Of a stretch of DNA of 64,000 bases, positions 1-64,000 are shown piece after piece (the stretch's first letter is position 1; each line of letters starts with the position of its first letter). The position numbers and the translations under genes are program-made. The DNA comes from Ruminococcus sp. (GTDB lineage Bacteria; Bacillota; Clostridia; Oscillospirales; Ruminococcaceae): the NCBI GenBank assembly GCA_029060755.1, contig JAIDTI010000083.1, forward strand, positions 1 to 64,000. The letters run 5' to 3'. The notes under the pieces are model-generated. The model was not told the DNA's origin, did not search any database, and saw only the letters and a program-made list of their open reading frames with translations.

Positions 1-24
1 CCCCGCCACCCCCGACTCATGAGC

Positions 25-58
25 GTCTCGTGGGCTCGGAGACGTGCATAAGAGACAG
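25..58 (+). other. Nextera transposase adapter remnant (artefact)
   Basis: The 34 bases match the Illumina Nextera read-2 adapter plus mosaic end (ending AAGAGACAG) at all but two positions, 43 and 47, both C where the adapter has T. Natural DNA is a very unlikely source. The 24 bases before it are GC-rich and unlike the rest of the window, so they are probably artefactual too. Genuine genome sequence probably starts at about base 59. Confidence 0.93.
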
Positions 59-68
59 GGGTGATTTC

Positions 69-569
69 GTGAAAAAATCAATTGCAATATCAATAATCAT
101 TCTGCTTATACCTGTTATGCCCGCACTTGTCATAAGCGGTCTGTCTTCAAATTCTGATTTGGACGAAGGTTCTCGTATGGGATTAGTTTCTTGTTCATTT
201 GCGTTTATTGAACAGATTTTTTGTGCAATTGCATCAATTATTTTACTGATTGTTTTTGACTGCCGATATCGACAGCGTAACAGAGAGTGTATTGGATATG
301 TTATAACATCATCATTTCTGAATATACCGACTTTTGCGCTGATTATAATGAGAATCGCAAGTTATTTAATTAATCCGTCAGGGATTTATCACAATAATGG
401 AAATGAATATAATTATTGGTCTGCATGGGCAGATGAGATAAATAGTTTGTTTGGAGTTGTCGCTATCGGAATATGTGTTCTGTTATGTTCAGTTGCAACA
501 GTCAGTGTACTTATAAAATTCTGTCATATTAATCACCAGCTTAAAAATCCAAATTATGTGTATAAATAG
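69..569 (+). CDS. Small polytopic membrane protein of unknown function
   Basis: I do not recognise this 166-residue protein. It has a Lys pair followed by four hydrophobic stretches, at about residues 4-25, 42-68, 80-105 and 133-160, so it is predicted to sit in the cytoplasmic membrane. I start it at GTG 69, because the longer reading frame begins inside the Nextera adapter. A GGGTGATTT sequence just upstream resembles the ribosome sites of other genes here (for example before 50792 and 51600). The true upstream context is missing because the contig begins here. A hairpin terminator follows directly, so it is the last gene of its transcript. Start moderately sure, function unknown. Confidence 0.6.
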   Translation: MKKSIAISIIILLIPVMPALVISGLSSNSDLDEGSRMGLVSCSFAFIEQIFCAIASIILLIVFDCRYRQRNRECIGYVITSSFLNIPTFALIIMRIASYLINPSGIYHNNGNEYNYWSAWADEINSLFGVVAIGICVLLCSVATVSVLIKFCHINHQLKNPNYVYK

Positions 570-598
570 CAGTCCTGAAAAATCAGGGCTGTTTTATT
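570..598 (+). terminator. Rho-independent terminator after the membrane protein
   Basis: CAGTCCTGA and TCAGGGCTG form a 9-bp stem (one G-U pair) around a short A-rich loop, followed by TTTTATT. It directly follows the stop codon of the preceding gene and separates it from the aconitase promoter. Confidence 0.8.
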
Positions 599-646
599 AT
601 ACTAACAAATATAAAAAGCATGACTGATTTTTACATTGTTTATTTA

Positions 647-675
647 TTGACAAACTTGCTGAAATGGTGTAAAAT
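647..675 (+). promoter_or_regulatory. Sigma-A promoter of the aconitase operon
   Basis: TTGACA (647-652) and TAAAAT (670-675) are separated by exactly 17 bp. The start codon of the aconitase gene lies 33 bases downstream with an AAAGGA ribosome site. No Rex-like palindrome was seen around it. Confidence 0.82.
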
Positions 676-707
676 ATAATTATCAAAACCGAAAGGAATG
701 ATTAAAA

Positions 708-2645
708 ATGGGTTTAACACTTACAGAAAAAATATTAAAGGCTCACCTTGTTGATGGTGAGTATGTAAAGGGTCAGGAAATCGGAATTAAAATCGACCAG
801 ACTCTTACGCAGGATGCTACAGGTACTATGGCATATCTTGAATTTGAGGCTATGGGCGTACCAAGAGTAAAAACAGAGCGTTCAGTTGCTTATATCGACC
901 ATAATACACTCCAGAGCGGATTTGAAAATGCAGACGACCATCGCTTTATTGGCAGTGCAGCTAAAAAGCATGGCATCTATTTTTCACGTCCCGGAAACGG
1001 CATCTGTCATCAGGTACACCTTGAAAGATTCGGTATACCCGGAAAAACTCTTATCGGTTCAGACAGCCATACTCCAACTGGTGGCGGTATCGGTATGATT
1101 GCTATCGGAGCAGGCGGACTTGATGTTGCTGTTGCAATGGGTGGTGGTGCATATTACATAACCTGTCCTAAAGTTGTAAAAGTAAATCTTACAGGAAAGC
1201 TCAGTCCGTGGGTATCTGCAAAAGACGTTATTCTTGAAGTATTAAAGAGAATGTCTGTTAAAGGCGGTGTAGGAAAGGTTATTGAATACGTTGGAGAGGG
1301 TGTAAAGACACTTTCTGTTCCTGAACGTGCAACAATAACAAATATGGGTGCTGAACTTGGTGCAACTACTTCTATTTTCCCGTCTGATGAAATTACAAAG
1401 CAGTTTCTTGAAGCACAGAAGCGCGGTGAAGTATGGACTCCTCTTTCAGCTGACGAAGATGCAGAGTACGACGAAGAAATCAATATCAATCTCAGTGAAC
1501 TTGTACCGCTTGCAGCTTGTCCGCACTCTCCTGACAATGTAAAGAGTGTCGAGGAAATCGGCAATCTTAAAATCGACCAGGTATGTATCGGCTCATGTAC
1601 AAACTCATCACTTCTTGATATGCTCAAAGTTGCACACATCTTAAAGGGCAAGACTGTTCACCCTGATGTATCACTTGCAATTGCTCCGGGTTCAAAGCAG
1701 GTTCTTAACATGATGGCTGAAAACGGAGCATTGGCAACTCTTATTGATGCAGGTGCAAGAATACTTGAAAGTGCGTGCGGTCCATGTATTGGTATGGGTC
1801 AGTCACCTAATTCAAAGGGTATTTCACTCCGTACATTCAACAGAAACTTTGAGGGACGTTCAGGAACAAAGGACGGTCAGATTTATCTTGTATCACCTGA
1901 AATGGCTGCAATTTCAGCTATAAATGGTTATCTTACAGACCCACGTGAAATAGGTGAAATGCCTGAATTTAAGCTTCCTGATGAGTTTACAATCAATGAC
2001 AATATGGTTGTACCGCCTGCACCTGTTGAGGAAATGGACAAGGTAGAAATTCTTAGAGGACCAAATATCAAGCCATATCCTGAAACTTCACCACTTCTTG
2101 AAACAATTGATGCTCCTGTATCACTGAAAGTCGGCGACAATATCACTACAGACCATATTATGCCTGCTGGTTCAAAGATACTTCCTCTCCGTTCAAATGT
2201 ACCGAAGATTTCGCAGTATTGCTTTGCTGTATGTGACGAAAGTTTCCCGAAACGTGCTGAACGTCTTGGCAAGAGTATTATTGTTGGCGGTTCAAACTAT
2301 GGACAAGGTTCATCACGTGAACACGCAGCACTTGCTCCGCTTTATCTTGGTGTAAAGGCTGTACTTGTCAAGTCATTTGCAAGAATCCACCGTGCTAATC
2401 TCATAAATGCAGGTATTCTTCCGCTTACTTTTGTAAATGAAGCTGATTACGATAAAATCAATGAGGGTGATGAACTTCTTCTCGCTGACATCAGAAAAGC
2501 TGTTGCAGAGGGCAAAACAGAACTTACAGTAATTGACAAGACAAACGGTGCTGAAATTCCTGTACTCTGCGAACTTTCTGGACGTACAAAGGATATTATC
2601 CTTGCAGGCGGACTTCTTGACTACACAAGAGAGAGCATGAAGTAA
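708..2645 (+). CDS. acn: Aconitate hydratase (aconitase)
   Basis: Interconverts citrate and isocitrate through cis-aconitate with a [4Fe-4S] cluster; cytoplasmic. The 645-residue length fits the short single-chain aconitases related to fused LeuC/LeuD-type dehydratases, not the ~900-residue AcnA. The three cluster cysteines are visible: one in GSCTNSS at about residue 296 and two in CGPCIGMG at about 356 and 359. A GSDSHTPTGGG substrate loop lies near residue 118, and the C-terminal swivel domain carries GSNYGQGSSREHAAL. It heads a same-strand run with isocitrate dehydrogenase and Rex, consistent with an oxidative arm to 2-oxoglutarate. Family assignment is firm. Confidence 0.96.
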   Translation: MGLTLTEKILKAHLVDGEYVKGQEIGIKIDQTLTQDATGTMAYLEFEAMGVPRVKTERSVAYIDHNTLQSGFENADDHRFIGSAAKKHGIYFSRPGNGICHQVHLERFGIPGKTLIGSDSHTPTGGGIGMIAIGAGGLDVAVAMGGGAYYITCPKVVKVNLTGKLSPWVSAKDVILEVLKRMSVKGGVGKVIEYVGEGVKTLSVPERATITNMGAELGATTSIFPSDEITKQFLEAQKRGEVWTPLSADEDAEYDEEININLSELVPLAACPHSPDNVKSVEEIGNLKIDQVCIGSCTNSSLLDMLKVAHILKGKTVHPDVSLAIAPGSKQVLNMMAENGALATLIDAGARILESACGPCIGMGQSPNSKGISLRTFNRNFEGRSGTKDGQIYLVSPEMAAISAINGYLTDPREIGEMPEFKLPDEFTINDNMVVPPAPVEEMDKVEILRGPNIKPYPETSPLLETIDAPVSLKVGDNITTDHIMPAGSKILPLRSNVPKISQYCFAVCDESFPKRAERLGKSIIVGGSNYGQGSSREHAALAPLYLGVKAVLVKSFARIHRANLINAGILPLTFVNEADYDKINEGDELLLADIRKAVAEGKTELTVIDKTNGAEIPVLCELSGRTKDIILAGGLLDYTRESMK

Positions 2646-2649
2646 TAAC

Positions 2650-2829
2650 TTGGTTGGATTAGTTAAAATACTGATATTCTTTACAGTTTTATTACTGTTT
2701 TTCTGGGGATTGAATATTTATAAGCATATATGTTCCGGCTGGACAAAGTTTCAGAAAGTGACTGATACAGTCGGAGCAGTAATGCTTCTGGGATTTTTGG
2801 TTATGCTGATTATTCCGCTTATGAAATAG
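2650..2829 (+). CDS. Tiny two-helix membrane protein
   Basis: An open frame of 59 codons starts at TTG 2650, four bases after the aconitase stop, and ends ten bases before the next gene. Two hydrophobic stretches (residues 3-20 and about 40-58) flank a short charged loop, which is more structured than a chance frame. There is no clear ribosome site, so it would depend on coupling to aconitase translation. The TTG start and short length would hide it from gene finders. Function unknown; existence is likely but not certain. Confidence 0.42.
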   Translation: MVGLVKILIFFTVLLLFFWGLNIYKHICSGWTKFQKVTDTVGAVMLLGFLVMLIIPLMK

Positions 2830-2838
2830 GGTGATATT

Positions 2839-3237
2839 ATGGGATTACGGGACGATATTAAAGAATCAATAGACAGTATTAATGAAGATGTAGAAATCGA
2901 AACATGGCGAAACAAAAAACAACCTGAAAAATATGCAGGATTCGGCAACAGAGGAACGCCCGAAGGTGATGCATGGTTTAAAATGATGATACCACACCTT
3001 ATCGGTTTCGGAATCGGTCTTGCTGTAGCAAGACTTTTCAGCTGTAAGTTTGTCGGATATATAGTTTTCGGCTTGATATTTGCGTATCTTACCGGAGTTT
3101 ACAAAAGTCACACATCTGACAGAATTTCATGGAAATACGCATTTATCAAAAATGCACTTCTTTTATTCAGGTGGATTTTAATAGCTGTTCTGGCTCTTAT
3201 TCTTGGTTTCGTTATGAATAAATATGATATAAATTAA
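2839..3237 (+). CDS. Small membrane protein, unknown family
   Basis: A 132-residue protein with a charged N-terminal half (about 45 residues) and three hydrophobic segments near residues 50-66, 68-86 and 105-127. The start is ATG 2839, preceded by AGGGTGAT. It sits between aconitase and a TraX-like gene, on the same strand with small gaps, so it may be co-transcribed with the TCA genes, though nothing in it suggests a metabolic role. I do not recognise a named domain. Confidence 0.65.
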   Translation: MGLRDDIKESIDSINEDVEIETWRNKKQPEKYAGFGNRGTPEGDAWFKMMIPHLIGFGIGLAVARLFSCKFVGYIVFGLIFAYLTGVYKSHTSDRISWKYAFIKNALLLFRWILIAVLALILGFVMNKYDIN

Positions 3238-3285
3238 CTTTGTAGTTACAAAGAAAAGCAGATTCAACAGAAATGAGGGGATAGC

Positions 3286-4011
3286 ATACAGACAAAAAAA
3301 TCAGGCATATCAGGTTCAGACCTGAAATATATCGCCATTCTTGCAATGCTTATAGACCACACTGCACATATATTTGTGCCATATGGAACACTTCTCTATA
3401 CGTGTATGAGGTTTGTTGGCAGAACTACTGCTCCTGTAATGTGCTTTTTCATTTCCGAAGGCTACCACCACACAAGAAATCTGAAAAAATATTTTCAGCG
3501 TATGGCGGTTTTTGCGGTTATTTCACACTTTGCTTTTTCGTTCTGTTTCAGGAGTAATCTACTTGACTTCGGAACGTCAAGTATGATTACAACGCTTTTA
3601 CTCAGTCTTTTTGCAGTTCACGTACTGAACAGCGAAAAATTTGACAAGGCATACAAATTGCCTTTACTTCTTTTTATAGCATATCTGGCACAGCATTGCG
3701 ACTGGGGATATGAAGCAGTAATATATACTCTTGTCTTTGAAATTGCAAGGGAAAGCCGAAAAAAACAATTAACCGCATATACTGGAGCAATTTTAGTCTT
3801 TAAAATAATACCTTTTATTTCAGCAATATTCAGCGATATATCTTATTTTTTTACAAACTGGCAACAGCTTGGTGTAATTCTTCCGATACCGCTTATTCTT
3901 CTGTATAACGGTGAAAGAGGCGGAGGAAAATATACTAAATGGGTGTTCTACATCTTCTATCCCGCACATCTTATTTTATTAGGCTATCTGAATATCAGGT
4001 ATATTTTATAG
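3286..4011 (+). CDS. TraX-family integral membrane protein
   Basis: The N-terminus, with a GxSGSxLKxIAxxxMLIDHTAH pattern, is typical of the TraX family. TraX acetylates F pilin; most chromosomal homologues in Firmicutes have no defined substrate. The family signature begins well before the first ATG (3346). The open frame reaches back to a stop at 3274-3276, and the only place with a good ribosome site (GAGGGG, 3275-3280, 5-base spacer) is an ATA codon at 3286. I therefore propose a 241-residue protein starting at ATA; no ATG, GTG or TTG lies in frame upstream of 3346. About eight to ten hydrophobic helices follow. Family 0.85, start uncertain. Confidence 0.8.
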   Translation: MQTKKSGISGSDLKYIAILAMLIDHTAHIFVPYGTLLYTCMRFVGRTTAPVMCFFISEGYHHTRNLKKYFQRMAVFAVISHFAFSFCFRSNLLDFGTSSMITTLLLSLFAVHVLNSEKFDKAYKLPLLLFIAYLAQHCDWGYEAVIYTLVFEIARESRKKQLTAYTGAILVFKIIPFISAIFSDISYFFTNWQQLGVILPIPLILLYNGERGGGKYTKWVFYIFYPAHLILLGYLNIRYIL

Positions 4012-4056
4012 TGGAGAAAAGCAGATAGTTTAAATATTTTATGGAGGTATAAACCA

Positions 4057-5268
4057 ATGGCAAAAATTATTATGAAAACACCGCTTGTTGAAATGGACGG
4101 CGATGAAATGACAAGAGTTCTCTGGCAGTGGATAAAGGATATTCTTCTTACTCCATATGTTGAACTCAATACAGAATACTATGATTTAGGTCTTGAACAC
4201 AGAGAGGCTACAAAAGACAAGGTTACAATGGATTCAGCAGAGGCTACAAAAAAATACGGTGTTGCTGTAAAATGTGCTACAATCACACCAAATGCTGCAC
4301 GTATGCCCGAATATAACCTTACGCAGATGTGGAAGTCTCCTAATGGTACTATCAGGGCTGCTCTTGACGGTACAGTTTTCAGAACTCCTATTATCGTAAA
4401 GGGCATTGAGCCATATATTCCTACATGGACAAAGCCTATTACAATTGCACGTCATGCTTACGGCGACGTTTACAAGAATACTGAAATGCGTGTTGAAAAA
4501 GGCTGTAAGGCTGAACTTGTTGTTACAGATGAAAACGGCAATGAAACAAGAGAACTTATACACGATTTTTCAAAGTGTGATGGTATCATTCAGGGACTTC
4601 ACAATCTTGATGATTCCATTGCAGGATTTGCAAGAGCTTGTCTGAATTATGGTCTTGACCTGAAACAAGATGTATGGTTTGCATCAAAAGATACAATTTC
4701 CAAAAAATATGACCACAGATTCAAGGATATTTTCACAGAAATTTACGAAAATGAATATAAGGAGAAGTACGAAGCCGCAGGTATTGAGTATTTCTATACA
4801 CTTATTGATGATGCTGTTGCACGTGTAATCCGTTCAAACGGCGGATATATCTGGGCTTGCAAGAACTACGATGGTGACGTTATGTCCGATATGGTTTCAA
4901 CAGCTTATGGCAGTCTTGCTATGATGACTTCCGTACTTGTTTCACCGGACGGAATTTATGAGTATGAGGCTGCACATGGTACAGTACAGCGTCACTATTA
5001 TAAGTATCTCAAAGGTGAGGAGACCTCCACAAACTCTGTTGCAACTATTTTTGCATGGAGCGGTGCATTACGCAAGAGAGGTGAGCTTGACAATACACCT
5101 GAACTTTGTGATTTTGCTGATAAGCTTGAAAAGGCTACAATTCAGACTATTGAAAGCGGTGTAATGACAGGCGACTTATATCTTATCTCAAAACTTGAAA
5201 ATAAGAGAAAGGTTGATTCAAAAACATTCCTTGAGGAAATCAAAATCAATCTTGACAAACTTATGTAA
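4057..5268 (+). CDS. icd: Isocitrate dehydrogenase, NADP type
   Basis: Oxidatively decarboxylates isocitrate to 2-oxoglutarate, making NADPH. The 403-residue protein is the eukaryote-like homodimeric type II enzyme, recognisable from [16 protein letters not shown] at about residues 13-28, the [10 protein letters not shown] segment, SPNGTIR (substrate Ser and Asn) and the [11 protein letters not shown] cofactor segment near 305. ATG 4057 has a GGAGGT ribosome site 8 bases upstream. It lies downstream of aconitase and directly upstream of rex. No citrate synthase or 2-oxoglutarate dehydrogenase gene is in the window, so this arm probably stops at 2-oxoglutarate for glutamate synthesis. Confidence 0.96.
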
Positions 5269-5289
5269 CTGAACAGAAAGGCAATAAAA

Positions 5290-5928
5290 ATGTCAAAAGA
5301 TGCAATCTCAAATTCCGTAATAAGACGACTGCCGAGATATTACCGTTTTCTTGGCGAACTTGAAGCAAATGGATATGTGCGAATCTCATCAAGAGAACTT
5401 GCCGAAAAAATGGGACTTACCGCATCACAGATTCGTCAGGATTTCAACTGTTTCGGTGAATTTGGACAACAGGGCTATGGCTATAATGTCAGCGGTTTAA
5501 GAGATGAAATCGGAAAAATACTTGGACTTGACAAAACAACTCCCATGATTCTTTTAGGTGCTGGAAATCTTGGCAGAGCTATTGCATCACATATTGATTT
5601 TCAGAGCAAAGGCTTTGAACTTGTCGGAATTTTTGATGCAAACCCCGATATTATCGGAAAAAAAATCGGCAGTATAATAGTAAGCAATATCAGTGAACTT
5701 GAAAATTTCTGCAACAGAAATCACCCTGTTTCTGCCATTCTCTGTATTCCGAGAGATTCAGCTATAAAAGAAACTGAACGTCTTATAAATCTTGGTATAC
5801 GGGCATTCTGGAATTTCACTCATTATGACCTTAGAATCAATCATGAAAATATTGCTGTTGAAAATGTTCATCTTGGCGACAGTCTTACAACACTTTCCTA
5901 TGCTATTAAATCAGATTATCCGGATTGA
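5290..5928 (+). CDS. rex: Redox-sensing transcriptional repressor Rex
   Basis: Rex binds DNA when the NADH/NAD+ ratio is low and is released by NADH, controlling fermentation and electron-transfer genes. The 212 residues show an N-terminal winged helix (SVIRRLPRYYRFL, then the recognition segment LTASQIRQDFNCFG at about 43-57) and a Rossmann domain with GAGNLGRAI at about 89-97. ATG 5290 has a GAAAGG ribosome site. The gene lies 21 bases after icd and upstream of a fumC/Hdr/fumarate reductase operon that carries a Rex-like palindrome, so local control is probable. Confidence 0.96.
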   Translation: MSKDAISNSVIRRLPRYYRFLGELEANGYVRISSRELAEKMGLTASQIRQDFNCFGEFGQQGYGYNVSGLRDEIGKILGLDKTTPMILLGAGNLGRAIASHIDFQSKGFELVGIFDANPDIIGKKIGSIIVSNISELENFCNRNHPVSAILCIPRDSAIKETERLINLGIRAFWNFTHYDLRINHENIAVENVHLGDSLTTLSYAIKSDYPD

Positions 5929-5934
5929 CTTATT

Positions 5935-5964
5935 TTTTCAGCAGGGTTTTTTCCCTGCTGAAAA
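5935..5964 (+). terminator. Hairpin terminator after rex
   Basis: TTTTCAGCAGGG and CCCTGCTGAAAA form a perfect 12-bp stem with a T6 loop, seven bases after the rex stop. There is no clean T tract on the + strand after the stem; the A/U-rich stem base may serve instead. Confidence 0.65.
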
Positions 5965-6176
5965 TCTGATTATGTATTTTTTTATATAATCATATTCCAT
6001 AAAAATATGACAAAAAAACAAGGTCTGCTGTATGTAATTGAAAGGCATATTATCTGATTTTTCCATAATGCACGAAAATCAGCCGATTAAGCACAATTTA
6101 TTATATTGCACAGCATTTATTTTTTATATAATTAATATACAAAAATGTATATTTTACAATTCCAAAATAAAAAACA

Positions 6177-6194
6177 TTGTTAATAATATATCAA
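6177..6194. promoter_or_regulatory. Probable Rex operator upstream of fumC
   Basis: The 18-bp site TTGTTAATAATATATCAA matches the clostridial Rex consensus TTGTTAA-N4-TTAACAA at 12 of 14 defined positions. It lies 31 bp upstream of the -35 element of the fumC promoter. A perfect TTAACAA half-site also overlaps the -10 region (6253-6259). Operator function is inferred from the consensus and the neighbouring rex gene. Confidence 0.6.
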
Positions 6195-6224
6195 TATCAG
6201 AATATCTTTATACTAAATCTGTAT

Positions 6225-6253
6225 TTGAAATTTTTCTTGAAAAATGGTATACT
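6225..6253 (+). promoter_or_regulatory. Sigma-A promoter of the fumC-hdr-frd operon
   Basis: TTGAAA (6225-6230), 17-bp spacer, TATACT (6248-6253). A TTAACAA Rex half-site overlaps the 3' end of the -10 box. This is the only strong promoter seen before the ten genes from 6312 to 16432. Confidence 0.78.
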
Positions 6254-6311
6254 TAACAAGGTAACTGAAGTTAACTAAACAGATTTTTTACTGAAAAGGT
6301 GGTAATTTATA

Positions 6312-7688
6312 ATGGATTATCGTATTGAACATGACTCAATGGGAGAAGTTAAAGTTCCAGCCGATAAGTACTGGGCTGCTCAGACAGAGAGAAGTCACGA
6401 AAATTTCCTTATCGGTGTAGGTATTGAAACTATGCCACGTGAGATTACTCATGCATTTGGTATTCTTAAAAAAGCTGCTGCAATTGCAAATCATGCAGTA
6501 AAACCCGAAAAAATGACAGATGAAAAGCTTTCTGCAATTTCTAAGGCTTGTGATGAAGTTATCAGCGGTTCACTCAATGAGCATTTTCCGCTTGTTGTAT
6601 GGCAGACAGGAAGCGGCACACAATCTAATATGAATGCAAATGAAGTTATTGCAAACAGAGGAAACGAAATTGCTGGTGCAAAACTTCTCCACCCGAATGA
6701 TGATATTAATATGAGCCAGTCATCAAATGATACTTTCCCGACAGCTATGCACATTGCTGCAGTTATCGCTCTGGAAGATAAAGTTATTCCAGCTGTTGAT
6801 GTGCTTATTGATACTTTCAAGCGTCTTGAGGAAGAAAATGAGGGTATTGTAAAGAGTGGTCGTACACATTTACAAGATGCTACACCGATTAAGTTCTCAC
6901 AAGAGATTAGCGGTTGGAGAGCATCTCTCGAAAAAGACAAGAAAATGATTCTTAATGCTTGTGAAGAACTCAAAGAACTTGCACTCGGCGGAACAGCAGT
7001 CGGAACAGGTCTTAATGCTCCAAAAGGATTTGCTGAAAAATCAGCAGAAGCAATCAGTCAGCTTACAGGAAAAAACTTTGTAACTGCTCCTAATAAATTC
7101 CACTCACTTACATCAAAAGATGAAATTGTATTTGCTCATGGTGCATTGAAAGCACTTGCTGCTGATATGATGAAAATAGCAAATGATGTGAGATGGCTTG
7201 CATCAGGTCCACGTGACGGACTGGGAGAAATTTTCATTCCTGAAAATGAGCCGGGTTCATCAATCATGCCTGGAAAAGTCAATCCTACACAGTGCGAACA
7301 GGTTACAATGGTAGCTGTACAGGTTATGGGAAATGACGTTGCAGTTGGCATGGCGGCATCACAAGGTAACTTTGAACTCAATGTGTTCATGCCTGTATGT
7401 GCATATAATTTCCTTCAGTCCGCAAGACTTCTTGCTGAATCAATCATTTCATTCAATAAAAATTGTGCTGTCGGAATCAAGGCAAATACAGAAAAGATGC
7501 ATCATAATCTGCATAATTCACTTATGCTTGTTACAGCACTTAATCCATATATCGGCTATGAAAATGCCGCAAAAACTGCTAAAAAGGCATTCAAGGACAA
7601 TATCTCACTTAAAGAAGCCTGCGTTGAACTTGGTTTCCTTACAGCAGAAAAATTTGATGAGGTATTCCACCCTGAACAGATGGTGTGA
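6312..7688 (+). CDS. fumC: Fumarate hydratase, class II
   Basis: Interconverts malate and fumarate without an iron-sulfur cluster. The 458-residue length is standard. The superfamily signature GSSIMPGKVNPTQ is at about residue 316, with SGSGTQSNMN-type (here TGSGTQSNMN) and SSNDTFPTAMH motifs upstream. ATG 6312 follows an AAAGGTGG ribosome site. It heads a long operon: the HdrB gene starts only 24 bases after its stop. Placed before a fumarate reductase, it probably works in the reductive direction, supplying fumarate from malate. Confidence 0.97.
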   Translation: MDYRIEHDSMGEVKVPADKYWAAQTERSHENFLIGVGIETMPREITHAFGILKKAAAIANHAVKPEKMTDEKLSAISKACDEVISGSLNEHFPLVVWQTGSGTQSNMNANEVIANRGNEIAGAKLLHPNDDINMSQSSNDTFPTAMHIAAVIALEDKVIPAVDVLIDTFKRLEEENEGIVKSGRTHLQDATPIKFSQEISGWRASLEKDKKMILNACEELKELALGGTAVGTGLNAPKGFAEKSAEAISQLTGKNFVTAPNKFHSLTSKDEIVFAHGALKALAADMMKIANDVRWLASGPRDGLGEIFIPENEPGSSIMPGKVNPTQCEQVTMVAVQVMGNDVAVGMAASQGNFELNVFMPVCAYNFLQSARLLAESIISFNKNCAVGIKANTEKMHHNLHNSLMLVTALNPYIGYENAAKTAKKAFKDNISLKEACVELGFLTAEKFDEVFHPEQMV

Positions 7689-7712
7689 AAAACTGAGAAA
7701 GGAAAAATACCT

Positions 7713-8507
7713 ATGCAAACTTTTACATATTATCCCGGCTGTACGCTTAGGACAAAAGCCAAAGATTTAGATGCTTATGCACGTTCATCTGCGGAAGCTC
7801 TCGGAATTGCACTTGTTGAGCCTGAAAACTGGCAATGTTGCGGAGGTGCTTATACAACAGCTACAAATGAACCGGCAACAAAACTTTCAGCCGTAAGAAC
7901 TCTTATGTCTGCAAAGGATTCAGAGGGACTTGTTACAGTATGTTCTGCCTGCCACAATGTAATCAAGCAGACAAACTACGATATTTCCCATAATGAAGCA
8001 ATGGCTAACAAAGTGAAGCTGTATCTCGGACTTGACGAAGCATATACAGGTGAGACAACTGTATATCATTATCTTGAGTTGCTCCGTGATGTTGTCGGAT
8101 TTGATAATCTCAAATCCAAAGTTGTAAAGCCGTTCAAAGATAAGAAAATAGCTGCATATTATGGCTGTCTCCTGTTAAGACCCTCAAAGGCTCTTGCTAT
8201 GGACGACCCTGAAAATCCCTCAATTATGGAAGATTTTATCAGGGCAATCGGCGGAACTCCCATAATCTATGCACAGCGCAATGAATGTTGCGGAGGTTAT
8301 ATTACAATGGAGGACAAGGAGCAGGCACATAAAAGAAGCAGTGCTGTTATGGATTCTGCACAGAGTATGGGAGCAGATATGATTATAACAGCTTGTCCGC
8401 TCTGTCTCTATAATTTAAAGAAAAACTCGGGTTCTGATATGCCTGTATACTACTTTACAGAACTTCTTGCCGAAGCACTTGGATTAAAGGAGGGTACAAA
8501 TGAATAA
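7713..8507 (+). CDS. hdrB: HdrB-like heterodisulfide reductase subunit (two CCG domains)
   Basis: In methanogens HdrB holds the noncubane iron-sulfur clusters that reduce a disulfide; bacterial homologues pass electrons to other low-molecular or protein acceptors. The 264 residues contain two complete CCG domains: PGC / WQCCGG / CSACH in the first half and YGC / ECCGGY / CPLC in the second, so all ligand cysteines appear present. ATG 7713 has an AAAGGA site. It overlaps hdrC by 8 bases, as expected for partners. With no coenzyme M/B expected here, the physiological acceptor is unknown; the adjacent fumarate reductase is a candidate route. Confidence 0.9.
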   Translation: MQTFTYYPGCTLRTKAKDLDAYARSSAEALGIALVEPENWQCCGGAYTTATNEPATKLSAVRTLMSAKDSEGLVTVCSACHNVIKQTNYDISHNEAMANKVKLYLGLDEAYTGETTVYHYLELLRDVVGFDNLKSKVVKPFKDKKIAAYYGCLLLRPSKALAMDDPENPSIMEDFIRAIGGTPIIYAQRNECCGGYITMEDKEQAHKRSSAVMDSAQSMGADMIITACPLCLYNLKKNSGSDMPVYYFTELLAEALGLKEGTNE

Positions 8508-8883
8508 GAATCAGAAAGAATGGATTGACATTACAAGCGGTGTTAATGTGCGTAAGTGTATGAGATGCGGAAAATGTTCTGCGACTTGTCCGTCTTATGA
8601 CGAAATGGAATATCACCCGCATCAGTTTGTCTACATGGTAGAAAATGGAAATATTGAACCGCTTCTCAATTCGGATTCACTTTATAAGTGCCTTACTTGT
8701 TTTGCGTGTGTTGAAAGATGCCCACGTGGTGTTGAACCTGCAAAGGTTGTTGAGGCAGTACGCCTTACAGCAATAAGAAAACAGGGGAATAATCATCTTA
8801 TTCCCGACCAGATTCCTGAAATGCTTGATGACGATTTGCCACAGCAGGCAATTGTTACAGCTTTCAGAAAATATACTAAATAA
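8500..8883 (+). CDS. hdrC: HdrC-like 4Fe-4S protein
   Basis: A 127-residue electron carrier with two cubane cluster motifs, CMRCGKCSATCP near residue 19 and CLTCFACVERCP near residue 67, the usual HdrC layout linking HdrA to HdrB. ATG 8500 lies inside the end of hdrB with an AGGAGG site, so translation is coupled. It has no membrane segment, so the complex should be soluble. HdrA follows after 11 bases. Confidence 0.9.
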   Translation: MNKNQKEWIDITSGVNVRKCMRCGKCSATCPSYDEMEYHPHQFVYMVENGNIEPLLNSDSLYKCLTCFACVERCPRGVEPAKVVEAVRLTAIRKQGNNHLIPDQIPEMLDDDLPQQAIVTAFRKYTK

Positions 8884-8894
8884 GGAGGAGCATC

Positions 8895-10886
8895 ATGCAG
8901 AGAATAGGTGTTTTTGTCTGCCATTGCGGTACAAATATCGCTGCTACGGTTGACGTTAAAGCTGTTGCAGAGGCTCTTAGTCATGAACAGGGTGTTGTAA
9001 TTTCACAGGATTATCAATATATGTGTTCAGAATCGGGGCAGGATTTGATTAAAAATGCTGTCAGGGAGCATAAGCTTACAGGTATTGTTGTGTGTTCATG
9101 TTCGCCACGTATGCACGAAAATACATTCAGAAAAGCTGCTGCATCTGCCGGACTTAATCCATATCTTGTTGAAATTGCAAATATCCGTGAACAGTGTTCA
9201 TGGATTCATAAAGATATTGCATCAGCTACAGACAAGGCTATTATACTTGGAAAAGCTGCTGTTGCAAAAGTTAATCTCAATACACCTCTTACAGCAGGAG
9301 AAAGTCCCGTTGTAAAGCGTGCATTGGTAATTGGCGGAGGCATTGCAGGAATACAGACTGCTCTTGATATTGCCGAAGCAGGATTTGATGTTGATATTGT
9401 TGAGAAAGAGCCTACAATCGGCGGAAAAATGGCGCAGATTGACAAAACTTTCCCGACTCTTGACTGTGCCGCTTGTATACTTACTCCGAAAATGGTTGAA
9501 GCTGCACAGAATGAGCATATAACTATCCATTCATTCAGTGAAGTGAGTGCTGTAAAAGGATTTGTCGGCAATTTTACAGTAACAATCAAGAAAAAAGCAC
9601 GTTTTATAGATGAAACAAAATGTACAGGCTGTGGACTTTGTACAGAAAAATGTCCCATGAAAAAAGTTCCGAATGAGTTCAATATGGGACTTGACAACAG
9701 AACTGCTGTTTATATTCCGTTTGCACAGGCAGTTCCAAAAGTTGCAACAATAGACCCGAATTACTGTCTTATGCTCAAAAACGGCAAATGCGGAGTATGT
9801 TCAAAAGTATGTTCCGTTGGTGCGATTGATTACAAGCAGACTGATAAACTCATTGAACAGAAATACGGCGCAATTGTTGTTGCAACGGGATTCAATACTA
9901 TAAAGCTTGATAAGTATGACGAATTTGCATACAGCTATTGCCCTGATGTTGTAACATCTCTTGAACTTGAAAGACTTATGAACGCAGCAGGTCCGAACGG
10001 CGGTACACTTCTCCGTCCGTCAGACAAAACACACCCTCATACAATTGTATTTGTGCAGTGTGTAGGCTCACGTTGCGACGACAGCAAGGGCAAACAGTAC
10101 TGCTCAAAGATATGCTGTATGTACACCGCTAAACACGCTATGCTTATTCGTGAGAAGTACCCCGATACTGAAGTATATGTGTTCTATATTGACGTACGTA
10201 CTCCCGGAAAGAACTTTGATGAGTTCTATCGCCGTGCAGTTGAGCAGTATAATGTACATTATATAAAAGGTATGGTAGGCAAGGTTAGTCCAAAGGCTGA
10301 CGGAAAAATTGACGTTCAGGCATCAGACCTTCTTTCAAATGAGCAGTTACACATAAATGCTGATATGGTTGTACTTGCGGCTGCAATTGAGCCTGATAAG
10401 TCGGCGAGACCGCTTGCAACAATGCTCACAACACAAATGGATACAAACGATTTCTTTACGGAAGCACACCCTAAGCTCCGTCCTGTTGAATCTGCAACAG
10501 CAGGTATATTCCTTTCAGGTGCTTGTCAAGGTCCAAAGGATATTCCTGAAACTGTAGCGCAGGCAAGTGCGGCGGCGGCAAAGGCTATCGGACTTCTCTG
10601 TAAAAACAGTATCACCTGCAATCCTTGTGTTGCACATTCAGATGAGCTTATGTGCAATGGCTGTTCAGCTTGTGAGAAAGTTTGTCCTTATGGTGCAATC
10701 ACATATCAGGACAAGGAGTTCAGAATGCCCGACAGAAGTATAGCAATCCGCAGAGTTGCAAGTGTCAATCCTGCTGTATGTCAGGGTTGCGGAGCTTGTA
10801 CAGTAGCTTGTCCGTCTGGTGCAATGGATTTGAACGGCTTCTCAAATAGTCAGATTATGGCGGAGGTAGACGCAATATGCAAGTAA
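8895..10886 (+). CDS. hdrA: HdrA-like FAD iron-sulfur protein (candidate electron-bifurcating subunit)
   Basis: HdrA carries the FAD at which flavin-based electron bifurcation occurs in HdrABC complexes. The 663 residues show an N-terminal cysteine region (VCHCG, VCSCSPRMHE), a Rossmann FAD motif GGGIAGIQTA at about 151-160, an inserted ferredoxin pair (CTGCGLCTEKCP near 236 and CGVCSKVC near 300), QCVGSR, and a C-terminal ferredoxin pair (CNGCSACEKVCP and CQGCGACTVACP). All codons are standard, so there is no selenocysteine. ATG 8895 follows AAGGAGGAG. It overlaps the MvhD-like gene by 10 bases. Family certain; bifurcation is inferred from the family and the Flx-like neighbours. Confidence 0.92.
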   Translation: MQRIGVFVCHCGTNIAATVDVKAVAEALSHEQGVVISQDYQYMCSESGQDLIKNAVREHKLTGIVVCSCSPRMHENTFRKAAASAGLNPYLVEIANIREQCSWIHKDIASATDKAIILGKAAVAKVNLNTPLTAGESPVVKRALVIGGGIAGIQTALDIAEAGFDVDIVEKEPTIGGKMAQIDKTFPTLDCAACILTPKMVEAAQNEHITIHSFSEVSAVKGFVGNFTVTIKKKARFIDETKCTGCGLCTEKCPMKKVPNEFNMGLDNRTAVYIPFAQAVPKVATIDPNYCLMLKNGKCGVCSKVCSVGAIDYKQTDKLIEQKYGAIVVATGFNTIKLDKYDEFAYSYCPDVVTSLELERLMNAAGPNGGTLLRPSDKTHPHTIVFVQCVGSRCDDSKGKQYCSKICCMYTAKHAMLIREKYPDTEVYVFYIDVRTPGKNFDEFYRRAVEQYNVHYIKGMVGKVSPKADGKIDVQASDLLSNEQLHINADMVVLAAAIEPDKSARPLATMLTTQMDTNDFFTEAHPKLRPVESATAGIFLSGACQGPKDIPETVAQASAAAAKAIGLLCKNSITCNPCVAHSDELMCNGCSACEKVCPYGAITYQDKEFRMPDRSIAIRRVASVNPAVCQGCGACTVACPSGAMDLNGFSNSQIMAEVDAICK

Positions 10887-11314
10887 ACGAAAATTTTGAG
10901 CCTGTAATAGTAGCATTCTGCTGTAACTGGTGTTCATATGCAGGTGCAGACCTTTCAGGCACTAACAGACTTAATTATCCTGCAAACGTAAAAATAATAA
11001 GAGTTCCATGCTCATGCAGAGTAAATCCCATGTTTATACTCCGTGCATTTCAGAAAGGTGCAGACGGTGTTATAATATGCGGTTGTCACCCTGGCGACTG
11101 TCACTACACATCAGGAAACTATTTTACAAGAAGAAGAATCACACTTCTTTACAGTATGCTTGATTTTCTTGGAATTGAACGAAACAGAACACGTCTGGAG
11201 TGGGTTTCTGCCGCAGAGGGTGCAAAATTTGCTGCTGTTATGAATCAGTTTGTAGAAGATGTCAGAAAACTTGGTAAAAATCGCAGATTGGAGGATTTAC
11301 GATGCAGGAAGTAA
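10877..11314 (+). CDS. mvhD: MvhD/FlxD-like iron-sulfur protein
   Basis: A 145-residue protein of the family that connects an electron donor module to HdrA through a [2Fe-2S] cluster. Conserved cysteines are seen in AFCCNWCSYAGAD near residue 12, VPCSCR near 45, and CGCHPGDCHY near 67. It overlaps hdrA and the next gene (by 13 bases), so it is translated with them. With no hydrogenase gene beside it, it fits the FlxD role, linking an NAD(P)H-oxidising FlxABC unit to HdrA. Confidence 0.9.
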   Translation: MQVNENFEPVIVAFCCNWCSYAGADLSGTNRLNYPANVKIIRVPCSCRVNPMFILRAFQKGADGVIICGCHPGDCHYTSGNYFTRRRITLLYSMLDFLGIERNRTRLEWVSAAEGAKFAAVMNQFVEDVRKLGKNRRLEDLRCRK

Positions 11315-12273
11315 TGATAAAAAGAGCAAAGGAACTTCTCGCAGACGGCACTGTAAACCGTGTAATCGGTTGGAAAAAAGGTGAGTTTTTCTATGATGCA
11401 ACACCTGCTGTTTTCAGAACAGCAGAGGAACTTGACAACGAATTTGTTTTTGACGACTTCACACAAGCCAATGTATCAAAGTATCTTGTAAAAGAATCAC
11501 GCAAAGAAGGAAAAATTCTTGCTTTCCTCAAACCATGCGATACCTACAGTTTCAATCAGCTTGTAAAGGAACACAGAATAATCCGTGAAAATGTGTATGT
11601 TGTAGGTGTTCCGGGAGGTCCGAAGCTTGATATTGAAAAAATAAAGGCAAAGGGAATTACTGGTGTTCTTAATGTAAAGAATGAGAACTATACTATTAAA
11701 ATAGAAACACTCTACAGCACAGAGGAAATGCCTTTTTATGAGGCAGTAAGCGGAAAATGTAAAAGCTGTAAGAGTAAAAAGCACGTTGTATATGATGAGC
11801 TTATCGGCGAAGACGGAGATATACTTGACTCCAACCGTTTCGATATGGTTGAAAAACTTGAAAACATGACAGCGGAGGAGCGTTTCAACTTCTGGCAGAA
11901 TGAACTTTCAAAGTGCATCAGATGTAATGCCTGCCGTAATGTATGCCCTGCCTGCACTTGTGAAAACTGTGTGTTTGACAACCCGAAATCGGGTGTTGAT
12001 AATAAAGCACCTGCTGACAGCTTTGAGGAAAAAATGTTTCATATTATCAGGGCATTTCACGTTGCAGGAAGATGTACAGACTGCGGAGAATGTTCAAGAG
12101 TATGTCCGCAGAATATACCATTGCATCTTCTCAACAGAAAGTTCATCAAGGATATAAACAGTCTTTATGGTGACTATCAGGCTGGTGCAGATACAACATC
12201 AAAAGCTCCTCTTAATGATTACAATACAGATGATTGTGAGCCGTCAATCGTACATGAAAGGGGCGTTGAATAA
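11302..12273 (+). CDS. 4Fe-4S electron-transfer protein, FlxB/F420-hydrogenase beta-like
   Basis: The 323-residue soluble protein has an N-terminal domain of the FrhB/Flx type (FLKPCDTYSF near 73), a CKSCKSKK metal-binding pair near 154, then a cluster-rich region CIRCNACRNVCPACTC near 204 and a second motif CTDCGECSRVCPQ near 256. Such proteins carry electrons between an NAD(P)H-oxidising flavoprotein and HdrA. It overlaps mvhD by 13 bases and the next gene by one base (TAATG). Which of FlxB or FlxC it corresponds to cannot be settled by eye, so no symbol is given. Confidence 0.8.
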   Translation: MQEVMIKRAKELLADGTVNRVIGWKKGEFFYDATPAVFRTAEELDNEFVFDDFTQANVSKYLVKESRKEGKILAFLKPCDTYSFNQLVKEHRIIRENVYVVGVPGGPKLDIEKIKAKGITGVLNVKNENYTIKIETLYSTEEMPFYEAVSGKCKSCKSKKHVVYDELIGEDGDILDSNRFDMVEKLENMTAEERFNFWQNELSKCIRCNACRNVCPACTCENCVFDNPKSGVDNKAPADSFEEKMFHIIRAFHVAGRCTDCGECSRVCPQNIPLHLLNRKFIKDINSLYGDYQAGADTTSKAPLNDYNTDDCEPSIVHERGVE

Positions 12274-13292
12274 TGCTTAAAATATCTACTGATAAGTTAA
12301 ACAGTCTGTTTGATGCAATTTCAGCAAAGCAGACACTCTATATTACTGTTGACAATGAAAACGGTTCTGCTGAATACAAAAAGTACGAAAGCGGAATGAC
12401 ATTGAGCAAGTCTCTTAATACAGTACGCAGTGCAAAGGATTTTTTCTTTCCGCAGACTGAAAATCTTGCTGATTTTAAAGTTGAGGGAAAAAATATTGAA
12501 GTTATTGATGTACGTGAGGAATCGGAAGATTTTGTTGTTTTCGGTGTACGTGCCTGCGACGCAAGAAGTTTTACAATTCTTGACAAAGTTTTTCTGTCTG
12601 AACCTGTTGACAGCTACTACAAAAACCGCCGTGAACATGGTACTATAGTTACAATGGCTTGCACAAAGCCTGCTGAAACCTGTTTTTGTACAGCTTTCGG
12701 CATTGACCCGACTGTACCAGAGGGAGATGTTGCTGTATTTTTTGACGGTGAAAATTATTTCTTCCTTGAACGTACAGAAAAAGGCGAAAAGTTTATAGCC
12801 TCAATTTCAGATATGTTAGAGGACGGCGATACTTCAAAACTCAACGAAGTTCAGGAAAAGGCAAGAGACATCATGAAAAAGTTACCGCTTGCAAATCTTT
12901 CAACAAAGTCATTTGGCGGTGAAAGATTAATGGAACATTTCAACTCTGAAAAATGGGCTGAACTTTCTGAATCGTGTTTAGGCTGTGGAACTTGTACTTT
13001 TGTATGCCCTACTTGTCAATGCTATGATATTCGTGATTTCAATACAGGACACGGAATAAAGCGTTTCAGATGCTGGGATTCGTGTATGTACTCTGATTTT
13101 ACAAAAATGGCACACGGCAACTCAAGAAATTCACAGCTTGAAAGATTCCGTCAGAGATTCATGCACAAGCTTGTATATTTTCCTGCAAACAATAACGGCG
13201 AGTTTGGTTGTGTAGGCTGTGGAAGATGTCTTTCAAAATGTCCTGTATCAATGAATATTGTCAAGGTAATGAAAGCACTGGAGGATAAATAA
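12273..13292 (+). CDS. 4Fe-4S protein, AsrA/FlxC-like
   Basis: A 339-residue protein resembling subunit A of anaerobic sulfite reductase and sulfhydrogenase. An N-terminal half has VRACDARSF near 92 and CTKPAETCFC near 130, followed by two cluster motifs, CLGCGTCTFVCPTCQC near 234 and CVGCGRCLSKCPVSMN near 313. AsrA-type proteins pass electrons from an AsrB-type flavoprotein, which is the next gene (one-base overlap). No sirohaem subunit (AsrC) is present, so sulfite reduction is unlikely; the electrons more plausibly go to HdrA. Confidence 0.82.
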   Translation: MLKISTDKLNSLFDAISAKQTLYITVDNENGSAEYKKYESGMTLSKSLNTVRSAKDFFFPQTENLADFKVEGKNIEVIDVREESEDFVVFGVRACDARSFTILDKVFLSEPVDSYYKNRREHGTIVTMACTKPAETCFCTAFGIDPTVPEGDVAVFFDGENYFFLERTEKGEKFIASISDMLEDGDTSKLNEVQEKARDIMKKLPLANLSTKSFGGERLMEHFNSEKWAELSESCLGCGTCTFVCPTCQCYDIRDFNTGHGIKRFRCWDSCMYSDFTKMAHGNSRNSQLERFRQRFMHKLVYFPANNNGEFGCVGCGRCLSKCPVSMNIVKVMKALEDK

Positions 13293-14119
13293 TGAATAAC
13301 GATACATTAATACCGCTTATCGGCGTTGTTACTGATATAAGACAGGATACACCTGATGTAAAAACATTCAGGGTAAATGCCATTGAGGGCGGAAAAGTTT
13401 TTGAGCATATGCCCGGACAGTGTGCAATGCTTTCAATTCCAGGAGTTGGCGAGGGTATGTTTTCAATAACATCTTCTCCGACAAACAAGGAGTTTATGGA
13501 GTTCAGCATTAAAAAATGCGGTTGTCTTACAACATGGCTTCACGCTATGGACGTAGGTCAGCAGATTACAATAAGAGGTCCATACGGAAATTATTTTCCT
13601 GTTGAAACAAATTTAAAGGGCAAAGACCTTTTATTTATTGCAGGCGGTATCGGTCTCGCTCCGCTCCGTTCAGTAATAAACTATGTGCGTGACAATAGAG
13701 CAAATTATGGTGATGTTCAGATTATCTACGGCTCACGCTCAAAAGATGATTTGGTTGACTATCAGGAAATTATCGACGAATGGCAGGCAGACTCGAATAT
13801 TCAGGTTAATCTTACAATCGACAGGGAGCAGGAGGGCTGGGACGGTCATGTCGGCTTTGTTCCGAACTATGTCAAGGAACTCAATCCCTCAACAAGTAAA
13901 ACTGTTCTTGTCTGCGGTCCGCCGATTATGATTAAGTTTACTCTTACAGGACTTAAAGAACTTGGATTCACTGAAACTCAGGTATATACAACAATGGAAC
14001 TCCGTATGAAATGCGGTGTAGGAAAATGCGGACGATGCAACATAGGCAATAAATATGTGTGCAAGGATGGTCCTGTTTTCCGCTTTGACCAGTTAGGCGA
14101 ACTTCCCGACGAATATTAA
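13292..14119 (+). CDS. FAD/NAD(P)H-binding reductase, AsrB/FlxA-like
   Basis: The 275 residues form a ferredoxin-NADP reductase fold: FAD domain with MPGQCAML near 40 and GMFSITSSP near 55; NAD(P) domain with IAGGIGLAPLRS near 115 and VCGPP near 207; and a C-terminal [2Fe-2S] motif CGVGKCGRC near 246. This is the likely NADH entry point of the Hdr complex, equivalent to FlxA. It shares one base with the preceding AsrA-like gene and is followed after 17 bases by the fumarate reductase iron-sulfur subunit. Preference for NADH over NADPH cannot be read by eye. Confidence 0.87.
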   Translation: MNNDTLIPLIGVVTDIRQDTPDVKTFRVNAIEGGKVFEHMPGQCAMLSIPGVGEGMFSITSSPTNKEFMEFSIKKCGCLTTWLHAMDVGQQITIRGPYGNYFPVETNLKGKDLLFIAGGIGLAPLRSVINYVRDNRANYGDVQIIYGSRSKDDLVDYQEIIDEWQADSNIQVNLTIDREQEGWDGHVGFVPNYVKELNPSTSKTVLVCGPPIMIKFTLTGLKELGFTETQVYTTMELRMKCGVGKCGRCNIGNKYVCKDGPVFRFDQLGELPDEY

Positions 14120-14136
14120 TAAAGGAGTTAAAATTC

Positions 14137-14811
14137 ATGGATAATATGGTTAATATTTATCTGTTCGGCAAAAAATATCAAGTGCCGTCAGGTCTTACAA
14201 TTATGACAGCTATGGAATATGCAGGTTATGAGCTTGTACGTGGCTGTGGCTGTCGTAACGGATTCTGCGGAGCTTGTGCAACTATCTACAGAATCAAGGA
14301 TAAACAGGAACTTCATGCTTGTTTGGCTTGTCAGACAGAAGTGCAGGAGGGTATGTATGTTGCAACTCTCCCATTCTTCCCGCTTGTAAAGCAGGTTTAT
14401 AACATCAACGAAATAAAACCGCATGACCAGATTATGATGCAGCTTTATCCTGAAATTTACGCTTGTATCGGCTGTAATGCCTGCACAAAGGCTTGTACGC
14501 AGGAACTCAATGTTATGCAGTATATCGCATATGCACAGCGTGGCGAATATGACAAATGTGCGGAGGAAAGTTTTGACTGTGTAATGTGCGGAGTATGTTC
14601 ATCACGCTGTCCTGCTGGTATCTCACACCCACAGGTTGCAATGCTTGCACGTCGTCTTAACGGCAAGTATATCGCTCCTGAATGTGAGCATCTCAATAAC
14701 CGTGTAAATGAGATAAATGAGGGTACATTTGATAAACTCATTGAAGATTTGATGCAAAAGCCGATTGATGAAATCAAAGAACTTTACAACAACAGAGATA
14801 TAGAGAAGTAA
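14137..14811 (+). CDS. frdB: Fumarate reductase-type iron-sulfur subunit
   Basis: A 224-residue SdhB/FrdB/TfrB-like protein: [2Fe-2S] domain with GCGCRNGFCGAC near residue 36 and CLAC near 65, then two further motifs CIGCNACTKACTQ near 110 and CVMCGVCSSRCPAG near 148. It resembles the N-terminal part of TfrB of methanogen thiol:fumarate reductase, whose C-terminal part is HdrB-like; here HdrB is a separate gene in the same operon. There is no membrane anchor subunit anywhere nearby, arguing for a soluble enzyme. ATG 14137 has a GGAGT site. The flavoprotein gene follows after 16 bases. Confidence 0.85.
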   Translation: MDNMVNIYLFGKKYQVPSGLTIMTAMEYAGYELVRGCGCRNGFCGACATIYRIKDKQELHACLACQTEVQEGMYVATLPFFPLVKQVYNINEIKPHDQIMMQLYPEIYACIGCNACTKACTQELNVMQYIAYAQRGEYDKCAEESFDCVMCGVCSSRCPAGISHPQVAMLARRLNGKYIAPECEHLNNRVNEINEGTFDKLIEDLMQKPIDEIKELYNNRDIEK

Positions 14812-14827
14812 TAGGAGGGGTAAAGTC

Positions 14828-16432
14828 ATGTATAAAATTGACAAACTTAATGAACTTGCTGAAATCGTTGCTGAAAAGAGAGCGGAAAATGCAAGTCTTG
14901 AGCCAAAACGAATGACGGCAGAGGAAAAAGAAACTCTCCTTGCTACTTTTCACCCTGATTATAAGCAGGACGAATTTACAGTTCTTTCAGCAGGTGTAAA
15001 CAAGGGCGAAAAAGTTCCGTCACAGCTTGCAGAACTCTTGCAGGGCAAAAGCAGAATCAGTGCAGAAGATGTTGACCTCTCAAAGCCTGATTATGATACA
15101 GATGTACTTATTATAGGCGGAGGCGGTGCAGGTGCATCAGCAGCTATTGAAGCTGATGAAGCAGGTGCAAAAGCTATGATTGTCACAAAACTTCGCATAG
15201 GTGATGCAAATACAATGATGGCAGAGGGCGGTATACAAGCCGCTGATAAGCCTAATGATTCACCAGCTGTTCATTATATTGACGCTTTCGGCGGTGGACA
15301 TTTTGCGGCAAAACCTGAACTTGTAAAAAATCTTGTAACAAAAGCTCCCGAAGCTATTCAGTGGCTTAATAAGCTTGGTGTTGAATTTGACAAGGAAGCC
15401 GACGGCACAATGGTTACAACTCATGGCGGCGGTACATCAAGAAAACGTATGCACGCAGCTAAAGATTATTCAGGTGCAGAAATTATGAGAACTCTCCGTG
15501 ATGAAGTTCTTAACCGTGGTATTCCTGTTGTTGATTTTACAGCAGCTGTTGAAATTATCCTTGACGAAAACGGCAGGGCAGCCGGTGCAGTTCTCATGAA
15601 CATGGAAACAAAAGAGCTTCTTGTTGTACGTGCAAAAACTGTAATTATTGCTACAGGCGGAGCAGGAAGACTTCATTATCAGGGTTTCCCTACATCAAAT
15701 CACTATGGTGCTACAGCTGACGGTCTTATCCTCGGCTACAGAGTAGGTGCAAGACTTCTCTATGCTGATACTCTCCAGTATCACCCGACAGGCACAGGCT
15801 ATCCCGAACAGATTTTTGGTGCTTTGGTTACAGAGAAAGTACGTTCACTTGGTGCAAAGCTTGTAAACATTGATGGCGAAGTTTTCATGAATCCGCTTGA
15901 AACACGTGATGTTACAGCATCTTCAATTATTCGTGAATGTACTGAACGCAACAAGGGTATTGAAACACATCTCGGCAAAGCAGTATGGCTTGATACTCCG
16001 ATGATTGAACTTATTCATGGTGAGGGTACAATTGAAAAAAGAATACCTGCTATGATGCGTATGTTTGGCAAGTACGGTATTGACATTCGCAAAGAGCCGA
16101 TACTTGTATATCCTACACTTCATTATCAGAACGGCGGACTTAATATAAGCGTTGACTGTTCAACAGATGTTGAGAATCTCTATGCCGCAGGTGAAGTTGC
16201 AGGAGGTATTCACGGCAGAAACAGACTTATGGGCAATTCACTTCTTGATGTTATTGTTTTCGGTCGTGACGCAGGTAAAAATGCGGCTGCTAAAGCTAAA
16301 GAAACGGCAGTTCCTGAAAAACTCACTCTTGAACATATCGAAAAGTTCAACAGTGAACTTGCGCAGGCAGGAATTGAAAGTGATACCGCTTCACCTATGC
16401 TTCTCCCACACTATGCAAGAAAATCAAAGTAA
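14828..16432 (+). CDS. frdA: Soluble fumarate reductase flavoprotein subunit
   Basis: Predicted to reduce fumarate to succinate. The FAD motif IIGGGGAGASAAIEAD is at about 96-111; substrate-site motifs QYHPTG near 318 and GIHGRNRLMGNSLLD near 459 are intact. The residue that carries covalent FAD as His in SdhA/FrdA appears replaced (GDANTMMAEGG near 128), so FAD should be non-covalent, as in TfrA and L-aspartate oxidase. About 90 residues precede the FAD domain, a charged extension not usual for the family, and the C-terminal helical domain is short. L-aspartate oxidase is an alternative, but pairing with an FrdB-like subunit and no nadA/nadC nearby favour fumarate reductase. Confidence 0.85.
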   Translation: MYKIDKLNELAEIVAEKRAENASLEPKRMTAEEKETLLATFHPDYKQDEFTVLSAGVNKGEKVPSQLAELLQGKSRISAEDVDLSKPDYDTDVLIIGGGGAGASAAIEADEAGAKAMIVTKLRIGDANTMMAEGGIQAADKPNDSPAVHYIDAFGGGHFAAKPELVKNLVTKAPEAIQWLNKLGVEFDKEADGTMVTTHGGGTSRKRMHAAKDYSGAEIMRTLRDEVLNRGIPVVDFTAAVEIILDENGRAAGAVLMNMETKELLVVRAKTVIIATGGAGRLHYQGFPTSNHYGATADGLILGYRVGARLLYADTLQYHPTGTGYPEQIFGALVTEKVRSLGAKLVNIDGEVFMNPLETRDVTASSIIRECTERNKGIETHLGKAVWLDTPMIELIHGEGTIEKRIPAMMRMFGKYGIDIRKEPILVYPTLHYQNGGLNISVDCSTDVENLYAAGEVAGGIHGRNRLMGNSLLDVIVFGRDAGKNAAAKAKETAVPEKLTLEHIEKFNSELAQAGIESDTASPMLLPHYARKSK

Positions 16433-16440
16433 TAAATGCA

Positions 16441-16473
16441 AAATCGACGGGCTTTTTTAGTCCGTCGATTTGT
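16441..16473 (+). terminator. Terminator after the fumarate reductase operon
   Basis: AAATCGACGG and CCGTCGATTT form a perfect 10-bp stem with an 11-base loop, nine bases after the flavoprotein stop. The following TGTG is a poor U tract, so read-through into the transporter gene is possible. Confidence 0.6.
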
Positions 16474-16529
16474 GTGAATAGATATTTTGTTAATTTTTAC
16501 AAAAAAAATGAAAAGAGGTAATTTTTTTT

Positions 16530-17798
16530 ATGGAACTATTTAAGTCAGGAGACTTTGTAATTGCAGTCAAGGAAGTAGTATTCCTTGTATTCACTGTTTT
16601 TTTGATTACAACAGTCGGCTATCTTCTCGGACGAATCACTATAAAAGGTGTTTCACTCGGTACAGCAGGAGTTTTTATTGTCGCACTTCTCTATGGCTGT
16701 TTCTTCTTTGATAATCTCGGCAAAAATCTCATGGCGAGTGAGGTTATAAATGATGCTAAAGTCTCTATAACGTTTGTAAAATCGGCACTAAAAATTGTTG
16801 AAAATATAGGTCTTATACTCTTTGTTACTTCTGTAGGATTCATTGCAGGACCGAATTTTTTCGGCAATTTCAAGAAAAATTTCAAGTCATATGTACTTAT
16901 CGCACTTGTTGTAATTATCACAGGCGGACTTTCATGTGCAGGCTGTATTTTTGTTGATGGCATGATTTCACCTGAAAGCACAACAGAAGAAAGTGCGTCA
17001 ATGCTTGTCGGACTTCTTTCAGGCTCACTTACAAGTACCCCTGCATTTTCAGCAGCCAAAGCAACTGTTGCAAGTCGTGACAACGGTGCAGACCTTGAAA
17101 CTATTGTAACTGTCGGTCACGGAATAGCTTATCTTTTCGGCGTTATCGGTGTTGTACTTTTCGTACAGATTATCCCGAAAATGATGAAAGCAAATATGGC
17201 TGTTGAACGTGAAAAGCTTGTTGCTACAGATTCAGGAAACAAGAAAAAATCCTATAACGGAAAAATTATTGAAATGGACGAATTTGGATTCATGCCATTT
17301 TCACTTGCAGCTATTCTTGGTATATTCATTGGTTCAATCAAGTTCGGCAACTTCTCTCTTACAACAACAGGCGGTTGCCTTTTGATTTCACTTATTTTCG
17401 GTCATTTTGGTCATTTCGGTGCTGTCTCTGCAATGCCAAAGGATACAACTCTCAAAGTTTTCCGTGAGTTCGGACTTGTGCTTTTCCTTATCGGTGCAGG
17501 CGTTTCAGGCGGTGCAAGCTTTGTTACATATTTCAAGGCTGTCTACTTCCTCTATGGAGTGATTATGACAATTATTCCTATGATTATCGGTTTCATTTTT
17601 GCAAAGTATGTTCTCAAACTCAGCTTACTTAATAATCTCGGCTCAATTACTGGCGGTATGACTTCAACTCCTGCTCTTGGTACTCTTATCGGTACAGCAG
17701 GTACAGAAAATGTTGCATCTGCCTATGCCGCTACTTATCCGGTTGCTTTGATTTCAGTAGTTATAATTTCTCAAGTTTTGCTTATTATATTCAAGTAA
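16530..17798 (+). CDS. Aspartate:alanine exchanger family transporter (candidate succinate exporter)
   Basis: A 422-residue membrane protein with two homologous halves of about five helices each, with GLLSGSLTSTPAF near 162 and the mirrored GSITGGMTSTPALG near 370, the duplicated hallmark of the AAE family (AspT; SucE of Corynebacterium exports succinate). AspT-type proteins are about 550 residues with two TrkA-C domains between the halves; here only a short hydrophilic linker (about 225-250) remains, so the regulatory domains are absent. The position directly after fumarate reductase suggests succinate export; aspartate/alanine exchange is the alternative. ATG 16530 follows AAAAGAGG. A weak Rex-like dyad lies at 16487-16502. 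Confidence 0.82.
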   Translation: MELFKSGDFVIAVKEVVFLVFTVFLITTVGYLLGRITIKGVSLGTAGVFIVALLYGCFFFDNLGKNLMASEVINDAKVSITFVKSALKIVENIGLILFVTSVGFIAGPNFFGNFKKNFKSYVLIALVVIITGGLSCAGCIFVDGMISPESTTEESASMLVGLLSGSLTSTPAFSAAKATVASRDNGADLETIVTVGHGIAYLFGVIGVVLFVQIIPKMMKANMAVEREKLVATDSGNKKKSYNGKIIEMDEFGFMPFSLAAILGIFIGSIKFGNFSLTTTGGCLLISLIFGHFGHFGAVSAMPKDTTLKVFREFGLVLFLIGAGVSGGASFVTYFKAVYFLYGVIMTIIPMIIGFIFAKYVLKLSLLNNLGSITGGMTSTPALGTLIGTAGTENVASAYAATYPVALISVVIISQVLLIIFK

Positions 17799-17803
17799 AA
17801 TTT

Positions 17804-17833
17804 TCCCCCGCCTGAAAAGACGGGGGATTTTTG
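17804..17833 (+). terminator. Rho-independent terminator after the transporter
   Basis: TCCCCCG and CGGGGGA make a strong GC stem around CCTGAAAAGA, followed by TTTTT. It closes the redox region; the next gene lies on the opposite strand. Confidence 0.88.
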
Positions 17834-17882
17834 CTGATATTTGATAAAATCTCTATTAAGTAACTTTTCTTAATTATATTTA

Positions 17883-18598
17883 TTATTCTTCCTCATTTTT
17901 GCTATAACTTATACTTATGCGTTTTACTATCATGTTTTCGCCCTGAAATACAATGTCATAATTTTCAGCACGCCCTACTAACAAAAAGATTCCCTTTCCA
18001 TCTGAATCATTAACTGCATCTTCATCAACAAAACCAAGTTTTTCATAGATTTCGTCAAAATTTGAACCTATGGTAACTCCGTTTGCACTTATCGGAAACT
18101 CGCCTTTCATTGTAGAGTAATCAATATTGGTATCTTTAAAAGAGTAGTAATCTTCAACATGAATATCAATTTTCTGTATTTCATCATTTGCAATATTATT
18201 AAGGTCAGATGTACTGACAGTAAAAATTATACCGATGTTTTTATCATAGTATACAAATTCAGTTGAACCTTCCCCGTCCTTGATTCGCTGAAGCTCACTT
18301 TTTTTAACAGTAAATGCCTCCCCCAAATCGTTTAGACAAAATGGAAATTTTATCTTTTCACCGTTGATGCGAACAGTATCCAGCAGAGCTTCATCAGTCC
18401 AGCCGTTCTCCGTACGGGTACAGGTTCGACTTCAACAGCAGACTTCAGCTTTGCTTTTACACTATCCGGAATAACAACGACATCAGCATCTGAGGTCATA
18501 TTTGATTGCTCTATAACCGAGTCTTTGTCGCAACCTGCACACGCACATGACATTGCAACTGTCAAAGCAAGTATTGTTGCAATTGTTTTATTTTTCAT
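17883..18598 (-). pseudogene. Lipoprotein gene split by a one-base frameshift
   Basis: The upstream frame (start 18598) encodes a lipoprotein signal peptide with cysteines near residue 19-24 and continues to about residue 60. The rest lies in another frame that runs to 17883. Joining them at the C run (GGG on the + strand, 18416-18418) by restoring one C gives a continuous sequence, PVPRTENGWTDEALLD and onward, of about 238 residues. The total length of 716 bases is one short of a multiple of three. It is a sequencing or assembly error, or a recent mutation. The mature domain is not recognised. It is on the same strand and 19 bases downstream of the solute-binding protein gene, so probably in that operon. 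Confidence 0.72.
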
Positions 18599-18617
18599 AA
18601 AATCTCCCCTTAAATAT

Positions 18618-19859
18618 CTATTTTGATTTCAATGTTTCAAGAAGTATTTCTGCCTGTTCCTCAATTTCTGCTTTTTCATAGAGAACTTCATTGCATACCG
18701 CCATATATTCCTCAATCATATCTTCATTTTCAAAGAACGGACTTATAACATCAAGCTTGTCTTTTGTATCGTTCATCTTTATGAAAGCATCATACTGAAT
18801 ACCTGAAAGAAGTTCATTTTTTTCGAGATATTCTCTTGCGGAACTGCTTATAGGAATACCCTTTTCAATCTGCTGATAGCTTGCTATTTCAGTGCTGTTG
18901 AGCAGATAATCAAGCAGAATACCAGCTTCTTTCGGGTTTTCAATATCCTTGCGGATAGCGTACATTGTTGCAGGTTTTGCATACCAGCTTTTAAGATTGC
19001 CGTCAATTGTCGTATAATCGGCAACAACTATATTATAGCCGTTTTTCTCTGCGCCCTCACAATAGCTGTTTGCATCACTCAGCCATGCAAGAATACCTGC
19101 ATATTTTCCCGTTGCTACTTCTGATTTGTCAAAATATTCAACCTGCGGTATGACTTTTTTATTTACAAGATTGCAGTATGTCTCAATCATAAGCTGAATA
19201 TCTGATTTATCAAATAAAATATTGCCGTCATTATCCATGAATTTCTTGTCATTCATCTGCTCAACATATGCAGTCACAAAAAACCACAACTGTTTTTTAG
19301 CCATAGACAGCGGATAATTTTTCCCGTTCATTACCTCTGCCGACTTGTATAAATCGTCAAATGTTTTTGGAATTTCCAGACCGTATTCACTGTATACTGA
19401 TTCATTTATATATACAGTCATAGTATTAAGTGCAATCGGGATAGCATTAAGCTTGCCGTTCTGCATACCATAGGCTAAATCGTCCTCTGTAAAAGTTGAT
19501 AAATCGATATAATCACTTAGTTGATTTATATCATAAAAGCCATTTCCGTCGTGTGAGTACTGATTAATCCACGCATAGTTTATCTGCATAACATCAGATT
19601 CAGTATGTGAAACCATCTGAACATTGTTTCTTGACTGATAGCCCGACCATTCAGAATAGTGACATTTTACCTTGATTTCAGGGTGAAGCTCCTCAAATTT
19701 CTTGATAGCCTCAAGAGTGTAGTCATGTCTTGCGTCATTTCCCCACCATGAGAAAGAAATTTCTGTCTGTTCTGTCTGATTAGTCACAACAATATTATTT
19801 GCACAACCTGAAAGTATAAGAGGAATAACAGCAAGCGAAAGTAATTTTGTCAGTTTCAT
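18618..19859 (-). CDS. Extracellular solute-binding lipoprotein, family 1 type
   Basis: A 413-residue periplasmic-binding-protein-like lipoprotein. A signal peptide ends in the lipobox LSGC (Cys 19), and the mature part opens with an ISFSWWGNDARHDYT-like strand and FEELHPEIKVK, typical of carbohydrate-binding proteins of ABC importers. No permease or ATPase gene is adjacent. Its start overlaps the stop of an upstream membrane diguanylate cyclase gene by four bases (ATGA), so the two are translated together. It may deliver ligand information to the cyclase sensor rather than feed an importer, though a permease elsewhere cannot be excluded. Confidence 0.88.
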   Translation of the reverse strand: MKLTKLLSLAVIPLILSGCANNIVVTNQTEQTEISFSWWGNDARHDYTLEAIKKFEELHPEIKVKCHYSEWSGYQSRNNVQMVSHTESDVMQINYAWINQYSHDGNGFYDINQLSDYIDLSTFTEDDLAYGMQNGKLNAIPIALNTMTVYINESVYSEYGLEIPKTFDDLYKSAEVMNGKNYPLSMAKKQLWFFVTAYVEQMNDKKFMDNDGNILFDKSDIQLMIETYCNLVNKKVIPQVEYFDKSEVATGKYAGILAWLSDANSYCEGAEKNGYNIVVADYTTIDGNLKSWYAKPATMYAIRKDIENPKEAGILLDYLLNSTEIASYQQIEKGIPISSSAREYLEKNELLSGIQYDAFIKMNDTKDKLDVISPFFENEDMIEEYMAVCNEVLYEKAEIEEQAEILLETLKSK

Positions 19860-21346
19860 TTCTTTTCCTCCTCATAGATTGTAAAAGTATCTTTGCCCTT
19901 ATGTTTTGAATGATACAAAGCAGTGTCAGCACATTTATAAAGGTCGGTAAAACTGTCTCCATGCTGTGGAAATACAGCAACTCCGATACTTGCGGAAATT
20001 TTATAGCTGTTATCTTCACCGGTATAATTATTATGAAATTCGTTGCTTAATTTACCGCACTTTTCCTCAATGTGTGCAATATAGTTTTTCTGCTGAATAT
20101 CTGAAATATTAAGATATACACAAAATTCATCTCCGCCAAGTCTGCCCAGATAATCTTCAACATTAAAAACACGTTTCAGAATATCACCGACATTTGCAAG
20201 AACTTTGTCACCGTAAGCGTGTCCCAGAGTATCATTTACACCCTTGAAATTGTCAAGGTCAATCAGGATAAGTGCTTTTTTCTCTGTATTGTCATTACTT
20301 CTTAATGCTTCCTCAACTTTTTTTTCAAATGTTCTTTTATTAAGAATACCAGTAAGCAAGTCTGTATGTGCCTCATCAACCAGTGTATCAACAATTTCGT
20401 TTACAGGCGAAATTATTTTTGACATGACAGCCGTACTTATAATAGTTGCAAGAATTGCTGCAATTATAGCTGTAACTGCAATATAATAAGTAACATCATT
20501 TTTTTCTTTGAGAATTATTTTTGTCGGCGCACTGCATACAACCTGCCATTTATCGCTACATTCCTTTACAGTTACAAGATATTTGTTGTCCATGATTGTA
20601 ACGGCTGAACGGTCTTTTATTGTCTGTACTATATCTTCCGAAAGCTTTTTGCCCTTCTGACTGTCGTCGGACGAATAAATAATTATATTGTTTTCCTCAA
20701 CAAGCTGTACTGTTATATCTTCAATTCCGCCGGGGTGTTCAAATACGTCATCAAGTTCATATGTGTAAAATGATATAACAAGAAGTGCATTTTCGTTGAC
20801 CTGCTTTACATAGTAAATTCGTCTGTAGTTATTATTATATCCTGTTGACCAGCCGTCAGCTGTTTTCGTACGGTTTATCATTGCATGGAGGTCAGAATAA
20901 AGCTTGTCGCCGAAAAGTTTTACTGTTCCATTGGACATCTTGCCGACGTGACGGTTGTCACTGTAAATGATACTGAAATCGACAAAATTTTCCATGATAC
21001 ATATATCATACAGATGCTTTTCTATAGTGGCTTCTGTTTTTATTGCATCATATTCATCAATATTATTTGCTATCGGGTCGTATTTATAGGTGTTTTCCTC
21101 TGAAAAAACAAGCGTTCCTATTGTTTCCATGCGCTGTAAATAGCTGTCAAGATTCTTTTGCATCTGTACATTAAGTGCCGAAACCATTGTTGTAACTTTA
21201 GACTTTATTGCTTTATCAGTTTTCTGAATTGTAAGAATAGAAATAACTGTTGTAAGCAGAATTATTATGAATATATTCATAAAAAGCATAAAGTTTTTCA
21301 GTTTATGTACTTTTGCAGCTGAACTGTTTTTCTGTTTTTTGCTCAT
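19856..21346 (-). CDS. Membrane-bound diguanylate cyclase with extracellular sensor
   Basis: Makes cyclic di-GMP from GTP. The 496 residues have one membrane helix at about 18-40, a Cache-like extracellular domain of about 230 residues, a second helix at about 280-305, and a GGDEF domain with intact GGDEF at about 403-407, preceded by DLDNFKGVNDTLGHAYGD. The RxxD product-inhibition site expected just upstream reads NVED, so feedback inhibition may be lost. No EAL domain. It is co-translated with the solute-binding lipoprotein 18618-19859, pointing to nutrient-dependent c-di-GMP signalling. A consensus promoter lies at 21400-21428. Confidence 0.92.
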   Translation of the reverse strand: MSKKQKNSSAAKVHKLKNFMLFMNIFIIILLTTVISILTIQKTDKAIKSKVTTMVSALNVQMQKNLDSYLQRMETIGTLVFSEENTYKYDPIANNIDEYDAIKTEATIEKHLYDICIMENFVDFSIIYSDNRHVGKMSNGTVKLFGDKLYSDLHAMINRTKTADGWSTGYNNNYRRIYYVKQVNENALLVISFYTYELDDVFEHPGGIEDITVQLVEENNIIIYSSDDSQKGKKLSEDIVQTIKDRSAVTIMDNKYLVTVKECSDKWQVVCSAPTKIILKEKNDVTYYIAVTAIIAAILATIISTAVMSKIISPVNEIVDTLVDEAHTDLLTGILNKRTFEKKVEEALRSNDNTEKKALILIDLDNFKGVNDTLGHAYGDKVLANVGDILKRVFNVEDYLGRLGGDEFCVYLNISDIQQKNYIAHIEEKCGKLSNEFHNNYTGEDNSYKISASIGVAVFPQHGDSFTDLYKCADTALYHSKHKGKDTFTIYEEEKK

Positions 21347-21399
21347 AAATCCTCCTTATATATAAATAATTTTTTCATGTCAGATTAATTATTTATAAC

Positions 21400-21428
21400 A
21401 TTATAACACATTTTTAATCAAATTTCAA
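21400..21428 (-). promoter_or_regulatory. Sigma-A promoter of the diguanylate cyclase operon
   Basis: On the minus strand TTGAAA (21428-21423) and TATAAT (21405-21400) are 17 bp apart, about 50 bases upstream of the start codon at 21346. Confidence 0.8.
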
Positions 21429-21479
21429 GTGTGTTTATGCAATGCGAATAAAATTAACAGATAATTAATAATTTTCTTG

Positions 21480-21508
21480 TTGCAATTGTTGTCTGCATAT
21501 GATATAAT
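21480..21508 (+). promoter_or_regulatory. Sigma-A promoter of the dCMP deaminase gene
   Basis: TTGCAA (21480-21485), 17-bp spacer, TATAAT (21503-21508), followed by an AAAGGAGG ribosome site and the start codon at 21533. It faces away from the diguanylate cyclase promoter. Confidence 0.8.
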
Positions 21509-21532
21509 TAGATTTAAAGGAGGCTGATATAT

Positions 21533-22015
21533 ATGAAACGTCAGGACTATATAAATTGGGACGAATATTTTATGGGAATTGCCATGCTCTCTGCTGAACG
21601 AAGCAAAGACAACAATACTCAAGTAGGGGCTTGCATTGTAAACACTGAAAATAAAATTGTAGCTGTCGGATATAATGGTATGCCTATAGGCTGTAATGAT
21701 GACGAAATGCCGTGGGAGCGTGAGGGCGAAACCATGCTTGACACAAAATATCCTTTTGTATGTCATGCAGAATTAAATGCTATACTTAACAGAAATTCCA
21801 CAAGTCTCAAAAACTGTACACTTTATGTAACACTTTTTCCGTGCAATGAATGTGCAAAGGCAATAATTCAATCTGGTATAAAAAAAGTTGTCTATTACAG
21901 CAATAAATATGCGGATTCTGAAATCACAACTGCTGCCGCAATGCTTTTCAGGAAATGCGGTATAGAATGTGAACAGTATAAACCAACGGGAAAAACAATT
22001 AACATTAATCTCTGA
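21533..22015 (+). CDS. Deoxycytidylate (dCMP) deaminase
   Basis: Converts dCMP to dUMP for thymidylate synthesis. The 160 residues contain the zinc-dependent deaminase motifs CHAELNAIL (His and catalytic Glu near 77-80) and [11 protein letters not shown] (two Cys ligands near 104-107). VGACIVN and [13 protein letters not shown] match the dCMP deaminase/ComEB group. It is a monocistronic unit between a consensus promoter and a terminator. A second, different family member is encoded at 35147-35629. Confidence 0.9.
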
Positions 22016-22024
22016 AAAAAATCA

Positions 22025-22057
22025 GCTATTGGACGATTTCCAATAGCCTTTTTTTTA
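22025..22057. terminator. Bidirectional terminator between convergent genes
   Basis: GCTATTGG and CCAATAGC form a perfect 8-bp stem with a 7-base loop, followed by a T8 run on the + strand and flanked by A7 upstream, so it can also work for the minus-strand gene that ends at 22055. Confidence 0.88.
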
Positions 22058-22972
22058 TGATATTCTTTTTCCTTTGTTTTTTTTTCGCTTTTCAATAGGT
22101 TTTTCCTTACCGCCCATATCCTCAAAAATTGTTTCCTCATCAACAGCATCAACACTGCTTGAAAGTTCGGGGTTATTTTCCCCGATATTTTCATAATAAG
22201 GATTTATAACATATTTCTGAATTACAGGATAGCTGTTGAAACATACTATAAACCAAACAAGAGCTGTCGGAAATGCAGGAATAAGTATAAGAAACAAAGG
22301 CGGATAGTAAATAAGAATAACAAACATGAGAAAAGCAAATACAAATACAAATATAGTTGTAAGAATATTTGATTTAAATGAAACAAACGCAAGTGCAAAC
22401 GAATTTTTTATAAGATTTTTCAGTGATAAGTCTGTTGCAGTCATCATCAGAAAAATGTAATAATTCATGACAAATATTACAAGTACAACACTGAAAGCAA
22501 AAACCATAGGTATATAGAAAAGGTCATTTTCGTATTTTATAGCACAATATGGGTATACATTGTAGCTTGCATATGCAGATAATGCGGTTACTATGTCAAT
22601 TATGCCAATTATGGATGCTTTTTTGAAATTTTCCTTGAATCCTCTGAAAAAATCTCTTGCTATGAAAGAGTGTCTTTCAATCAGGAATAACCGCATAACT
22701 TTTGTCATACCTGCAATGGCTGGACCTATTGTTACAGCGAAAATCAAACCAAGTACTATCAGCAAGCCAAGCAGTAACTCTGTGTTGTTCATGTAACCGA
22801 ACAGCAGAAATCCAACGAAAACAGGCAGGCAAAATATTGAGAACAGCAGATTCAAGCCTGTTATGCTCCAGAATTTTCTGAAAAACAAATCAAAAAAAAG
22901 TGCAAGACCTTTTTTCTTCTGTGTGTATTTTGGTATACCTGAACCATATTGATAATTATTGAACAGTCCCAA
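22055..22972 (-). CDS. YesL/DUF624-like membrane protein
   Basis: A 305-residue protein with about six hydrophobic helices between residues 38 and 250 and a charged cytoplasmic tail rich in Lys and Arg. The layout, a short N-terminal region then LFFRKFWSITGLNLLFSI, matches YesL/DUF624 membrane proteins, which are often near carbohydrate-uptake genes in Firmicutes but have no established function. The start is TTG 22972 (residues MGLFNN), with a GGAG site upstream. A SpoIIM-like gene lies 20 bases upstream on the same strand. Confidence 0.75.
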   Translation of the reverse strand: MGLFNNYQYGSGIPKYTQKKKGLALFFDLFFRKFWSITGLNLLFSIFCLPVFVGFLLFGYMNNTELLLGLLIVLGLIFAVTIGPAIAGMTKVMRLFLIERHSFIARDFFRGFKENFKKASIIGIIDIVTALSAYASYNVYPYCAIKYENDLFYIPMVFAFSVVLVIFVMNYYIFLMMTATDLSLKNLIKNSFALAFVSFKSNILTTIFVFVFAFLMFVILIYYPPLFLILIPAFPTALVWFIVCFNSYPVIQKYVINPYYENIGENNPELSSSVDAVDEETIFEDMGGKEKPIEKRKKNKGKRIS

Positions 22973-22992
22973 TTTTTTTCTCCTTTTTTATT

Positions 22993-23580
22993 TTACAGCA
23001 GACCTGAAAAAACATAGTTCATCAGCGAATCTGCAATTGAAATTATAAAAATGATAATGGTAAGCACTATAAATTTAGTACAATAAAGTTTAAGACTTAT
23101 TTTTTCTGAATTATGTTCCGCTGAAATTACAAATCCCATAATCAGAGCAGAATTTCTTAATACTTCACGCACGGCAAGAACTGCAACAAATGAAAATGCA
23201 ACGGCTTTCGGCACGTACAGCACAAGAACAGCAGGCAGGGCAGATATGCCCTTTTCAGCATAAAGAAATGCAACGGATAAGCCTATTTCCGCACCCTCTG
23301 CAATGATAAGTGCAATTCCTAAAGGTTGTCCGAACGCAAAAACTCCGCAAAGAAAAGCACTTACTATAAAAATCAGCGACGGAACGAGCGTATTTTTAAA
23401 GATTTCAATGAGTGTTGCTCCGTTTATAGTCGGGCATAAAATACTGCGGATTGTTTCTGTATCAATATCCGAAACGGCAATATATGAACCTATGATAATT
23501 CCTATGATTTCCACCATAAACAGCAGAAAAAATCCGCTTTTTCTTTTGTCCGAATCTGATATATAGCTTGTATGTTTCAT
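22993..23580 (-). CDS. SpoIIM-like membrane protein
   Basis: A 195-residue protein with five or six membrane helices. The segment FKNTLVPSLIFIVSAFLCGVFAFG followed by GAEIGLS resembles the stage II sporulation protein M family, which in Bacillus acts in engulfment with SpoIID and SpoIIP. Many non-sporulating bacteria carry relatives, so sporulation is not proven by this gene. ATG 23580 follows GGAAG. It is on the same strand as the YesL-like gene downstream and 66 bases after proC. Confidence 0.6.
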   Translation of the reverse strand: MKHTSYISDSDKRKSGFFLLFMVEIIGIIIGSYIAVSDIDTETIRSILCPTINGATLIEIFKNTLVPSLIFIVSAFLCGVFAFGQPLGIALIIAEGAEIGLSVAFLYAEKGISALPAVLVLYVPKAVAFSFVAVLAVREVLRNSALIMGFVISAEHNSEKISLKLYCTKFIVLTIIIFIISIADSLMNYVFSGLL

Positions 23581-23646
23581 TTTTTTGCATCTTCCTTTCA
23601 GCTTTTTACACTGAAATTATATGCAGTGCGGACAAGTATAAGAACT

Positions 23647-24456
23647 TTATTTCTTAGAAAGTTCGTATGCTCTGTTTGTACAGCTTTCACAGCAGTTCTT
23701 AACAGTATCGGCTAAATTGCCCTCATAAAGTCTGTCAAGTCCTGCGAGAGTAGTTCCGCCCGGTGATGATACCATCTTGATAAGCTCATCAATAGTATAT
23801 CCTGAATCTGTAATCATTTTTGCAGAACCGATAAGACTCTGGCTGAAAAGTTCAGTTGCAGATGATTTGTCAATTCCGACAGAATCGGCATAATCGATAA
23901 AATATTTTGCGAAAAGATAGATAAATGCAGGACTGCTTCCATTTATTGCGATTATCTCTTTCATCTTGTCTTTGGAAATAACAGATGCTTTTCCGCATGA
24001 CCTGAACACATTGAGAATCACTTCAAATTCTTCATCTGTTACTTTTTCATTTCTTGAAAGAGCAGATGCTCCCTCACCTAAAAGCAACGGAGTATTAGGC
24101 ATTACAAGTATAACTTTTGCATCAGGAATTGTCTTTGATGCAATAAATTCATCTGTAATTCCTGCTGCAATTGAAATAATAACCTTATCAGAAGTTACAG
24201 CTGATGCAAGTGCTTCAATAGCCTTGTCAATAACTTGTGGTTTTACAGCAAGAAATATATATCCGCATTTTTCAGTAAGTTCTGCCTCACTTCTGCATGA
24301 AATCACACCAAATCTGCTAAGCGATTCAACTTTTGATGTATCAGGGTCAAAGGCGAAAAGCTGAATATTTTCACATGCGGAGCTTGCAGAAATACCTTTC
24401 ATAATAGCAGTACCCATGTTTCCTGCACCGATAAAACCGATATTTATTTTACTCAT
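23647..24456 (-). CDS. proC: Pyrroline-5-carboxylate reductase
   Basis: Last step of proline synthesis: reduces pyrroline-5-carboxylate with NAD(P)H. The 269 residues show an N-terminal Rossmann motif GFIGAGNMGTAI at about 6-17, VKPQVID near 95, MPNTPLLLGEGASAL near 118, and a C-terminal signature around VSSPGGTTLAGL near 228. The length is typical. It lies 17 bases downstream of a CobW-type GTPase gene on the same strand and may share its transcript. Confidence 0.95.
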   Translation of the reverse strand: MSKINIGFIGAGNMGTAIMKGISASSACENIQLFAFDPDTSKVESLSRFGVISCRSEAELTEKCGYIFLAVKPQVIDKAIEALASAVTSDKVIISIAAGITDEFIASKTIPDAKVILVMPNTPLLLGEGASALSRNEKVTDEEFEVILNVFRSCGKASVISKDKMKEIIAINGSSPAFIYLFAKYFIDYADSVGIDKSSATELFSQSLIGSAKMITDSGYTIDELIKMVSSPGGTTLAGLDRLYEGNLADTVKNCCESCTNRAYELSKK

Positions 24457-24473
24457 GTCAATAATCTCCTTTA

Positions 24474-25448
24474 TTAATAAAATGTTGCTACTTCTTGTTC
24501 AGGAGCATCTGCGTTTTCCAGTGACTCAACATAAAGCACTGGTCCTGCACCTTTATAAAGCTTATGTTTCTGCACCTTTATTTTTGCAGTAATTCTGTAC
24601 CACTTTTTCGGTTCAGATTCAACAGGCTTATCCCATGTTGCAACAGCCCAGCAGTATTGTATATCATCAACACAGCAAGTCATTATGTGACGACCAAATG
24701 CAAAGCAGTCAGCAGGAAATTTCTTGTTTCTGGCAACAAGTCCCTTGAAAGTGATTGTTTTTCCGTCGTATTTTTCAGGCTCGTCCATTATATCTCTGTA
24801 CCAGAGAGCATAGTCTCTGTCCTCAATTATAATATGGTCTGCTTCAACATCAAAAGGCAGAGGGTCTTCAATATCATCATAAGCAACCTGTCCATTTGTA
24901 TATTCATAGCAGATTTCGGAGCGTCGGCTTACACCTCTTACAATCTGATGAAATTCCTGTACATTATAATCTTCCATAAAACGATTGAATACAGTGAGTT
25001 CACATATATTCAGCTTGTCCACAACAAGACTTCTCATATTTGCATTGTAGTTGAGAAATGTTGTGGCATCTGCAAAAAACATAACCTGCGCAATAGTCCA
25101 GTTGTCAGGCATATTCTGGAAAAATTCATTTACAAGCCACATTCCGTTGTATTCAATAACAACTCTTTCAGCTCTTGTTTCGTATGCCATTCTTGCAAGA
25201 TTCGGAATATTCATTTCGTCCTTGCTGTCTATCAGGCGATAGACAATATTTTTACCCTTATTTGGAAAGCGTGAGAAATCAAGTTCCTCAACACCTTCCT
25301 CAAAAGAAATGATAAGTGTTTTCTCACCTGAATTAAATCTTTTGTCTTCTAAAGTTTCCTGAATAAACTTTGTCTTTCCTGATTCAAGAAATCCAAGAAA
25401 AAGAAATACAGGTATTGGCTCTTGATTAAAATTAGGCATTATTTCCAC
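24474..25448 (-). CDS. CobW-like GTPase fused to a DUF1980-type domain
   Basis: A 324-residue protein. The N-terminal part has a P-loop GFLESGKTKF at about 19-28, as in G3E/CobW GTPases, but lacks the CxCC metal motif that its neighbour has. The C-terminal ~100 residues (GKTITFKGLVARN, then GRHIMTCCVDDIQY and WYRITAKI) resemble the C-terminal domain of the YcgQ/DUF1980 (TIGR03943) family, often linked to zinc-responsive permeases. It starts 3 bases after the canonical CobW gene, so the two likely work together in metal transfer. Domain calls are by motif; substrate metal is inferred. Confidence 0.72.
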   Translation of the reverse strand: MEIMPNFNQEPIPVFLFLGFLESGKTKFIQETLEDKRFNSGEKTLIISFEEGVEELDFSRFPNKGKNIVYRLIDSKDEMNIPNLARMAYETRAERVVIEYNGMWLVNEFFQNMPDNWTIAQVMFFADATTFLNYNANMRSLVVDKLNICELTVFNRFMEDYNVQEFHQIVRGVSRRSEICYEYTNGQVAYDDIEDPLPFDVEADHIIIEDRDYALWYRDIMDEPEKYDGKTITFKGLVARNKKFPADCFAFGRHIMTCCVDDIQYCWAVATWDKPVESEPKKWYRITAKIKVQKHKLYKGAGPVLYVESLENADAPEQEVATFY

Positions 25449-25451
25449 CTC

Positions 25452-26585
25452 TTATTCAACACAGAAAAGCTTTTTGATAGCATCTTCATTGAGATTTGAA
25501 CCGATAACACAAAGTCTGCCGGTTGTTTCTACACTTCCGTGACGTACATCAGGCATATCGGGAATGTAGTCAAAATGAATCCATTGACCGTCCTCACCTG
25601 CAACAATTCCCTTTGCTCTAAGAACTACACCGAATTTTTCTTCATCAGCAAGTGCTTCAAGTGCAGAAGTGATAGCCTCAACTGTATAAGGACGTGGAGT
25701 TTCTGTTCCCCAGCTTGTAAATATATCATCTGCATGGTGGTGATGATGTCCGTGTTCATGGTCGTGATGACAGCAATGCTCATGTTCGTCGTCCTCGTCG
25801 TCGTGATGATGATGACAGCAATGCTCATGTTCGTCGTCCTCGTCGTCGTGATGATGATGACAGCAATGCTCATGTTCGTCGTCCTCGTCGTCATGGTGAT
25901 GATGGCAGCAATGCTCGTGTTCGCCGTCCTCTTCGTCGTGGTGGTGATGATGTTCATATTCAAGCATTTCATGCAGTTCAGCATCAAGAGTATTTTTCTG
26001 TGTCATTGCATTAACAATCTGCTCACCTGTAAGCTGTTCCCATTCAGTAGTAACAATAGGTGCAGACTCATTGAATTTGCGGACAAGTTCAACTGCTTCA
26101 CTAAGTTTCTGTTGAGAAAGTCCAGATGTGTGGCTTAAGATAATACAGCTTGCATAAGTAATCTGATTATCAAAAAATTCTCCGAAGTTCTTCTGATACA
26201 TCTTGCATTTTTTAGCGTCAACAACAGTTGTAAAGCCGTCAAGTTCAACATCATGAGCATCAATATTCTTTACAGCATTGATAACATCACTGAGTTTGCC
26301 GACTCCTGATGGCTCAATCAAAATACGGTCGGGCTTGTATTCATCAAGTACCTTGACAAGAGCTTTTCCGAAGTCACCAACAAGACTACAGCATATACAA
26401 CCTGAGTTCATTTCTGTTATTTCAATACCTGCATCTTTGAGAAATCCGCCGTCAATGCCAATCTGACCAAACTCATTTTCAATAAGGACAAGTTTTTCAC
26501 CCTTATATCCCTCTTTTATGAGCTTTTTAATAAGAGTGGTTTTTCCTGCACCAAGAAATCCTGAAAATATTGTAATTTTTGTCAT
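25452..26585 (-). CDS. CobW/ZNG1-type metallochaperone GTPase with His-rich insert
   Basis: G3E GTPases of this group deliver metals, commonly zinc, to client enzymes using GTP. The 377 residues contain a P-loop GFLGAGKTTL at 9-18, ENEFGQIGIDGG near 37, the metal motif CICC near 64, and EPSGVG near 92. An expanded region at about 212-290 is made of His-rich, Asp/Glu-rich repeats (HHHHDDEDDEHEHCC units), a likely metal store. The CobW C-terminal domain follows. It has its own promoter (26624-26652) and is followed by a second GTPase gene. Zinc is the likeliest metal; nickel or cobalt is possible. Confidence 0.9.
   Translation of the reverse strand: MTKITIFSGFLGAGKTTLIKKLIKEGYKGEKLVLIENEFGQIGIDGGFLKDAGIEITEMNSGCICCSLVGDFGKALVKVLDEYKPDRILIEPSGVGKLSDVINAVKNIDAHDVELDGFTTVVDAKKCKMYQKNFGEFFDNQITYASCIILSHTSGLSQQKLSEAVELVRKFNESAPIVTTEWEQLTGEQIVNAMTQKNTLDAELHEMLEYEHHHHHDEEDGEHEHCCHHHHDDEDDEHEHCCHHHHDDEDDEHEHCCHHHHDDEDDEHEHCCHHDHEHGHHHHHADDIFTSWGTETPRPYTVEAITSALEALADEEKFGVVLRAKGIVAGEDGQWIHFDYIPDMPDVRHGSVETTGRLCVIGSNLNEDAIKKLFCVE
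25771..25950 (-). repeat. Four 45-bp tandem repeats encoding a His-rich metal-binding region
   Basis: Units begin at 25771, 25816, 25861 and 25906, exactly 45 bp apart. The first two are almost identical and the fourth is the most diverged. Each encodes 15 residues rich in His, Asp and Glu with a Cys pair, in frame with the CobW gene, so unit gain or loss changes protein length without a frameshift. Confidence 0.93.
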
Positions 26586-26623
26586 AATAAAAACACTTCT
26601 TTCAATAAAAAATCTTAAATTAT

Positions 26624-26652
26624 ATTATACCACTTTTCAGGAATAAATGCAA
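26624..26652 (-). promoter_or_regulatory. Sigma-A promoter of the CobW operon
   Basis: On the minus strand TTGCAT (26652-26647) and TATAAT (26629-26624) are 17 bp apart, about 39 bases upstream of the start at 26585. I could not identify a Zur-type operator. Confidence 0.75.
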
Positions 26653-26675
26653 TAGTTTTCACAAAAATTTCAGGA

Positions 26676-26704
26676 TTGACAAATATATATATATGGTGTA
26701 TAAT
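26676..26704 (+). promoter_or_regulatory. Consensus sigma-A promoter of the DUF1292 gene
   Basis: TTGACA (26676-26681) and TATAAT (26699-26704) are perfect consensus boxes with a 17-bp spacer of alternating AT. An AAGGAGG site and the start at 26739 follow. Confidence 0.88.
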
Positions 26705-26738
26705 ATAAATATATATATTATTTAAGGAGGCATAATCC

Positions 26739-27041
26739 ATGAGTGAATTTAATGATAACTTTGATGAATTTGATGAGGAACAGGGAAATTATATAACTCT
26801 TACTGATGATGATGGCAATGAATTTTCACTTGAATTTATTGACCTGATAGAGCATAAGGAAAAAGAATATGCTGTTTTTCTGCCGATTGATGAGGATTCA
26901 GAAGAAGTTGTAATACTTGAAGTCGCAGAATCTGATGATGATGAAATTCAAGAATATCGTTCTGTTGAGGACGAAAATATACTTAATGAAGTTTTTGAGC
27001 TTTTCAAGAAAAGATTCAAGGACGAGTTCAATTTTGAATAA
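26739..27041 (+). CDS. DUF1292 family acidic protein
   Basis: A 100-residue, very acidic protein of the DUF1292 (YrzB-like) family found across Firmicutes: ITLTDDDGNEFSLEFID near residue 18, EYAVFLP near 45, and a C-terminal IxNEVFELFKKRF helix. Function unknown. It is monocistronic here, with a perfect promoter and a terminator, implying strong constitutive expression. Confidence 0.88.
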   Translation: MSEFNDNFDEFDEEQGNYITLTDDDGNEFSLEFIDLIEHKEKEYAVFLPIDEDSEEVVILEVAESDDDEIQEYRSVEDENILNEVFELFKKRFKDEFNFE

Positions 27042-27046
27042 CAACA

Positions 27047-27077
27047 AAAAGCCATTCTGTAAAAGAGTGGCTTTTTT
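27047..27077. terminator. Bidirectional terminator between convergent genes
   Basis: AGCCATTCT and AGAGTGGCT (one G-U pair) form a 9-bp stem with loop GTAAA, followed by a T run and preceded by A5, serving the DUF1292 gene and the minus-strand lipoprotein ending at 27088. Confidence 0.88.
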
Positions 27078-27087
27078 GTTTTATTAT

Positions 27088-28317
27088 TTAATTTTCAAGA
27101 GTGAGTTTGAAAGGCTGATAACGTCTGTATGCCTGGCTGTTCTTTTCAACTGAAAGCTGACTTGATTTCTGGTCAAGGAACTCAACAAATGTATCATAGT
27201 ATCTCATTGAACGAAGACTGCCTATGTAATCTTCTGTCCAGTAGTCATCTTCTGTCATGCGCTCTCTGAGGTCGCCTCTCATTATAACATATATTGTATT
27301 TTCGTCATAATCGTAAACTTTTGCTTCACCAAGCGGGAGGTCGTTGAATACAAATTCATTGAAAAGACGTGTACTTTTTTCAGCATCAGTTTCGTCAACA
27401 GCTTCTGTAGTTGTATCATTTGCAGAATCATCAGAAGATGTTGTAGTGGTGTTTTTCTGAATAAGTCTTTCATTTGCGTATGGGTCAGTAGTTGTTGTGG
27501 TAGTTGTTTCGCTGGTATCTGTTGTAGTGGTTGTAGTGGTAGTGGTAGTTTCGTCCTCTGCTGTTGTAGTCAGTGATTCAAGATACTCATCATAATCATC
27601 TTGTACTGTGTCAAGTTCATGCATCTTATCAAGTTCAGCCCTTTTATTGTTTACCTGTTTAGCGTAACTTTCAGCTTTCTTGCGGAGTTGTCTTTCTTCG
27701 TCTTCGCTTACTTTTTCGCCCTCACTGTCAAGCAGACTGATTGAAACATATTTCACTCTTGCAAAGTTTTCGTCGAAATAGTCTTTGAGTTCATCTTCTG
27801 TACAGCCCTCTGAACCGTCAAAACCGTAGTAATAATCAAAAACCGCCTGTTCTTTATATGACATCTGAGCCATTTTCTCCATAGTATCAACGCTTACGCC
27901 GTTTTTGTCAAGTCGTGAGTCCTGATTATGATAATATTCAGCCATATTCTTGCATGAATCAAGGTCTTCTTGTGAAAGTTCACTGCCTATTGCATCAAAT
28001 TCCTTTATGATTGTAACATAGTCAACGCAATATTCCTGAGCTTTATTCTGAATCCAGTCTGTTGAATCAAGAGAATCAATCTGAGCATTTCTTACATCTT
28101 TAACTTCTACATCTGTATCATTTTGACTGCTGAGAAGTGAAACTGCCTCATTATATCCCTGCATGGTATAGTAAATGAAAAGACCTGCGGGAACATCATA
28201 ATCATCAATAGTCATTGCAACTGATGTGCCGTTGCCTATTGTAGGGGTACAGCCTGCCATAGCAGAAGCAAGTGCTATAGATACTGCTGTAACACCGATT
28301 TTTTTGAATTTTTTCAT
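27088..28317 (-). CDS. Foldase/SurA-like lipoprotein with Thr-rich insert
   Basis: A 409-residue lipoprotein with a signal peptide ending in MAGC (Cys 22). The helical N-terminal part and the segment CTEDELKDYFDENFARVKYVSISL near 180 resemble the chaperone domain of PrsA/SurA-type secretion foldases, but I see no parvulin rotamase motifs. A Thr-rich block of about 60 residues (about 250-310) interrupts the C-terminal region, like the Thr-rich linkers of secreted ruminococcal proteins. Expected on the outer face of the membrane. It has a good promoter at 28362-28390. Confidence 0.65.
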   Translation of the reverse strand: MKKFKKIGVTAVSIALASAMAGCTPTIGNGTSVAMTIDDYDVPAGLFIYYTMQGYNEAVSLLSSQNDTDVEVKDVRNAQIDSLDSTDWIQNKAQEYCVDYVTIIKEFDAIGSELSQEDLDSCKNMAEYYHNQDSRLDKNGVSVDTMEKMAQMSYKEQAVFDYYYGFDGSEGCTEDELKDYFDENFARVKYVSISLLDSEGEKVSEDEERQLRKKAESYAKQVNNKRAELDKMHELDTVQDDYDEYLESLTTTAEDETTTTTTTTTTDTSETTTTTTTDPYANERLIQKNTTTTSSDDSANDTTTEAVDETDAEKSTRLFNEFVFNDLPLGEAKVYDYDENTIYVIMRGDLRERMTEDDYWTEDYIGSLRSMRYYDTFVEFLDQKSSQLSVEKNSQAYRRYQPFKLTLEN

Positions 28318-28361
28318 TTTTTTATATCCTCCATATTGTAAAAAATATCATATACTTTTAT

Positions 28362-28390
28362 ATTATACATCATTTTTTCTGATTTGTCCA
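28362..28390 (-). promoter_or_regulatory. Sigma-A promoter of the foldase-like lipoprotein
   Basis: On the minus strand TGGACA (28390-28385) and TATAAT (28367-28362) are separated by 17 bp, about 45 bases upstream of the start at 28317. Confidence 0.78.
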
Positions 28391-28505
28391 TAGTAATTTG
28401 AAAATTTTTTTTGTTCTTTCACAATTTCGACAAATAATTTCATATTTCAGCTTGATTATATATTTTATTCTTTGTGATTTTTCGTTGTTTTTGCACAATT
28501 CTTTC

Positions 28506-28534
28506 TTGACAAAATATAACAGGCATGATATAAT
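28506..28534 (+). promoter_or_regulatory. Consensus sigma-A promoter of the aro operon
   Basis: TTGACA (28506-28511) and TATAAT (28529-28534), 17 bp apart, 36 bases upstream of aroB. No T-box or attenuator hairpin was seen in the short leader. Confidence 0.88.
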
Positions 28535-28569
28535 AAAATGTATACAACACTGAAAAGGCGGGATTAATT

Positions 28570-29613
28570 ATGAAAATTATTAATATAAGGACAAGCCGTC
28601 CATATAATGTACTTATAGAAAGAGGTTCACTCAGAAAAAGCGGTGAACTTATATCACAGGTTATACACTCAAAAAAAGCTGTTGTCATAACTGATGATAA
28701 AGTAAATTCATTTTATGCTGATACACTTGTTGAATCTTTGGAAAAAAGCGGAATATCTGCATCTGTTTTTGTTTTTCCTCATGGTGAACAGTCAAAAAGT
28801 TTAACAGTTCTTGGTCAGATTTATGATTTTCTTTGTGAGAAAAGAATTACAAGAAGTGATTTTATTATAGCACTTGGCGGAGGAGTTGTCGGCGATATTA
28901 CAGGATTTGCAGCTGCAACATACTTGCGTGGTATAGAGTTTGTACAGATTCCGACAACTTTACTTGCACAGGTTGATTCGTCTGTCGGCGGAAAAACTGC
29001 AATTGATATTGCAGGCGGAAAAAATCTCGTAGGCTCATTCAAACAGCCTGCACTTGTAATCTGCGACAGCGATACACTCCGCACACTTCCGCAGGAGGAA
29101 CTTTCATGCGGTATGGCAGAGGTTATCAAGTATGGTATGATTCGTGATGCAAAGCTGTTTGAAACTCTTGAAAAGCATGATATATCAAATATTAATGAAG
29201 TTATGGACTCTGTTGTATATACCTGCGTTGACATAAAGCGTGAAGTTGTTGAACATGACGAATTTGACAAAGGCGAACGTATGATTCTTAATTTCGGACA
29301 TACTCTCGGTCACGCAATTGAGGGCTGGCACAACTATACAGACTATACGCACGGAATGGGTGTTGCCGTCGGAATGTGTATCATCACAGAAAAATTGTGC
29401 AGTTCTGAATTGTCTGAACGTCTGAAAAAGTGTGTGGAATCGTATGGGCTTCCCGTATCTACAGAAGCACCGATGTCCGAACTTCTGCCATACTGTTCAA
29501 CTGATAAGAAATGTGATTCTGACAGAATAAACTATATAGTATGTGAAAAAATCGGACAGGCTCAGATAAAAAAAGTAACTGTTTCTGAATTTTCAGTTCT
29601 TATGGAGGGATAA
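28570..29613 (+). CDS. aroB: 3-dehydroquinate synthase
   Basis: Second step of the shikimate pathway: cyclises DAHP to 3-dehydroquinate with NAD+ and a divalent metal. The 347 residues include GEQSKSL near 76, ALGGGVVGDITGFAA near 98, the metal-site helix region MAEVIKYG near 183, and NFGHTLGHAIE near 238, all expected. Length is normal. aroA starts 3 bases after the stop, so aroB heads an aroB-aroA-aroC operon. Confidence 0.96.
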   Translation: MKIINIRTSRPYNVLIERGSLRKSGELISQVIHSKKAVVITDDKVNSFYADTLVESLEKSGISASVFVFPHGEQSKSLTVLGQIYDFLCEKRITRSDFIIALGGGVVGDITGFAAATYLRGIEFVQIPTTLLAQVDSSVGGKTAIDIAGGKNLVGSFKQPALVICDSDTLRTLPQEELSCGMAEVIKYGMIRDAKLFETLEKHDISNINEVMDSVVYTCVDIKREVVEHDEFDKGERMILNFGHTLGHAIEGWHNYTDYTHGMGVAVGMCIITEKLCSSELSERLKKCVESYGLPVSTEAPMSELLPYCSTDKKCDSDRINYIVCEKIGQAQIKKVTVSEFSVLMEG

Positions 29614-29616
29614 TCA

Positions 29617-30843
29617 ATGGATATTTTAATAAAACCCTCTGTACTCAAAGGCAGGGTTGATATTCCTGCATCAAAAAGCTGCGCCCATCGTGCATTAATA
29701 TGTGCATCTCTTGCAGGAGATTCTGAAATAAGTGGTATAAACTTTTCAAAAGATATTGATGCTACAATTCAGGCAATGAGTGCCTTAGGTTCTATGATTT
29801 ATACAAATCAGGATAGTGTAGATATTCCCGAAAAAATCAATCCACCTGAAAAAGCTGTAATCGACTGCAATGAAAGCGGTTCAACTCTGCGTTTTATCAT
29901 TCCGATTGCGGCGGCTCTTGGTGTTGAAACTGAATTTCACGGCAGGGGCAGACTTCCGCAGAGACCTATTGACATCTACATAAGAGAACTCGGTAAACAT
30001 GGTATAACATTTAACTATAATAATACCATGCCTTTCACCATTTCCGGCAAGCTTACAAGTGGTATCTATGAAATTGAGGGCAATATTTCCTCACAATTCA
30101 TAACAGGACTGCTTTTTGCACTTCCGCTTGTTGAGGGTGATTCTGAAATAGTTCTGACTTCACACCTTGAATCACGTCCGTATGTTGATATAACTATTGA
30201 TATTCTCAGACGTTTCGGAATTGAGATTGTCGAAACTGAAAACAGCTTTAAAATAAAAGGCGGTCAGAAATATATGCAGCATGATGAGCGTGTTGAGGGG
30301 GACTATTCGCAGGCGGCATTTTTCTATGTTGCAAATGCACTTGGCTCGCAAGTTGAAATAGGAAATCTCAATCCTGACAGTGTTCAGGGCGACAAGAAAA
30401 TAATTGAGCTGATTGATTCTGTTGTAAAAGACGGGCAAATTACAGGCTACAAAGCGGACTGCTCTGACATTCCCGACCTTGTGCCGATTCTGTCTGTACT
30501 TGGTGCATACGGAAATGAAACATCTGTTATATATAATGCTGAAAGATTGAGGATAAAAGAAAGCGACAGACTTACTGCTTGTGCTGATATGCTGAATAAT
30601 CTTGGTGGAGATGTAACAGTAACATCTGACGGACTTGAAATAAAGCCAGTTAAGGAACTTCATGGCGGTACAATAGAAAGTTTCAGCGACCATAGAATTG
30701 TTATGGCAGGTGCTGTAGCTGCCCTTTGCTGTAGCGGTGATGTTATTATAAAAGGAGCAGAAGCCGTAAATAAATCATACCCCGACTTTCTGAATGATTA
30801 CACTAAGCTTGGAGGTGTTGTAAATGTCATTGATTTGGAATAA
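29617..30843 (+). CDS. aroA: 3-phosphoshikimate 1-carboxyvinyltransferase (EPSP synthase)
   Basis: Joins shikimate 3-phosphate and phosphoenolpyruvate. The 408 residues contain the N-terminal SKSCAHRALICASLA segment near 19, NESGSTLRF near 89 (the class motif NxGTxxR is here NESGSTLR, a variant reminiscent of type II-like enzymes), RPIDIYIREL near 119, and RIKESDRL with GLEIKP near the end. It overlaps aroC by 20 bases. Assigned with high confidence; glyphosate-sensitivity class cannot be fixed by eye. Confidence 0.94.
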   Translation: MDILIKPSVLKGRVDIPASKSCAHRALICASLAGDSEISGINFSKDIDATIQAMSALGSMIYTNQDSVDIPEKINPPEKAVIDCNESGSTLRFIIPIAAALGVETEFHGRGRLPQRPIDIYIRELGKHGITFNYNNTMPFTISGKLTSGIYEIEGNISSQFITGLLFALPLVEGDSEIVLTSHLESRPYVDITIDILRRFGIEIVETENSFKIKGGQKYMQHDERVEGDYSQAAFFYVANALGSQVEIGNLNPDSVQGDKKIIELIDSVVKDGQITGYKADCSDIPDLVPILSVLGAYGNETSVIYNAERLRIKESDRLTACADMLNNLGGDVTVTSDGLEIKPVKELHGGTIESFSDHRIVMAGAVAALCCSGDVIIKGAEAVNKSYPDFLNDYTKLGGVVNVIDLE

Positions 30844-31864
30844 TAAAATTTCTGTTTCATATTTTGGCGAACCGCATGATTCTGTAATAGGTGTTACTAT
30901 AAATAATCTGCCATCAGGCGAATATATCAATGTTGACGAAATCAGTCGTTTTCTTGAAAGAATTTTGCCAAAATCAATGGGTATTAGGAAAAACAGAATT
31001 TCTTCTCCACGAATTATTTCAGGAATACACAAAGAATATACAACAGGTGCGCCCCTTTGTGCAATGATTCAGAATAACGAAATACAAGAGGAGCAGAAGC
31101 AGGATATTTCTCCGCAGATTCGTATCGGTCACGCCGATTATACTGGAACTGTACGCTATAAAGGGTTTAATGATGTAAAAAAGAGTGCAGTTTATTCGGA
31201 ACTTTTTGTAATTCCTCTTTGTTTTGCAGGAGCAGTATGCGCACAGATTCTTGAAAGGAGAGGAATATATACAGGAGGTCATATTTTACAGATACATAAC
31301 ATAAAGGATAATCCTTACGACCCTGTAAATATTTCAAGAGATGCTGTTTTAAGTATAAGATTCAAAGATTTTCCGGTAATAAACGACCGCAGGGGCTGGC
31401 TTATGCTTGAGGATATTTCAAAGGCTGGTGAAGCAGACGAAACATTAGGCGGTATTATAGAATGTGCATCAGTGAATGTTCCGTGCGGAGTAGGCTCGCC
31501 TGTTTTTGACGGTCTGAAAAACAATATTGCACAACTTGTTTTTGGTGTTCCTGAAATCAGCGGTCTTGAATTTGGATCAGGCTTTTCCGCTTCAAATATG
31601 ATTGGAAGTCAGAATACCGACAGATTTTATATAAATGAAAAGGGATATACACTTACAAAAACAAACAATCATGGCGGAATTATAGGAGGTATATCGTCAG
31701 GTATGCCTATTACGCTTAAAGTTTCATTCTGTCCGTCAGATAAAGATGCAAAAGGCATTTTCAGTACCTGTTTTGTGCCATCTGCTGTACCTTGTGTTGA
31801 ATCCGCTGTAAATATTGCATTGCTTTCAAATATGATTGATTATCCAAATTTTTGTTTAAGGTGA
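30824..31864 (+). CDS. aroC: Chorismate synthase
   Basis: Final shikimate step: anti-1,4-elimination of phosphate from EPSP, needing reduced FMN. The 346 residues are slightly short of the usual 360-390 but have the N-terminal SYFGEPHDSVIGVTINNLPSG region, RIGHADYTGTVRYKGFNDV (arginine/histidine segment) near 103, GCPVFDG-like GSPVFDGLKN near 224, and GSG-N-NHGGIIGGISSG near 280. ATG 30824 lies inside the aroA end with a GGAGGTG site, so it is translationally coupled. Confidence 0.93.
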   Translation: MSLIWNNKISVSYFGEPHDSVIGVTINNLPSGEYINVDEISRFLERILPKSMGIRKNRISSPRIISGIHKEYTTGAPLCAMIQNNEIQEEQKQDISPQIRIGHADYTGTVRYKGFNDVKKSAVYSELFVIPLCFAGAVCAQILERRGIYTGGHILQIHNIKDNPYDPVNISRDAVLSIRFKDFPVINDRRGWLMLEDISKAGEADETLGGIIECASVNVPCGVGSPVFDGLKNNIAQLVFGVPEISGLEFGSGFSASNMIGSQNTDRFYINEKGYTLTKTNNHGGIIGGISSGMPITLKVSFCPSDKDAKGIFSTCFVPSAVPCVESAVNIALLSNMIDYPNFCLR

Positions 31865-31869
31865 GAATT

Positions 31870-32463
31870 ATGCAGGACGAAAATATTTTTAAAATGTCCG
31901 AAATGGCAGATACACAGATAAAGGATATTCCTACACTCAATATTCTTTTATGCTATCTTCTGTATAAGATTGATATTCCTGTAGAAGTAGAAGATATGTA
32001 CGAAATTGCAGTCGGAACAGGTCTTGTAAACTACTTCTATTATCAGGATTCAATTGATTATCTGCTTAAAAACGGTCTTATCAAATCAGAAAACGACAAA
32101 GAGGGGAAAACTTTCTATACGCTTCTGCCAAAAGGAACAGCGTGTGCAAAGGAGCTGAAAAATTACGCCCCTAAATCATACCGTGACAAGCTTGTACTTA
32201 TTGCATTGCGGTATTTTGCAAGAATCAAATCGGAAAAAGATATAATTATAAGATATATTGAGCTTGAAAGAGGCTGTTATATCCACATAAGATGCCCCGA
32301 TAACAGATGCGACCTTATGGATTTGAAACTCTTTGCACCAGATATAAGACAGGCAAAAATAATCGGCGAAAAAATCATGATGAATCCCGCAGGATTTTAT
32401 GGTAAAATAATTCATCTTGCACTCTCCAATGAGGAAATTACCTATGACCTTACAGACAACTGA
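31870..32463 (+). CDS. DUF4364 family protein, winged-helix-like
   Basis: A 197-residue cytoplasmic protein of the Clostridia-specific DUF4364 family. The first 90 residues look like a winged helix (TLNILLCYLLYKIDIPVEVEDM, then YYQDSIDYLLKNGLI and a KTFYTLLPKG wing), suggesting DNA or protein binding. I start it at ATG 31870, six bases after AAGGTGA, rather than at 31852 inside aroC. Its expression would follow the aro operon. Function unknown. Confidence 0.82.
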   Translation: MQDENIFKMSEMADTQIKDIPTLNILLCYLLYKIDIPVEVEDMYEIAVGTGLVNYFYYQDSIDYLLKNGLIKSENDKEGKTFYTLLPKGTACAKELKNYAPKSYRDKLVLIALRYFARIKSEKDIIIRYIELERGCYIHIRCPDNRCDLMDLKLFAPDIRQAKIIGEKIMMNPAGFYGKIIHLALSNEEITYDLTDN

Positions 32464-32593
32464 CATTATTGTTATATTTATTTCCGTGTGCATTTTTATT
32501 GTTGTATCTCTGATATGCGGAATATTTACATATAAGATAAAAATCAGACAAATCCGGCAAAATAACGAAAAAAATAAGGATAACAGAACATGA
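32444..32593 (+). CDS. 49-residue single-span membrane peptide
   Basis: ATG 32444 lies inside the end of the DUF4364 gene, with a GAGGAA ribosome site (32431-32436) and a 7-base spacer. The frame encodes one hydrophobic helix (residues 8-29) followed by a basic tail rich in Lys, Arg and Asn, and its stop overlaps the next start codon (ATGA). The site, the overlap at both ends and the membrane-plus-basic-tail pattern support a real gene. Function unknown. Confidence 0.62.
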   Translation: MTLQTTDIIVIFISVCIFIVVSLICGIFTYKIKIRQIRQNNEKNKDNRT

Positions 32594-32934
32594 ATATTGA
32601 TTATGTTGAAATGTTTAAAAGAAGTTCAAGAATTACTTCAGATATAAATTTATTTGAAAATTCAGTTTTTACAGGATTTGTAAAACCCGAAGTTATTTAT
32701 GATTTATCTGATGAGTATTACAAAACAGCTGTTGAAAAATCAAGGTTTATTTCATGGGATTATATTATTCTTTATGCTGTTTATGAATATGAAGAAAATC
32801 ATCAGAATATTATTTCCGCTAATTTTCTGACACTTGAAATTCCATATGGAATATATACAGGTACAATAAAAAAACTGCAAAAAATATATCGTTTTTTCTT
32901 TGTCAGAGGTAAAAAGGAGTGCTACTATGAATAG
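32590..32934 (+). CDS. Hypothetical protein, 114 residues
   Basis: A tyrosine- and phenylalanine-rich cytoplasmic protein without a membrane helix or recognised motif. Its start overlaps the stop of the preceding small membrane peptide by four bases and its end overlaps the start of the dockerin protein, so it is embedded in the same transcript. I do not recognise it. Confidence 0.55.
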   Translation: MNIDYVEMFKRSSRITSDINLFENSVFTGFVKPEVIYDLSDEYYKTAVEKSRFISWDYIILYAVYEYEENHQNIISANFLTLEIPYGIYTGTIKKLQKIYRFFFVRGKKECYYE

Positions 32935-33760
32935 AAAGTTTATTGCTTGTATTTTGGCAGGTGCTGTTATTCTATCATCTGTTTCATTTACCGCATCAGC
33001 AGATGAAAATAATCATACTGTAACATTTATAGATTTCAACGGCTCTGTTATAAAAACTGTTACTGTTCCTCACGGCTCAGAACTTGATTTAAGTATAATT
33101 GATACAGATTCCCTTAACAGTCATCTTGATATATATACTCAGATTGCCTTTAATTCATGGGGAAATCTGCCTGAATCGAATATAGTAACAGAGGATATTG
33201 CTGTGTATGCACTTTTCAGAAAAATGGTTATTTCATGTGATTCATCTCCGACAAAAACAGAGTATTTCAGCAATAAAGGCGATATACGGCTTGATGGATT
33301 GAGTATTACAATAACCGACTATGTTCAGACCCCAGAAAAAGACAAGAACGGTGCATTTATAGTAAAAGAGGAAGTTACAAATATCGAATCAAAATGTACA
33401 ACAAGTCCGTCGTCACTTGATGAAGCTTTTGCAGACGGTAAAAAATCCGCTGATATAAATGTATACCCCATAAGCAGTGACAAGGCTATACTTACATATA
33501 ATATAACTTATTTTGACAGTTTAGGAGACGTAAACAGCAATAACTTTGTTGAAGCTACAGACGCATCATCAATTCTTTATTGCTATTCCCATGCCTCTGT
33601 AGGAGATGATACAGTTTTTACAGAATATCAGAAGCAATGCGGTGACATTAACCGTGATGGCATTATAGATGCTTCTGATGCTTCTCAGGTTCTTTCTTAT
33701 TACAGTATGATTTCAACAAATCATGATGAATTTACATGGGAAGATTTTTTTAATCAATAA
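32927..33760 (+). CDS. Secreted dockerin-containing protein
   Basis: A 277-residue exported protein with a signal peptide cut after about residue 25 (SFTASADE), a small InlB-like repeat/unknown beta domain (VTFIDFNGSVIKTVTVPHG, then LPESNIVTEDIAVYALF), and a C-terminal type I-like dockerin: two calcium-loop repeats, GDVNSNNFVEATDAS near 204 and GDINRDGIIDASDAS near 241. It should attach to a cohesin-bearing scaffoldin. I start at ATG 32927, with AAGGAG upstream, not the earlier frame start. The function of the N-terminal domain is unknown; no catalytic motif was seen. Confidence 0.85.
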   Translation: MNRKFIACILAGAVILSSVSFTASADENNHTVTFIDFNGSVIKTVTVPHGSELDLSIIDTDSLNSHLDIYTQIAFNSWGNLPESNIVTEDIAVYALFRKMVISCDSSPTKTEYFSNKGDIRLDGLSITITDYVQTPEKDKNGAFIVKEEVTNIESKCTTSPSSLDEAFADGKKSADINVYPISSDKAILTYNITYFDSLGDVNSNNFVEATDASSILYCYSHASVGDDTVFTEYQKQCGDINRDGIIDASDASQVLSYYSMISTNHDEFTWEDFFNQ

Positions 33761-33772
33761 TTACGTTTACTT

Positions 33773-33802
33773 ATTGCAGAAATCTGCAATTGAGTATATA
33801 AT
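33773..33802 (+). promoter_or_regulatory. glyA promoter with overlapping palindrome
   Basis: TTGCAG (33774-33779) and TATAAT (33797-33802) are 17 bp apart. A perfect inverted repeat, ATTGCAGA-AA-TCTGCAAT (33773-33790), covers the -35 box, so a repressor could block it. It follows the dockerin gene stop by 12 bases and has no T tract, so a terminator role is less likely. Confidence 0.65.
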
Positions 33803-33826
33803 TAACTTTTAAGGAGTAGATTTAAA

Positions 33827-35083
33827 ATGTACAACGATTTAATGGATTCAATCGGCTTTGTATCAAAGTACGATGCAGAAGTCGGCGCAGCTATGGACAA
33901 GGAGCTTGCAAGACAGAGACGTAATCTTGAACTTATTGCAAGTGAGAACATTGTTTCACCTGCTGTAATGGCAGCTATGGGAAGTGTACTCACAAACAAG
34001 TATGCAGAGGGCTATCCGGGAAAAAGATATTACGGCGGTTGTCAGTGTGTTGACGAAGTAGAGGTTATTGCTATTGAGCGTGCAAAGGAGCTTTTCGGAG
34101 CTAAGTTCGCAAATGTTCAGCCACATTCAGGTGCGCAGGCTAATACAGCTGTATATTTCTCAGTGCTTCAGCCTGGTGATACAGTTCTTGGCATGAGCCT
34201 TGCTGACGGCGGACATCTTACACATGGTTCACCTGTAAATATCTCAGGCAAATACTTCAACTTTGTCTCATATGGTCTTGACGATACAACAGAAGCAATC
34301 AACTATGATACAGTTCAGGCACTTGCAGAACAGCACAAGCCGAAACTTATTGTAGCTGGTGCAAGCGCATATCCACGTGCAATTGATTTCAAGAGACTTT
34401 CTGAAATTGCTAAATCTGTAGGTGCATTGCTTATGGTTGATATGGCACATATTGCAGGACTTGTTGCCGCAGGTGTACACGAATCACCCGTTCCATATGC
34501 AGACATCACAACAACTACAACTCACAAGACACTTAGAGGACCACGTGGCGGACTTATCCTCACAAATGATGAAGCACTTGCAAAGAAAATCAATTCAGCA
34601 ATTTTCCCTGGTACACAGGGCGGACCTCTTATGCACACAATAGCCGCAAAGGCTGTATGTTTTGGTGAAGCACTTAAACCAGAGTTCAAGGAATATCAGA
34701 GACGTATCGTAGAGAACGCAAAGGCACTTGCTGACGGACTTCTCAAGCGTGGATTCAATCTTGTTTCAGGCGGTACAGACAATCACCTTATGCTTGTTGA
34801 TTTGCGCCCATTCAATATCACAGGTAAGGAACTTGAACACCGTCTTGACGAAGTATACATCACAGTAAACAAGAACGCTATCCACAATGACCCTGAAAAG
34901 CCATTTGTAACAAGCGGTATCAGAATCGGCACACCTGCTGTTACAACAAGAGGTTTAGGCGTTGAGGAAATGGAAAAAATCGCTGAATACATTTATCTTT
35001 GCGCAACAGACTTTGAAAATAAAGCTGACGAAATCCGTGCAGGAGTAAATGCTATCTGCGAAAAGTTCCCGCTTTACAAGTAA
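33827..35083 (+). CDS. glyA: Serine hydroxymethyltransferase
   Basis: PLP enzyme interconverting serine and glycine with transfer of a one-carbon unit to tetrahydrofolate. The 418 residues include [19 protein letters not shown] near 26, [14 protein letters not shown] near 65, [11 protein letters not shown] near 102, and the PLP lysine in [14 protein letters not shown] near 227-240. Length and motifs are standard. ATG 33827 has an AAGGAG site. It is a single-gene unit between its own promoter and a hairpin. Confidence 0.98.
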
Positions 35084-35097
35084 TTTTTGAATATCAT

Positions 35098-35117
35098 GGG
35101 ACGGATTTTTCCGTCCC
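35098..35117 (+). terminator. Hairpin terminator after glyA
   Basis: GGGACGG and CCGTCCC form a perfect 7-bp stem around ATTTTT. The 3' side lacks a strong T tract (TATATTAATA), so efficiency is uncertain. Confidence 0.6.
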
Positions 35118-35146
35118 TATATTAATAAAATTTCAAGAGGTTTTCT

Positions 35147-35629
35147 ATGGTTACTTCCAAAGGAAAAGAAAGAGTATCCAAAATAGATACATACTTAAAT
35201 TGTGCAGAAGTTTTTGCATACAGAAGCACTTGTATAAAAAGAAAATACGGTGCAGTTATTGTAAAAAACGACGTTGTTATATCAACAGGTTATAACGGTT
35301 CGCCAAGAGGTAAAGAGAATTGTTGTGATAACGGAAATTGTCCAAGAATAGTCCGCAATCTCCATCAGGGTGAAGGTTATGCAATGTGCAAAGCTGTTCA
35401 CGCCGAAGCAAATGCTCTGCTTAACTGTTCCCGTGAACAGACAGTTGATGCTGATTTGTACCTTACGGGTATAAATCCGGAAGATTCCTCAATACATATT
35501 GCAAAACCATGTCCGCTATGTGCGAGAATGATTATTCAGGCAGGAATAAAAAACGTCTATCTTCGTCAGGGTGAAAAACCGAACGATTATATAAAAGTTT
35601 CAGCTGATGAATTGCAATGGTTTATATAG
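35147..35629 (+). CDS. Second deoxycytidylate deaminase-family protein
   Basis: A 160-residue zinc deaminase with AVHAEANALL (His, catalytic Glu) near 83 and KPCPLCARMII (two Cys) near 123. The insert NCCDNGNCPR near 62-71 adds cysteines that the other copy (21533-22015) lacks, and the two proteins are clearly not recent duplicates. dCMP is the likely substrate from GYNGSPRG; other deoxynucleotide or riboflavin-type substrates are less likely. ATG 35147 follows AAGAGG. Confidence 0.8.
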   Translation: MVTSKGKERVSKIDTYLNCAEVFAYRSTCIKRKYGAVIVKNDVVISTGYNGSPRGKENCCDNGNCPRIVRNLHQGEGYAMCKAVHAEANALLNCSREQTVDADLYLTGINPEDSSIHIAKPCPLCARMIIQAGIKNVYLRQGEKPNDYIKVSADELQWFI

Positions 35630-35685
35630 TCATAGATTGTTTATGTTATCAACTTTATTCTATTTATTAGAGGGAGTTAAAAATC

Positions 35686-36108
35686 ATGAAAAGAGTAAAA
35701 TACCAATTATTAGACAGAATGATGCCAATAGTGGCTCTGATATTTTTTTCAGCCGTATTTATTAAAGTTTATAATCCGACAAGTGTATCTGAATTTCTGT
35801 TCAGCAGTATATTTCTTGTTGCATATATAATTTTCTCTGCTTTTATTATAACTTTAATCGCGTATTTTTTATATTGGCGGATTGATTTTGACAATGAACA
35901 GTTTATTTTTTATACAATTTTCAGAAAACCGTTGATGATAAAATATAGTGATATTGAAAAAATTGATATTAAATACATAAATACCAAAAACGGTGTTTGT
36001 GATAAACTTACATTTCAGCTTAAAAATACGAATATTCAGCCATATATTTTTCTTCTAGAAAATGCAGAAAACTATGAGGATTTTTTAAGTTTTCTGAAAA
36101 CAGAATAG
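35686..36108 (+). CDS. Two-helix membrane protein with PH-like C-terminal region (copy 1)
   Basis: A 140-residue protein: two membrane helices at about 14-32 and 42-65, then a soluble region beginning RIDFDNEQFIFYTIFRKPLMIKYSDIEKIDIKY, a strand-rich pattern resembling bacterial PH-like domains of small membrane proteins. It is the first of three tandem genes with the same layout. GAGGGAG precedes ATG 35686. Function unknown. Confidence 0.6.
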   Translation: MKRVKYQLLDRMMPIVALIFFSAVFIKVYNPTSVSEFLFSSIFLVAYIIFSAFIITLIAYFLYWRIDFDNEQFIFYTIFRKPLMIKYSDIEKIDIKYINTKNGVCDKLTFQLKNTNIQPYIFLLENAENYEDFLSFLKTE

Positions 36109-36117
36109 GAGTTTTTT

Positions 36118-36567
36118 ATGGGAAAACACAGACATAGAAAACATAACTATACACCTTGTTTAAGAGGAGTTGTTAAATATGGTGAGGATAAATTTGTTGT
36201 TCTGATAGTGCTTATATTTGTAACAATTCCATTCATTATGGCACTTTTTCAGGGTGAATATATGGGATTTTTGGTAAGTTTCTGTATCTGCGTTTTACCC
36301 ATGTCGATATTTACGCTTTTTAATTTCAGATTCTGCGTGAAATATGATGCAAGGGAGAGAAAAATTGAGTACAGACGTTTTTTCAGATTCAGGATAATTG
36401 ATTTCAATGATATTGAAAGAATTTACAAAAAATCCGATACAAAAACAGTTTTTCTTATTATAAAGGCAAAAGGACATAAAGTAGGAATAAATATGCGTTC
36501 ATGCAAAGGAGCAGGAGAACTGCAATTTTTACTGAAAAGCCGTTTGCCGAAAAAATGCGAATATTGA
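36118..36567 (+). CDS. Two-helix membrane protein with PH-like C-terminal region (copy 2)
   Basis: A 149-residue protein with a basic N-terminus (KHRHRKHNY), two helices at about 27-44 and 49-70, and the same kind of C-terminal region (VKYDARERKIEYRRFFRFRIIDFNDIERIYKK). It follows copy 1 by 9 bases and precedes copy 3 by 11 bases. The three share layout more than sequence, so they are old paralogues. Confidence 0.6.
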   Translation: MGKHRHRKHNYTPCLRGVVKYGEDKFVVLIVLIFVTIPFIMALFQGEYMGFLVSFCICVLPMSIFTLFNFRFCVKYDARERKIEYRRFFRFRIIDFNDIERIYKKSDTKTVFLIIKAKGHKVGINMRSCKGAGELQFLLKSRLPKKCEY

Positions 36568-36578
36568 GGAGTAAGATA

Positions 36579-36986
36579 ATGCATGGAATTGTTGAATATA
36601 ATACAGCCTATAAAATGGCATCTTTAATTATTACAACATTTATTTTTTTAATTGGCATATTTATTGTATTCTGCATAAATCAGGTACTTTTTGGAATTTC
36701 ATTACTGATTATTGATGTGCCGTTTATAATATGGCTTATACATATATTCACATTCAGGCTTATTTTTGATACAGAGAAAATCATAATAAAATCAGCTTTC
36801 AGGAACAAAAAATATAAACCTGATGATATTGTTGCATATCATTTCAACAAAATCTCATACTATGGCAATACACTTATGATAAAAACAAAAAATGACAGAA
36901 TTTTTATTCCTTCTGATTGTGAACATATTGACGATTTCAGAAATTTTCTTATTAAATACTGCTCGATATATGTTATAAAGAAGTAA
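36579..36986 (+). CDS. Two-helix membrane protein with PH-like C-terminal region (copy 3)
   Basis: A 135-residue protein with helices at about 14-33 and 38-62 and a C-terminal region LIFDTEKIIIKSAFRNKKYKPDDIVAYHF. I start it at ATG 36579, with GAGGAG eight bases upstream; the longer frame overlaps copy 2. Four bases after its stop a decayed copy of the rarA start begins, so this gene lies at a duplication boundary. Confidence 0.58.
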   Translation: MHGIVEYNTAYKMASLIITTFIFLIGIFIVFCINQVLFGISLLIIDVPFIIWLIHIFTFRLIFDTEKIIIKSAFRNKKYKPDDIVAYHFNKISYYGNTLMIKTKNDRIFIPSDCEHIDDFRNFLIKYCSIYVIKK

Positions 36987-36990
36987 AACA

Positions 36991-37110
36991 ATGTCCCCAC
37001 TATTAGCAGACAGAATCCGTTTGAAAACACTTGATGATGTAGTTAGGCAGGAGCATATTTTAGGTAAATGCAAGCCGTTGTGAAAAATAATAGAAAGCGA
37101 AGCAATTTCA
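36991..37110 (+). pseudogene. Decayed duplicate of the rarA 5' end
   Basis: From ATG 36991 about 115 bases match the start of the intact rarA gene (37511 onward) at roughly four of five positions without gaps, encoding MSPLLADRIRLKTLDDVV. The match continues a little upstream over the ribosome site region. A CGG codon of rarA corresponds to a TGA stop here (residue 31), and similarity fades near 37110, so the copy is dead. The 110-residue gene 37160-37492 lies between it and intact rarA. Confidence 0.85.
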
Positions 37111-37159
37111 ATCAAAAATTGTACGAATTAATTTTAATTATTTAATTTATGGTGATAAT

Positions 37160-37492
37160 ATGAAATATTTTATAACAGAACAGGAAAGAAAAACACTTCA
37201 TGCCACCTGTTTTTTTGAGTTTCAAAAAGGACAGAAGAATAAAAAATACAAGTGGACTTTCTGGAAAGAAGATTCAATGCTGTTGCATATGGATATATTT
37301 GACGAAAGTGAACTGTATAAAATAATTCCTGACCTGAAATATTATGCAGTTACTATTGTAAGTAAAGAAAACTGGAATATTATAAAAAATGCTGAAAAAA
37401 GTCAGCTTGCACAAGATATTATTGATGAACTTTCAGAATGGGCTGAAAAGAATTTTGAAAAATACGAATATTTTGTGATTCTTGGAATATAA
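37160..37492 (+). CDS. Hypothetical protein lying between two rarA starts
   Basis: A 110-residue cytoplasmic protein rich in Lys, Glu and aromatic residues, ending in a helix (LAQDIIDELSEWAEKNFEKYEYFVILGI). No motif recognised. It starts at ATG 37160 after a weak GGTGAT site and ends 18 bases before rarA. Its position between a dead rarA 5' fragment and intact rarA suggests it arrived by, or was caught in, a segmental duplication. Confidence 0.55.
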   Translation: MKYFITEQERKTLHATCFFEFQKGQKNKKYKWTFWKEDSMLLHMDIFDESELYKIIPDLKYYAVTIVSKENWNIIKNAEKSQLAQDIIDELSEWAEKNFEKYEYFVILGI

Positions 37493-37510
37493 GCAAAAAG
37501 GAGTGAAACC

Positions 37511-38779
37511 ATGTCCACACCATTAGCAGACAGAATCCGTCCGAAAACTCTTGATGATGTAGTCGGTCAGGAGCATATTTTAGGCAGAAATAAACCTTTG
37601 CGGAAGATAATTGAAAGCGGAGCAGTACCGAACATGATTTTCTATGGCTCATCAGGTATCGGCAAAACTACTGTTGCACGTATTATCGCTGAAAACTGCA
37701 ATATGACCCTGCATAAGCTGAACGGCACAAGTGCATCTGTATCTGATATAAAAGAAATTGTTGCTGAAATCGGTACTTTCGGAGCTGAAAACGGCATACT
37801 TCTTTATCTTGATGAAATACAGTATCTCAACAAAAAGCAACAGCAGAGTTTGCTTGAATACATAGAAAACGGCGATATAACACTTATTGCATCAACTACG
37901 GAAAATCCGTATTTTTCGGTATATAATGCAATAATCAGCAGATGTACGGTGTTTGAGTTCAAGCCCGTGACCGCCGAACAGCTTATACCTGCAATAAAGC
38001 GTGGATTCAGAATACTTGCCGAAGAATCGGGGAATGTGATTTGCGTGACGGACGAAATATGCTGTAAAATAGCATACGGCTGTGGCGGTGACGTGCGGAA
38101 AGCAATGAATACTGTTGAATTATGTGTACTTTGTGGAGAAATTTCAGACGGCAGAATCACTGTCACGGACGAATCGCTGAATATGCTTGTACAGCGCAGT
38201 AATATGCGCTATGACCGTGACGGCGACCAGCATTATGATATTTTATCGGCACTTCATAAGTCGATACGTGGTTCGGACGAAAATGCAGCACTCCATTATG
38301 CCGCAAGACTGATTGAAGCAGGCGATATAATTTCACTTTGCAGACGTTTATTGTGTATAGCGTCCGAAGATGTGGGACTTGCTTATCCGAATGCTATAGT
38401 AATCACAAAAGCGTGTGTTGATTCAGCGTTGCAATTAGGCTTGCCCGAAGCACGTCTGCCAATTGCAGAAGCGGTTATTCTGCTTGCAACCGCACCAAAG
38501 TCGAACAGTGCATATAATGCCATAAATTCAGCTTTAGAGGACGTTAAAAGGTGTGATGCGCTTGATTTTCCCCGTCATTTGCAGAACTGTCATTTTGACG
38601 GTAAAGGAGCAGAAATTGCAGGGCAGAATTACTTATATCCGCACAATTACCCGAATCACTATGTAAAACAGCAGTACTTGCCCGATGCACTGAAAAACAA
38701 AGTCTACTATGAGTTTGGCGACAACAAACAGGAGCAGTCAGCATTTTTATACAGGCAGAAGTTATTGAATGAATCGTAA
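37511..38779 (+). CDS. rarA: Replication-associated recombination protein A (RarA/MgsA) AAA+ ATPase
   Basis: Clamp-loader-like ATPase acting at stalled replication forks. The 422 residues have LADRIRPKTLDDVVGQEHILG at the N-terminus, Walker A GSSGIGKTT near 46-54, Walker B LLYLDEIQYLNKKQQ near 97-111, sensor region TTENPYFSV near 122, and the C-terminal tetramerisation region including GDIISLCRRLLCIASEDVG. ATG 37511 follows AAAGGAG. Intact, unlike the upstream fragment. Confidence 0.95.
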   Translation: MSTPLADRIRPKTLDDVVGQEHILGRNKPLRKIIESGAVPNMIFYGSSGIGKTTVARIIAENCNMTLHKLNGTSASVSDIKEIVAEIGTFGAENGILLYLDEIQYLNKKQQQSLLEYIENGDITLIASTTENPYFSVYNAIISRCTVFEFKPVTAEQLIPAIKRGFRILAEESGNVICVTDEICCKIAYGCGGDVRKAMNTVELCVLCGEISDGRITVTDESLNMLVQRSNMRYDRDGDQHYDILSALHKSIRGSDENAALHYAARLIEAGDIISLCRRLLCIASEDVGLAYPNAIVITKACVDSALQLGLPEARLPIAEAVILLATAPKSNSAYNAINSALEDVKRCDALDFPRHLQNCHFDGKGAEIAGQNYLYPHNYPNHYVKQQYLPDALKNKVYYEFGDNKQEQSAFLYRQKLLNES

Positions 38780-38888
38780 TAATTTATTCATATAAGGTTT
38801 ACAAAATATTAATAAAATTCTCCGCACATCAGGGATATTTTTCCGTTATATATTATAGAAACAAAATTTGTATAACGGAGGAATTATC

Positions 38889-40781
38889 ATGAAAAAACAA
38901 TTGCTTGCCCTTGCACTCAGTATAACAACAGCATTTTCAGCGTTTCCGCTTGTGTCTGTAGAAGCACTTGAACCGCCTATGCAGGGAGACGTTAATCTTG
39001 ACTGGACTATCAATATTGCAGACCTTGTATGTATGCAGAAGTATCTTATAGGTAAAGGTACTATTGATACTTCATTTGGTATGTATATTGCTGACATTAA
39101 CAATGATGAAAAAGTTGATGTTTTTGATTATATAGAACTGCGAAAGCGTGTTGAAGAATGGTGCAGTTTAAGTAGGAATGATGTAAAAATCGAAAGCAGA
39201 TTCACGCAGGTTGACCAATCAATTCCATTAGGCGTGAAATATGCAAGACCGTCAGGAAGTGCCTGCATTATCCGTTCAGTTGAAGACCTTGAAAATTACT
39301 TATCACCGTATAATGTAATGACAGTTGACGGAGACTGCTTATTTATAGATGCAGCTTGTCAGGAAGTGCTTGACGATTTATACGCACGCTATGATGACGA
39401 ATTTTTCAGAAATAATGTTCTGTTGCTGAATTATATGACTGGTACAGCAGGATATGAATTTGAGTCAATCAAATATGAGGACGGAAAACTGGTAATCAAA
39501 TACTACGATACAACCCCATATGGATTGACATGGTATGCTCCTTTACCGCCGTATATTGCAGAAGTTGCAGTACCAAAGGATTTATGGGCAGATGGTGATT
39601 TTACATGGAAAAGAGTTGAAAAGCCGTTTGAATCGCAGGTTAAATACGATTACACAAAGGCAGTAACAGTTGAGGGCATCAAATATGCGTCTGATACATC
39701 AAAACAGCCGAATATTATAACCAACACCGACCAACTGAACACGCTTATTTCAGGCAAATTCCGTACAGGAGTTGAGATGTCTCTTAAAGATACATATAAT
39801 GATGAATTTTTTGAAAGCAACAATCTTATTCTTGATATGAACTACAAATCTGAAAGAGACTTTTTCTATACGTCCGTTACAGCAGAAAAAAATGAACGTG
39901 ACGAAATTACTCTGAAATATGACCGCAAGTTTATTAATGAAACATATTTTTCAGGAAATTCAGGAATCGAACTTCATCAGGTTGTAGTACCAAAATATTA
40001 CGATATGTCAACAAGGGTCACAAGGGAGAAAAACTGGCTTACAGCTGTAAATGCTCCGTCATATAGTGCAGATAGTTGTATGTCTCTGGGAATGTCACTT
40101 TATATTGATGATAGTAGCCCGAAATGCTTTGATACAGAGGAAGATTTGCAGTCATATCTTGCAGAGCGTTTTTCAGAAGATGATTTAAATAATCTGGATA
40201 CATCGAGATTTGACTGGGAAAACAACTCCGTTTATTTCTGGAGTGATGCTAATGTTGATACGGAGTATAATCTTGTAGATGTTGCATTTGATAAAGACGA
40301 AAATCAGCTTGTGATGTCACGCACAATATGGACATCATGTGGTGATATAGCAGACGGTTATCTGCATTTCTTGGAGGTTGACAAGGAATATTCGGGCTGT
40401 AATATTTATGAACGTAATGTTTATGTGAGTGATAATATGCCGAAACATGACGGCAAAAGCTGTATATTTGAGTGCTATGGAAGTGCTTTTATGATTAATC
40501 AGTATCAGTTCAACGGAAAAAATGTTGCTGATATATACCAGCTTTATCCGGTTGGAATGGTTCGTTTTGGCAGATATGAGTATATCGGAACAATTGAGTT
40601 TGAAACGGACTATTTCCCGATAACTGACGGAAATCTTACAGATTATACTAAAGGTGATGTTGTTTTTGATGAAAGCGACTATACATTTACTGTAAAAGAA
40701 GATTCTGTCACAATCAAGTATAAATATTCAGCTGATTCAGACTGGACAGAGCGTACATTTGATACCGTTTCTGCATATTAA
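38889..40781 (+). CDS. Secreted dockerin protein with PrcB-like repeats
   Basis: A 630-residue exported protein: signal peptide to about residue 24, an N-terminal dockerin (GDVNLDWTINIADLV near 35 and ADINNDEKVDVFDYI near 68), then about three diverged repeats of 120-150 residues. The first has DDEFFRNNVLLLNYMTGTAG and ends in a PYIAEVAVPK strand; the second repeats NDEFFESNNLIL and QVVVPKYYD; the third is weaker. This FF-x-NN-L plus VPK pattern resembles PrcB-type domains, which bind proteases, so an inhibitor or adaptor role is plausible but unproven. ATG 38889 follows ACGGAGG. It is 15 bases upstream of the serpin gene. Confidence 0.72.
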   Translation: MKKQLLALALSITTAFSAFPLVSVEALEPPMQGDVNLDWTINIADLVCMQKYLIGKGTIDTSFGMYIADINNDEKVDVFDYIELRKRVEEWCSLSRNDVKIESRFTQVDQSIPLGVKYARPSGSACIIRSVEDLENYLSPYNVMTVDGDCLFIDAACQEVLDDLYARYDDEFFRNNVLLLNYMTGTAGYEFESIKYEDGKLVIKYYDTTPYGLTWYAPLPPYIAEVAVPKDLWADGDFTWKRVEKPFESQVKYDYTKAVTVEGIKYASDTSKQPNIITNTDQLNTLISGKFRTGVEMSLKDTYNDEFFESNNLILDMNYKSERDFFYTSVTAEKNERDEITLKYDRKFINETYFSGNSGIELHQVVVPKYYDMSTRVTREKNWLTAVNAPSYSADSCMSLGMSLYIDDSSPKCFDTEEDLQSYLAERFSEDDLNNLDTSRFDWENNSVYFWSDANVDTEYNLVDVAFDKDENQLVMSRTIWTSCGDIADGYLHFLEVDKEYSGCNIYERNVYVSDNMPKHDGKSCIFECYGSAFMINQYQFNGKNVADIYQLYPVGMVRFGRYEYIGTIEFETDYFPITDGNLTDYTKGDVVFDESDYTFTVKEDSVTIKYKYSADSDWTERTFDTVSAY

Positions 40782-40796
40782 AAGGAGGATTTTATT

Positions 40797-43013
40797 ATGA
40801 ATTACAAAAGAATTTTAGCATCTGCACTTGCTTTGTGCCTTGCAATGCCAATAACAACTGTTATCCCTGCTGAAAATATTTCTGCATTGTCTCTTGTTGA
40901 TTCAGAAGTACAGCACTTCACCGACAACTTTGTATACAAAATTCGTGGTGACTATATTGAGATTACCGCAGGTATGACGAATATTGAGGGTGATATTGAA
41001 ATTCCTGCTGAAATTGACGGCGTTCCTGTTAAGGTTATCGGCGAACACGGTCTTGCAGGACTTCAGAAAGTTACATCAATCATACTCCCTGATACTATTA
41101 CAACTATCGGCAAACAGGCTTTTGCATACAATACCGCACTTGAAAAAATAAATATTCCTGAAAATGTCAGAATAATTCCAGACGAAGCATTTATGAACTG
41201 TATGTCGCTTGGCAATATTATCATGCCTTACGACCTGAACAGTATAGGTGTGCGTGCATTTTACGGTTGCAGAAAGATTACTGAAATAAAACTCCCTGCA
41301 AGTGTACAGTCTCTTGGAGAAATGGCATTTGCAGACTGTCAGGGACTTGCAAAGATAAATATTCCGTCAAGAATCAACAAGCTTGAAAAAGCTGTATTCG
41401 GCAACTGCTTTGCACTTGAATCACTTGCACTGCCTGAAAATGTAACATTTATCAGTAAGGACGCATTACCACTGAAAATCAAGAATCTTATAATAAAAAG
41501 CCCTGAATGTGAACTTGAGGACGGTCTTTATATGAACATCACAAAAGACTGCGTTATAACTGCACCTCCTGAAAGTACCGCACAGAAATTTGCTGAAACA
41601 TATGGATTAGGTTACAAAGTCTATGAAGAACAGGACGTTCTTGTGCCAGGTGATGTTAATCTTGACTGGAAATTTAATATAGCTGATGTTGTTATGATGC
41701 AGAATTATCTTCTTGGCAATGGTTCACTTAATGAGTGGCAACTCGGCGACATGAATAACGACGGCACACTTGATGTATTTGACTATATTCTTATGTTAGA
41801 GGAACTCCGCAGAAGTCCTGAATACAATCCGCCGTATATGCCCGAAAATCCTGACCCATTTTTTCTTGAATATATCGCAAAAAACCTTACTGCTGATATG
41901 AAGTCGGCAGAAGTCGAGGGAGCAGAAGCAGACGAAGAATTTATTATCGGACAGACAGATTTTGCACTCAATATATTCAAGCGTGAAGTACAAGACGACA
42001 CAAACACACTTGTTTCACCGTATTCAATAATGCAGGCTCTTGCAATGACAGCTAACGGAGCAAACGGAACTACTAAAGAGGAAATGGAAAACGTGCTTGA
42101 AATGCCAATGGACAGACTTAACAAGTACCTCTACACACAGAGAATTTCACAGCACAGTGATGAAAACAGCAAGCTCAACACAGCTAATTCAATATGGGCA
42201 CAAGAGGGCGTGAACGTAAACAAGGACTTTTTACAGACAAATGTTGATTATTATAATGCTGATTTTTACGTTGCACCGTTTGATGATACAACTGTCACCG
42301 ACATTAACAACTGGGTAAACGAAAAAACAGATAAAATGATACCTGAAATTCTTGATGCAATTCCTGATGCTGCCCGTATGTACCTTATAAACGCAGTTGC
42401 ATTTGATGCAAAGTGGGAAGTTGAATTTGACAAGTACGCAACAAGAGAAGCAACATTTACAACTTATGACAATCAACAGCAGAAAGCGCAGTTCATGTCA
42501 ACATCAAATGGTGGTGAGTTTATTTCAGATGACCATGCAGTAGGATTCTACAAATATTATGCTGACAGAAAATATGCGTTTGCCGCATTGATGCCCGAAG
42601 ATATGTCATTAAGCGAATACATATCAGGTTTGACGGCGGAGGGACTTAATGAAACGCTTACAAACCATCAGTTTAAATCATTTGATTTATCAATGCCGAA
42701 ATTCTCATATGACTTTGATACACTTCTTAATGGTACTCTTATTGATATGGGTATGCCTACAGCTTTTTCAGAGTATGCTGACTTTCACAGCATGATTGAG
42801 GATATAGACACCTGCATAAGCCGTATAATACACAAAACACACATTGATGTTGATGAGGGCGGAACAAAAGCAGCCGCAGTGACTGTTGTTGAGGCGACTG
42901 AATGCTGTATAAGAGAAAGACTTTTAATGGATAAGCCGTTTGTTTACTTTATCATTGATACAGAAACAAATATTCCTGTTTTCATGGGAACACTTTCAAG
43001 TATTCCTGAATAA
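40797..43013 (+). CDS. Secreted LRR-dockerin-serpin chimera
   Basis: A 738-residue exported protein: signal peptide to about 30; BspA-type leucine-rich repeats at about 60-235 (IPAEIDGVPVKVIGEHGLAG, then repeated LPxxVxxIxxxAFxxC units); a dockerin at about 282-345 (GDVNLDWKFNIADVV and GDMNNDGTLDVFDYI); then a full serpin domain at about 385-738. The serpin hinge GGTKAAAVTVV is intact and the end PFVYFIIDTETNIPVFMG is canonical, so it should be inhibitory. Aligning the loop with alpha-1-antitrypsin puts P1 and P1' at Cys 703 and Cys 704. The dockerin would fix the inhibitor to a cellulosome-like complex. Confidence 0.93.
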   Translation: MNYKRILASALALCLAMPITTVIPAENISALSLVDSEVQHFTDNFVYKIRGDYIEITAGMTNIEGDIEIPAEIDGVPVKVIGEHGLAGLQKVTSIILPDTITTIGKQAFAYNTALEKINIPENVRIIPDEAFMNCMSLGNIIMPYDLNSIGVRAFYGCRKITEIKLPASVQSLGEMAFADCQGLAKINIPSRINKLEKAVFGNCFALESLALPENVTFISKDALPLKIKNLIIKSPECELEDGLYMNITKDCVITAPPESTAQKFAETYGLGYKVYEEQDVLVPGDVNLDWKFNIADVVMMQNYLLGNGSLNEWQLGDMNNDGTLDVFDYILMLEELRRSPEYNPPYMPENPDPFFLEYIAKNLTADMKSAEVEGAEADEEFIIGQTDFALNIFKREVQDDTNTLVSPYSIMQALAMTANGANGTTKEEMENVLEMPMDRLNKYLYTQRISQHSDENSKLNTANSIWAQEGVNVNKDFLQTNVDYYNADFYVAPFDDTTVTDINNWVNEKTDKMIPEILDAIPDAARMYLINAVAFDAKWEVEFDKYATREATFTTYDNQQQKAQFMSTSNGGEFISDDHAVGFYKYYADRKYAFAALMPEDMSLSEYISGLTAEGLNETLTNHQFKSFDLSMPKFSYDFDTLLNGTLIDMGMPTAFSEYADFHSMIEDIDTCISRIIHKTHIDVDEGGTKAAAVTVVEATECCIRERLLMDKPFVYFIIDTETNIPVFMGTLSSIPE

Positions 43014-43076
43014 TATTTGATATATATGGCTATCTGCACTGTAGTCATTATATATAGTCCTGTAAGGGGGACAAAA

Positions 43077-43112
43077 TCAGAAAAGCCGTATCGTGTGATG
43101 CGGTTTTTCTGG
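43077..43112 (+). terminator. Terminator after the serpin gene
   Basis: GAAAAGCCGTA and TGCGGTTTTTC pair (two G-U pairs) around a short loop, ending in a T-rich 3' arm. It separates the dockerin genes from the sigma factor gene. Confidence 0.72.
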
Positions 43113-43138
43113 GTAATTTCAAAAAAAGGAGGGTTTCC

Positions 43139-43591
43139 GTGTCGCTTGATGTAAAAGAACATTACGATAAAATATACAGATATTGCTATTTACGGGTGGG
43201 AAACCGTGAAACAGCAGAGGATTTGACGCAGGAAACATTCCTCCGCTATCTTAAACACCCAAAGTATCATAATATAGATAAGACATTGCAGTTGCTTTAT
43301 ACGATTGCAGGAAATTTGTGTAAAGATGAGTATAACAGGATAAAGACAGTTGAAATTCCTGAAAATACGGTATCAGGTGAAAATATAGAGGAATCTGTTA
43401 TCACCAACTACGCATTGAGTGAAGCACTGAAAAAGTTATCACCTGAGGATAGAGAAATTATTCTGCTGAGATACGTTAATGAAGTTTCTGTCAATGTCAT
43501 TGCAAAGCTTTATTCAATATCACGTTTTGCACTTAACAGGAGAATTAATAAAATTCTTGCTGAATTACATAAAGAACTTGGAAAGGAGTAA
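43139..43591 (+). CDS. ECF-type sigma-70 family sigma factor
   Basis: A 150-residue extracytoplasmic-function sigma factor. Region 2 is YRYCYLRVGNRETAEDLTQETFLRYL at about 12-37 and region 4 is LSPEDREIILLRYVNEVSVNVIAKLYSIS at about 98-126, with a helix-turn-helix. The start is GTG 43139 with AAAGGAGG upstream. The membrane protein with a long Thr-rich extracellular linker follows 7 bases later, the classic sigma/anti-sigma pair. Regulation of the adjacent dockerin genes is a reasonable guess. Confidence 0.9.
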   Translation: MSLDVKEHYDKIYRYCYLRVGNRETAEDLTQETFLRYLKHPKYHNIDKTLQLLYTIAGNLCKDEYNRIKTVEIPENTVSGENIEESVITNYALSEALKKLSPEDREIILLRYVNEVSVNVIAKLYSISRFALNRRINKILAELHKELGKE

Positions 43592-43598
43592 GCTGTAA

Positions 43599-44900
43599 AT
43601 GAAAAAATCAGAAAAGGAAAAGCTGAAAAAAGCATTTAATATTCCTGAACCTGAACGAAAAGAATTTTTTGTATCATTATATAACGAAAAGCTAAAAAAA
43701 AATGAACGAAAATTCAATATGCCTGTATTTTTCGGATATGCTTCAACAGTTGCCTTTGCAAGTTTGATTATAGGATTATGGGGTCATTTCAATGAAACGG
43801 TTGATTTCAATAACAAATTCAACAACACGGAAATAACATCAACTACAACTACTACTACTGTACAGACAGTAACTACAGCACAATCAACAGAGAAAACAAG
43901 TTCAGCAAGTACAGAACCGCCCACAACTGAATTCACATCAGCATTATCATATACAGCCGAAACAATACAGCCGACAACTCACGCACCTATTGAAATGCCT
44001 GATATTTCTGCTTTCATACCGCCTGAAACTGTTGTAACAGTTTCAACTGCAACACATTCTGCAACAACATCAAAAGTAACATTCACCACAAAGACAGCAT
44101 CTTATCCGACTACAACAAAACGTACAACAACTACAGTTTTAACTGTAACAGAACCAGTACCGGATTTTACAGAGCCTTTTGCGACTACAACTGAAATTCC
44201 CACTGTTCATGCAACAACTACATATTATACTGATATACCTACAATGATACCTGCAATAACTACTACAAGCAGAGAATCAAATGCTCCGTTAGACGTAACA
44301 ACCCCTTCGCCGTCTTTGGCTGGTAAGGATTATACTGTATACCCATATGATATTTACAGCAAATCCGATAAAACAGTTGATATTCATAACTATATAGAAT
44401 CCAATGACATACCTGCATATGACGGACCTTCAACTGCTACAGCATCAAATGTTGAGCAGATGATTGATAATTCCGACTATATAGTTTCAGGACGTGTTGA
44501 CCAGATAATATACACGCAGATAAACGGCAGACCATATACACAAGAAAATATAACAATCTATGCTGTATACAAGGGAAAAATGCTGAAATCAAATGACAGA
44601 ATTTCAATATACATACAAGGCGGATATATTCCCGTCAGCGAATTTGAAAAACTGCATAATTTAAGTATAGATGTACCTGATAATTATTCCGTGTATGATT
44701 CAGGCGGAAACAAAGGCGTGCAGAATATCGGCGACACGTTTATGTTTTTCATAAAAAATGGCTCTGATAGTATGCCAGAAAAAGCATTTCAACTTACAGA
44801 ATATACCGATATATCAGTATTCCGCAAAAATAATGATAAATATATATCGTTAGGAAATGAAAATCTGTATTTTGATATAAAAAAACTCCTTAATCTCTGA
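43599..44900 (+). CDS. Membrane anti-sigma-like sensor with Thr-rich linker
   Basis: The 433 residues split into a charged cytoplasmic part of about 45 residues, one membrane helix (about 47-64), a Thr/Ser/Pro-rich stretch of about 180 residues, and a C-terminal extracellular domain (about 275-433) with SNVEQMIDNSDYIVSGRVDQI and GDTFMFFIKNGSD, not recognised as a named fold. Topology and pairing with an ECF sigma factor recall RsgI-type sensors of Clostridium thermocellum, which read extracellular polysaccharides; sequence homology to RsgI is not evident. Role as anti-sigma factor is inferred from context. Confidence 0.72.
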   Translation: MKKSEKEKLKKAFNIPEPERKEFFVSLYNEKLKKNERKFNMPVFFGYASTVAFASLIIGLWGHFNETVDFNNKFNNTEITSTTTTTTVQTVTTAQSTEKTSSASTEPPTTEFTSALSYTAETIQPTTHAPIEMPDISAFIPPETVVTVSTATHSATTSKVTFTTKTASYPTTTKRTTTTVLTVTEPVPDFTEPFATTTEIPTVHATTTYYTDIPTMIPAITTTSRESNAPLDVTTPSPSLAGKDYTVYPYDIYSKSDKTVDIHNYIESNDIPAYDGPSTATASNVEQMIDNSDYIVSGRVDQIIYTQINGRPYTQENITIYAVYKGKMLKSNDRISIYIQGGYIPVSEFEKLHNLSIDVPDNYSVYDSGGNKGVQNIGDTFMFFIKNGSDSMPEKAFQLTEYTDISVFRKNNDKYISLGNENLYFDIKKLLNL

Positions 44901-44929
44901 AGAATAACTCTCCAATATCTTCAGAAAAA

Positions 44930-44973
44930 GCCATAGTATTTATGATTTTTTCGTAAATACTATGGCATTATTT
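44930..44973. terminator. Bidirectional terminator between convergent genes
   Basis: GCCATAGTATTTA and TAAATACTATGGC form a perfect 13-bp stem with an 11-base T-rich loop, flanked by an A5 run upstream and AT-rich sequence downstream, between the anti-sigma gene and murD. Confidence 0.88.
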
Positions 44974-44974
44974 A

Positions 44975-46300
44975 TTATTTAAGTGCATTTACAAGTGACT
45001 TGAAAACGTCTCCACGCTCCTCAAAGTTCTTGAAAATACCGTAGCTTGCGGACGCTGGCGACATAACACAACTATGATTTTCCGGCGTGATTTCATTTGC
45101 AAGCTTAACTGCATCTTCCAGATGCGGAACGTAATACACATTATTTTTCGACTGGAACATATCATATATGCGCTTGCCTGATGATTCCATGCAGACTACA
45201 TTAATATCAGCAGTTGAAAGAAAATCGACAAGTGGCGTATAATCAATACCCCTGTCCATACCACCGATTAATATAGTTGCGATATTTGGCACACTTTTTA
45301 CAGCTTCAATTGCAGTTGCACAAGCTGTAGAAATTGAATCATCATACCAGCGTATTCCGTTTACTGTATTAACGTATTCAAGACGGTGTGCAAGTGGATT
45401 GAATGTGCAGAGTGCTTTTTCAAATTCCTCACGCTCAACATAAAAAGCCGTTACAAAATAAGCGACAGCTATATTGTAGTGATTGTGAACTCCAAGCAAC
45501 TTGATTTTATCAGTCGGAATTATATAATCATCATGATAATCCCATTTAACGATTCCGTCATGGACGTAAACTTCAGCTTCTGCATTTTCAGCGGATATTC
45601 CATAGATATACTGTAAAAGTTCGGGCGAATTTTCAGGAGCAATGTCACTGTTAATCAGCAGACAGTCGTCTCTTTTCTGATGAAGATAGATATTTTTCTT
45701 TGCATTGTAATAGCGTTCCATGGTGCCGTAGTGGTCGAGATGTTCCTCGAAAAGATTCAGGAATACTGCATCAATAGGTGAAACGGTCATATATTCAAGC
45801 TGGTGGCACGACAACTCACATACAACAGTAGTTTTATCGGTCATGCTTTCGGCTATATCAAATACGGGTATACCGATATTTCCCGCAATTCTGCAATCCT
45901 TGCCCGATTCTTTGAGTATGTGATAAATCAGGGAAGTGACAGTGCTTTTGCCCTTTGTACCTGTTATACCAATAATCTGCTCACGGTATACCTCAAAAAA
46001 CACCTGTGTTTCGGAAGTTATCAGGCATTTCAGCTCCGATGGCTGTTTTTCGAGTACAATTCCGGGACTTTTGAATACCATGTCAAAATCATCAAGTGAT
46101 TTCTGATAATTTTCACCGCATATCAGTTCAACGGATTCAGGCAGATTGTCGATATTATTTATATCGGCAACTGCAATTTTTTTTGGTGAGCAGTATTTTG
46201 AGAGTATTTCGTAAGTTGCTTTTCCCTCACGTCCGAATCCGAGAATACAGACGGACTTGTTTTCAGTATAATTTTTTATATATTCAGTAAATTTATTCAA
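44975..46300 (-). CDS. murD: UDP-N-acetylmuramoyl-L-alanine--glutamate ligase (MurD, probably L-Glu-adding)
   Basis: Mur ligase adding glutamate to UDP-MurNAc-L-alanine. The 441 residues show the N-terminal Rossmann GFGREGKATYE near 21, ATP motif GITGTKGKSTV at 111-121, NLFEEHLDHYGTMERYYNAKKNI near 184, and HRLEYV near 299. It starts 4 bases before the end of murL. In Xanthomonas the MurL partner MurD2 adds L-Glu instead of D-Glu; by gene pairing I infer the same here, but substrate stereochemistry cannot be read by eye. Confidence 0.93.
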   Translation of the reverse strand: MNKFTEYIKNYTENKSVCILGFGREGKATYEILSKYCSPKKIAVADINNIDNLPESVELICGENYQKSLDDFDMVFKSPGIVLEKQPSELKCLITSETQVFFEVYREQIIGITGTKGKSTVTSLIYHILKESGKDCRIAGNIGIPVFDIAESMTDKTTVVCELSCHQLEYMTVSPIDAVFLNLFEEHLDHYGTMERYYNAKKNIYLHQKRDDCLLINSDIAPENSPELLQYIYGISAENAEAEVYVHDGIVKWDYHDDYIIPTDKIKLLGVHNHYNIAVAYFVTAFYVEREEFEKALCTFNPLAHRLEYVNTVNGIRWYDDSISTACATAIEAVKSVPNIATILIGGMDRGIDYTPLVDFLSTADINVVCMESSGKRIYDMFQSKNNVYYVPHLEDAVKLANEITPENHSCVMSPASASYGIFKNFEERGDVFKSLVNALK

Positions 46301-47679
46301 AAAAGTATCTCCATTTCTTTAATTAATATGTTCCTGAACTGTTCAGGGAGCAGGTTATTTTCACTGAATCCGTGACAGATTTTTTCGTTGCGTTCGTCAA
46401 TTGTATCAGGCGAATAAAGTTCCATATCAATATATTTCTGCATCAGAAACGGCATGGACTGATTTTCAGCAAGATAATTTCTTATTGTAAGCGATACAGC
46501 AAGGTTGACCTCATTAATACTTCCCACACATTCAAATGGTTTATGTTCAGATTTGCCGATAAGTTCAATAAAATAATGCTCCATTGATGTATCATTGAGT
46601 AAATCTCTGCCGAAAATTGTTGTAAGTTCGTCACGGCTTAAAAACGGTGACAGAATAAGGCAGATGAAAAGGCACTTCGGACACTCACCGCACCATATAT
46701 CAGGCGAAACCTTGCTTCCAAGATTACAGCTTCTGAAAACAGACAAGTATTTTTTGTGGCTCACGAACATTTTGGCAATCTGAAATTCAGCAAGCGGACG
46801 CAGAAAACTGAAATAATACTGCCCTGTATGAAGATATTTTTCCTCATAATTATGAAAATCCTGTTCAAATTCAAAGCTTTTTGAATATTGATGATTTACA
46901 TTCTGTCCTGCAACTGTACTTTCGTTTGCGCTGTCCTCATTTGAAAGTACGATATATTTCAGCCTGTTGATGTATGCGGTAATTTCAGCAGAAAATGCAA
47001 CTATTGACGAAAACGGCGTGTGGCCGTTCAGAAAGCCTTGTTTGTTGAGTTCAACAAGTGAGCGGTCAAAATTTCGTCTTGCGGTTATAAGTGCAGATTC
47101 AGGAAGTCCTGCCGATATTACAGTAGCTGTAATTGAATTACGCTTGTTTATGGCATAGCATCTGCATTTCAGTCCTGCTTGTGTAAGAGTTTCAAGAGTA
47201 AGTGCGGAGTCTTTTCCGCCACCAATCGGTACAAGACAGCCTGTTGATTCAGGAAGATTTGATTCGGTTGTATTATTGAATCTGCCTGTAGATTTCACAT
47301 CAACGAAATTTTCAATATCAGTCTTGATATTATTCATGTAAAAGAACTCACCAAGTCCCATAAACCATAGCTTTTTCCACCATTCAATCTGTTCCGGAGA
47401 GAGTTCACCGCATTCAACAATAATATCAGGGGAGCAGGTAGCTTTCCAATAGCTGACAAGTTCAGCCATACCAAGAGAAAATGCAAGTCTTTCAAAAGTA
47501 AGGTCGTTTTTTACGCTGAAATTTTCAGGCTTTGTAAAACTCCAGCCAGGGTGAAATTCAGCAAGACCAACAATTTCAAAATCAAAGTCAATATCAATAT
47601 TATTTTCGGATTCTGATATATTATAGCTTCTGAAAATAAATGAGGGGTAGTTTTTTCTTAAATTTTCAAAATTACTCAT
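46297..47679 (-). CDS. murL: UDP-MurNAc-L-Ala-L-Glu epimerase (MurL)
   Basis: Predicted to convert the terminal L-Glu of UDP-MurNAc-L-Ala-L-Glu to D-Glu with ATP, bypassing glutamate racemase. The 460-residue length fits MurL. Features are an N-terminal all-beta/alpha region with GLAEFHPGWSF near 38, the adenine-nucleotide motif VPIGGGKDSALTLE at about 150-163, and a C-terminal cysteine group WCGECPKCLF near 337. The PP-loop-like GGGKDS and the overlap with murD (ATGA) support the call over a generic hydrolase. GGAGG precedes ATG 47679. Upstream is a DtxR-family gene 15 bases away, so the three may be one operon. Confidence 0.85.
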   Translation of the reverse strand: MSNFENLRKNYPSFIFRSYNISESENNIDIDFDFEIVGLAEFHPGWSFTKPENFSVKNDLTFERLAFSLGMAELVSYWKATCSPDIIVECGELSPEQIEWWKKLWFMGLGEFFYMNNIKTDIENFVDVKSTGRFNNTTESNLPESTGCLVPIGGGKDSALTLETLTQAGLKCRCYAINKRNSITATVISAGLPESALITARRNFDRSLVELNKQGFLNGHTPFSSIVAFSAEITAYINRLKYIVLSNEDSANESTVAGQNVNHQYSKSFEFEQDFHNYEEKYLHTGQYYFSFLRPLAEFQIAKMFVSHKKYLSVFRSCNLGSKVSPDIWCGECPKCLFICLILSPFLSRDELTTIFGRDLLNDTSMEHYFIELIGKSEHKPFECVGSINEVNLAVSLTIRNYLAENQSMPFLMQKYIDMELYSPDTIDERNEKICHGFSENNLLPEQFRNILIKEMEILF

Positions 47680-47694
47680 AAATCCTCCGATAAA

Positions 47695-48072
47695 TCAAGA
47701 AGTTTCAGAAATTTCACAATAATGTTTCTTTAAAAGAAAATATGTTTCGTCTGACAAATCATGCTCAATTTTACAGGCATCTTCTAATGCCTGGTCTTTT
47801 TTTACGCCTAAAAACATGAAAAATGCGGAAAGGGTATTGTGACGGTCGTATATTCTTTCTGCAATATCTTTGCCAATGTCAGTAAGTGTGATATGATTGT
47901 CGCTGTTTACTTCAACAAGATTTTCGTCTTTCATCTTTTTCAATATGATAGAGACAGTAGGTCTTGAATAGCCAAGATAGGAACATATATCAATTGCATG
48001 GACATCTGCTTGTGCTTTTGACAGGATTAATATGGTTTCAAGGTAGTTTTCAACTGCTTCTGTAATAGCCAT
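47695..48072 (-). CDS. DtxR/MntR-family metal-dependent regulator
   Basis: A 125-residue winged-helix regulator: VENYLETILILSKAQADVHAIDICSYLGYSRPTVSIILKKMKDENLV is the DtxR N-terminal helix-turn-helix, followed by a dimerisation region with EHDLSDETYFLL. The usual SH3-like third domain is absent, as in MntR-type short members. I choose the start at 48072 because GGAGG lies eight bases upstream and the earlier start would place that site inside the gene. Metal is unknown; manganese or iron is likely. It precedes murL-murD in the same direction. Confidence 0.85.
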   Translation of the reverse strand: MAITEAVENYLETILILSKAQADVHAIDICSYLGYSRPTVSIILKKMKDENLVEVNSDNHITLTDIGKDIAERIYDRHNTLSAFFMFLGVKKDQALEDACKIEHDLSDETYFLLKKHYCEISETS

Positions 48073-48112
48073 TTGTTTATCCTCCATAGAGTTATAATTT
48101 GCTTGTAAGTAC

Positions 48113-48141
48113 ATTATAACATAAATTTTCAGAAAATACAA
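48113..48141 (-). promoter_or_regulatory. Sigma-A promoter of the DtxR-murL-murD operon
   Basis: On the minus strand TTGTAT (48141-48136) and TATAAT (48118-48113) are 17 bp apart, upstream of the start at 48072. Confidence 0.68.
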
Positions 48142-48150
48142 TAGGCAAAT

Positions 48151-48579
48151 TTATTTTATTATCGGATTTTTCATATAATCGTCAAAAATCTGATAAATAT
48201 CATGGTGCAGTTTTTTTATTCTGATTGGTTTAAGTTCACTGTTTGTAAAGCAGTGGGAAGATGTTCCCTCTGCACAAAGTTCACCTGTTTTTTTGTTGTA
48301 TACCTTATATAGTACACTCATGGAAACACCATTGAACTTTTCTATTATAAAATATACAGAAAACACATCATTGAATTTAAGCGGAGTTTTATAACTGCAT
48401 GATGCAGAGAGTACAGGCATGGCGATTCCTCTTGATTCTATTTCCTCAAAAGGCATACCAGCCTGATTGAGAAAGTCAACACGGGCTTCCTCAAAGATTC
48501 TAAGATAATTTGAATGATGCATAATGCCCATTTTGTCGGTTTCATAGTAATATACGGCTCTTTCATATGGGTGAAACAT
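48151..48579 (-). CDS. Acyl-CoA thioesterase, YbgC/4HBT family
   Basis: A 142-residue hotdog-fold thioesterase. The N-terminal YYYETDKMGIMHHSNYLRIFEEARVDFL (residues 10-37) carries the Asp-x-x-Gly-x-x-x-His pattern of the 4-hydroxybenzoyl-CoA thioesterase group, with catalytic Asp in the usual place. Hydrolyses a cytoplasmic acyl-CoA; chain length unknown. It has its own promoter (48613-48641) and sits upstream of the DtxR gene. Confidence 0.9.
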   Translation of the reverse strand: MFHPYERAVYYYETDKMGIMHHSNYLRIFEEARVDFLNQAGMPFEEIESRGIAMPVLSASCSYKTPLKFNDVFSVYFIIEKFNGVSMSVLYKVYNKKTGELCAEGTSSHCFTNSELKPIRIKKLHHDIYQIFDDYMKNPIIK

Positions 48580-48612
48580 AAAAAATCATTCCTTTACTTA
48601 AATATATGATAT

Positions 48613-48641
48613 ATTTTACACATTTTTTCCTGATTTGTCAA
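48613..48641 (-). promoter_or_regulatory. Sigma-A promoter of the thioesterase gene
   Basis: On the minus strand TTGACA (48641-48636) and TAAAAT (48618-48613), 17-bp spacer, about 34 bases upstream of the start at 48579. Confidence 0.8.
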
Positions 48642-48700
48642 GAATATGTTTTTATATATAAAGTACAAAAATGTTGAAAAAAATTCTACATATTGACATC

Positions 48701-48729
48701 TTGAAATACTTATATAAAAATGATATAAT
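48701..48729 (+). promoter_or_regulatory. Sigma-A promoter of the Ter island
   Basis: TTGAAA (48701-48706), 17 bp, TATAAT (48724-48729). It leaves a leader of about 100 bases before the first terD, with a short TGCC-T7-GGCA hairpin at about 48751-48765. I did not recognise a known riboswitch in the leader. Confidence 0.78.
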
Positions 48730-48835
48730 ATAACTATGTTATATGTATGATGTGCCTTTTTTTGGCAAAAATTCAAGAAATTTTTCGTCATCATAAATGT
48801 GAACTATATTTAATCGTAAAGCGAGGTAATCAGCA

Positions 48836-49414
48836 ATGGCAGTAAATTTGACAAAGGGACAGAAAGTTGACCTTACAAAGACAAATCCCGGACTTAAGAA
48901 AATTATTGTAGGTCTTGGCTGGGACGTTAACAAGTATGATGGCGGTTCAGATTTTGACCTTGATGCAGCTGCATTTTTAACAAAGGAAAATGGCAAAGTC
49001 GGTGATGATTCAGACTTCATTTTCTACAGCAACACAACACACGCTTCCGGTTCAGTTATTCATACAGGCGACAACCTTACAGGTGTAGGCGACGGAGACG
49101 ACGAACAGATTAAGGTTGATTTGGAAAGTGTTCCTGCTGAAATCTCAAAAATTGATTTCACTGTAACAATCTATGATGCTGATACACGTCATCAGAATTT
49201 CGGACAGGTTTCAAATGCTTATATTCGTGTTATGAATGAGGCAACAGGCGAAGAACTTATCCGTTATGACCTTGGTGAAGATTATTCTATTGAGACAGCT
49301 ATCATTGTAGGTGAACTTTATCGTAATGGTACAGAATGGAAATTCAATGCAATCGGCAGTGGTTTTCAGGGTGGCTTGAAGGCATTGTGTCAGAATTTTG
49401 GTGTTAATGTCTGA
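48836..49414 (+). CDS. terD: TerD-family calcium-binding stress protein (copy 1)
   Basis: A 192-residue canonical TerD, the same length as family members of tellurite-resistance operons. It has the start [30 protein letters not shown], and both calcium-binding blocks: [11 protein letters not shown]-type (here [10 protein letters not shown]) near 40 and [16 protein letters not shown] near 77. The second half ends [22 protein letters not shown]. TerD proteins are cytoplasmic and linked to metal or membrane stress; their biochemical role is not settled. ATG 48836 follows GCGAGGT. Confidence 0.95.
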
Positions 49415-49438
49415 TTATAAAACTTGAGGTGATTAAAA

Positions 49439-50017
49439 ATGGCAATTAGTTTAACAAAAGGTCAGAAAATTGACCTTACAAAAGGAAATCCAAGTCTTTC
49501 AAAACTTGTTGTAGGTCTTGGCTGGGATACAAATAAATACGATGGCGGAGCAGATTTTGACCTTGATGCAGCTGCATTTCTTCTTGGCGACAACGGCAGA
49601 GTTCCAAGTGATTCTGACTTCATTTTCTACAGCAATTTACAACATTCATCAGGTGCTGTTATTCATACAGGCGATAACCTTACAGGTGAGGGCGAAGGCG
49701 ACGATGAAGTTATCAAGGTTGATTTAAGTAAAGTTCCTGCTAATATCAGCAAAATTGACTTTACTGTAACAATTTATGATGCTGATGTCCGTGCGCAGAA
49801 TTTCGGACAGGTTTCAAACGCTTATATTCACATTATCGACGAAGTTACTGGAAAAGAAATTATACGTTACGACCTTGGCGAAGATTTCTCCGTTGAAACA
49901 GCTATTGTTGTAGGCGAACTTTATAAGCATGGTGCTGACTGGAAGTTTAACGCTATCGGAAGTGGTTTTGCTGGCGGTCTTTATGCACTCTGTAAAAATT
50001 TCGGAGTAAATGTCTGA
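49439..50017 (+). CDS. terD: TerD-family calcium-binding stress protein (copy 2)
   Basis: A 192-residue paralogue of the gene just upstream, aligned without gaps along its length, with intact calcium motifs [14 protein letters not shown] near 41 and [15 protein letters not shown] near 77. High similarity and the same orientation indicate tandem duplication. It begins 24 bases after copy 1 with an AGGTGA site. Confidence 0.95.
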
Positions 50018-50041
50018 TAAAAGAATGGAAAGGTAAAAATT

Positions 50042-50635
50042 ATGTCTGTTAATCTTGTAAAAGGGCAGAAAGTCGAACTTAGAAAAAATGACGGCGGAAC
50101 ACTCCATAAAGTTGTAGTTGGACTTGGCTGGGACGAAGTGCAGAAAAAAAGTCTTTTTGCATCTTTTAAAAAATCATTTCCCATTGATTGTGACGCATCA
50201 GCTATCATATGCAGAAGCGGAAAGCTTGTAAATGATTCTGATATTGTTTATTTCGGCAATTTAAAGCATAAAACAGGTTCTGTTATTCATATGGGCGATA
50301 ATCTTACAGGTGCAGGAGACGGCGACGACGAACAGATTACAGTTGATTTGGAAAAAATTCCGTTAAATTGTGACAGAGTTATATTTATTGTAAATATATA
50401 TCAGTGCAGTGAACGTAATCAGCACTTTGGTATGATTTCAAATGCTTTTATCCACATTTTTGATGCAGAAACAAATCAGGAACTTTGTAAATACAACTTA
50501 ACCGAAGATTATAGTGGCATGACAGGAATGATTTTCGGTGAAATGTGTCGTTGTAATAATATCTGGCAATTTAATGCTATCGGACAGGGAACACATGATA
50601 ATGATATTAGGTCTCTTGCAAAAAGATTTCGCTGA
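50042..50635 (+). CDS. TerD-like protein with insert in the first calcium loop (copy 3)
   Basis: A 197-residue TerD paralogue. The start VKGQKVELRKNDGGTL and the second block HMGDNLTGAGDGDDEQ near 82 are kept, but the segment after GLGWDEVQ holds a lysine/phenylalanine-rich replacement (KKSLFASFKKSFPI) and the first block becomes DCDASAIICRSG, losing one acidic ligand position. It probably binds calcium differently. A terminator follows, so copies 1-3 may form one transcript. Confidence 0.88.
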   Translation: MSVNLVKGQKVELRKNDGGTLHKVVVGLGWDEVQKKSLFASFKKSFPIDCDASAIICRSGKLVNDSDIVYFGNLKHKTGSVIHMGDNLTGAGDGDDEQITVDLEKIPLNCDRVIFIVNIYQCSERNQHFGMISNAFIHIFDAETNQELCKYNLTEDYSGMTGMIFGEMCRCNNIWQFNAIGQGTHDNDIRSLAKRFR

Positions 50636-50677
50636 TATGTAAACTGTAAGAGATGTACGATATAGCACATTAATCAG

Positions 50678-50726
50678 GCATCGCTTATTGCATTTTTATA
50701 TCCATGCAAAGGGCGATGCTTTTTTG
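50678..50726 (+). terminator. Terminator inside the Ter island
   Basis: GCATCGC pairs with GCGATGC, with an inner TTGCAT/ATGCAA stem, then TTTTTT. It splits the first three terD genes from the rest; any promoter for the downstream part is weak (TTTACA at 50734-50739 with a poor -10). Confidence 0.82.
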
Positions 50727-50791
50727 TCCTGCCTTTACAAAAAAACAAGATTTTCTGAAAATATTTTGTGAAAATCTGAAAGGGTGATTTT

Positions 50792-51583
50792 TTGGAATTT
50801 ATTGTACCTGAAAAAATAAATCGTGCTGTTTCAATTTCAGATGTATCACGTCTTTATGGTAAAAATAATTCAGATATAATTAAATCATCATTAAGCATTG
50901 CAAATATATCACAAAATAAGCTTAATTCAATATCATCAACTGCAAATTGCAATGCTCATCAAGCTGTACAGCAGACAAGTGTGAAATCAACCATAAAAAG
51001 AAAAAGAATTGTCAGCAGTGAAAATTTATTAATCAAAGGACAGAAATGGACTATTGCAGGAAAAAACGTCAGTATTCCGATTAAATTGAAAATAGGCATA
51101 GGCTGGGAAGTTTTAAACTCTGCTTGTGAAGTTGATGCCTCTGCATTTATGCTTGCAAAAAATGGAAAAGTTCCTGATGAAAGTTGTTTTATTTTTTATG
51201 GACAGGACAAAAGCAGTGACAACAGCGTGATTTTTCAGTCCAACAGCAGTAATATGAATCTGCTTGATGATGCGGAAATAAATATTTCTCTTGATTCCGT
51301 AAGAAAAGATGTAGAAAAAATAACAATCTGCCTTACTATATATGAATCATTTCAGAGAAATCTTGATTTTTCAATGGTTAAAAATATATACGCAAGAATA
51401 ATGGACGGAAACGGAACGGAAATTGCACGATATAATGGTGAATATCTTCCCGAAAGCGTAACATCTCTTGTTATAGGGGAATTATACAGATATAAGGATT
51501 CATGGAAATTCTATGCAATAGGTTCAGGCTACAGAAAAGATTTAGCAGATTTCTGTGGTCTGTATGGAATCCAGCTTAAATAA
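50792..51583 (+). CDS. Divergent TerD-like protein with N-terminal extension
   Basis: A 263-residue protein: about 80 residues of Ser/Asn-rich sequence, then a TerD-like domain (KGQKWTIAGKNVSIPIKLKIGIGWEV, EVDASAFMLAKNGKVPDESCFIFYG, and a C-terminal GELYRYKDSWKFYAIGSGYRKDL). The second calcium block (HTGDNLTG in canonical copies) is replaced by a Ser/Asn-rich loop, so calcium binding is probably reduced. The start is TTG 50792 with AAAGGGTGA eight bases upstream. Confidence 0.82.
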   Translation: MEFIVPEKINRAVSISDVSRLYGKNNSDIIKSSLSIANISQNKLNSISSTANCNAHQAVQQTSVKSTIKRKRIVSSENLLIKGQKWTIAGKNVSIPIKLKIGIGWEVLNSACEVDASAFMLAKNGKVPDESCFIFYGQDKSSDNSVIFQSNSSNMNLLDDAEINISLDSVRKDVEKITICLTIYESFQRNLDFSMVKNIYARIMDGNGTEIARYNGEYLPESVTSLVIGELYRYKDSWKFYAIGSGYRKDLADFCGLYGIQLK

Positions 51584-51599
51584 TGAAAGGGTGATTTAT

Positions 51600-52292
51600 T
51601 TGGTAGATTTTCAGGTTATTAATGAATTGTGCCTCATGGTGAAATGTACAGGAAACGACTGTATTTTCACAAAGCAGGGCGCATTTATTGCAGGGGAATG
51701 TAATGGGGCAAGAAATTTCAAGTTTACAAAAGTAATATTAGGACCTCAGCAGAATATCGGACAAGCTATATTCGGACAGATTATAAGACGTGCTACAGGT
51801 GAAAATTTACCGCTTATGAAAGTTGAGTTTTCGGGCGACAGCGTGACATACTATGCAAATCAGGAACAGCACGTTGTTGTATATCATCTTCAACCAGGTG
51901 AAAGTGTTTATGTTGAAAGCGAAAATCTGCTTGCATTTTCAAATCAGTGTGATTATAGTGTGAGATTTCTTGGTCAGGGACTTATTTCCCAAAAAGGTAT
52001 GTTCACATCTGTTCTGACGGGTATGGGAAATGAATCTTTTGTTGCTGTTCTTTCAGACGGCAATCCTGTTGTTTTAAGCAATATGGACAATAACTCAACA
52101 ATTACAGTTGACCCTGATGCTGTTGTATGCTGGACAAATGCCGACCCTGAAATAAAACTTGATATATCATGGCGAACTCTTATCGGACAACATTCCGGTG
52201 AAAGCTATATGTTTGAATGGCATGGAAGTGCTAAAACAACTGTTCTTATACAGCCGACAGAAAGACCGCATGAAACCCATATTATAGATTAA
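51600..52292 (+). CDS. AIM24-family protein
   Basis: A 230-residue beta-rich protein of the AIM24 (mitochondrial biogenesis AIM24-like) family, recognisable from FTKVILGPQQNIGQAIFGQIIRR near 45, QHVVVYHLQPGESVYVESENLLAFS near 94, and GMFTSVLTGMGNESFVAVLSDG near 137. Members often occur beside TerD genes and are suspected to bind membranes or ligands. I start at TTG 51600, preceded by AAAGGGTGA like the gene before; the longer frame start lacks a ribosome site. Confidence 0.8.
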   Translation: MVDFQVINELCLMVKCTGNDCIFTKQGAFIAGECNGARNFKFTKVILGPQQNIGQAIFGQIIRRATGENLPLMKVEFSGDSVTYYANQEQHVVVYHLQPGESVYVESENLLAFSNQCDYSVRFLGQGLISQKGMFTSVLTGMGNESFVAVLSDGNPVVLSNMDNNSTITVDPDAVVCWTNADPEIKLDISWRTLIGQHSGESYMFEWHGSAKTTVLIQPTERPHETHIID

Positions 52293-52308
52293 TCGGGAGG
52301 TGTTTTTT

Positions 52309-53427
52309 ATGGATTTAAAGCGTGGTATGCGTGACAGACTTGACAAATATATCAATATAAACAGCACAATTGATATTCAGATGAGCATAAATGGCGCAGA
52401 TACTTATGATTTCTGCTGTTTCGGAGTTGATGCAGATGACAAGCTTTCTGACGAAAGATACATGATTTTCTACAATCAGACATCATCACCAAACAACGAA
52501 ATAAATTACAGTGGTTCAGGAAATTCAGCAAATTTCAGAATAAACCTTGCATTATTGCCCATGAATATAAATAAGCTTGTATTTACGGCAAGCATTGACG
52601 GCAATACAGCAATGGGTGACATAAATTCTCATATGTTCGCATTGAATCAAAATGGAAACAATGTTCTTGCATTGCAGTTGAGTGGAAATGATTTCACAAA
52701 GGAAAAAGCAATCATAACAGTTGAAATCTACCGCAAGGAAGTCTGGCGAATCAATGCAGTTGCAAGAGGATTTTTCGGCGGTTTGAGCGATTTACTTCGC
52801 TCTTATGGTGGTGTAGAAGCCTTGCCAGAGGTTAAACAGCCAGTACCAAGCGCATCACCTGTTACTAAAATTTCGCTTAAAAAAGGTGAAAAAGTAAGTC
52901 TTGTAAAGACGAATGATATAATTATAATTGAAAATGGCTGGACAGCAAAAGGAAAAGACTATGATTTAAAAGCACTTGTAAGATACAGAAATGGACGGCT
53001 TATATATATTGGTGCTGCAAATAATGATGAACTGATACAGACTCCTGAAGGTGCTGTAAAGCATGGTGGAGATATAAAAGCCCCTGGTGAACTTGAACAT
53101 ATTGAGATAAAATGGCATCCTGATATTGCGTCTGTTGCAGTAAGTTCATATTCTGCACTTGAAAATGGTACAGGCTCATTTAAAAGATATGGTGTTTTTG
53201 TGAGAATAAAGAATGGAAAACAGATTATTGAAATTTCAGCAAGAAGTGTAAGTGCTAATGAAAGAAGTTATACACTCTGTTTTGGTGAGATACTTTTTGG
53301 CAATAGTCAAGGTGAAATGGAAGTATCTGCACTTGAAATGTACAGCCGACCAAATTCTGAACGTAGAATAGGTTATAGAAATGGTGAGGTTGTTATGGAT
53401 ATAGGACCTTTAGGAAAAACAAAGTAA
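52309..53427 (+). CDS. Two-domain TerD-superfamily protein
   Basis: A 372-residue protein. The N-terminal ~165 residues (MDLKRGMRDRLDKYI, FCCFGVDADDKLSDERYMIFYNQ, EIYRKEVWRINAVARGFFGGLSDLL) are a divergent TerD domain without the acidic calcium blocks. The C-terminal ~180 residues begin KISLKKGEKVSLVK and form a second beta-rich TerD-like unit that also lacks calcium motifs. I start at ATG 52309, eight bases after GGGAGG, instead of GTG 52300, which overlaps that site. The next gene is its paralogue in the N-terminal half. Confidence 0.82.
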   Translation: MDLKRGMRDRLDKYININSTIDIQMSINGADTYDFCCFGVDADDKLSDERYMIFYNQTSSPNNEINYSGSGNSANFRINLALLPMNINKLVFTASIDGNTAMGDINSHMFALNQNGNNVLALQLSGNDFTKEKAIITVEIYRKEVWRINAVARGFFGGLSDLLRSYGGVEALPEVKQPVPSASPVTKISLKKGEKVSLVKTNDIIIIENGWTAKGKDYDLKALVRYRNGRLIYIGAANNDELIQTPEGAVKHGGDIKAPGELEHIEIKWHPDIASVAVSSYSALENGTGSFKRYGVFVRIKNGKQIIEISARSVSANERSYTLCFGEILFGNSQGEMEVSALEMYSRPNSERRIGYRNGEVVMDIGPLGKTK

Positions 53428-53439
53428 GGGGGATTTTTC

Positions 53440-54588
53440 ATGGACTTAAAGCGTGGTATGCGTGATAAACTGGAAAATCACATTGATGTCAATAGTGTTT
53501 TTGACGTTAAAATGAAAGTTGACACCTCTGATAAATACAGTTTTTTCTGTTTTGGAGTTGATTCAGATGACAAAATCACCGATGAAAACTATGTGGTTTT
53601 TCATAATCGCAGATTATCACATAACAGCGAAATCATGTATAGCAGTTCAGAAAATTCAGCTGATTTCAGGGTAAATCTTTCAGCACTGCCGGCAAGTATA
53701 AATAAGCTTGTTTTTGCTTTCGTTGTTGACGGCGGTTCTCTGATAAGAAACATTGTTTCTCATGTATTCAGCATTTATCAGAATGATAGCAATGTATTGG
53801 ATTTTCAGCTGAACGGTGACGACTTTAAAATGGAAAAAGCTGTTGTAACGGCTGAAATCTATAAAAAAGATGTATGGAGAATAAGTGCGGTTGCTATGGG
53901 ATTCAATGATGGTTTCAATGATTTGATTAAATCTTACGGCAAAGACAGCATTAATCTATCACCGCCACAACCAGTTACAGAAAAAACAGCAGAAATAACT
54001 CCGACACCACAGAAAATCAATCTGCAAAAAGGGCAGAAAGTAAGTCTGGTGAAGTGCGGAAATAATATTAAGGGTGAAATTTCAATAAATCTCAACTGGA
54101 AACAACAGACGGGATTTACGGCAAAGCCTGTCGATTTGGATTTAGGCTGTCTGTATGAGCTGAAAGACGGTTCAAAGGGTACAATTCAGGCACTTGGAAA
54201 AAGATTCGGCTCATTGAATCAGCCACCATATATAATGCTTGACGGTGACGACAGAACAGGTGAATCATCGAACGGCGAAACGCTCCGTATAAATGCAGAA
54301 AAGGTTTCAGAGATAAAGCGTATACTTGTTTATGCTTTTATTTATGATGGCAGTGCAGACTGGCAAGGAACAGACGGAGTGGTTACGGTAAAATGTGCAG
54401 GAAGTCCTGAAGTAGTCGTAAAAATGGACGAATACGGAAGTAACCTGACGCTTTGTGCAGTTGCATTGCTTGAAAACGTCAACGACAATTTCACTGTAAA
54501 GAAAGTTGTTGAGTTTTATAAAAATCAGGTATATGCAGATAATGCTTTTAATTGGGGACTTAAATGGAAAGCAGGCAAAAAAGACTGA
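53440..54588 (+). CDS. TerD-TerA fusion-type protein
   Basis: A 382-residue protein whose N-terminal half is a close paralogue of the preceding gene (MDLKRGMRDKLENHI). The C-terminal ~190 residues are TerA-like: NLQKGQKVSLVK, LDLGCLYELKDGSKGTIQALGKRFG, MLDGDDRTGESSNGETLRIN, ILVYAFIYDGSADW and AFNWGLKWKAGKKD, the typical TerA C-terminus. The acidic LDGDDRTG block suggests metal binding in this half only. It lies 12 bases after its paralogue and 33 bases before the P-type ATPase. Confidence 0.86.
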   Translation: MDLKRGMRDKLENHIDVNSVFDVKMKVDTSDKYSFFCFGVDSDDKITDENYVVFHNRRLSHNSEIMYSSSENSADFRVNLSALPASINKLVFAFVVDGGSLIRNIVSHVFSIYQNDSNVLDFQLNGDDFKMEKAVVTAEIYKKDVWRISAVAMGFNDGFNDLIKSYGKDSINLSPPQPVTEKTAEITPTPQKINLQKGQKVSLVKCGNNIKGEISINLNWKQQTGFTAKPVDLDLGCLYELKDGSKGTIQALGKRFGSLNQPPYIMLDGDDRTGESSNGETLRINAEKVSEIKRILVYAFIYDGSADWQGTDGVVTVKCAGSPEVVVKMDEYGSNLTLCAVALLENVNDNFTVKKVVEFYKNQVYADNAFNWGLKWKAGKKD

Positions 54589-54621
54589 TTTTCGTTTAAA
54601 GTATATAAAAAAGGAGTAAAA

Positions 54622-57249
54622 TTGGAAATGAAGTTAAAAGGTTTAACATCAGAACAAGTTGAGGAAAGTCGTAAACAGCATGGTGCGAACACACTGACGG
54701 AAATTCCCACTGACCCGCTATGGAAAAAAATCTTAGAGGGATTCAAAGACCCTATGATTATGATTCTTCTTGTGGCTCTCGTTGTACAGGTAATCTTGTG
54801 GATTATGGAACAAGCAGAATGGTATGAACCGGCAGGAGTTCTTATTGCAATTATGATTGCAAACGGTGTTTCGTCTATCAGCGAAAGCAAGCAGGAAGGC
54901 AAGGCATCTGCTCTTAAAGCAGAGGAACTTGCAAAAGAAATGGCAAAAGTAATCAGAGACGGACAGCTTGTTGAAATTCATGTTGCAGATGTTGTTGTTG
55001 GTGATATTGTATTTTTACAGGCAGGCGACAAAATTGCTGCTGACGGCAATGTTGTTGAAGGTGAAATCAAAGTAGACCAGGCTGCCCTTAACGGTGAAAC
55101 AGAGGAAGCAGAGAAAATTCCGGGTGATTCATATGATATAAACGACCTTCTCAACAAGCATTATGTTTATCGTGGTACTGTTGTATGTAGTGGTGAGGCG
55201 TATATTGAAGTAAAGGTTGTCGGAGATAATACACTCTTTGGCAAGCTTGCACTCGAAGTTCAGGAGGAAACAAGAGAAACTCCGCTTCAGGTTAAACTTG
55301 GTAAACTTGCAAAGCAGATTTCAACATTCGGCTATGTAGGTGCTATCTGTATTGTAGTAGGTGTACTTGCAAAGACACTTATCGGCGGAAATATTCCCGA
55401 TAATGTAAGCGAATGGATTAGACTTATAATTGATGCTATCACTGTAGCTGTTACAGTTATTGTATGTGCAGTTCCAGAGGGTCTGCCGATGCTCACATCA
55501 ATTCTTCTCTCATTCCAAAGTTTGAGAATGGCAAAGGATAATGTACTTGTAAGAAAAATCAACGGACTTGAAACAGCAGGAAGTCTTAGTATTCTTTTCA
55601 GTGATAAAACAGGTACAATTACAGAGGGCAAACTTTCAGTTGTAGAGCTTGCACTTGGTAATGCAAAAACTCTTGATGCACTTTCAAAACTGCCGAAAAC
55701 AATGATTGATGATATGATTGTCGGTGTAGGTGTAAACAACAGTTCAACAGCAAGCAACGGAGAAGTTATCGGAGGAAACAGCACCGACAGAGCAATGATG
55801 AAATTCCTTGTTGATTCAGGTGTTGCAGATTCAGTAAACAAGAATAATGTTGTAAATTTCAGTGCATTTGATTCAAACAAGAAATCATCAAGTGTAACAG
55901 TAAATGCAGACGGAAAAACTATGACATATGTTAAAGGTGCGGCTGAAAGAATTGTTGACCGCTGTACTCATTTTACAGATGAAAACGGCAATGTACACGA
56001 ATTTACAGATGCAGACAAGGCAAAACTCACAGAATACAGTGATACACAGGCAAGCCGTTCAATGCGTCTGCTTGGTGTTGCAAAGGTTGACGGCGACGAC
56101 GAAAACAAGGGTCTTACACTTCTTTGCGTACTCAGTATACGTGATAATGTAAGAAAAGAAGCTGCTGATGCAATCAAGGAAGTACAAAATGCAGGTATTC
56201 AGGTTGTAATGGTAACAGGTGACAGAAAAGAAACTGCTGCTGCAATCTCAAAAGAAGCAGGACTTCTTACAAGTCCCGAACACGTTGTCCTTACATCTGC
56301 TGAAATGGCTGAAAAATCAGACGATGAACTGAAAGCGATTCTGCCAAATCTCCGTGTTGTTGCACGTGCGTTGCCTATGGATAAGAGCAGACTTGTAAGA
56401 GTTGCGCAGGAACTCAACTACGTTGTAGGTATGACAGGAGACGGTGTAAACGATTCTCCGGCACTTAAAAAGGCTGATGTTGGCTTTGCTATGGGAAGTG
56501 GTACAGAAGTAGCAAAAGATGCCGGCGATATAACAATTATGGACGACAATTTTTCATCAATCGAAAAAGCTATTCTCTATGGACGTACAATGTTCAAGAG
56601 TATACGTAAATTCCTCATATTCCAGCTCACAGTAAACGTTGCAGCTGTTCTGACCTGCTTTATTTCTCCGCTTCTTGGTGAAAACGTGGCACTTACAGTT
56701 ATTCAGCTTCTTCTCATAAATCTTGCAATGGACACCCTTGCCGCTATTGCGTTCGGAAGTGAGCCAGCTCTTAAAGAGTACATGAAAGAAAAACCGATTC
56801 CACGTTCAGCAAGTATTATAAGCAAAGATATGCTTATTGAGATTATCATCAGCGCATTATATATAACGGTTGTATGTCTTGGTATTCTTTTCTTCCCGTT
56901 CATGCGTGAAATGTTCGGTATAGTGGGAGAAAGCTATAAAGACCTTGTTGAAATGGATAAAACTGTTCTTAAATCCGCACTTTTCGCAACATTTATGATG
57001 GCTATAACATTCAACGGATTTAACGCAAGAACAAATCATCTCAACATCTTCAATGGTATCGGCAGAAACAAGAGCTTTTTAGCTGTTATGTTCTCTATCT
57101 TTGTAGTACAGTTAATCTTTGTAACATTCGGCGGTGACTTTCTTAGCGTTACAGCACTCAATCCAATGCAGTGGCTTGTATGTATTCTTTTGGCGATTAT
57201 TGTAATTCCGCTTGATTTAATAAGAAAATTATTCACAGGTAAAAAATAA
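54622..57249 (+). CDS. Calcium-type P-type ATPase
   Basis: Predicted to export Ca2+ (or Mn2+) using ATP. The 875 residues follow the P2 order: N-terminal cation-ATPase segment, LNGETEEAEKIPGD actuator region near 155-168 (family usually TGES; here NGET), transport motif AVPEGLP near 286, phosphorylation site DKTGT near 328, hinge MTGDGVNDSPALKKADVG near 604, and a C-terminal membrane block of about six helices. The start is TTG 54622 with AAGGAG; ATG 54628 is the alternative. PEGLP is the type II motif. Its place in a Ter island fits metal homeostasis tied to calcium-binding TerD proteins. Confidence 0.92.
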   Translation: MEMKLKGLTSEQVEESRKQHGANTLTEIPTDPLWKKILEGFKDPMIMILLVALVVQVILWIMEQAEWYEPAGVLIAIMIANGVSSISESKQEGKASALKAEELAKEMAKVIRDGQLVEIHVADVVVGDIVFLQAGDKIAADGNVVEGEIKVDQAALNGETEEAEKIPGDSYDINDLLNKHYVYRGTVVCSGEAYIEVKVVGDNTLFGKLALEVQEETRETPLQVKLGKLAKQISTFGYVGAICIVVGVLAKTLIGGNIPDNVSEWIRLIIDAITVAVTVIVCAVPEGLPMLTSILLSFQSLRMAKDNVLVRKINGLETAGSLSILFSDKTGTITEGKLSVVELALGNAKTLDALSKLPKTMIDDMIVGVGVNNSSTASNGEVIGGNSTDRAMMKFLVDSGVADSVNKNNVVNFSAFDSNKKSSSVTVNADGKTMTYVKGAAERIVDRCTHFTDENGNVHEFTDADKAKLTEYSDTQASRSMRLLGVAKVDGDDENKGLTLLCVLSIRDNVRKEAADAIKEVQNAGIQVVMVTGDRKETAAAISKEAGLLTSPEHVVLTSAEMAEKSDDELKAILPNLRVVARALPMDKSRLVRVAQELNYVVGMTGDGVNDSPALKKADVGFAMGSGTEVAKDAGDITIMDDNFSSIEKAILYGRTMFKSIRKFLIFQLTVNVAAVLTCFISPLLGENVALTVIQLLLINLAMDTLAAIAFGSEPALKEYMKEKPIPRSASIISKDMLIEIIISALYITVVCLGILFFPFMREMFGIVGESYKDLVEMDKTVLKSALFATFMMAITFNGFNARTNHLNIFNGIGRNKSFLAVMFSIFVVQLIFVTFGGDFLSVTALNPMQWLVCILLAIIVIPLDLIRKLFTGKK

Positions 57250-57257
57250 TTACAGAA

Positions 57258-57284
57258 CGCACACATCATTTTCTGGTGTGTGCG
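57258..57284 (+). terminator. Weak hairpin after the P-type ATPase
   Basis: CGCACACA and TGTGTGCG pair around an 11-base loop, 8 bases after the stop, with no T tract; attenuation or RNA end formation rather than full termination is likely. Confidence 0.5.
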
Positions 57285-57310
57285 GATTTGTGTAAAGGGG
57301 AGAATTTGGA

Positions 57311-58273
57311 ATGATTATTGAGGATAATTTTCTGCCTTATAAAGTAGGCGGACTGCTATATACTCCTGCAACGGACAGAAATATTGTACATCATCTCAAG
57401 GAAAATATGATAAAAGATATAACTTCTCTTGCATTGTGTCTGGAGGATTCTATTACAGATGATATTTTAGTTGAGGCAGAAATTAATCTGAAAAAAATAA
57501 TGGCTGATTTAAGAAATACAAAAAATCTGCCATTGCTTTTTGTGAGAGTGAGAACACCCGAACATCTACAGCACATATATGAAATGCTTGGCGATGCTGC
57601 AGAACTGCTTACAGGATTTGTCCTGCCTAAATTCAGTCTTGACAATGCCGACAAGTATCTTGAAATAACGGATAGAATCAACAGTTCACTCAACAGGACA
57701 ATGTATATAATGCCGACTATTGAAAGTCCTATGTTTACAGCATATAATGGTGCGGAAAAACTTGAAATGCTGAAACAAATGATTGACTATGCAAGAAAAT
57801 ATGTTCTTAATATAAGGTTCGGCGGTAATGATTTTCTCAATCTGTACGGATTACGCAGAAATATCCAGCAGAATATATATCAGATTGGTGTTGTAAGAGA
57901 TGTTCTTGTAAATATACTGAATGTATTTTCAGGGGATTATGTTGTTTCGGGAGCTGTATGGGAATACTACGATAACGGCACGGACGATAAATGGAAAATT
58001 GGACTTGAAAAGGAGCTTGAACTTGACAGGCTTAACGGATTTATCGGAAAAACAGCTATTCACCCGTCACAACTGCCTGTTATATATGAAAGTTTAAAGC
58101 CTTGCCGACAGGATTATGAAGATGCAAAGCATATTCTATCATGGACGGAAAAACTTGGTGTGAGCAGAAATATCAGCGGAAACAGAATGAATGAGGTAAA
58201 GACGCATCAGAAATGGGCAGAAAAAATGCTTATTCTTGGTGAAATATACGGTATAAATGAGGTGAGTCAATGA
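57311..58273 (+). CDS. CitE-like aldolase/lyase of the Ter metabolite module
   Basis: A 320-residue HpcH/HpaI/CitE-superfamily TIM-barrel enzyme: LALCLEDSI near 37 (acidic metal-binding pair), LLFVRVRTP near 76, MYIMPTIESPMF near 126, LNIRFGGNDFLNLYG near 159, and FIGKTAIHPSQLPVIYE near 241. These motifs place a divalent metal and a carboxylate substrate. In Ter islands such enzymes sit with phosphoribosyltransferases and are predicted to build a nucleoside-like product. It overlaps the next gene by four bases (ATGA). Confidence 0.85.
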   Translation: MIIEDNFLPYKVGGLLYTPATDRNIVHHLKENMIKDITSLALCLEDSITDDILVEAEINLKKIMADLRNTKNLPLLFVRVRTPEHLQHIYEMLGDAAELLTGFVLPKFSLDNADKYLEITDRINSSLNRTMYIMPTIESPMFTAYNGAEKLEMLKQMIDYARKYVLNIRFGGNDFLNLYGLRRNIQQNIYQIGVVRDVLVNILNVFSGDYVVSGAVWEYYDNGTDDKWKIGLEKELELDRLNGFIGKTAIHPSQLPVIYESLKPCRQDYEDAKHILSWTEKLGVSRNISGNRMNEVKTHQKWAEKMLILGEIYGINEVSQ

Positions 58274-59400
58274 AAAATCCGAATGAGATTATAGAGATTG
58301 CAAACAGATATAATAATAGGAAACGTTCATATCTTCTTGTAAATAAAATTCAGGCGAAACATATTCCCACACGTCCGCAGGATATTAAACTTGGTGTCAG
58401 TCTTGGCAGGAAAATCCGTGAGGAGTACCCGAACGCACATTTTGTAATCGGTTTTGCGGAAACTGCTACGGCAATTGCAACTGACGTTGCATGGGAGGTG
58501 AGTACTCCGGCAGAGGACGTTTATGACAGGCAGGGAATTTATATAAATACAACCCGTGAGAATTTTGTACCCGAAAGCGACTGCATTTGTTTCAAGGAGG
58601 AACATAGTCACGCCGTAAATCAGAAGCTTTATATTAAAAATTTCACTGAATATCTGAAGTATACAGAAGAAATTATTCTGATTGACGACGAAATTTCCAC
58701 AGGAAAAACGCTTTTTAATATTATTCAGGAACTGCGGGACAAAATTCACGAACTTGCGGACAGAAAATTTGTTGTAGGTTCAGTAATAAACCGTCTCACT
58801 CCTGAACGCAGGGAATTTTTTGACCAAAACGACATATATTTTGTCAGCCTGTATGATGTGCAGTGGACAGACGAAATGCTTGAAAAGGACTTCAAAAATC
58901 TGTCCGCACCGTCGGAAATCAGCGATATACCTGACAAGTTGCCCGACTTCATAAGGATTGCAATTCCTGATGCAAGATATTTTGTTGATATATTTGATTA
59001 TATCATGGCGTGTACCAATATAGTGGACGTGATAGAAGAAAACGTTAATTTTTCAGACTGTAAAGACGTTCTTTTCTTAGGTACAGAGGAATGTATGTAC
59101 CCGTCAATCCTGACTGCAAATTTACTTGAACAGCGTTTCGGGTTCAATGCGTACTGCCATTCTACAACAAGAAGTCCTGTTTGTATCAGCAATGAGGAGG
59201 ATTATCCTATGCAGAACGGCTATAAAATATGCAGTCTTTACGATGTGAACAGAGTGAACTACATCTATAATCTCCGTAAGTACGATATGGCAATTATTAT
59301 TTCAGATGCGAAAAATCCCGACCCGAAAGCCCTTGCTATGCTTGATGCTGTACTTGCAAAGCACGGCATAGAAAAAATACTTTACTTTATGGGAGAGTGA
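58270..59400 (+). CDS. Phosphoribosyltransferase with TRSP-type C-terminal domain
   Basis: A 376-residue protein. The N-terminal ~200 residues are a type I PRTase with the PRPP loop ILIDDEISTGKTLFNI near 137-152 and FVIGFAETATAIATDVAWEV near 56. The C-terminal ~170 residues (KDVLFLGTEECMYPSILTANLLEQ near 262, then STTRSPVC near 298) match the TRSP domain found in Ter biosynthetic operons. It begins inside the CitE-like gene and is followed after four bases by the PELOTA-type protein. Substrate base unknown. Confidence 0.83.
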   Translation: MKNPNEIIEIANRYNNRKRSYLLVNKIQAKHIPTRPQDIKLGVSLGRKIREEYPNAHFVIGFAETATAIATDVAWEVSTPAEDVYDRQGIYINTTRENFVPESDCICFKEEHSHAVNQKLYIKNFTEYLKYTEEIILIDDEISTGKTLFNIIQELRDKIHELADRKFVVGSVINRLTPERREFFDQNDIYFVSLYDVQWTDEMLEKDFKNLSAPSEISDIPDKLPDFIRIAIPDARYFVDIFDYIMACTNIVDVIEENVNFSDCKDVLFLGTEECMYPSILTANLLEQRFGFNAYCHSTTRSPVCISNEEDYPMQNGYKICSLYDVNRVNYIYNLRKYDMAIIISDAKNPDPKALAMLDAVLAKHGIEKILYFMGE

Positions 59401-59404
59401 AAAG

Positions 59405-60460
59405 ATGTTCAGTACGTATAAAGAAGATGATGTTACAATTCTGCTGAAAGACATAACAGGACTTGTTACACCGCTTGCAACAAAAGAACGTGAAGCGAAA
59501 ATTCAGTCGGGAGTACATTACAGTGAGATGTTACCGCTTGAATATGAGCCGACACCTGAATATATGACTATATATAAGCTTGCGTTGGAGCGTTTTTCTG
59601 CTGTAACAGCTGATGCAGTCGGAGCAGTTGCAAGTAAAATATGGAGCGACAAGGGCAGAGATACTGTACTTATATCGCTTGCAAGGGCAGGAACGCCAAT
59701 AGGAATACTTATCAAGCACTACATGGAACAGAAATATTGCTGTAAAATTCCGCATTATACAATCTCTATCATACGTGGCAGAGGAATTGACAAAAATGCT
59801 ATGAATTATATCATTGAAAGACACAATCCAAAAGGAATACAGTTTGTGGACGGTTGGACGGGCAAGGGTGCAATAAGGAATGTTCTTAATCAGGCGTTGA
59901 AAGACTATCCGCAAGTTGCAAAAGACCTTGCTGTTTTGTCTGATTCTGCATATTCTGCTGAAAAATGCGGTACACATGAAGATTTTTTAATAGCAAGTTC
60001 TTGTCTTAATTCCACTGTTTCGGGGCTTTTAAGCAGAACTTTTCTGCGTTCTGATATTATCGGCGAAAACGATTTTCACGGCTGTGCATTTTATAGTGAA
60101 CTTCTTGAAAAAGATGTGACATATGAGTTTATAAACCGCATAGAACAGAATTTCAGCTTCACAAAATCCTACAATACCAACACGGATAATCAGATTACTT
60201 ATGCAGGACTTGCGGAAGCTGAAAAAATCCGTCAGGAGTTCAATATCAGCAGTATTAATTTTGTGAAACCAGGCATAGGCGAAACAACAAGGGTACTGCT
60301 TCGGCGTGTGCCTTATAAAATTCTTGTGCATAGTCTGAATGATGAGAATAATCTCAGTCATATATATCAGCTTGCAAAAGAAAAAAATGTTCCTGTTGAA
60401 ATTTATCCGCTACAGCATTATAAGTCTTGCGGACTTATCAGAGATTTATCAGATATTTGA
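59405..60460 (+). CDS. PRTase-like protein with C-terminal PELOTA-type domain (StiP/PELPIN family)
   Basis: A 351-residue protein: VLISLARAGTPIGILIKHY near 94 and IQFVDGWTGKGAIRNVL near 144 resemble a PRTase core with PRPP-type loop, while the C-terminal ~70 residues (FVKPGIGETTRVLLRRVPYKILVHSLNDE near 283, ending in SCGLIRDL) are a PELOTA-like RNA-binding domain. Databases often label this family cysteine protease StiP; I see no protease motif worth calling. It is always associated with the preceding PRTase in Ter islands, as here. Confidence 0.8.
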   Translation: MFSTYKEDDVTILLKDITGLVTPLATKEREAKIQSGVHYSEMLPLEYEPTPEYMTIYKLALERFSAVTADAVGAVASKIWSDKGRDTVLISLARAGTPIGILIKHYMEQKYCCKIPHYTISIIRGRGIDKNAMNYIIERHNPKGIQFVDGWTGKGAIRNVLNQALKDYPQVAKDLAVLSDSAYSAEKCGTHEDFLIASSCLNSTVSGLLSRTFLRSDIIGENDFHGCAFYSELLEKDVTYEFINRIEQNFSFTKSYNTNTDNQITYAGLAEAEKIRQEFNISSINFVKPGIGETTRVLLRRVPYKILVHSLNDENNLSHIYQLAKEKNVPVEIYPLQHYKSCGLIRDLSDI

Positions 60461-60471
60461 AGGAGTTTTTT

Positions 60472-61212
60472 ATGGATATATTTTTTGCCTGCGACCTTGA
60501 TAATACGCTTATTTATTCTTACAAAAAGAAAGAGGACGGTTATATATGCGTTGAAATAAACAAGGGTATGGAGCAGGGATTCATGACACAATATGTATAC
60601 AATAATTTTATTGCCATGACGAAAAAAGTCCGCTTTATTCCTGTTACGACACGTTCTGTTGAGCAGTATAACCGCATACATTTTCCGCATGATTATATTC
60701 CCGAATATGCACTTGTATCAAACGGAGCAACACTTATTCATAATGGTACTATACAGACTAACTGGAATCTCATTGAAAAAAACAGCAGTCTTGAAAATCA
60801 GCTGAAAGAGGTTTACAGCAGATATAAAAATGACAAGCGTTTTACGAACTGCCGTATAATTGATGAATCGTATGTTTATGTATATTGTGCAGATGATACA
60901 GATGCCGAAAAAACTGCAATTGAACTGGCAGAAGCTGTTGATATGACTGTTGAATTATCAGGAAAGAAGATTTATTTTTTCCCTGAAAATCTTAACAAAG
61001 GAAATGCCGTAAAAAAGCTGAATGATATTATCGGTAGTGACAGTATTATTTCAGCCGGAGACAGTTCTATGGACTGCACAATGCTTGATATTGCGGATAA
61101 AGCTGTTATTCCTGCCGATTTTGATATGTCACTCATAAAAAACAGATGCTTTGTGAAATCAACTGATAAAATATTTTCTGACTTTCTGATAAATTATATT
61201 CTTGACAAATAG
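60472..61212 (+). CDS. HAD-family phosphatase of the Ter metabolite module
   Basis: A 246-residue HAD hydrolase: motif I FFACDLDNTLIYS at the N-terminus (nucleophile Asp near 8), VTTRSVEQYNRI motif II near 60, and GDSSMDCTMLDIADKAV motif IV near 200. The insert type resembles Cof/sucrose-phosphatase-like phosphatases. I start at ATG 60472 with AAGGAG seven bases upstream. It probably removes phosphate from a product of the two PRTases. Confidence 0.86.
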   Translation: MDIFFACDLDNTLIYSYKKKEDGYICVEINKGMEQGFMTQYVYNNFIAMTKKVRFIPVTTRSVEQYNRIHFPHDYIPEYALVSNGATLIHNGTIQTNWNLIEKNSSLENQLKEVYSRYKNDKRFTNCRIIDESYVYVYCADDTDAEKTAIELAEAVDMTVELSGKKIYFFPENLNKGNAVKKLNDIIGSDSIISAGDSSMDCTMLDIADKAVIPADFDMSLIKNRCFVKSTDKIFSDFLINYILDK

Positions 61213-61230
61213 AAAAAAAGATGATAGAAT
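61202..61230 (+). promoter_or_regulatory. Sigma-A promoter of murT-gatD
   Basis: TTGACA (61202-61207), 17 bp, TAGAAT (61225-61230), beginning inside the last codons of the HAD gene. It gives the cell-wall pair its own transcription start. Confidence 0.78.
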
Positions 61231-61261
61231 TATTTAGTAACAAATAAAAGGGGGACGTTTT

Positions 61262-62602
61262 TTGAATATACTGCTTATCATATTGGGAAAAATAATTGTA
61301 TGTATACTGCATCTTTTCAGGCGAAATGCAGGCAATCTTCCGGGTATAATATTGTGGCATCTCACAGGCGGAAAGTGCTGTAAGATGTTCAGGGTTGACT
61401 GCCCGATTATAGCTGTAACAGGTACAAACGGCAAAACATCAGTAACAAACTGTATTGCACAGCTTTTTGAAAAAAGCGGAAAGAAAATTATCATAAACAA
61501 AGAGGGCAATAATCTTGATACGGGTATATGTTCACTTTTATTGAGGTACTGCGATATATCAGGAAAAATTGATGCTGATTATCTGATACTTGAAACGGAC
61601 GAAAGTCACGTTCCTGTTGTATATTCGCAACTGAATCTGGAAACACTTGTTGTACTTGATTTTTTCCGTGACCAGCTTGACCGCAATGGTGAAATGGAAA
61701 CGCTCATACAGAAAATCAACACTTTCTGTAAAACGTTTAAAGGAAATCTTCTGCTTAATCTTGATGACCCGAATACAGCACGTCTTGGAAAAGCTAATCC
61801 CGAAAATAAGAATGTTAAGTATTTTCATGCAGAACGCTATAAATTTGCAACAGATAATATTTATGAGGCATCAGAAGGCAGATTCTGTCCGTTTTGCGGT
61901 GATGTTCTTGAGTACGAATATTATCAGTATTCGCATATTGGCAAATTCAGATGTAAAAAATGCGGATTCGGTGATGTCAAACCATACATTACAGCAAGCA
62001 GTATTGACCTTGAAAAGCCTGTTTTTGCAGCAGACAAGCATCAATATTTCCCGAAACTCAACAGTATCTACAATATCTACAATATGACGGCAGTTGCAGG
62101 AATTGCAAAGCTTTATGGTATAAAGCAGGAAGTTACAGACAAAGTAATATCAGAATATACCGTGAAAAACGGACGTATGGAGAATTTTATGCTCAAAGAC
62201 AGAAAAACCACTCTTAATCTTGCAAAAAATCCTGTTGGTGCAAATATGACATTGCGTGTTATGAATGAGATGCAGGGCGAAAAGGAATTATTGTTTGTAT
62301 TAAATGATAATGTGGCGGACGGTCTTGACGTTTCGTGGATATGGGATATAAATTTCAGCATTTTTGAGCGTGTAACAAGGGTTATAACATCAGGCACAAG
62401 GGCTTATGATATAGCTGTAAGAATAAAGTGTGCAGGATATAACCACGAAAATATAGTGGTACGTCCTGACCTTGACAAAGCTGTTGCAGAACTTGCAAAA
62501 ACAGATGGCAGAAAGTTTGTAATAGCAAATTATACGGCAGTTCAGCCCACAAGAACCGCACTGAAACGATATATTTCAGAGAACGGAGGGAAATATGAAT
62601 AA
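61262..62602 (+). CDS. murT: Lipid II isoglutaminyl synthase, Mur-ligase subunit MurT
   Basis: With GatD, amidates the D-Glu of lipid II to D-isoglutamine. The 446 residues have an N-terminal membrane-proximal helix, a Mur ligase ATP motif VTGTNGKTSVTNC near 52, a zinc ribbon (CPFCGDVL near 207 and CKKCGFG near 231), and a C-terminal DUF1727-type domain (VKNGRMENF, NPVGANMTLRVM). The start is TTG 61262 with GGGGGA upstream. It overlaps gatD by 8 bases. The ribbon and glutamine-amidotransferase partner separate it from ordinary Mur ligases. Confidence 0.94.
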   Translation: MNILLIILGKIIVCILHLFRRNAGNLPGIILWHLTGGKCCKMFRVDCPIIAVTGTNGKTSVTNCIAQLFEKSGKKIIINKEGNNLDTGICSLLLRYCDISGKIDADYLILETDESHVPVVYSQLNLETLVVLDFFRDQLDRNGEMETLIQKINTFCKTFKGNLLLNLDDPNTARLGKANPENKNVKYFHAERYKFATDNIYEASEGRFCPFCGDVLEYEYYQYSHIGKFRCKKCGFGDVKPYITASSIDLEKPVFAADKHQYFPKLNSIYNIYNMTAVAGIAKLYGIKQEVTDKVISEYTVKNGRMENFMLKDRKTTLNLAKNPVGANMTLRVMNEMQGEKELLFVLNDNVADGLDVSWIWDINFSIFERVTRVITSGTRAYDIAVRIKCAGYNHENIVVRPDLDKAVAELAKTDGRKFVIANYTAVQPTRTALKRYISENGGKYE

Positions 62603-63335
62603 GCTGAAAGTTCTGCATATGTATGCGGATTTACTTGACCTTTATGGTGACGGCGGTAATATGGAGATACTGAAATACCGCTGTAAAATGCGTGGTGTTG
62701 AGTGTGAGATTGACAGATATTCAACAAATTCCGAAATACCTGATTTTTCGTCATATGATTTAATTTATCTTGGCGGAGGTGCAGACCTTGAACAACAGCA
62801 TATTTCTGAAGATTTGCAGAAGTGCAGAAACGGAATCGCAAAGGCGTACAAAAAAGGAGTGTTTCTTTTTCTGATATGCGGAGGTTATCAGCTTTTCGGA
62901 AAGTACTATAAAGATGCGGACGGAAATAAAATCAAAGGTCTTGGACTTTTTGATTACTATACAGTTGCAGAGCCGGACAGAAAAAAGCGTTGTATCGGCA
63001 ATATCATTGTAAAAGCGGAAATATCGGGCAAAGAAGTTGATATTCTTGGATTTGAGAATCACGGGGGACAGACAAAGGGTGTAAAAACTCCGCTTGGCAA
63101 GGTGGTATATGGTCATGGCAACTGTACAAATAGTGCTAATGAGGGATATTTTGAAAAGAACGTGATTGCAACATATATGCACGGTTGCTGTTTGTCGAAA
63201 AATCCCGAATTATCGGACTATATTATCACATACTGTCTTGCAAGGAGCATAGGAAAAAAGGTGAAGCTTGCACCGCTTGATGATTCACTTGAAAAAAAGT
63301 GCAGGCAGATTATGGTTGACAGACTTACAAAATAA
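62595..63335 (+). CDS. gatD: Lipid II isoglutaminyl synthase, glutamine amidotransferase subunit GatD
   Basis: Supplies ammonia from glutamine to MurT. The 246-residue class I amidotransferase (CobB/CobQ-like) has GDGGNMEIL near 16, LGGGADLEQQ near 59, the catalytic Cys in FLFLICGGYQLFG near 96, and the His in ATYMHGCCLSKNPELSDY near 195. ATG 62595 lies inside the murT end, with GGAGGG upstream. Confidence 0.94.
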   Translation: MNKLKVLHMYADLLDLYGDGGNMEILKYRCKMRGVECEIDRYSTNSEIPDFSSYDLIYLGGGADLEQQHISEDLQKCRNGIAKAYKKGVFLFLICGGYQLFGKYYKDADGNKIKGLGLFDYYTVAEPDRKKRCIGNIIVKAEISGKEVDILGFENHGGQTKGVKTPLGKVVYGHGNCTNSANEGYFEKNVIATYMHGCCLSKNPELSDYIITYCLARSIGKKVKLAPLDDSLEKKCRQIMVDRLTK

Positions 63336-63346
63336 ACAGGAGATTT

Positions 63347-64000
63347 ATGAAAAAATATTTAACAGCATTTATTTTTATTTTGACAGCATTGACTTCATGC
63401 GGAAAAACTGTCGGAACAGACAGCGATATATCAGAAGTATCAGAAACTGAAACATCTGCAACTTCTACTGAAAAAACAACTGAAATTCACACAACAACAA
63501 AAACGTCAGTAACATCTGTTAAAGCAGTGAGTAATGATGTGCCTGAATCGGTTGTACTTGTGACTGCTGATACTGTTGAAGTATACGAAGATGTGACAAC
63601 AGCTGAATTTGTGACTGATACAAATGTTGAGATTATATATGGTTATGTATCGCTTGATACGTCGGAACTTGGCGAAAAATCTGTTGACATTGTATTTGAG
63701 TATGAGGGTGGAACTTATCGCAAAACAGTAGATTATACTGTTACTGATACAACTGAACCGCTTGTGCTGAACTCTGGCTGGAATCCTTATTCGATAATCG
63801 GACAGCCTTTTGATGTAAATTCCGTTGTGGGATTTGTTGATAACTATGACCGCAATCCGACTGTAACATATACTGGTGATGTAGATACTTCAACAGTGGG
63901 TGCTTACCCGATTTCCGTTACAGTTACAGACAGTTCAGGCAATTATACTTCGTGGGATATGACTGTATTTGTTGTGAACGAAAAGCCGAATCCGACTGAC
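63347..64000 (+). CDS. Lipoprotein with Ser/Thr-rich linker and Ig-like domains, truncated by window end
   Basis: From ATG 63347 (AGGAG site six bases upstream) an open frame of 218 codons runs off the window. Residues 1-18 form a lipoprotein signal peptide with the lipobox ending TSC (Cys 18). Next come a Thr/Ser/Glu-rich linker to about residue 65 and then beta-strand repeats with the YTVTDTTEPLVL and YPISVTVTDSSGNYT patterns of HYR/Ig-like bacterial adhesin domains. It is expected on the cell surface. Its function and full length are unknown. Confidence 0.8.
   Translation, partial: MKKYLTAFIFILTALTSCGKTVGTDSDISEVSETETSATSTEKTTEIHTTTKTSVTSVKAVSNDVPESVVLVTADTVEVYEDVTTAEFVTDTNVEIIYGYVSLDTSELGEKSVDIVFEYEGGTYRKTVDYTVTDTTEPLVLNSGWNPYSIIGQPFDVNSVVGFVDNYDRNPTVTYTGDVDTSTVGAYPISVTVTDSSGNYTSWDMTVFVVNEKPNPTD

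Follow-up and report, generated by a model that had tools for sequence, protein, structure and literature searches.

We propose that an operon in the genome of a gut Ruminococcus, from the genus of Ruminococcus flavefaciens, encodes an NADH-dependent fumarate reductase built from a Flx-Hdr module and FrdBA. Judged from the sequences, this is the best reading, and we consider it somewhat probable that the enzyme is a soluble, ferredoxin-bifurcating complex working in the fermentative direction. The reading is preferred because FrdB and HdrB co-occur strictly within the class Clostridia, a complete rearranged version of the operon exists, two unrelated kinds of fumarase are linked to it, the fumarate site is intact and the HdrB is of a distinct type. 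Further support comes from HdrC-HdrB-FrdB-FrdA loci lacking HdrA, the absence of DsrC, the presence of Rnf and a hydrogenase, and a negative free energy. The original prediction of such a reductase is partly supported: it was strengthened by the co-occurrence in the class and by the FrdA site residues, and weakened by the separation of the two modules outside the class. The idea is not new.

The operon occupies positions 6312-17798 of the window (the whole stretch of DNA analysed, 64,000 nucleotides), with all genes on the + strand. A Rex gene and a Rex-type palindrome, just outside these coordinates, belong to the operon picture. The features are:
5290..5928, + strand: Rex, NAD(H)-sensing redox repressor (Pfam Put_DNA-bind_N and CoA_binding, a pair that we take to mark Rex)
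6177..6194, no strand: Rex-type palindrome TTGTTAATAATATATCAA, lying 117 bp upstream of the fumarase ATG
6312..7688, + strand: class II fumarase, FumC type (Pfam Lyase_1, 362 bits; FumaraseC_C)
7713..8507, + strand: HdrB with two CCG domains (CCG; below-cut-off matches to MFR SdhE, 137 bits, and HdrB, 126 bits)
8500..8883, + strand: HdrC, two [4Fe-4S] (HdrC model 69.6 bits, below the cut-off of 160)
8895..10886, + strand: HdrA, FAD/Fe-S flavoprotein and candidate bifurcation site (HdrA2 model 800 bits, below the cut-off of 1100)
10877..11314, + strand: FlxD/MvhD-like electron-entry protein (FlpD, 186 bits)
11302..12273, + strand: Flx-module Fe-S protein, named FlxX here (Fer4_8 and other Fer4 models)
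12273..13292, + strand: FlxC-like Fe-S protein of the AsrA/ShyB family (Fer4_22 108 bits; ShyB 177 and AsrA 139 bits, below cut-offs)
13292..14119, + strand: FlxA-like FAD/NAD(P)H reductase, AsrB/HydG-like (NAD_binding_1, DHODB_Fe-S_bind; AsrB 199 bits, below cut-off)
14137..14811, + strand: FrdB-like protein with a [2Fe-2S] motif and two full CxxCxxCxxxC motifs (Fer2_4, Fer4_9; invariant cysteines)
14828..16432, + strand: FrdA flavoprotein (FAD_binding_2, 248 bits over 92-472)
16530..17798, + strand: AAE-family transporter, candidate succinate exporter (Asp-Al_Ex 185 bits; TIGR01625 126.7 bits, cut-off 71.95)

Every gene named in the earlier description of the run from fumarase to AAE transporter is present, with Pfam or NCBIfam profile matches. 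The junction overlaps, given earlier as 1-13 bases, measure 8, 10, 13, 1 and 1 bases, and the gaps 24, 11, 17, 16 and 97 bases. As had been described, the FrdB-like and HdrB-like halves are separate genes in one operon; the word "fused" in the earlier title has to be dropped, since the Hdr-Flx and Frd subunits are all on separate genes. A TfrB-type fusion of FrdB with HdrB was not seen, with no FrdB open frame exceeding 320 aa among the 54 + 39 genome matches and no HdrB open frame exceeding 322 aa in the class genome search.

As far as each contig reaches, the operon genes are colinear in 80 of 80 named relatives (the best 80 among the matches listed), which excludes chance association; FrdA matches in two pieces in two of these relatives (L131, L146). 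Co-occurrence of hdr and frd genes across genomes, proposed earlier as a check, was borne out within the class: in the same 391 class genomes FrdB was found in 54 and HdrB in 54, and 52 of the 56 genomes holding either hold both. FlxA adjoins FrdB in all 59 loci compared, from 52 genomes, and FrdA lies on the other side of FrdB in 58, the remaining locus being cut by a contig end. FlxX is in place in the class operons compared that reach that far. The most distant class member is reordered (FrdB-FrdA-HdrB-HdrC-HdrA-FlxD-FlxX-FlxC-FlxA) with the nine-gene core complete.

FrdA keeps the residues aligned to H232, T244, E245, R248, R287, H355 and R390 of E. coli FrdA, which we take to be the substrate-site residues; the counterpart of R287, poorly aligned to the E. 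coli protein, was assigned by motif. These fumarate-site residues are invariant in 133 of 133 FrdA homologues. The protein has an N-terminal extension of about 88 residues and ends about 40 residues past the aligned core, with no Succ_DH_flav_C domain among its Pfam matches. It is hardly credible that this FrdA-like flavoprotein reduces an unsaturated acid other than fumarate, although the FAD_binding_2 proteins include urocanate reductase, the best Foldseek match (E. coli FrdA, 5vpn_A, E 3e-27) is only about 30% identical, and the FrdA model is weakest (pLDDT < 50) in loops holding several site residues. None of the residues that match the E. coli fumarate-site set in the alignment is replaced, and 20 of 22 diverse loci carry a linked fumarase of class I or class II, which are unrelated kinds, the two never occurring together in the same locus stretch.

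The histidine at the position of H44 of E. coli FrdA, presumably the one that binds FAD covalently, is missing, with Asn in its place in 133 of 133 FrdA sequences. Without this histidine, E. coli FrdA suffers more in succinate oxidation than in fumarate reduction. The substitution argues against a biosynthetic or oxidative role, in which succinate oxidation would be driven by ferredoxin and NAD (confurcation), as does the production of succinate from cellulose by R. flavefaciens (PMC7174568). We regard such a role as very unlikely, even with one FrdBA relative (L195) that neighbours glutamate dehydrogenase, 2-oxoacid:ferredoxin oxidoreductase, class I fumarase, malic enzyme and CoA-transferase genes.

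The resemblance of FrdB to SdhB is remote (dhsB 29.8 bits, cut-off 88), and FrdB diverges too far for its predicted structure (pLDDT 57.5, pTM 0.43) to establish an SdhB fold. In the profile search, the operon genes besides the AAE transporter included no membrane anchor or cytochrome b partner.

The Flx-Hdr gene set is complete, with an AsrB-like protein, two Fe-S proteins and an MvhD-like protein beside HdrA, HdrB and HdrC. HdrB has all ten cysteines of the non-cubane clusters, so that both cluster sites are kept, and these cysteines are invariant in 48 of 48 HdrBs. Since disulfide reductases keep the same sites, the operon could encode two enzymes, with Flx-Hdr reducing a disulfide and FrdBA drawing on the resulting thiols like the methanogen thiol:fumarate reductase; thiols are also discussed in PMC7282089. 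We find this improbable. FrdB has no CCG domain among its Pfam matches that could take electrons from thiols, and DsrC (PF04358), a candidate disulfide acceptor, was not found in seven of seven genomes, with a positive E. coli control. The HdrB type also differs from that of Frd-less Flx-Hdr: 13 of the 15 HdrBs labelled Frd-less form one diverged clade, and distances across the Frd/no-Frd split are inflated for HdrB relative to HdrA (median ratio 2.37 vs 1.45).

HdrA aligns to the solved HdrA (PDB 5odc_A) with 694 bits, shares its FAD domain and keeps 28 of its 31 cysteines, including the C-terminal two-cluster ferredoxin-like part. Because of this, and because the genome has an Rnf operon and a HydABC-like hydrogenase, electron bifurcation to ferredoxin is plausible. 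Calculated with assumed potentials, among them -500 to -420 mV for ferredoxin, the bifurcating reaction has a standard free energy of -33 to -49 kJ for each fumarate. The same complex might instead send all NADH electrons to fumarate, with HdrA as a plain conduit. That reaction alone is strongly downhill (-68 kJ) and needs no coupling to drive it. RnfC and hydrogenase occur too in genus genomes without FrdB, and among the 10 genomes searched Rnf does not track the operon, since the search gave no RnfC in G002, a genome with the operon, and did give one in each of G005, G017 and G020, all without FrdB. The sequences give no proof of coupling. A non-coupled enzyme would, however, need neither HdrA nor FlxD, FrdBA loci without HdrA do exist, and the retained HdrA cysteines speak for coupling; we judge a non-bifurcating complex unlikely. 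Physiology points no single way because the effects of H2 differ: succinate formation by R. flavefaciens on cellulose drops when a methanogen removes H2 (PMC7174568), and that of Pseudoclostridium thermosuccinogenes is nearly abolished by added H2 (PMC7282089).

Among 20 FrdBA loci compared from other classes of the phylum, 12 have no clear Hdr gene. Of 398 genomes there, 143 have an HdrA match (E up to 1e-60) and 39 a FrdB match (E up to 1e-15), so each module can do without the other. Operons routinely lacking frdAB had been named as an observation that would count against the original prediction. They bear on it in part: FrdB and HdrB keep together within the class, and Flx-Hdr often stands without frdAB outside it, which, with FrdBA often lacking Hdr there, argues against an obligate coupling. 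FrdBA is accompanied by HdrBC alone in L194, L197 and L198, by a double HdrA and FlxD in L208 and L210, and by a cytochrome b-like partner in L200 and L201; HdrC-HdrB-FrdB-FrdA without HdrA was seen in three loci outside the class. This spread with varied Hdr parts singles out HdrB as the candidate electron donor. Tentatively, and with somewhat less than even confidence, we suggest that FrdBA and HdrC-HdrB together form a separable plug: a fumarate reductase that is soluble and in which HdrB evolved from disulfide reductase to protein-to-protein conduit. Different electron-entry modules (Flx-HdrA for NADH in Clostridia, double HdrA with FlxD, HdrBC alone, cytochrome b) would attach to the same FrdBA, and the Clostridial form would be NADH-driven and ferredoxin-making, and the principal way in which R. 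flavefaciens and many other gut Clostridia make succinate.

In the bifurcating complex that we favour, FlxA would take hydride from NADH, and the HdrA FAD would receive the electrons by way of the Fe-S proteins of the Flx module and FlxD. HdrA would split the pair, sending low-potential electrons to ferredoxin and high-potential electrons via HdrC to HdrB. HdrB would hand these directly to FrdB, a step at which the archaeal relative of HdrB instead reduces a disulfide. Fumarate supplied by the linked fumarase would then be reduced by FrdA. Ferredoxin could be reoxidised by Rnf, giving an ion gradient, or by hydrogenase. Succinate probably exits through the AAE transporter, a plausible candidate exporter by family. 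The predicted succinate transporter belongs to the AAE family, which includes a succinate exporter (PMC9527358), and shows the AspT/YidE/YbjL duplication (two stretches each for TIGR01625 and Asp-Al_Ex); it is not universal, since 6 of 68 close loci lack the gene and none lies next to FrdA in 14 of 22 distant loci. Rex may control the operon through the predicted upstream site, high NADH lifting repression. A Rex match lies at the same place in the window and in all 14 of the same-genus loci compared that reach that far (L014-L023, L025-L028). Across the 2.42 Mb genome such a palindrome occurs at four places, this one included (control 0); when only the local region is shuffled, p = 0.055.

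Propionate formation draws on the succinate made by ruminal and gut Clostridia, a product that also competes with hydrogen release. If reduced ferredoxin is gained as well when succinate is made, every succinate would be worth extra Rnf ion pumping, a benefit that would help account for this product where the only other FrdA-like gene found in the genome is NadB-like. The Hdr-Flx-fumarate reductase idea is already a published hypothesis (PMC7282089, PMC6315080). Our literature search found no bench proof of NADH-driven, ferredoxin-making fumarate reduction, and Ruminococcus may already be in the survey of a 2019 preprint on the succinate operon (10.20944/preprints201912.0288.v1). New here are the class co-occurrence, the core surviving rearrangement, the linked fumarases, the FrdA residues, the HdrB clade and the Rex-type site. 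The hypothesis is directly testable because the operon is present in the named R. flavefaciens strains FD-1 and ATCC 19208.

FlxABCD-HdrABC of Desulfovibrio vulgaris, reportedly described by Ramos et al. in 2015 with the disulfide protein DsrC as its supposed acceptor, joins an NADH-oxidising Flx to HdrABC as here, but without FrdBA. In methanogen TfrAB, FrdB-like and HdrB-like parts also work together, and the best NCBIfam match of FrdA is TfrA (352 bits); TfrB, however, joins FrdB and CCG in one chain where we find separate genes, and the scores are below the cut-offs (TfrA 718, TfrB 385). An HdrB-like subunit likewise serves FrdAB in SdhABE (8-methylmenaquinol:fumarate reductase), and SdhE is the best NCBIfam match of HdrB (137 bits, cut-off 500), but SdhE is named a membrane anchor subunit, whereas this HdrB sits with HdrA, HdrC and Flx. 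In tubeworm symbionts and Thioflavicoccus mobilis, tfrAB-flxABCD-hdrABC-korABCD clusters have been described and a complex proposed (PMC6315080). As here, fumarate reductase genes are interspersed with flxABCD-hdrABC; the symbiont clusters differ in belonging to Gammaproteobacteria and to a reverse TCA cycle cluster with korABCD, aclAB, pntAB and rnf, their reductase genes being named tfrAB. The "succinate operon" of P. thermosuccinogenes, for which fumarate reduction is assumed by its authors to be coupled to ferredoxin reduction (Koendjbiharie et al. 2020, PMC7282089), resembles ours in fumarase, Flx-Hdr, fumarate reductase and putative succinate transporter, in the same order by locus tags. 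That organism is a thermophile and the regulation was studied as a CO2 response, whereas the operon described here is from Ruminococcus and has Rex and a Rex-type site upstream.

The operon occupies window 6312-17798 and comprises eleven genes, all on the plus strand and in the order first claimed: fumarase, HdrB-HdrC-HdrA, FlxD (MvhD-like), the Fe-S protein FlxX, FlxC, FlxA (an FAD/NAD(P)H reductase), FrdB-FrdA and an AAE transporter. The original observation is thus right, and its overlapping junctions were confirmed, with overlaps of 8, 10, 13, 1 and 1 bases and the remaining junctions spaced by 11 to 97 bases. The operon parts had been described as fused; taken literally this does not hold, every subunit being encoded by a separate gene. 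Open frames of the FrdB and HdrB matches in the class (Clostridia) and phylum (Bacillota) genomes were also inspected for a TfrB-type FrdB-HdrB fusion, and none was found. The genome has 2.42 Mb and is 90% complete, and the operon is preceded by the following genes:

4057-5268, isocitrate dehydrogenase gene, preceding rex
5290-5928, plus strand, rex, directly upstream of the operon

A TraX-family membrane protein (3346-4011) lies upstream of the isocitrate dehydrogenase gene.

Among the matches listed, the nearest named relatives of the window are Ruminococcus genomes, including R. flavefaciens FD-1 and ATCC 19208. FrdB was found in 21 of the 24 genomes of the genus and not in the other three (G005, G017 and G020, which are 90, 82 and 86% complete). 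In 52 genomes, FrdB is flanked by FlxA in all 59 loci and on the opposite side by FrdA in 58, the sole locus without FrdA (L005) reaching the contig edge. Among the best 80 of at least 537 named loci, gene order is colinear in all 80 to the limit of each contig, the fumarase gene lies 5' of HdrB in every one of the 58 loci whose contig leaves space for it, and the AAE gene lies 3' of FrdA in 62 of the 68 with such space. FrdA matches as two pieces in two of these 80 loci (L131 and L146), both from MAGs, where a frameshift or an assembly error splits the gene. Two records titled Treponema and Bacteroidaceae MAGs (L164 and L182) carry a clostridial-type operon with FrdB 79-80% identical, and misbinning or misnaming is likely. 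Elsewhere in the genome that contains the window, dockerin-like C-termini, recognized by reading of translations, occur at L214 (11296-12276) and L218 (3-1196), which would be expected of a cellulosomal Ruminococcus.

The co-occurrence of hdr and frd genes, for which the original prediction had proposed a genome search, is strict within the class. Matches to the window FrdB were found in 54 of 391 class genomes, all at E 4e-79 or better (threshold 1e-15); the window HdrB likewise matched 54 genomes of this set, and 52 genomes have both. In the two genomes with HdrB only (G071 and G261) the matches abut the ends of their contigs (bases 1-330 and 21-800). FrdB alone was matched in G109 and G416, and in G109 it adjoins FlxA and FrdA (locus L041). 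In the most distant class member (G306, FrdB 49% identical; loci L060 and L080), the order is FrdB-FrdA-HdrB-HdrC-HdrA-FlxD-FlxX-FlxC-FlxA, an order that recurs beyond the class in three further genomes (L206, L207 and L238). That the nine genes are still together after rearrangement argues, at the level of gene order, for a single functional unit.

The flanking genes were compared in 22 diverse loci (L011-L013, L060-L077 and L079; L078 was dropped as cut and L080 as coming from the same genome as L060). The fumarase is of class II in 9 and of class I in 11, never both within the fetched stretch, and two loci of one family (L064 and L068) have neither class in that stretch. Two of the class I calls are weaker: the L060 protein is 33% identical to the query, though it scores 283 bits with Pfam Fumerase, and the L067 call covers the first 87 of 280 residues, the stretch end cutting the rest. 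As class I and class II fumarases are unrelated, this is functional replacement. The AAE gene directly follows FrdA in 8 of the 22 loci, and L071 has a ninth match (31% identical) that is not next to FrdA. In L061 the AAE position is occupied by a transporter of the Na_sulph_symp family, which includes dicarboxylate carriers. Across these loci the fumarase is nearly constant and the transporter optional. Some loci lacking AAE encode a small hydrophobic protein of 95-113 aa after FrdA (L072 1821-2159, L152 12338-12640 and L186 6141-6425), and those of L072 and L152 gave no Pfam match.

The predicted structure of FrdA (mean pLDDT 74.5) has E. coli FrdA as its top Foldseek match (E 3e-27); pLDDT falls below 50 in loops 127-159, 197-214, 278-294, 318-331 and 465-470, where several substrate-site residues lie. 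Residues that align with the E. coli substrate site show no variation among 133 FrdA homologues (135 rows before removal of L211 and L212, which belong to another family). Where the histidine that binds FAD covalently would stand, all 133 have Asn. The protein is extended at its N-terminus by about 88 residues and lacks the Succ_DH_flav_C domain. In E. coli FrdA, loss of the covalent FAD bond favours fumarate reduction over succinate oxidation, and by analogy the operon FrdA would be consistent with a one-way fermentative enzyme. Identification of FrdA as an L-aspartate oxidase was rejected on two grounds: at the position of NadB Glu121, 131 of the 133 homologues have His and 2 have Phe, and a separate NadB-like gene, named by reading, is present on contig C16 of the window's genome. 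This NadB-like protein is the only other FAD_binding_2 protein found in that genome.

FrdB carries a [2Fe-2S] motif and two full CxxCxxCxxxC motifs. Because both of the latter are complete, its third cluster should be a [4Fe-4S] cluster; the third cluster of E. coli-type FrdB is [3Fe-4S]. Among the best 60 of 69 matches of the FrdB profile to PDB sequences, most were ferredoxin-like chains and SdhB was not found. A likeness to the ferredoxin domain of complex I or HydA was discarded, because the Foldseek matches are weak and the predicted FrdB structure is of too low quality (pLDDT 57.5).

HdrB retains the full set of ten non-cubane cluster cysteines, and these are invariant in 48 of 48 HdrBs compared (very diverged L240 omitted, L237 counted with the others). 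A tree was built from 49 HdrBs, with L210 represented by the better-scoring of its two copies. Of the 15 rows that bear the Frd-less label, 13 group in a single clade, with bootstrap and SH-aLRT values of 100 each and a stem of 1.09 changes per site; all 31 Frd-linked HdrBs lie outside it in more than one group. The two Frd-less-labelled HdrBs outside the clade are L237, with FrdBA elsewhere in its genome, and L240, a second copy. Two members of the clade come from genomes with FrdB elsewhere (L236 from G470 and L239 from G796), and G470 carries both HdrB kinds, each in its own operon (L197 and L236). The HdrA tree (L237 relabelled) has the same split, but its stem is only 0.03 and the support weak. 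With L240 omitted and L237 relabelled, the median ratio of HdrB to HdrA pairwise distance is 1.45 outside the Frd-less group (471 pairs), 1.66 inside it (74) and 2.37 across (416), a descriptive figure rather than a test since the pairs are non-independent. The acceptor subunit HdrB has diverged further than HdrA, which would be expected had the partner of HdrB changed. Many HdrA matches outside the class (G610, G634 and G681 among them) contain one in-frame TGA that may be selenocysteine; the window HdrA has none.

Outside the class the modules part. FrdB profile matches (E up to 1e-15) occur in 39 of 398 phylum genomes and HdrA matches (E up to 1e-60) in 143. Of 20 FrdB loci fetched from the 38 non-class genomes, three have the full Hdr-Flx set beside FrdB (L206, L207 and L209), three a minimal HdrC-HdrB-FrdB-FrdA unit without HdrA (L194, L197 and L198), and two HdrCBA with FlxD and a second, very long HdrA (L208 and L210). 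FlxA or FlxC matches were not found in the operons of these last two (L208 6055-11205 and L210 10122-18075), and their arrangement is possibly a third electron-entry variant; the second HdrA is multi-domain, with 1058 aa in L208 and 1489 aa in L210. A clear Hdr gene is missing in the other 12, two of which have little contig before FrdB (1.3 kb in L192 and 2.1 kb in L199); in L201, a protein that combines cytochrome b561 and Fer4 domains gives a 26% match to HdrC. A protein of 514-541 aa that clustered with HdrA in L191, L195 and L196 was not accepted as HdrA-like, and all three loci were kept in this group of 12, because the L195 protein is of the glutamate-synthase type (Pyr_redox/Fer4_20). 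L195 (7013-18819) is a TCA-branch version that lacks Hdr: FrdBA stands there in one run with genes for glutamate dehydrogenase, 2-oxoacid:ferredoxin oxidoreductase, class I fumarase, malic enzyme and a CoA-transferase. L200 (6653-7642) and L201 (6927-7913) encode a cytochrome b-like protein after FrdBA, preceded in L201 by an Fe-S domain, and represent a membrane-linked relative. In L193 (10178-13794) and L205 (3962-9516), Fe-S proteins with weak RnfC matches and family-less proteins precede FrdBA, possibly another donor set. Conversely, among 20 HdrA loci picked mostly as non-Frd-linked, FrdBA is present in one (L238) and Flx genes in 18 of the 19 others. Flx-Hdr and FrdBA modules therefore also occur apart, which rules out universal obligate coupling: homologous operons without frdAB, named beforehand as evidence against the proposal, do exist outside the class, and the strict pairing within the class is untouched.

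From redox potentials, the bifurcating reaction was computed at -33 to -49 kJ per fumarate under standard conditions, so it is feasible. The window's genome encodes a HydABC-like hydrogenase (subunits by reading) and an Rnf operon (RnfC by family, other subunits by reading of translations), and Rnf is a possible user of reduced ferredoxin. Of the 10 genomes searched, 9 gave an RnfC match, and in 8 the score passed the cut-off. The 9 include G005, G017 and G020, all without FrdB; the genome in which RnfC was not found is G002, an operon carrier. Since its distribution does not follow that of FrdB, Rnf is no evidence for coupling. A DsrC-type small disulfide carrier was absent from 7 of 7 genomes. 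As an oxaloacetate source, ATP-type PEP carboxykinase was not found in the 4 genus genomes searched and was present in G039; lactate/malate dehydrogenase family genes were found in 5 of 5 genomes. Physiology is mixed as to ferredoxin coupling. R. flavefaciens forms less succinate once a methanogen removes H2 (PMC7174568), whereas in P. thermosuccinogenes succinate all but disappeared when H2 was added, a result that the authors of PMC7282089 take to favour ferredoxin coupling.

Four copies of the palindrome TTGWTAWNNNNWTAWCAA are present in the 2.42 Mb genome, and none in the reversed control. One copy lies 117 bp 5' of the operon; the others precede genes for pyruvate:ferredoxin oxidoreductase, phosphoglycerate kinase and aspartokinase (names by reading of translations). 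PMC8457756 gives TTGTTAANNNNTTAACAA as the Clostridiaceae consensus and places pyruvate:ferredoxin oxidoreductase in the C. thermocellum Rex regulon. Among 37 Rex-adjacent loci of the genus, the strict palindrome is present in 20, a near form in 23 and neither in 14, the last including some of the closest window relatives (L111, L112 and L114). Local shuffling gave p = 0.055 for the window upstream region and p < 0.05 for 24 of 83 distinct upstream regions, of which L147 is uninformative. On the shuffling results and these 14 loci, we rejected the Rex site as a universal feature.

An NADH-dependent, putatively ferredoxin-coupled fumarate reductase is the best available reading of the genes, and it is an already published hypothesis: PMC7282089 describes a 'succinate operon' in P. 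thermosuccinogenes, and for tubeworm symbionts PMC6315080 puts forward a complex that joins tfrAB to flxABCD-hdrABC. No title or abstract among those listed reported purification or activity of such a complex, or its presence in R. flavefaciens, which is weak evidence of absence as subscription papers are mostly outside the coverage. New here, to our knowledge, are how widely and how strictly the two modules pair, the replacement of one fumarase class by the other, the features described for FrdA and HdrB, the modular relatives, and the Rex-type site. Among known systems, the top NCBIfam match of the operon HdrB (below cut-off) is SdhE of 8-methylmenaquinol:fumarate reductase; in that family an FrdAB pair is served by an HdrB-like subunit.
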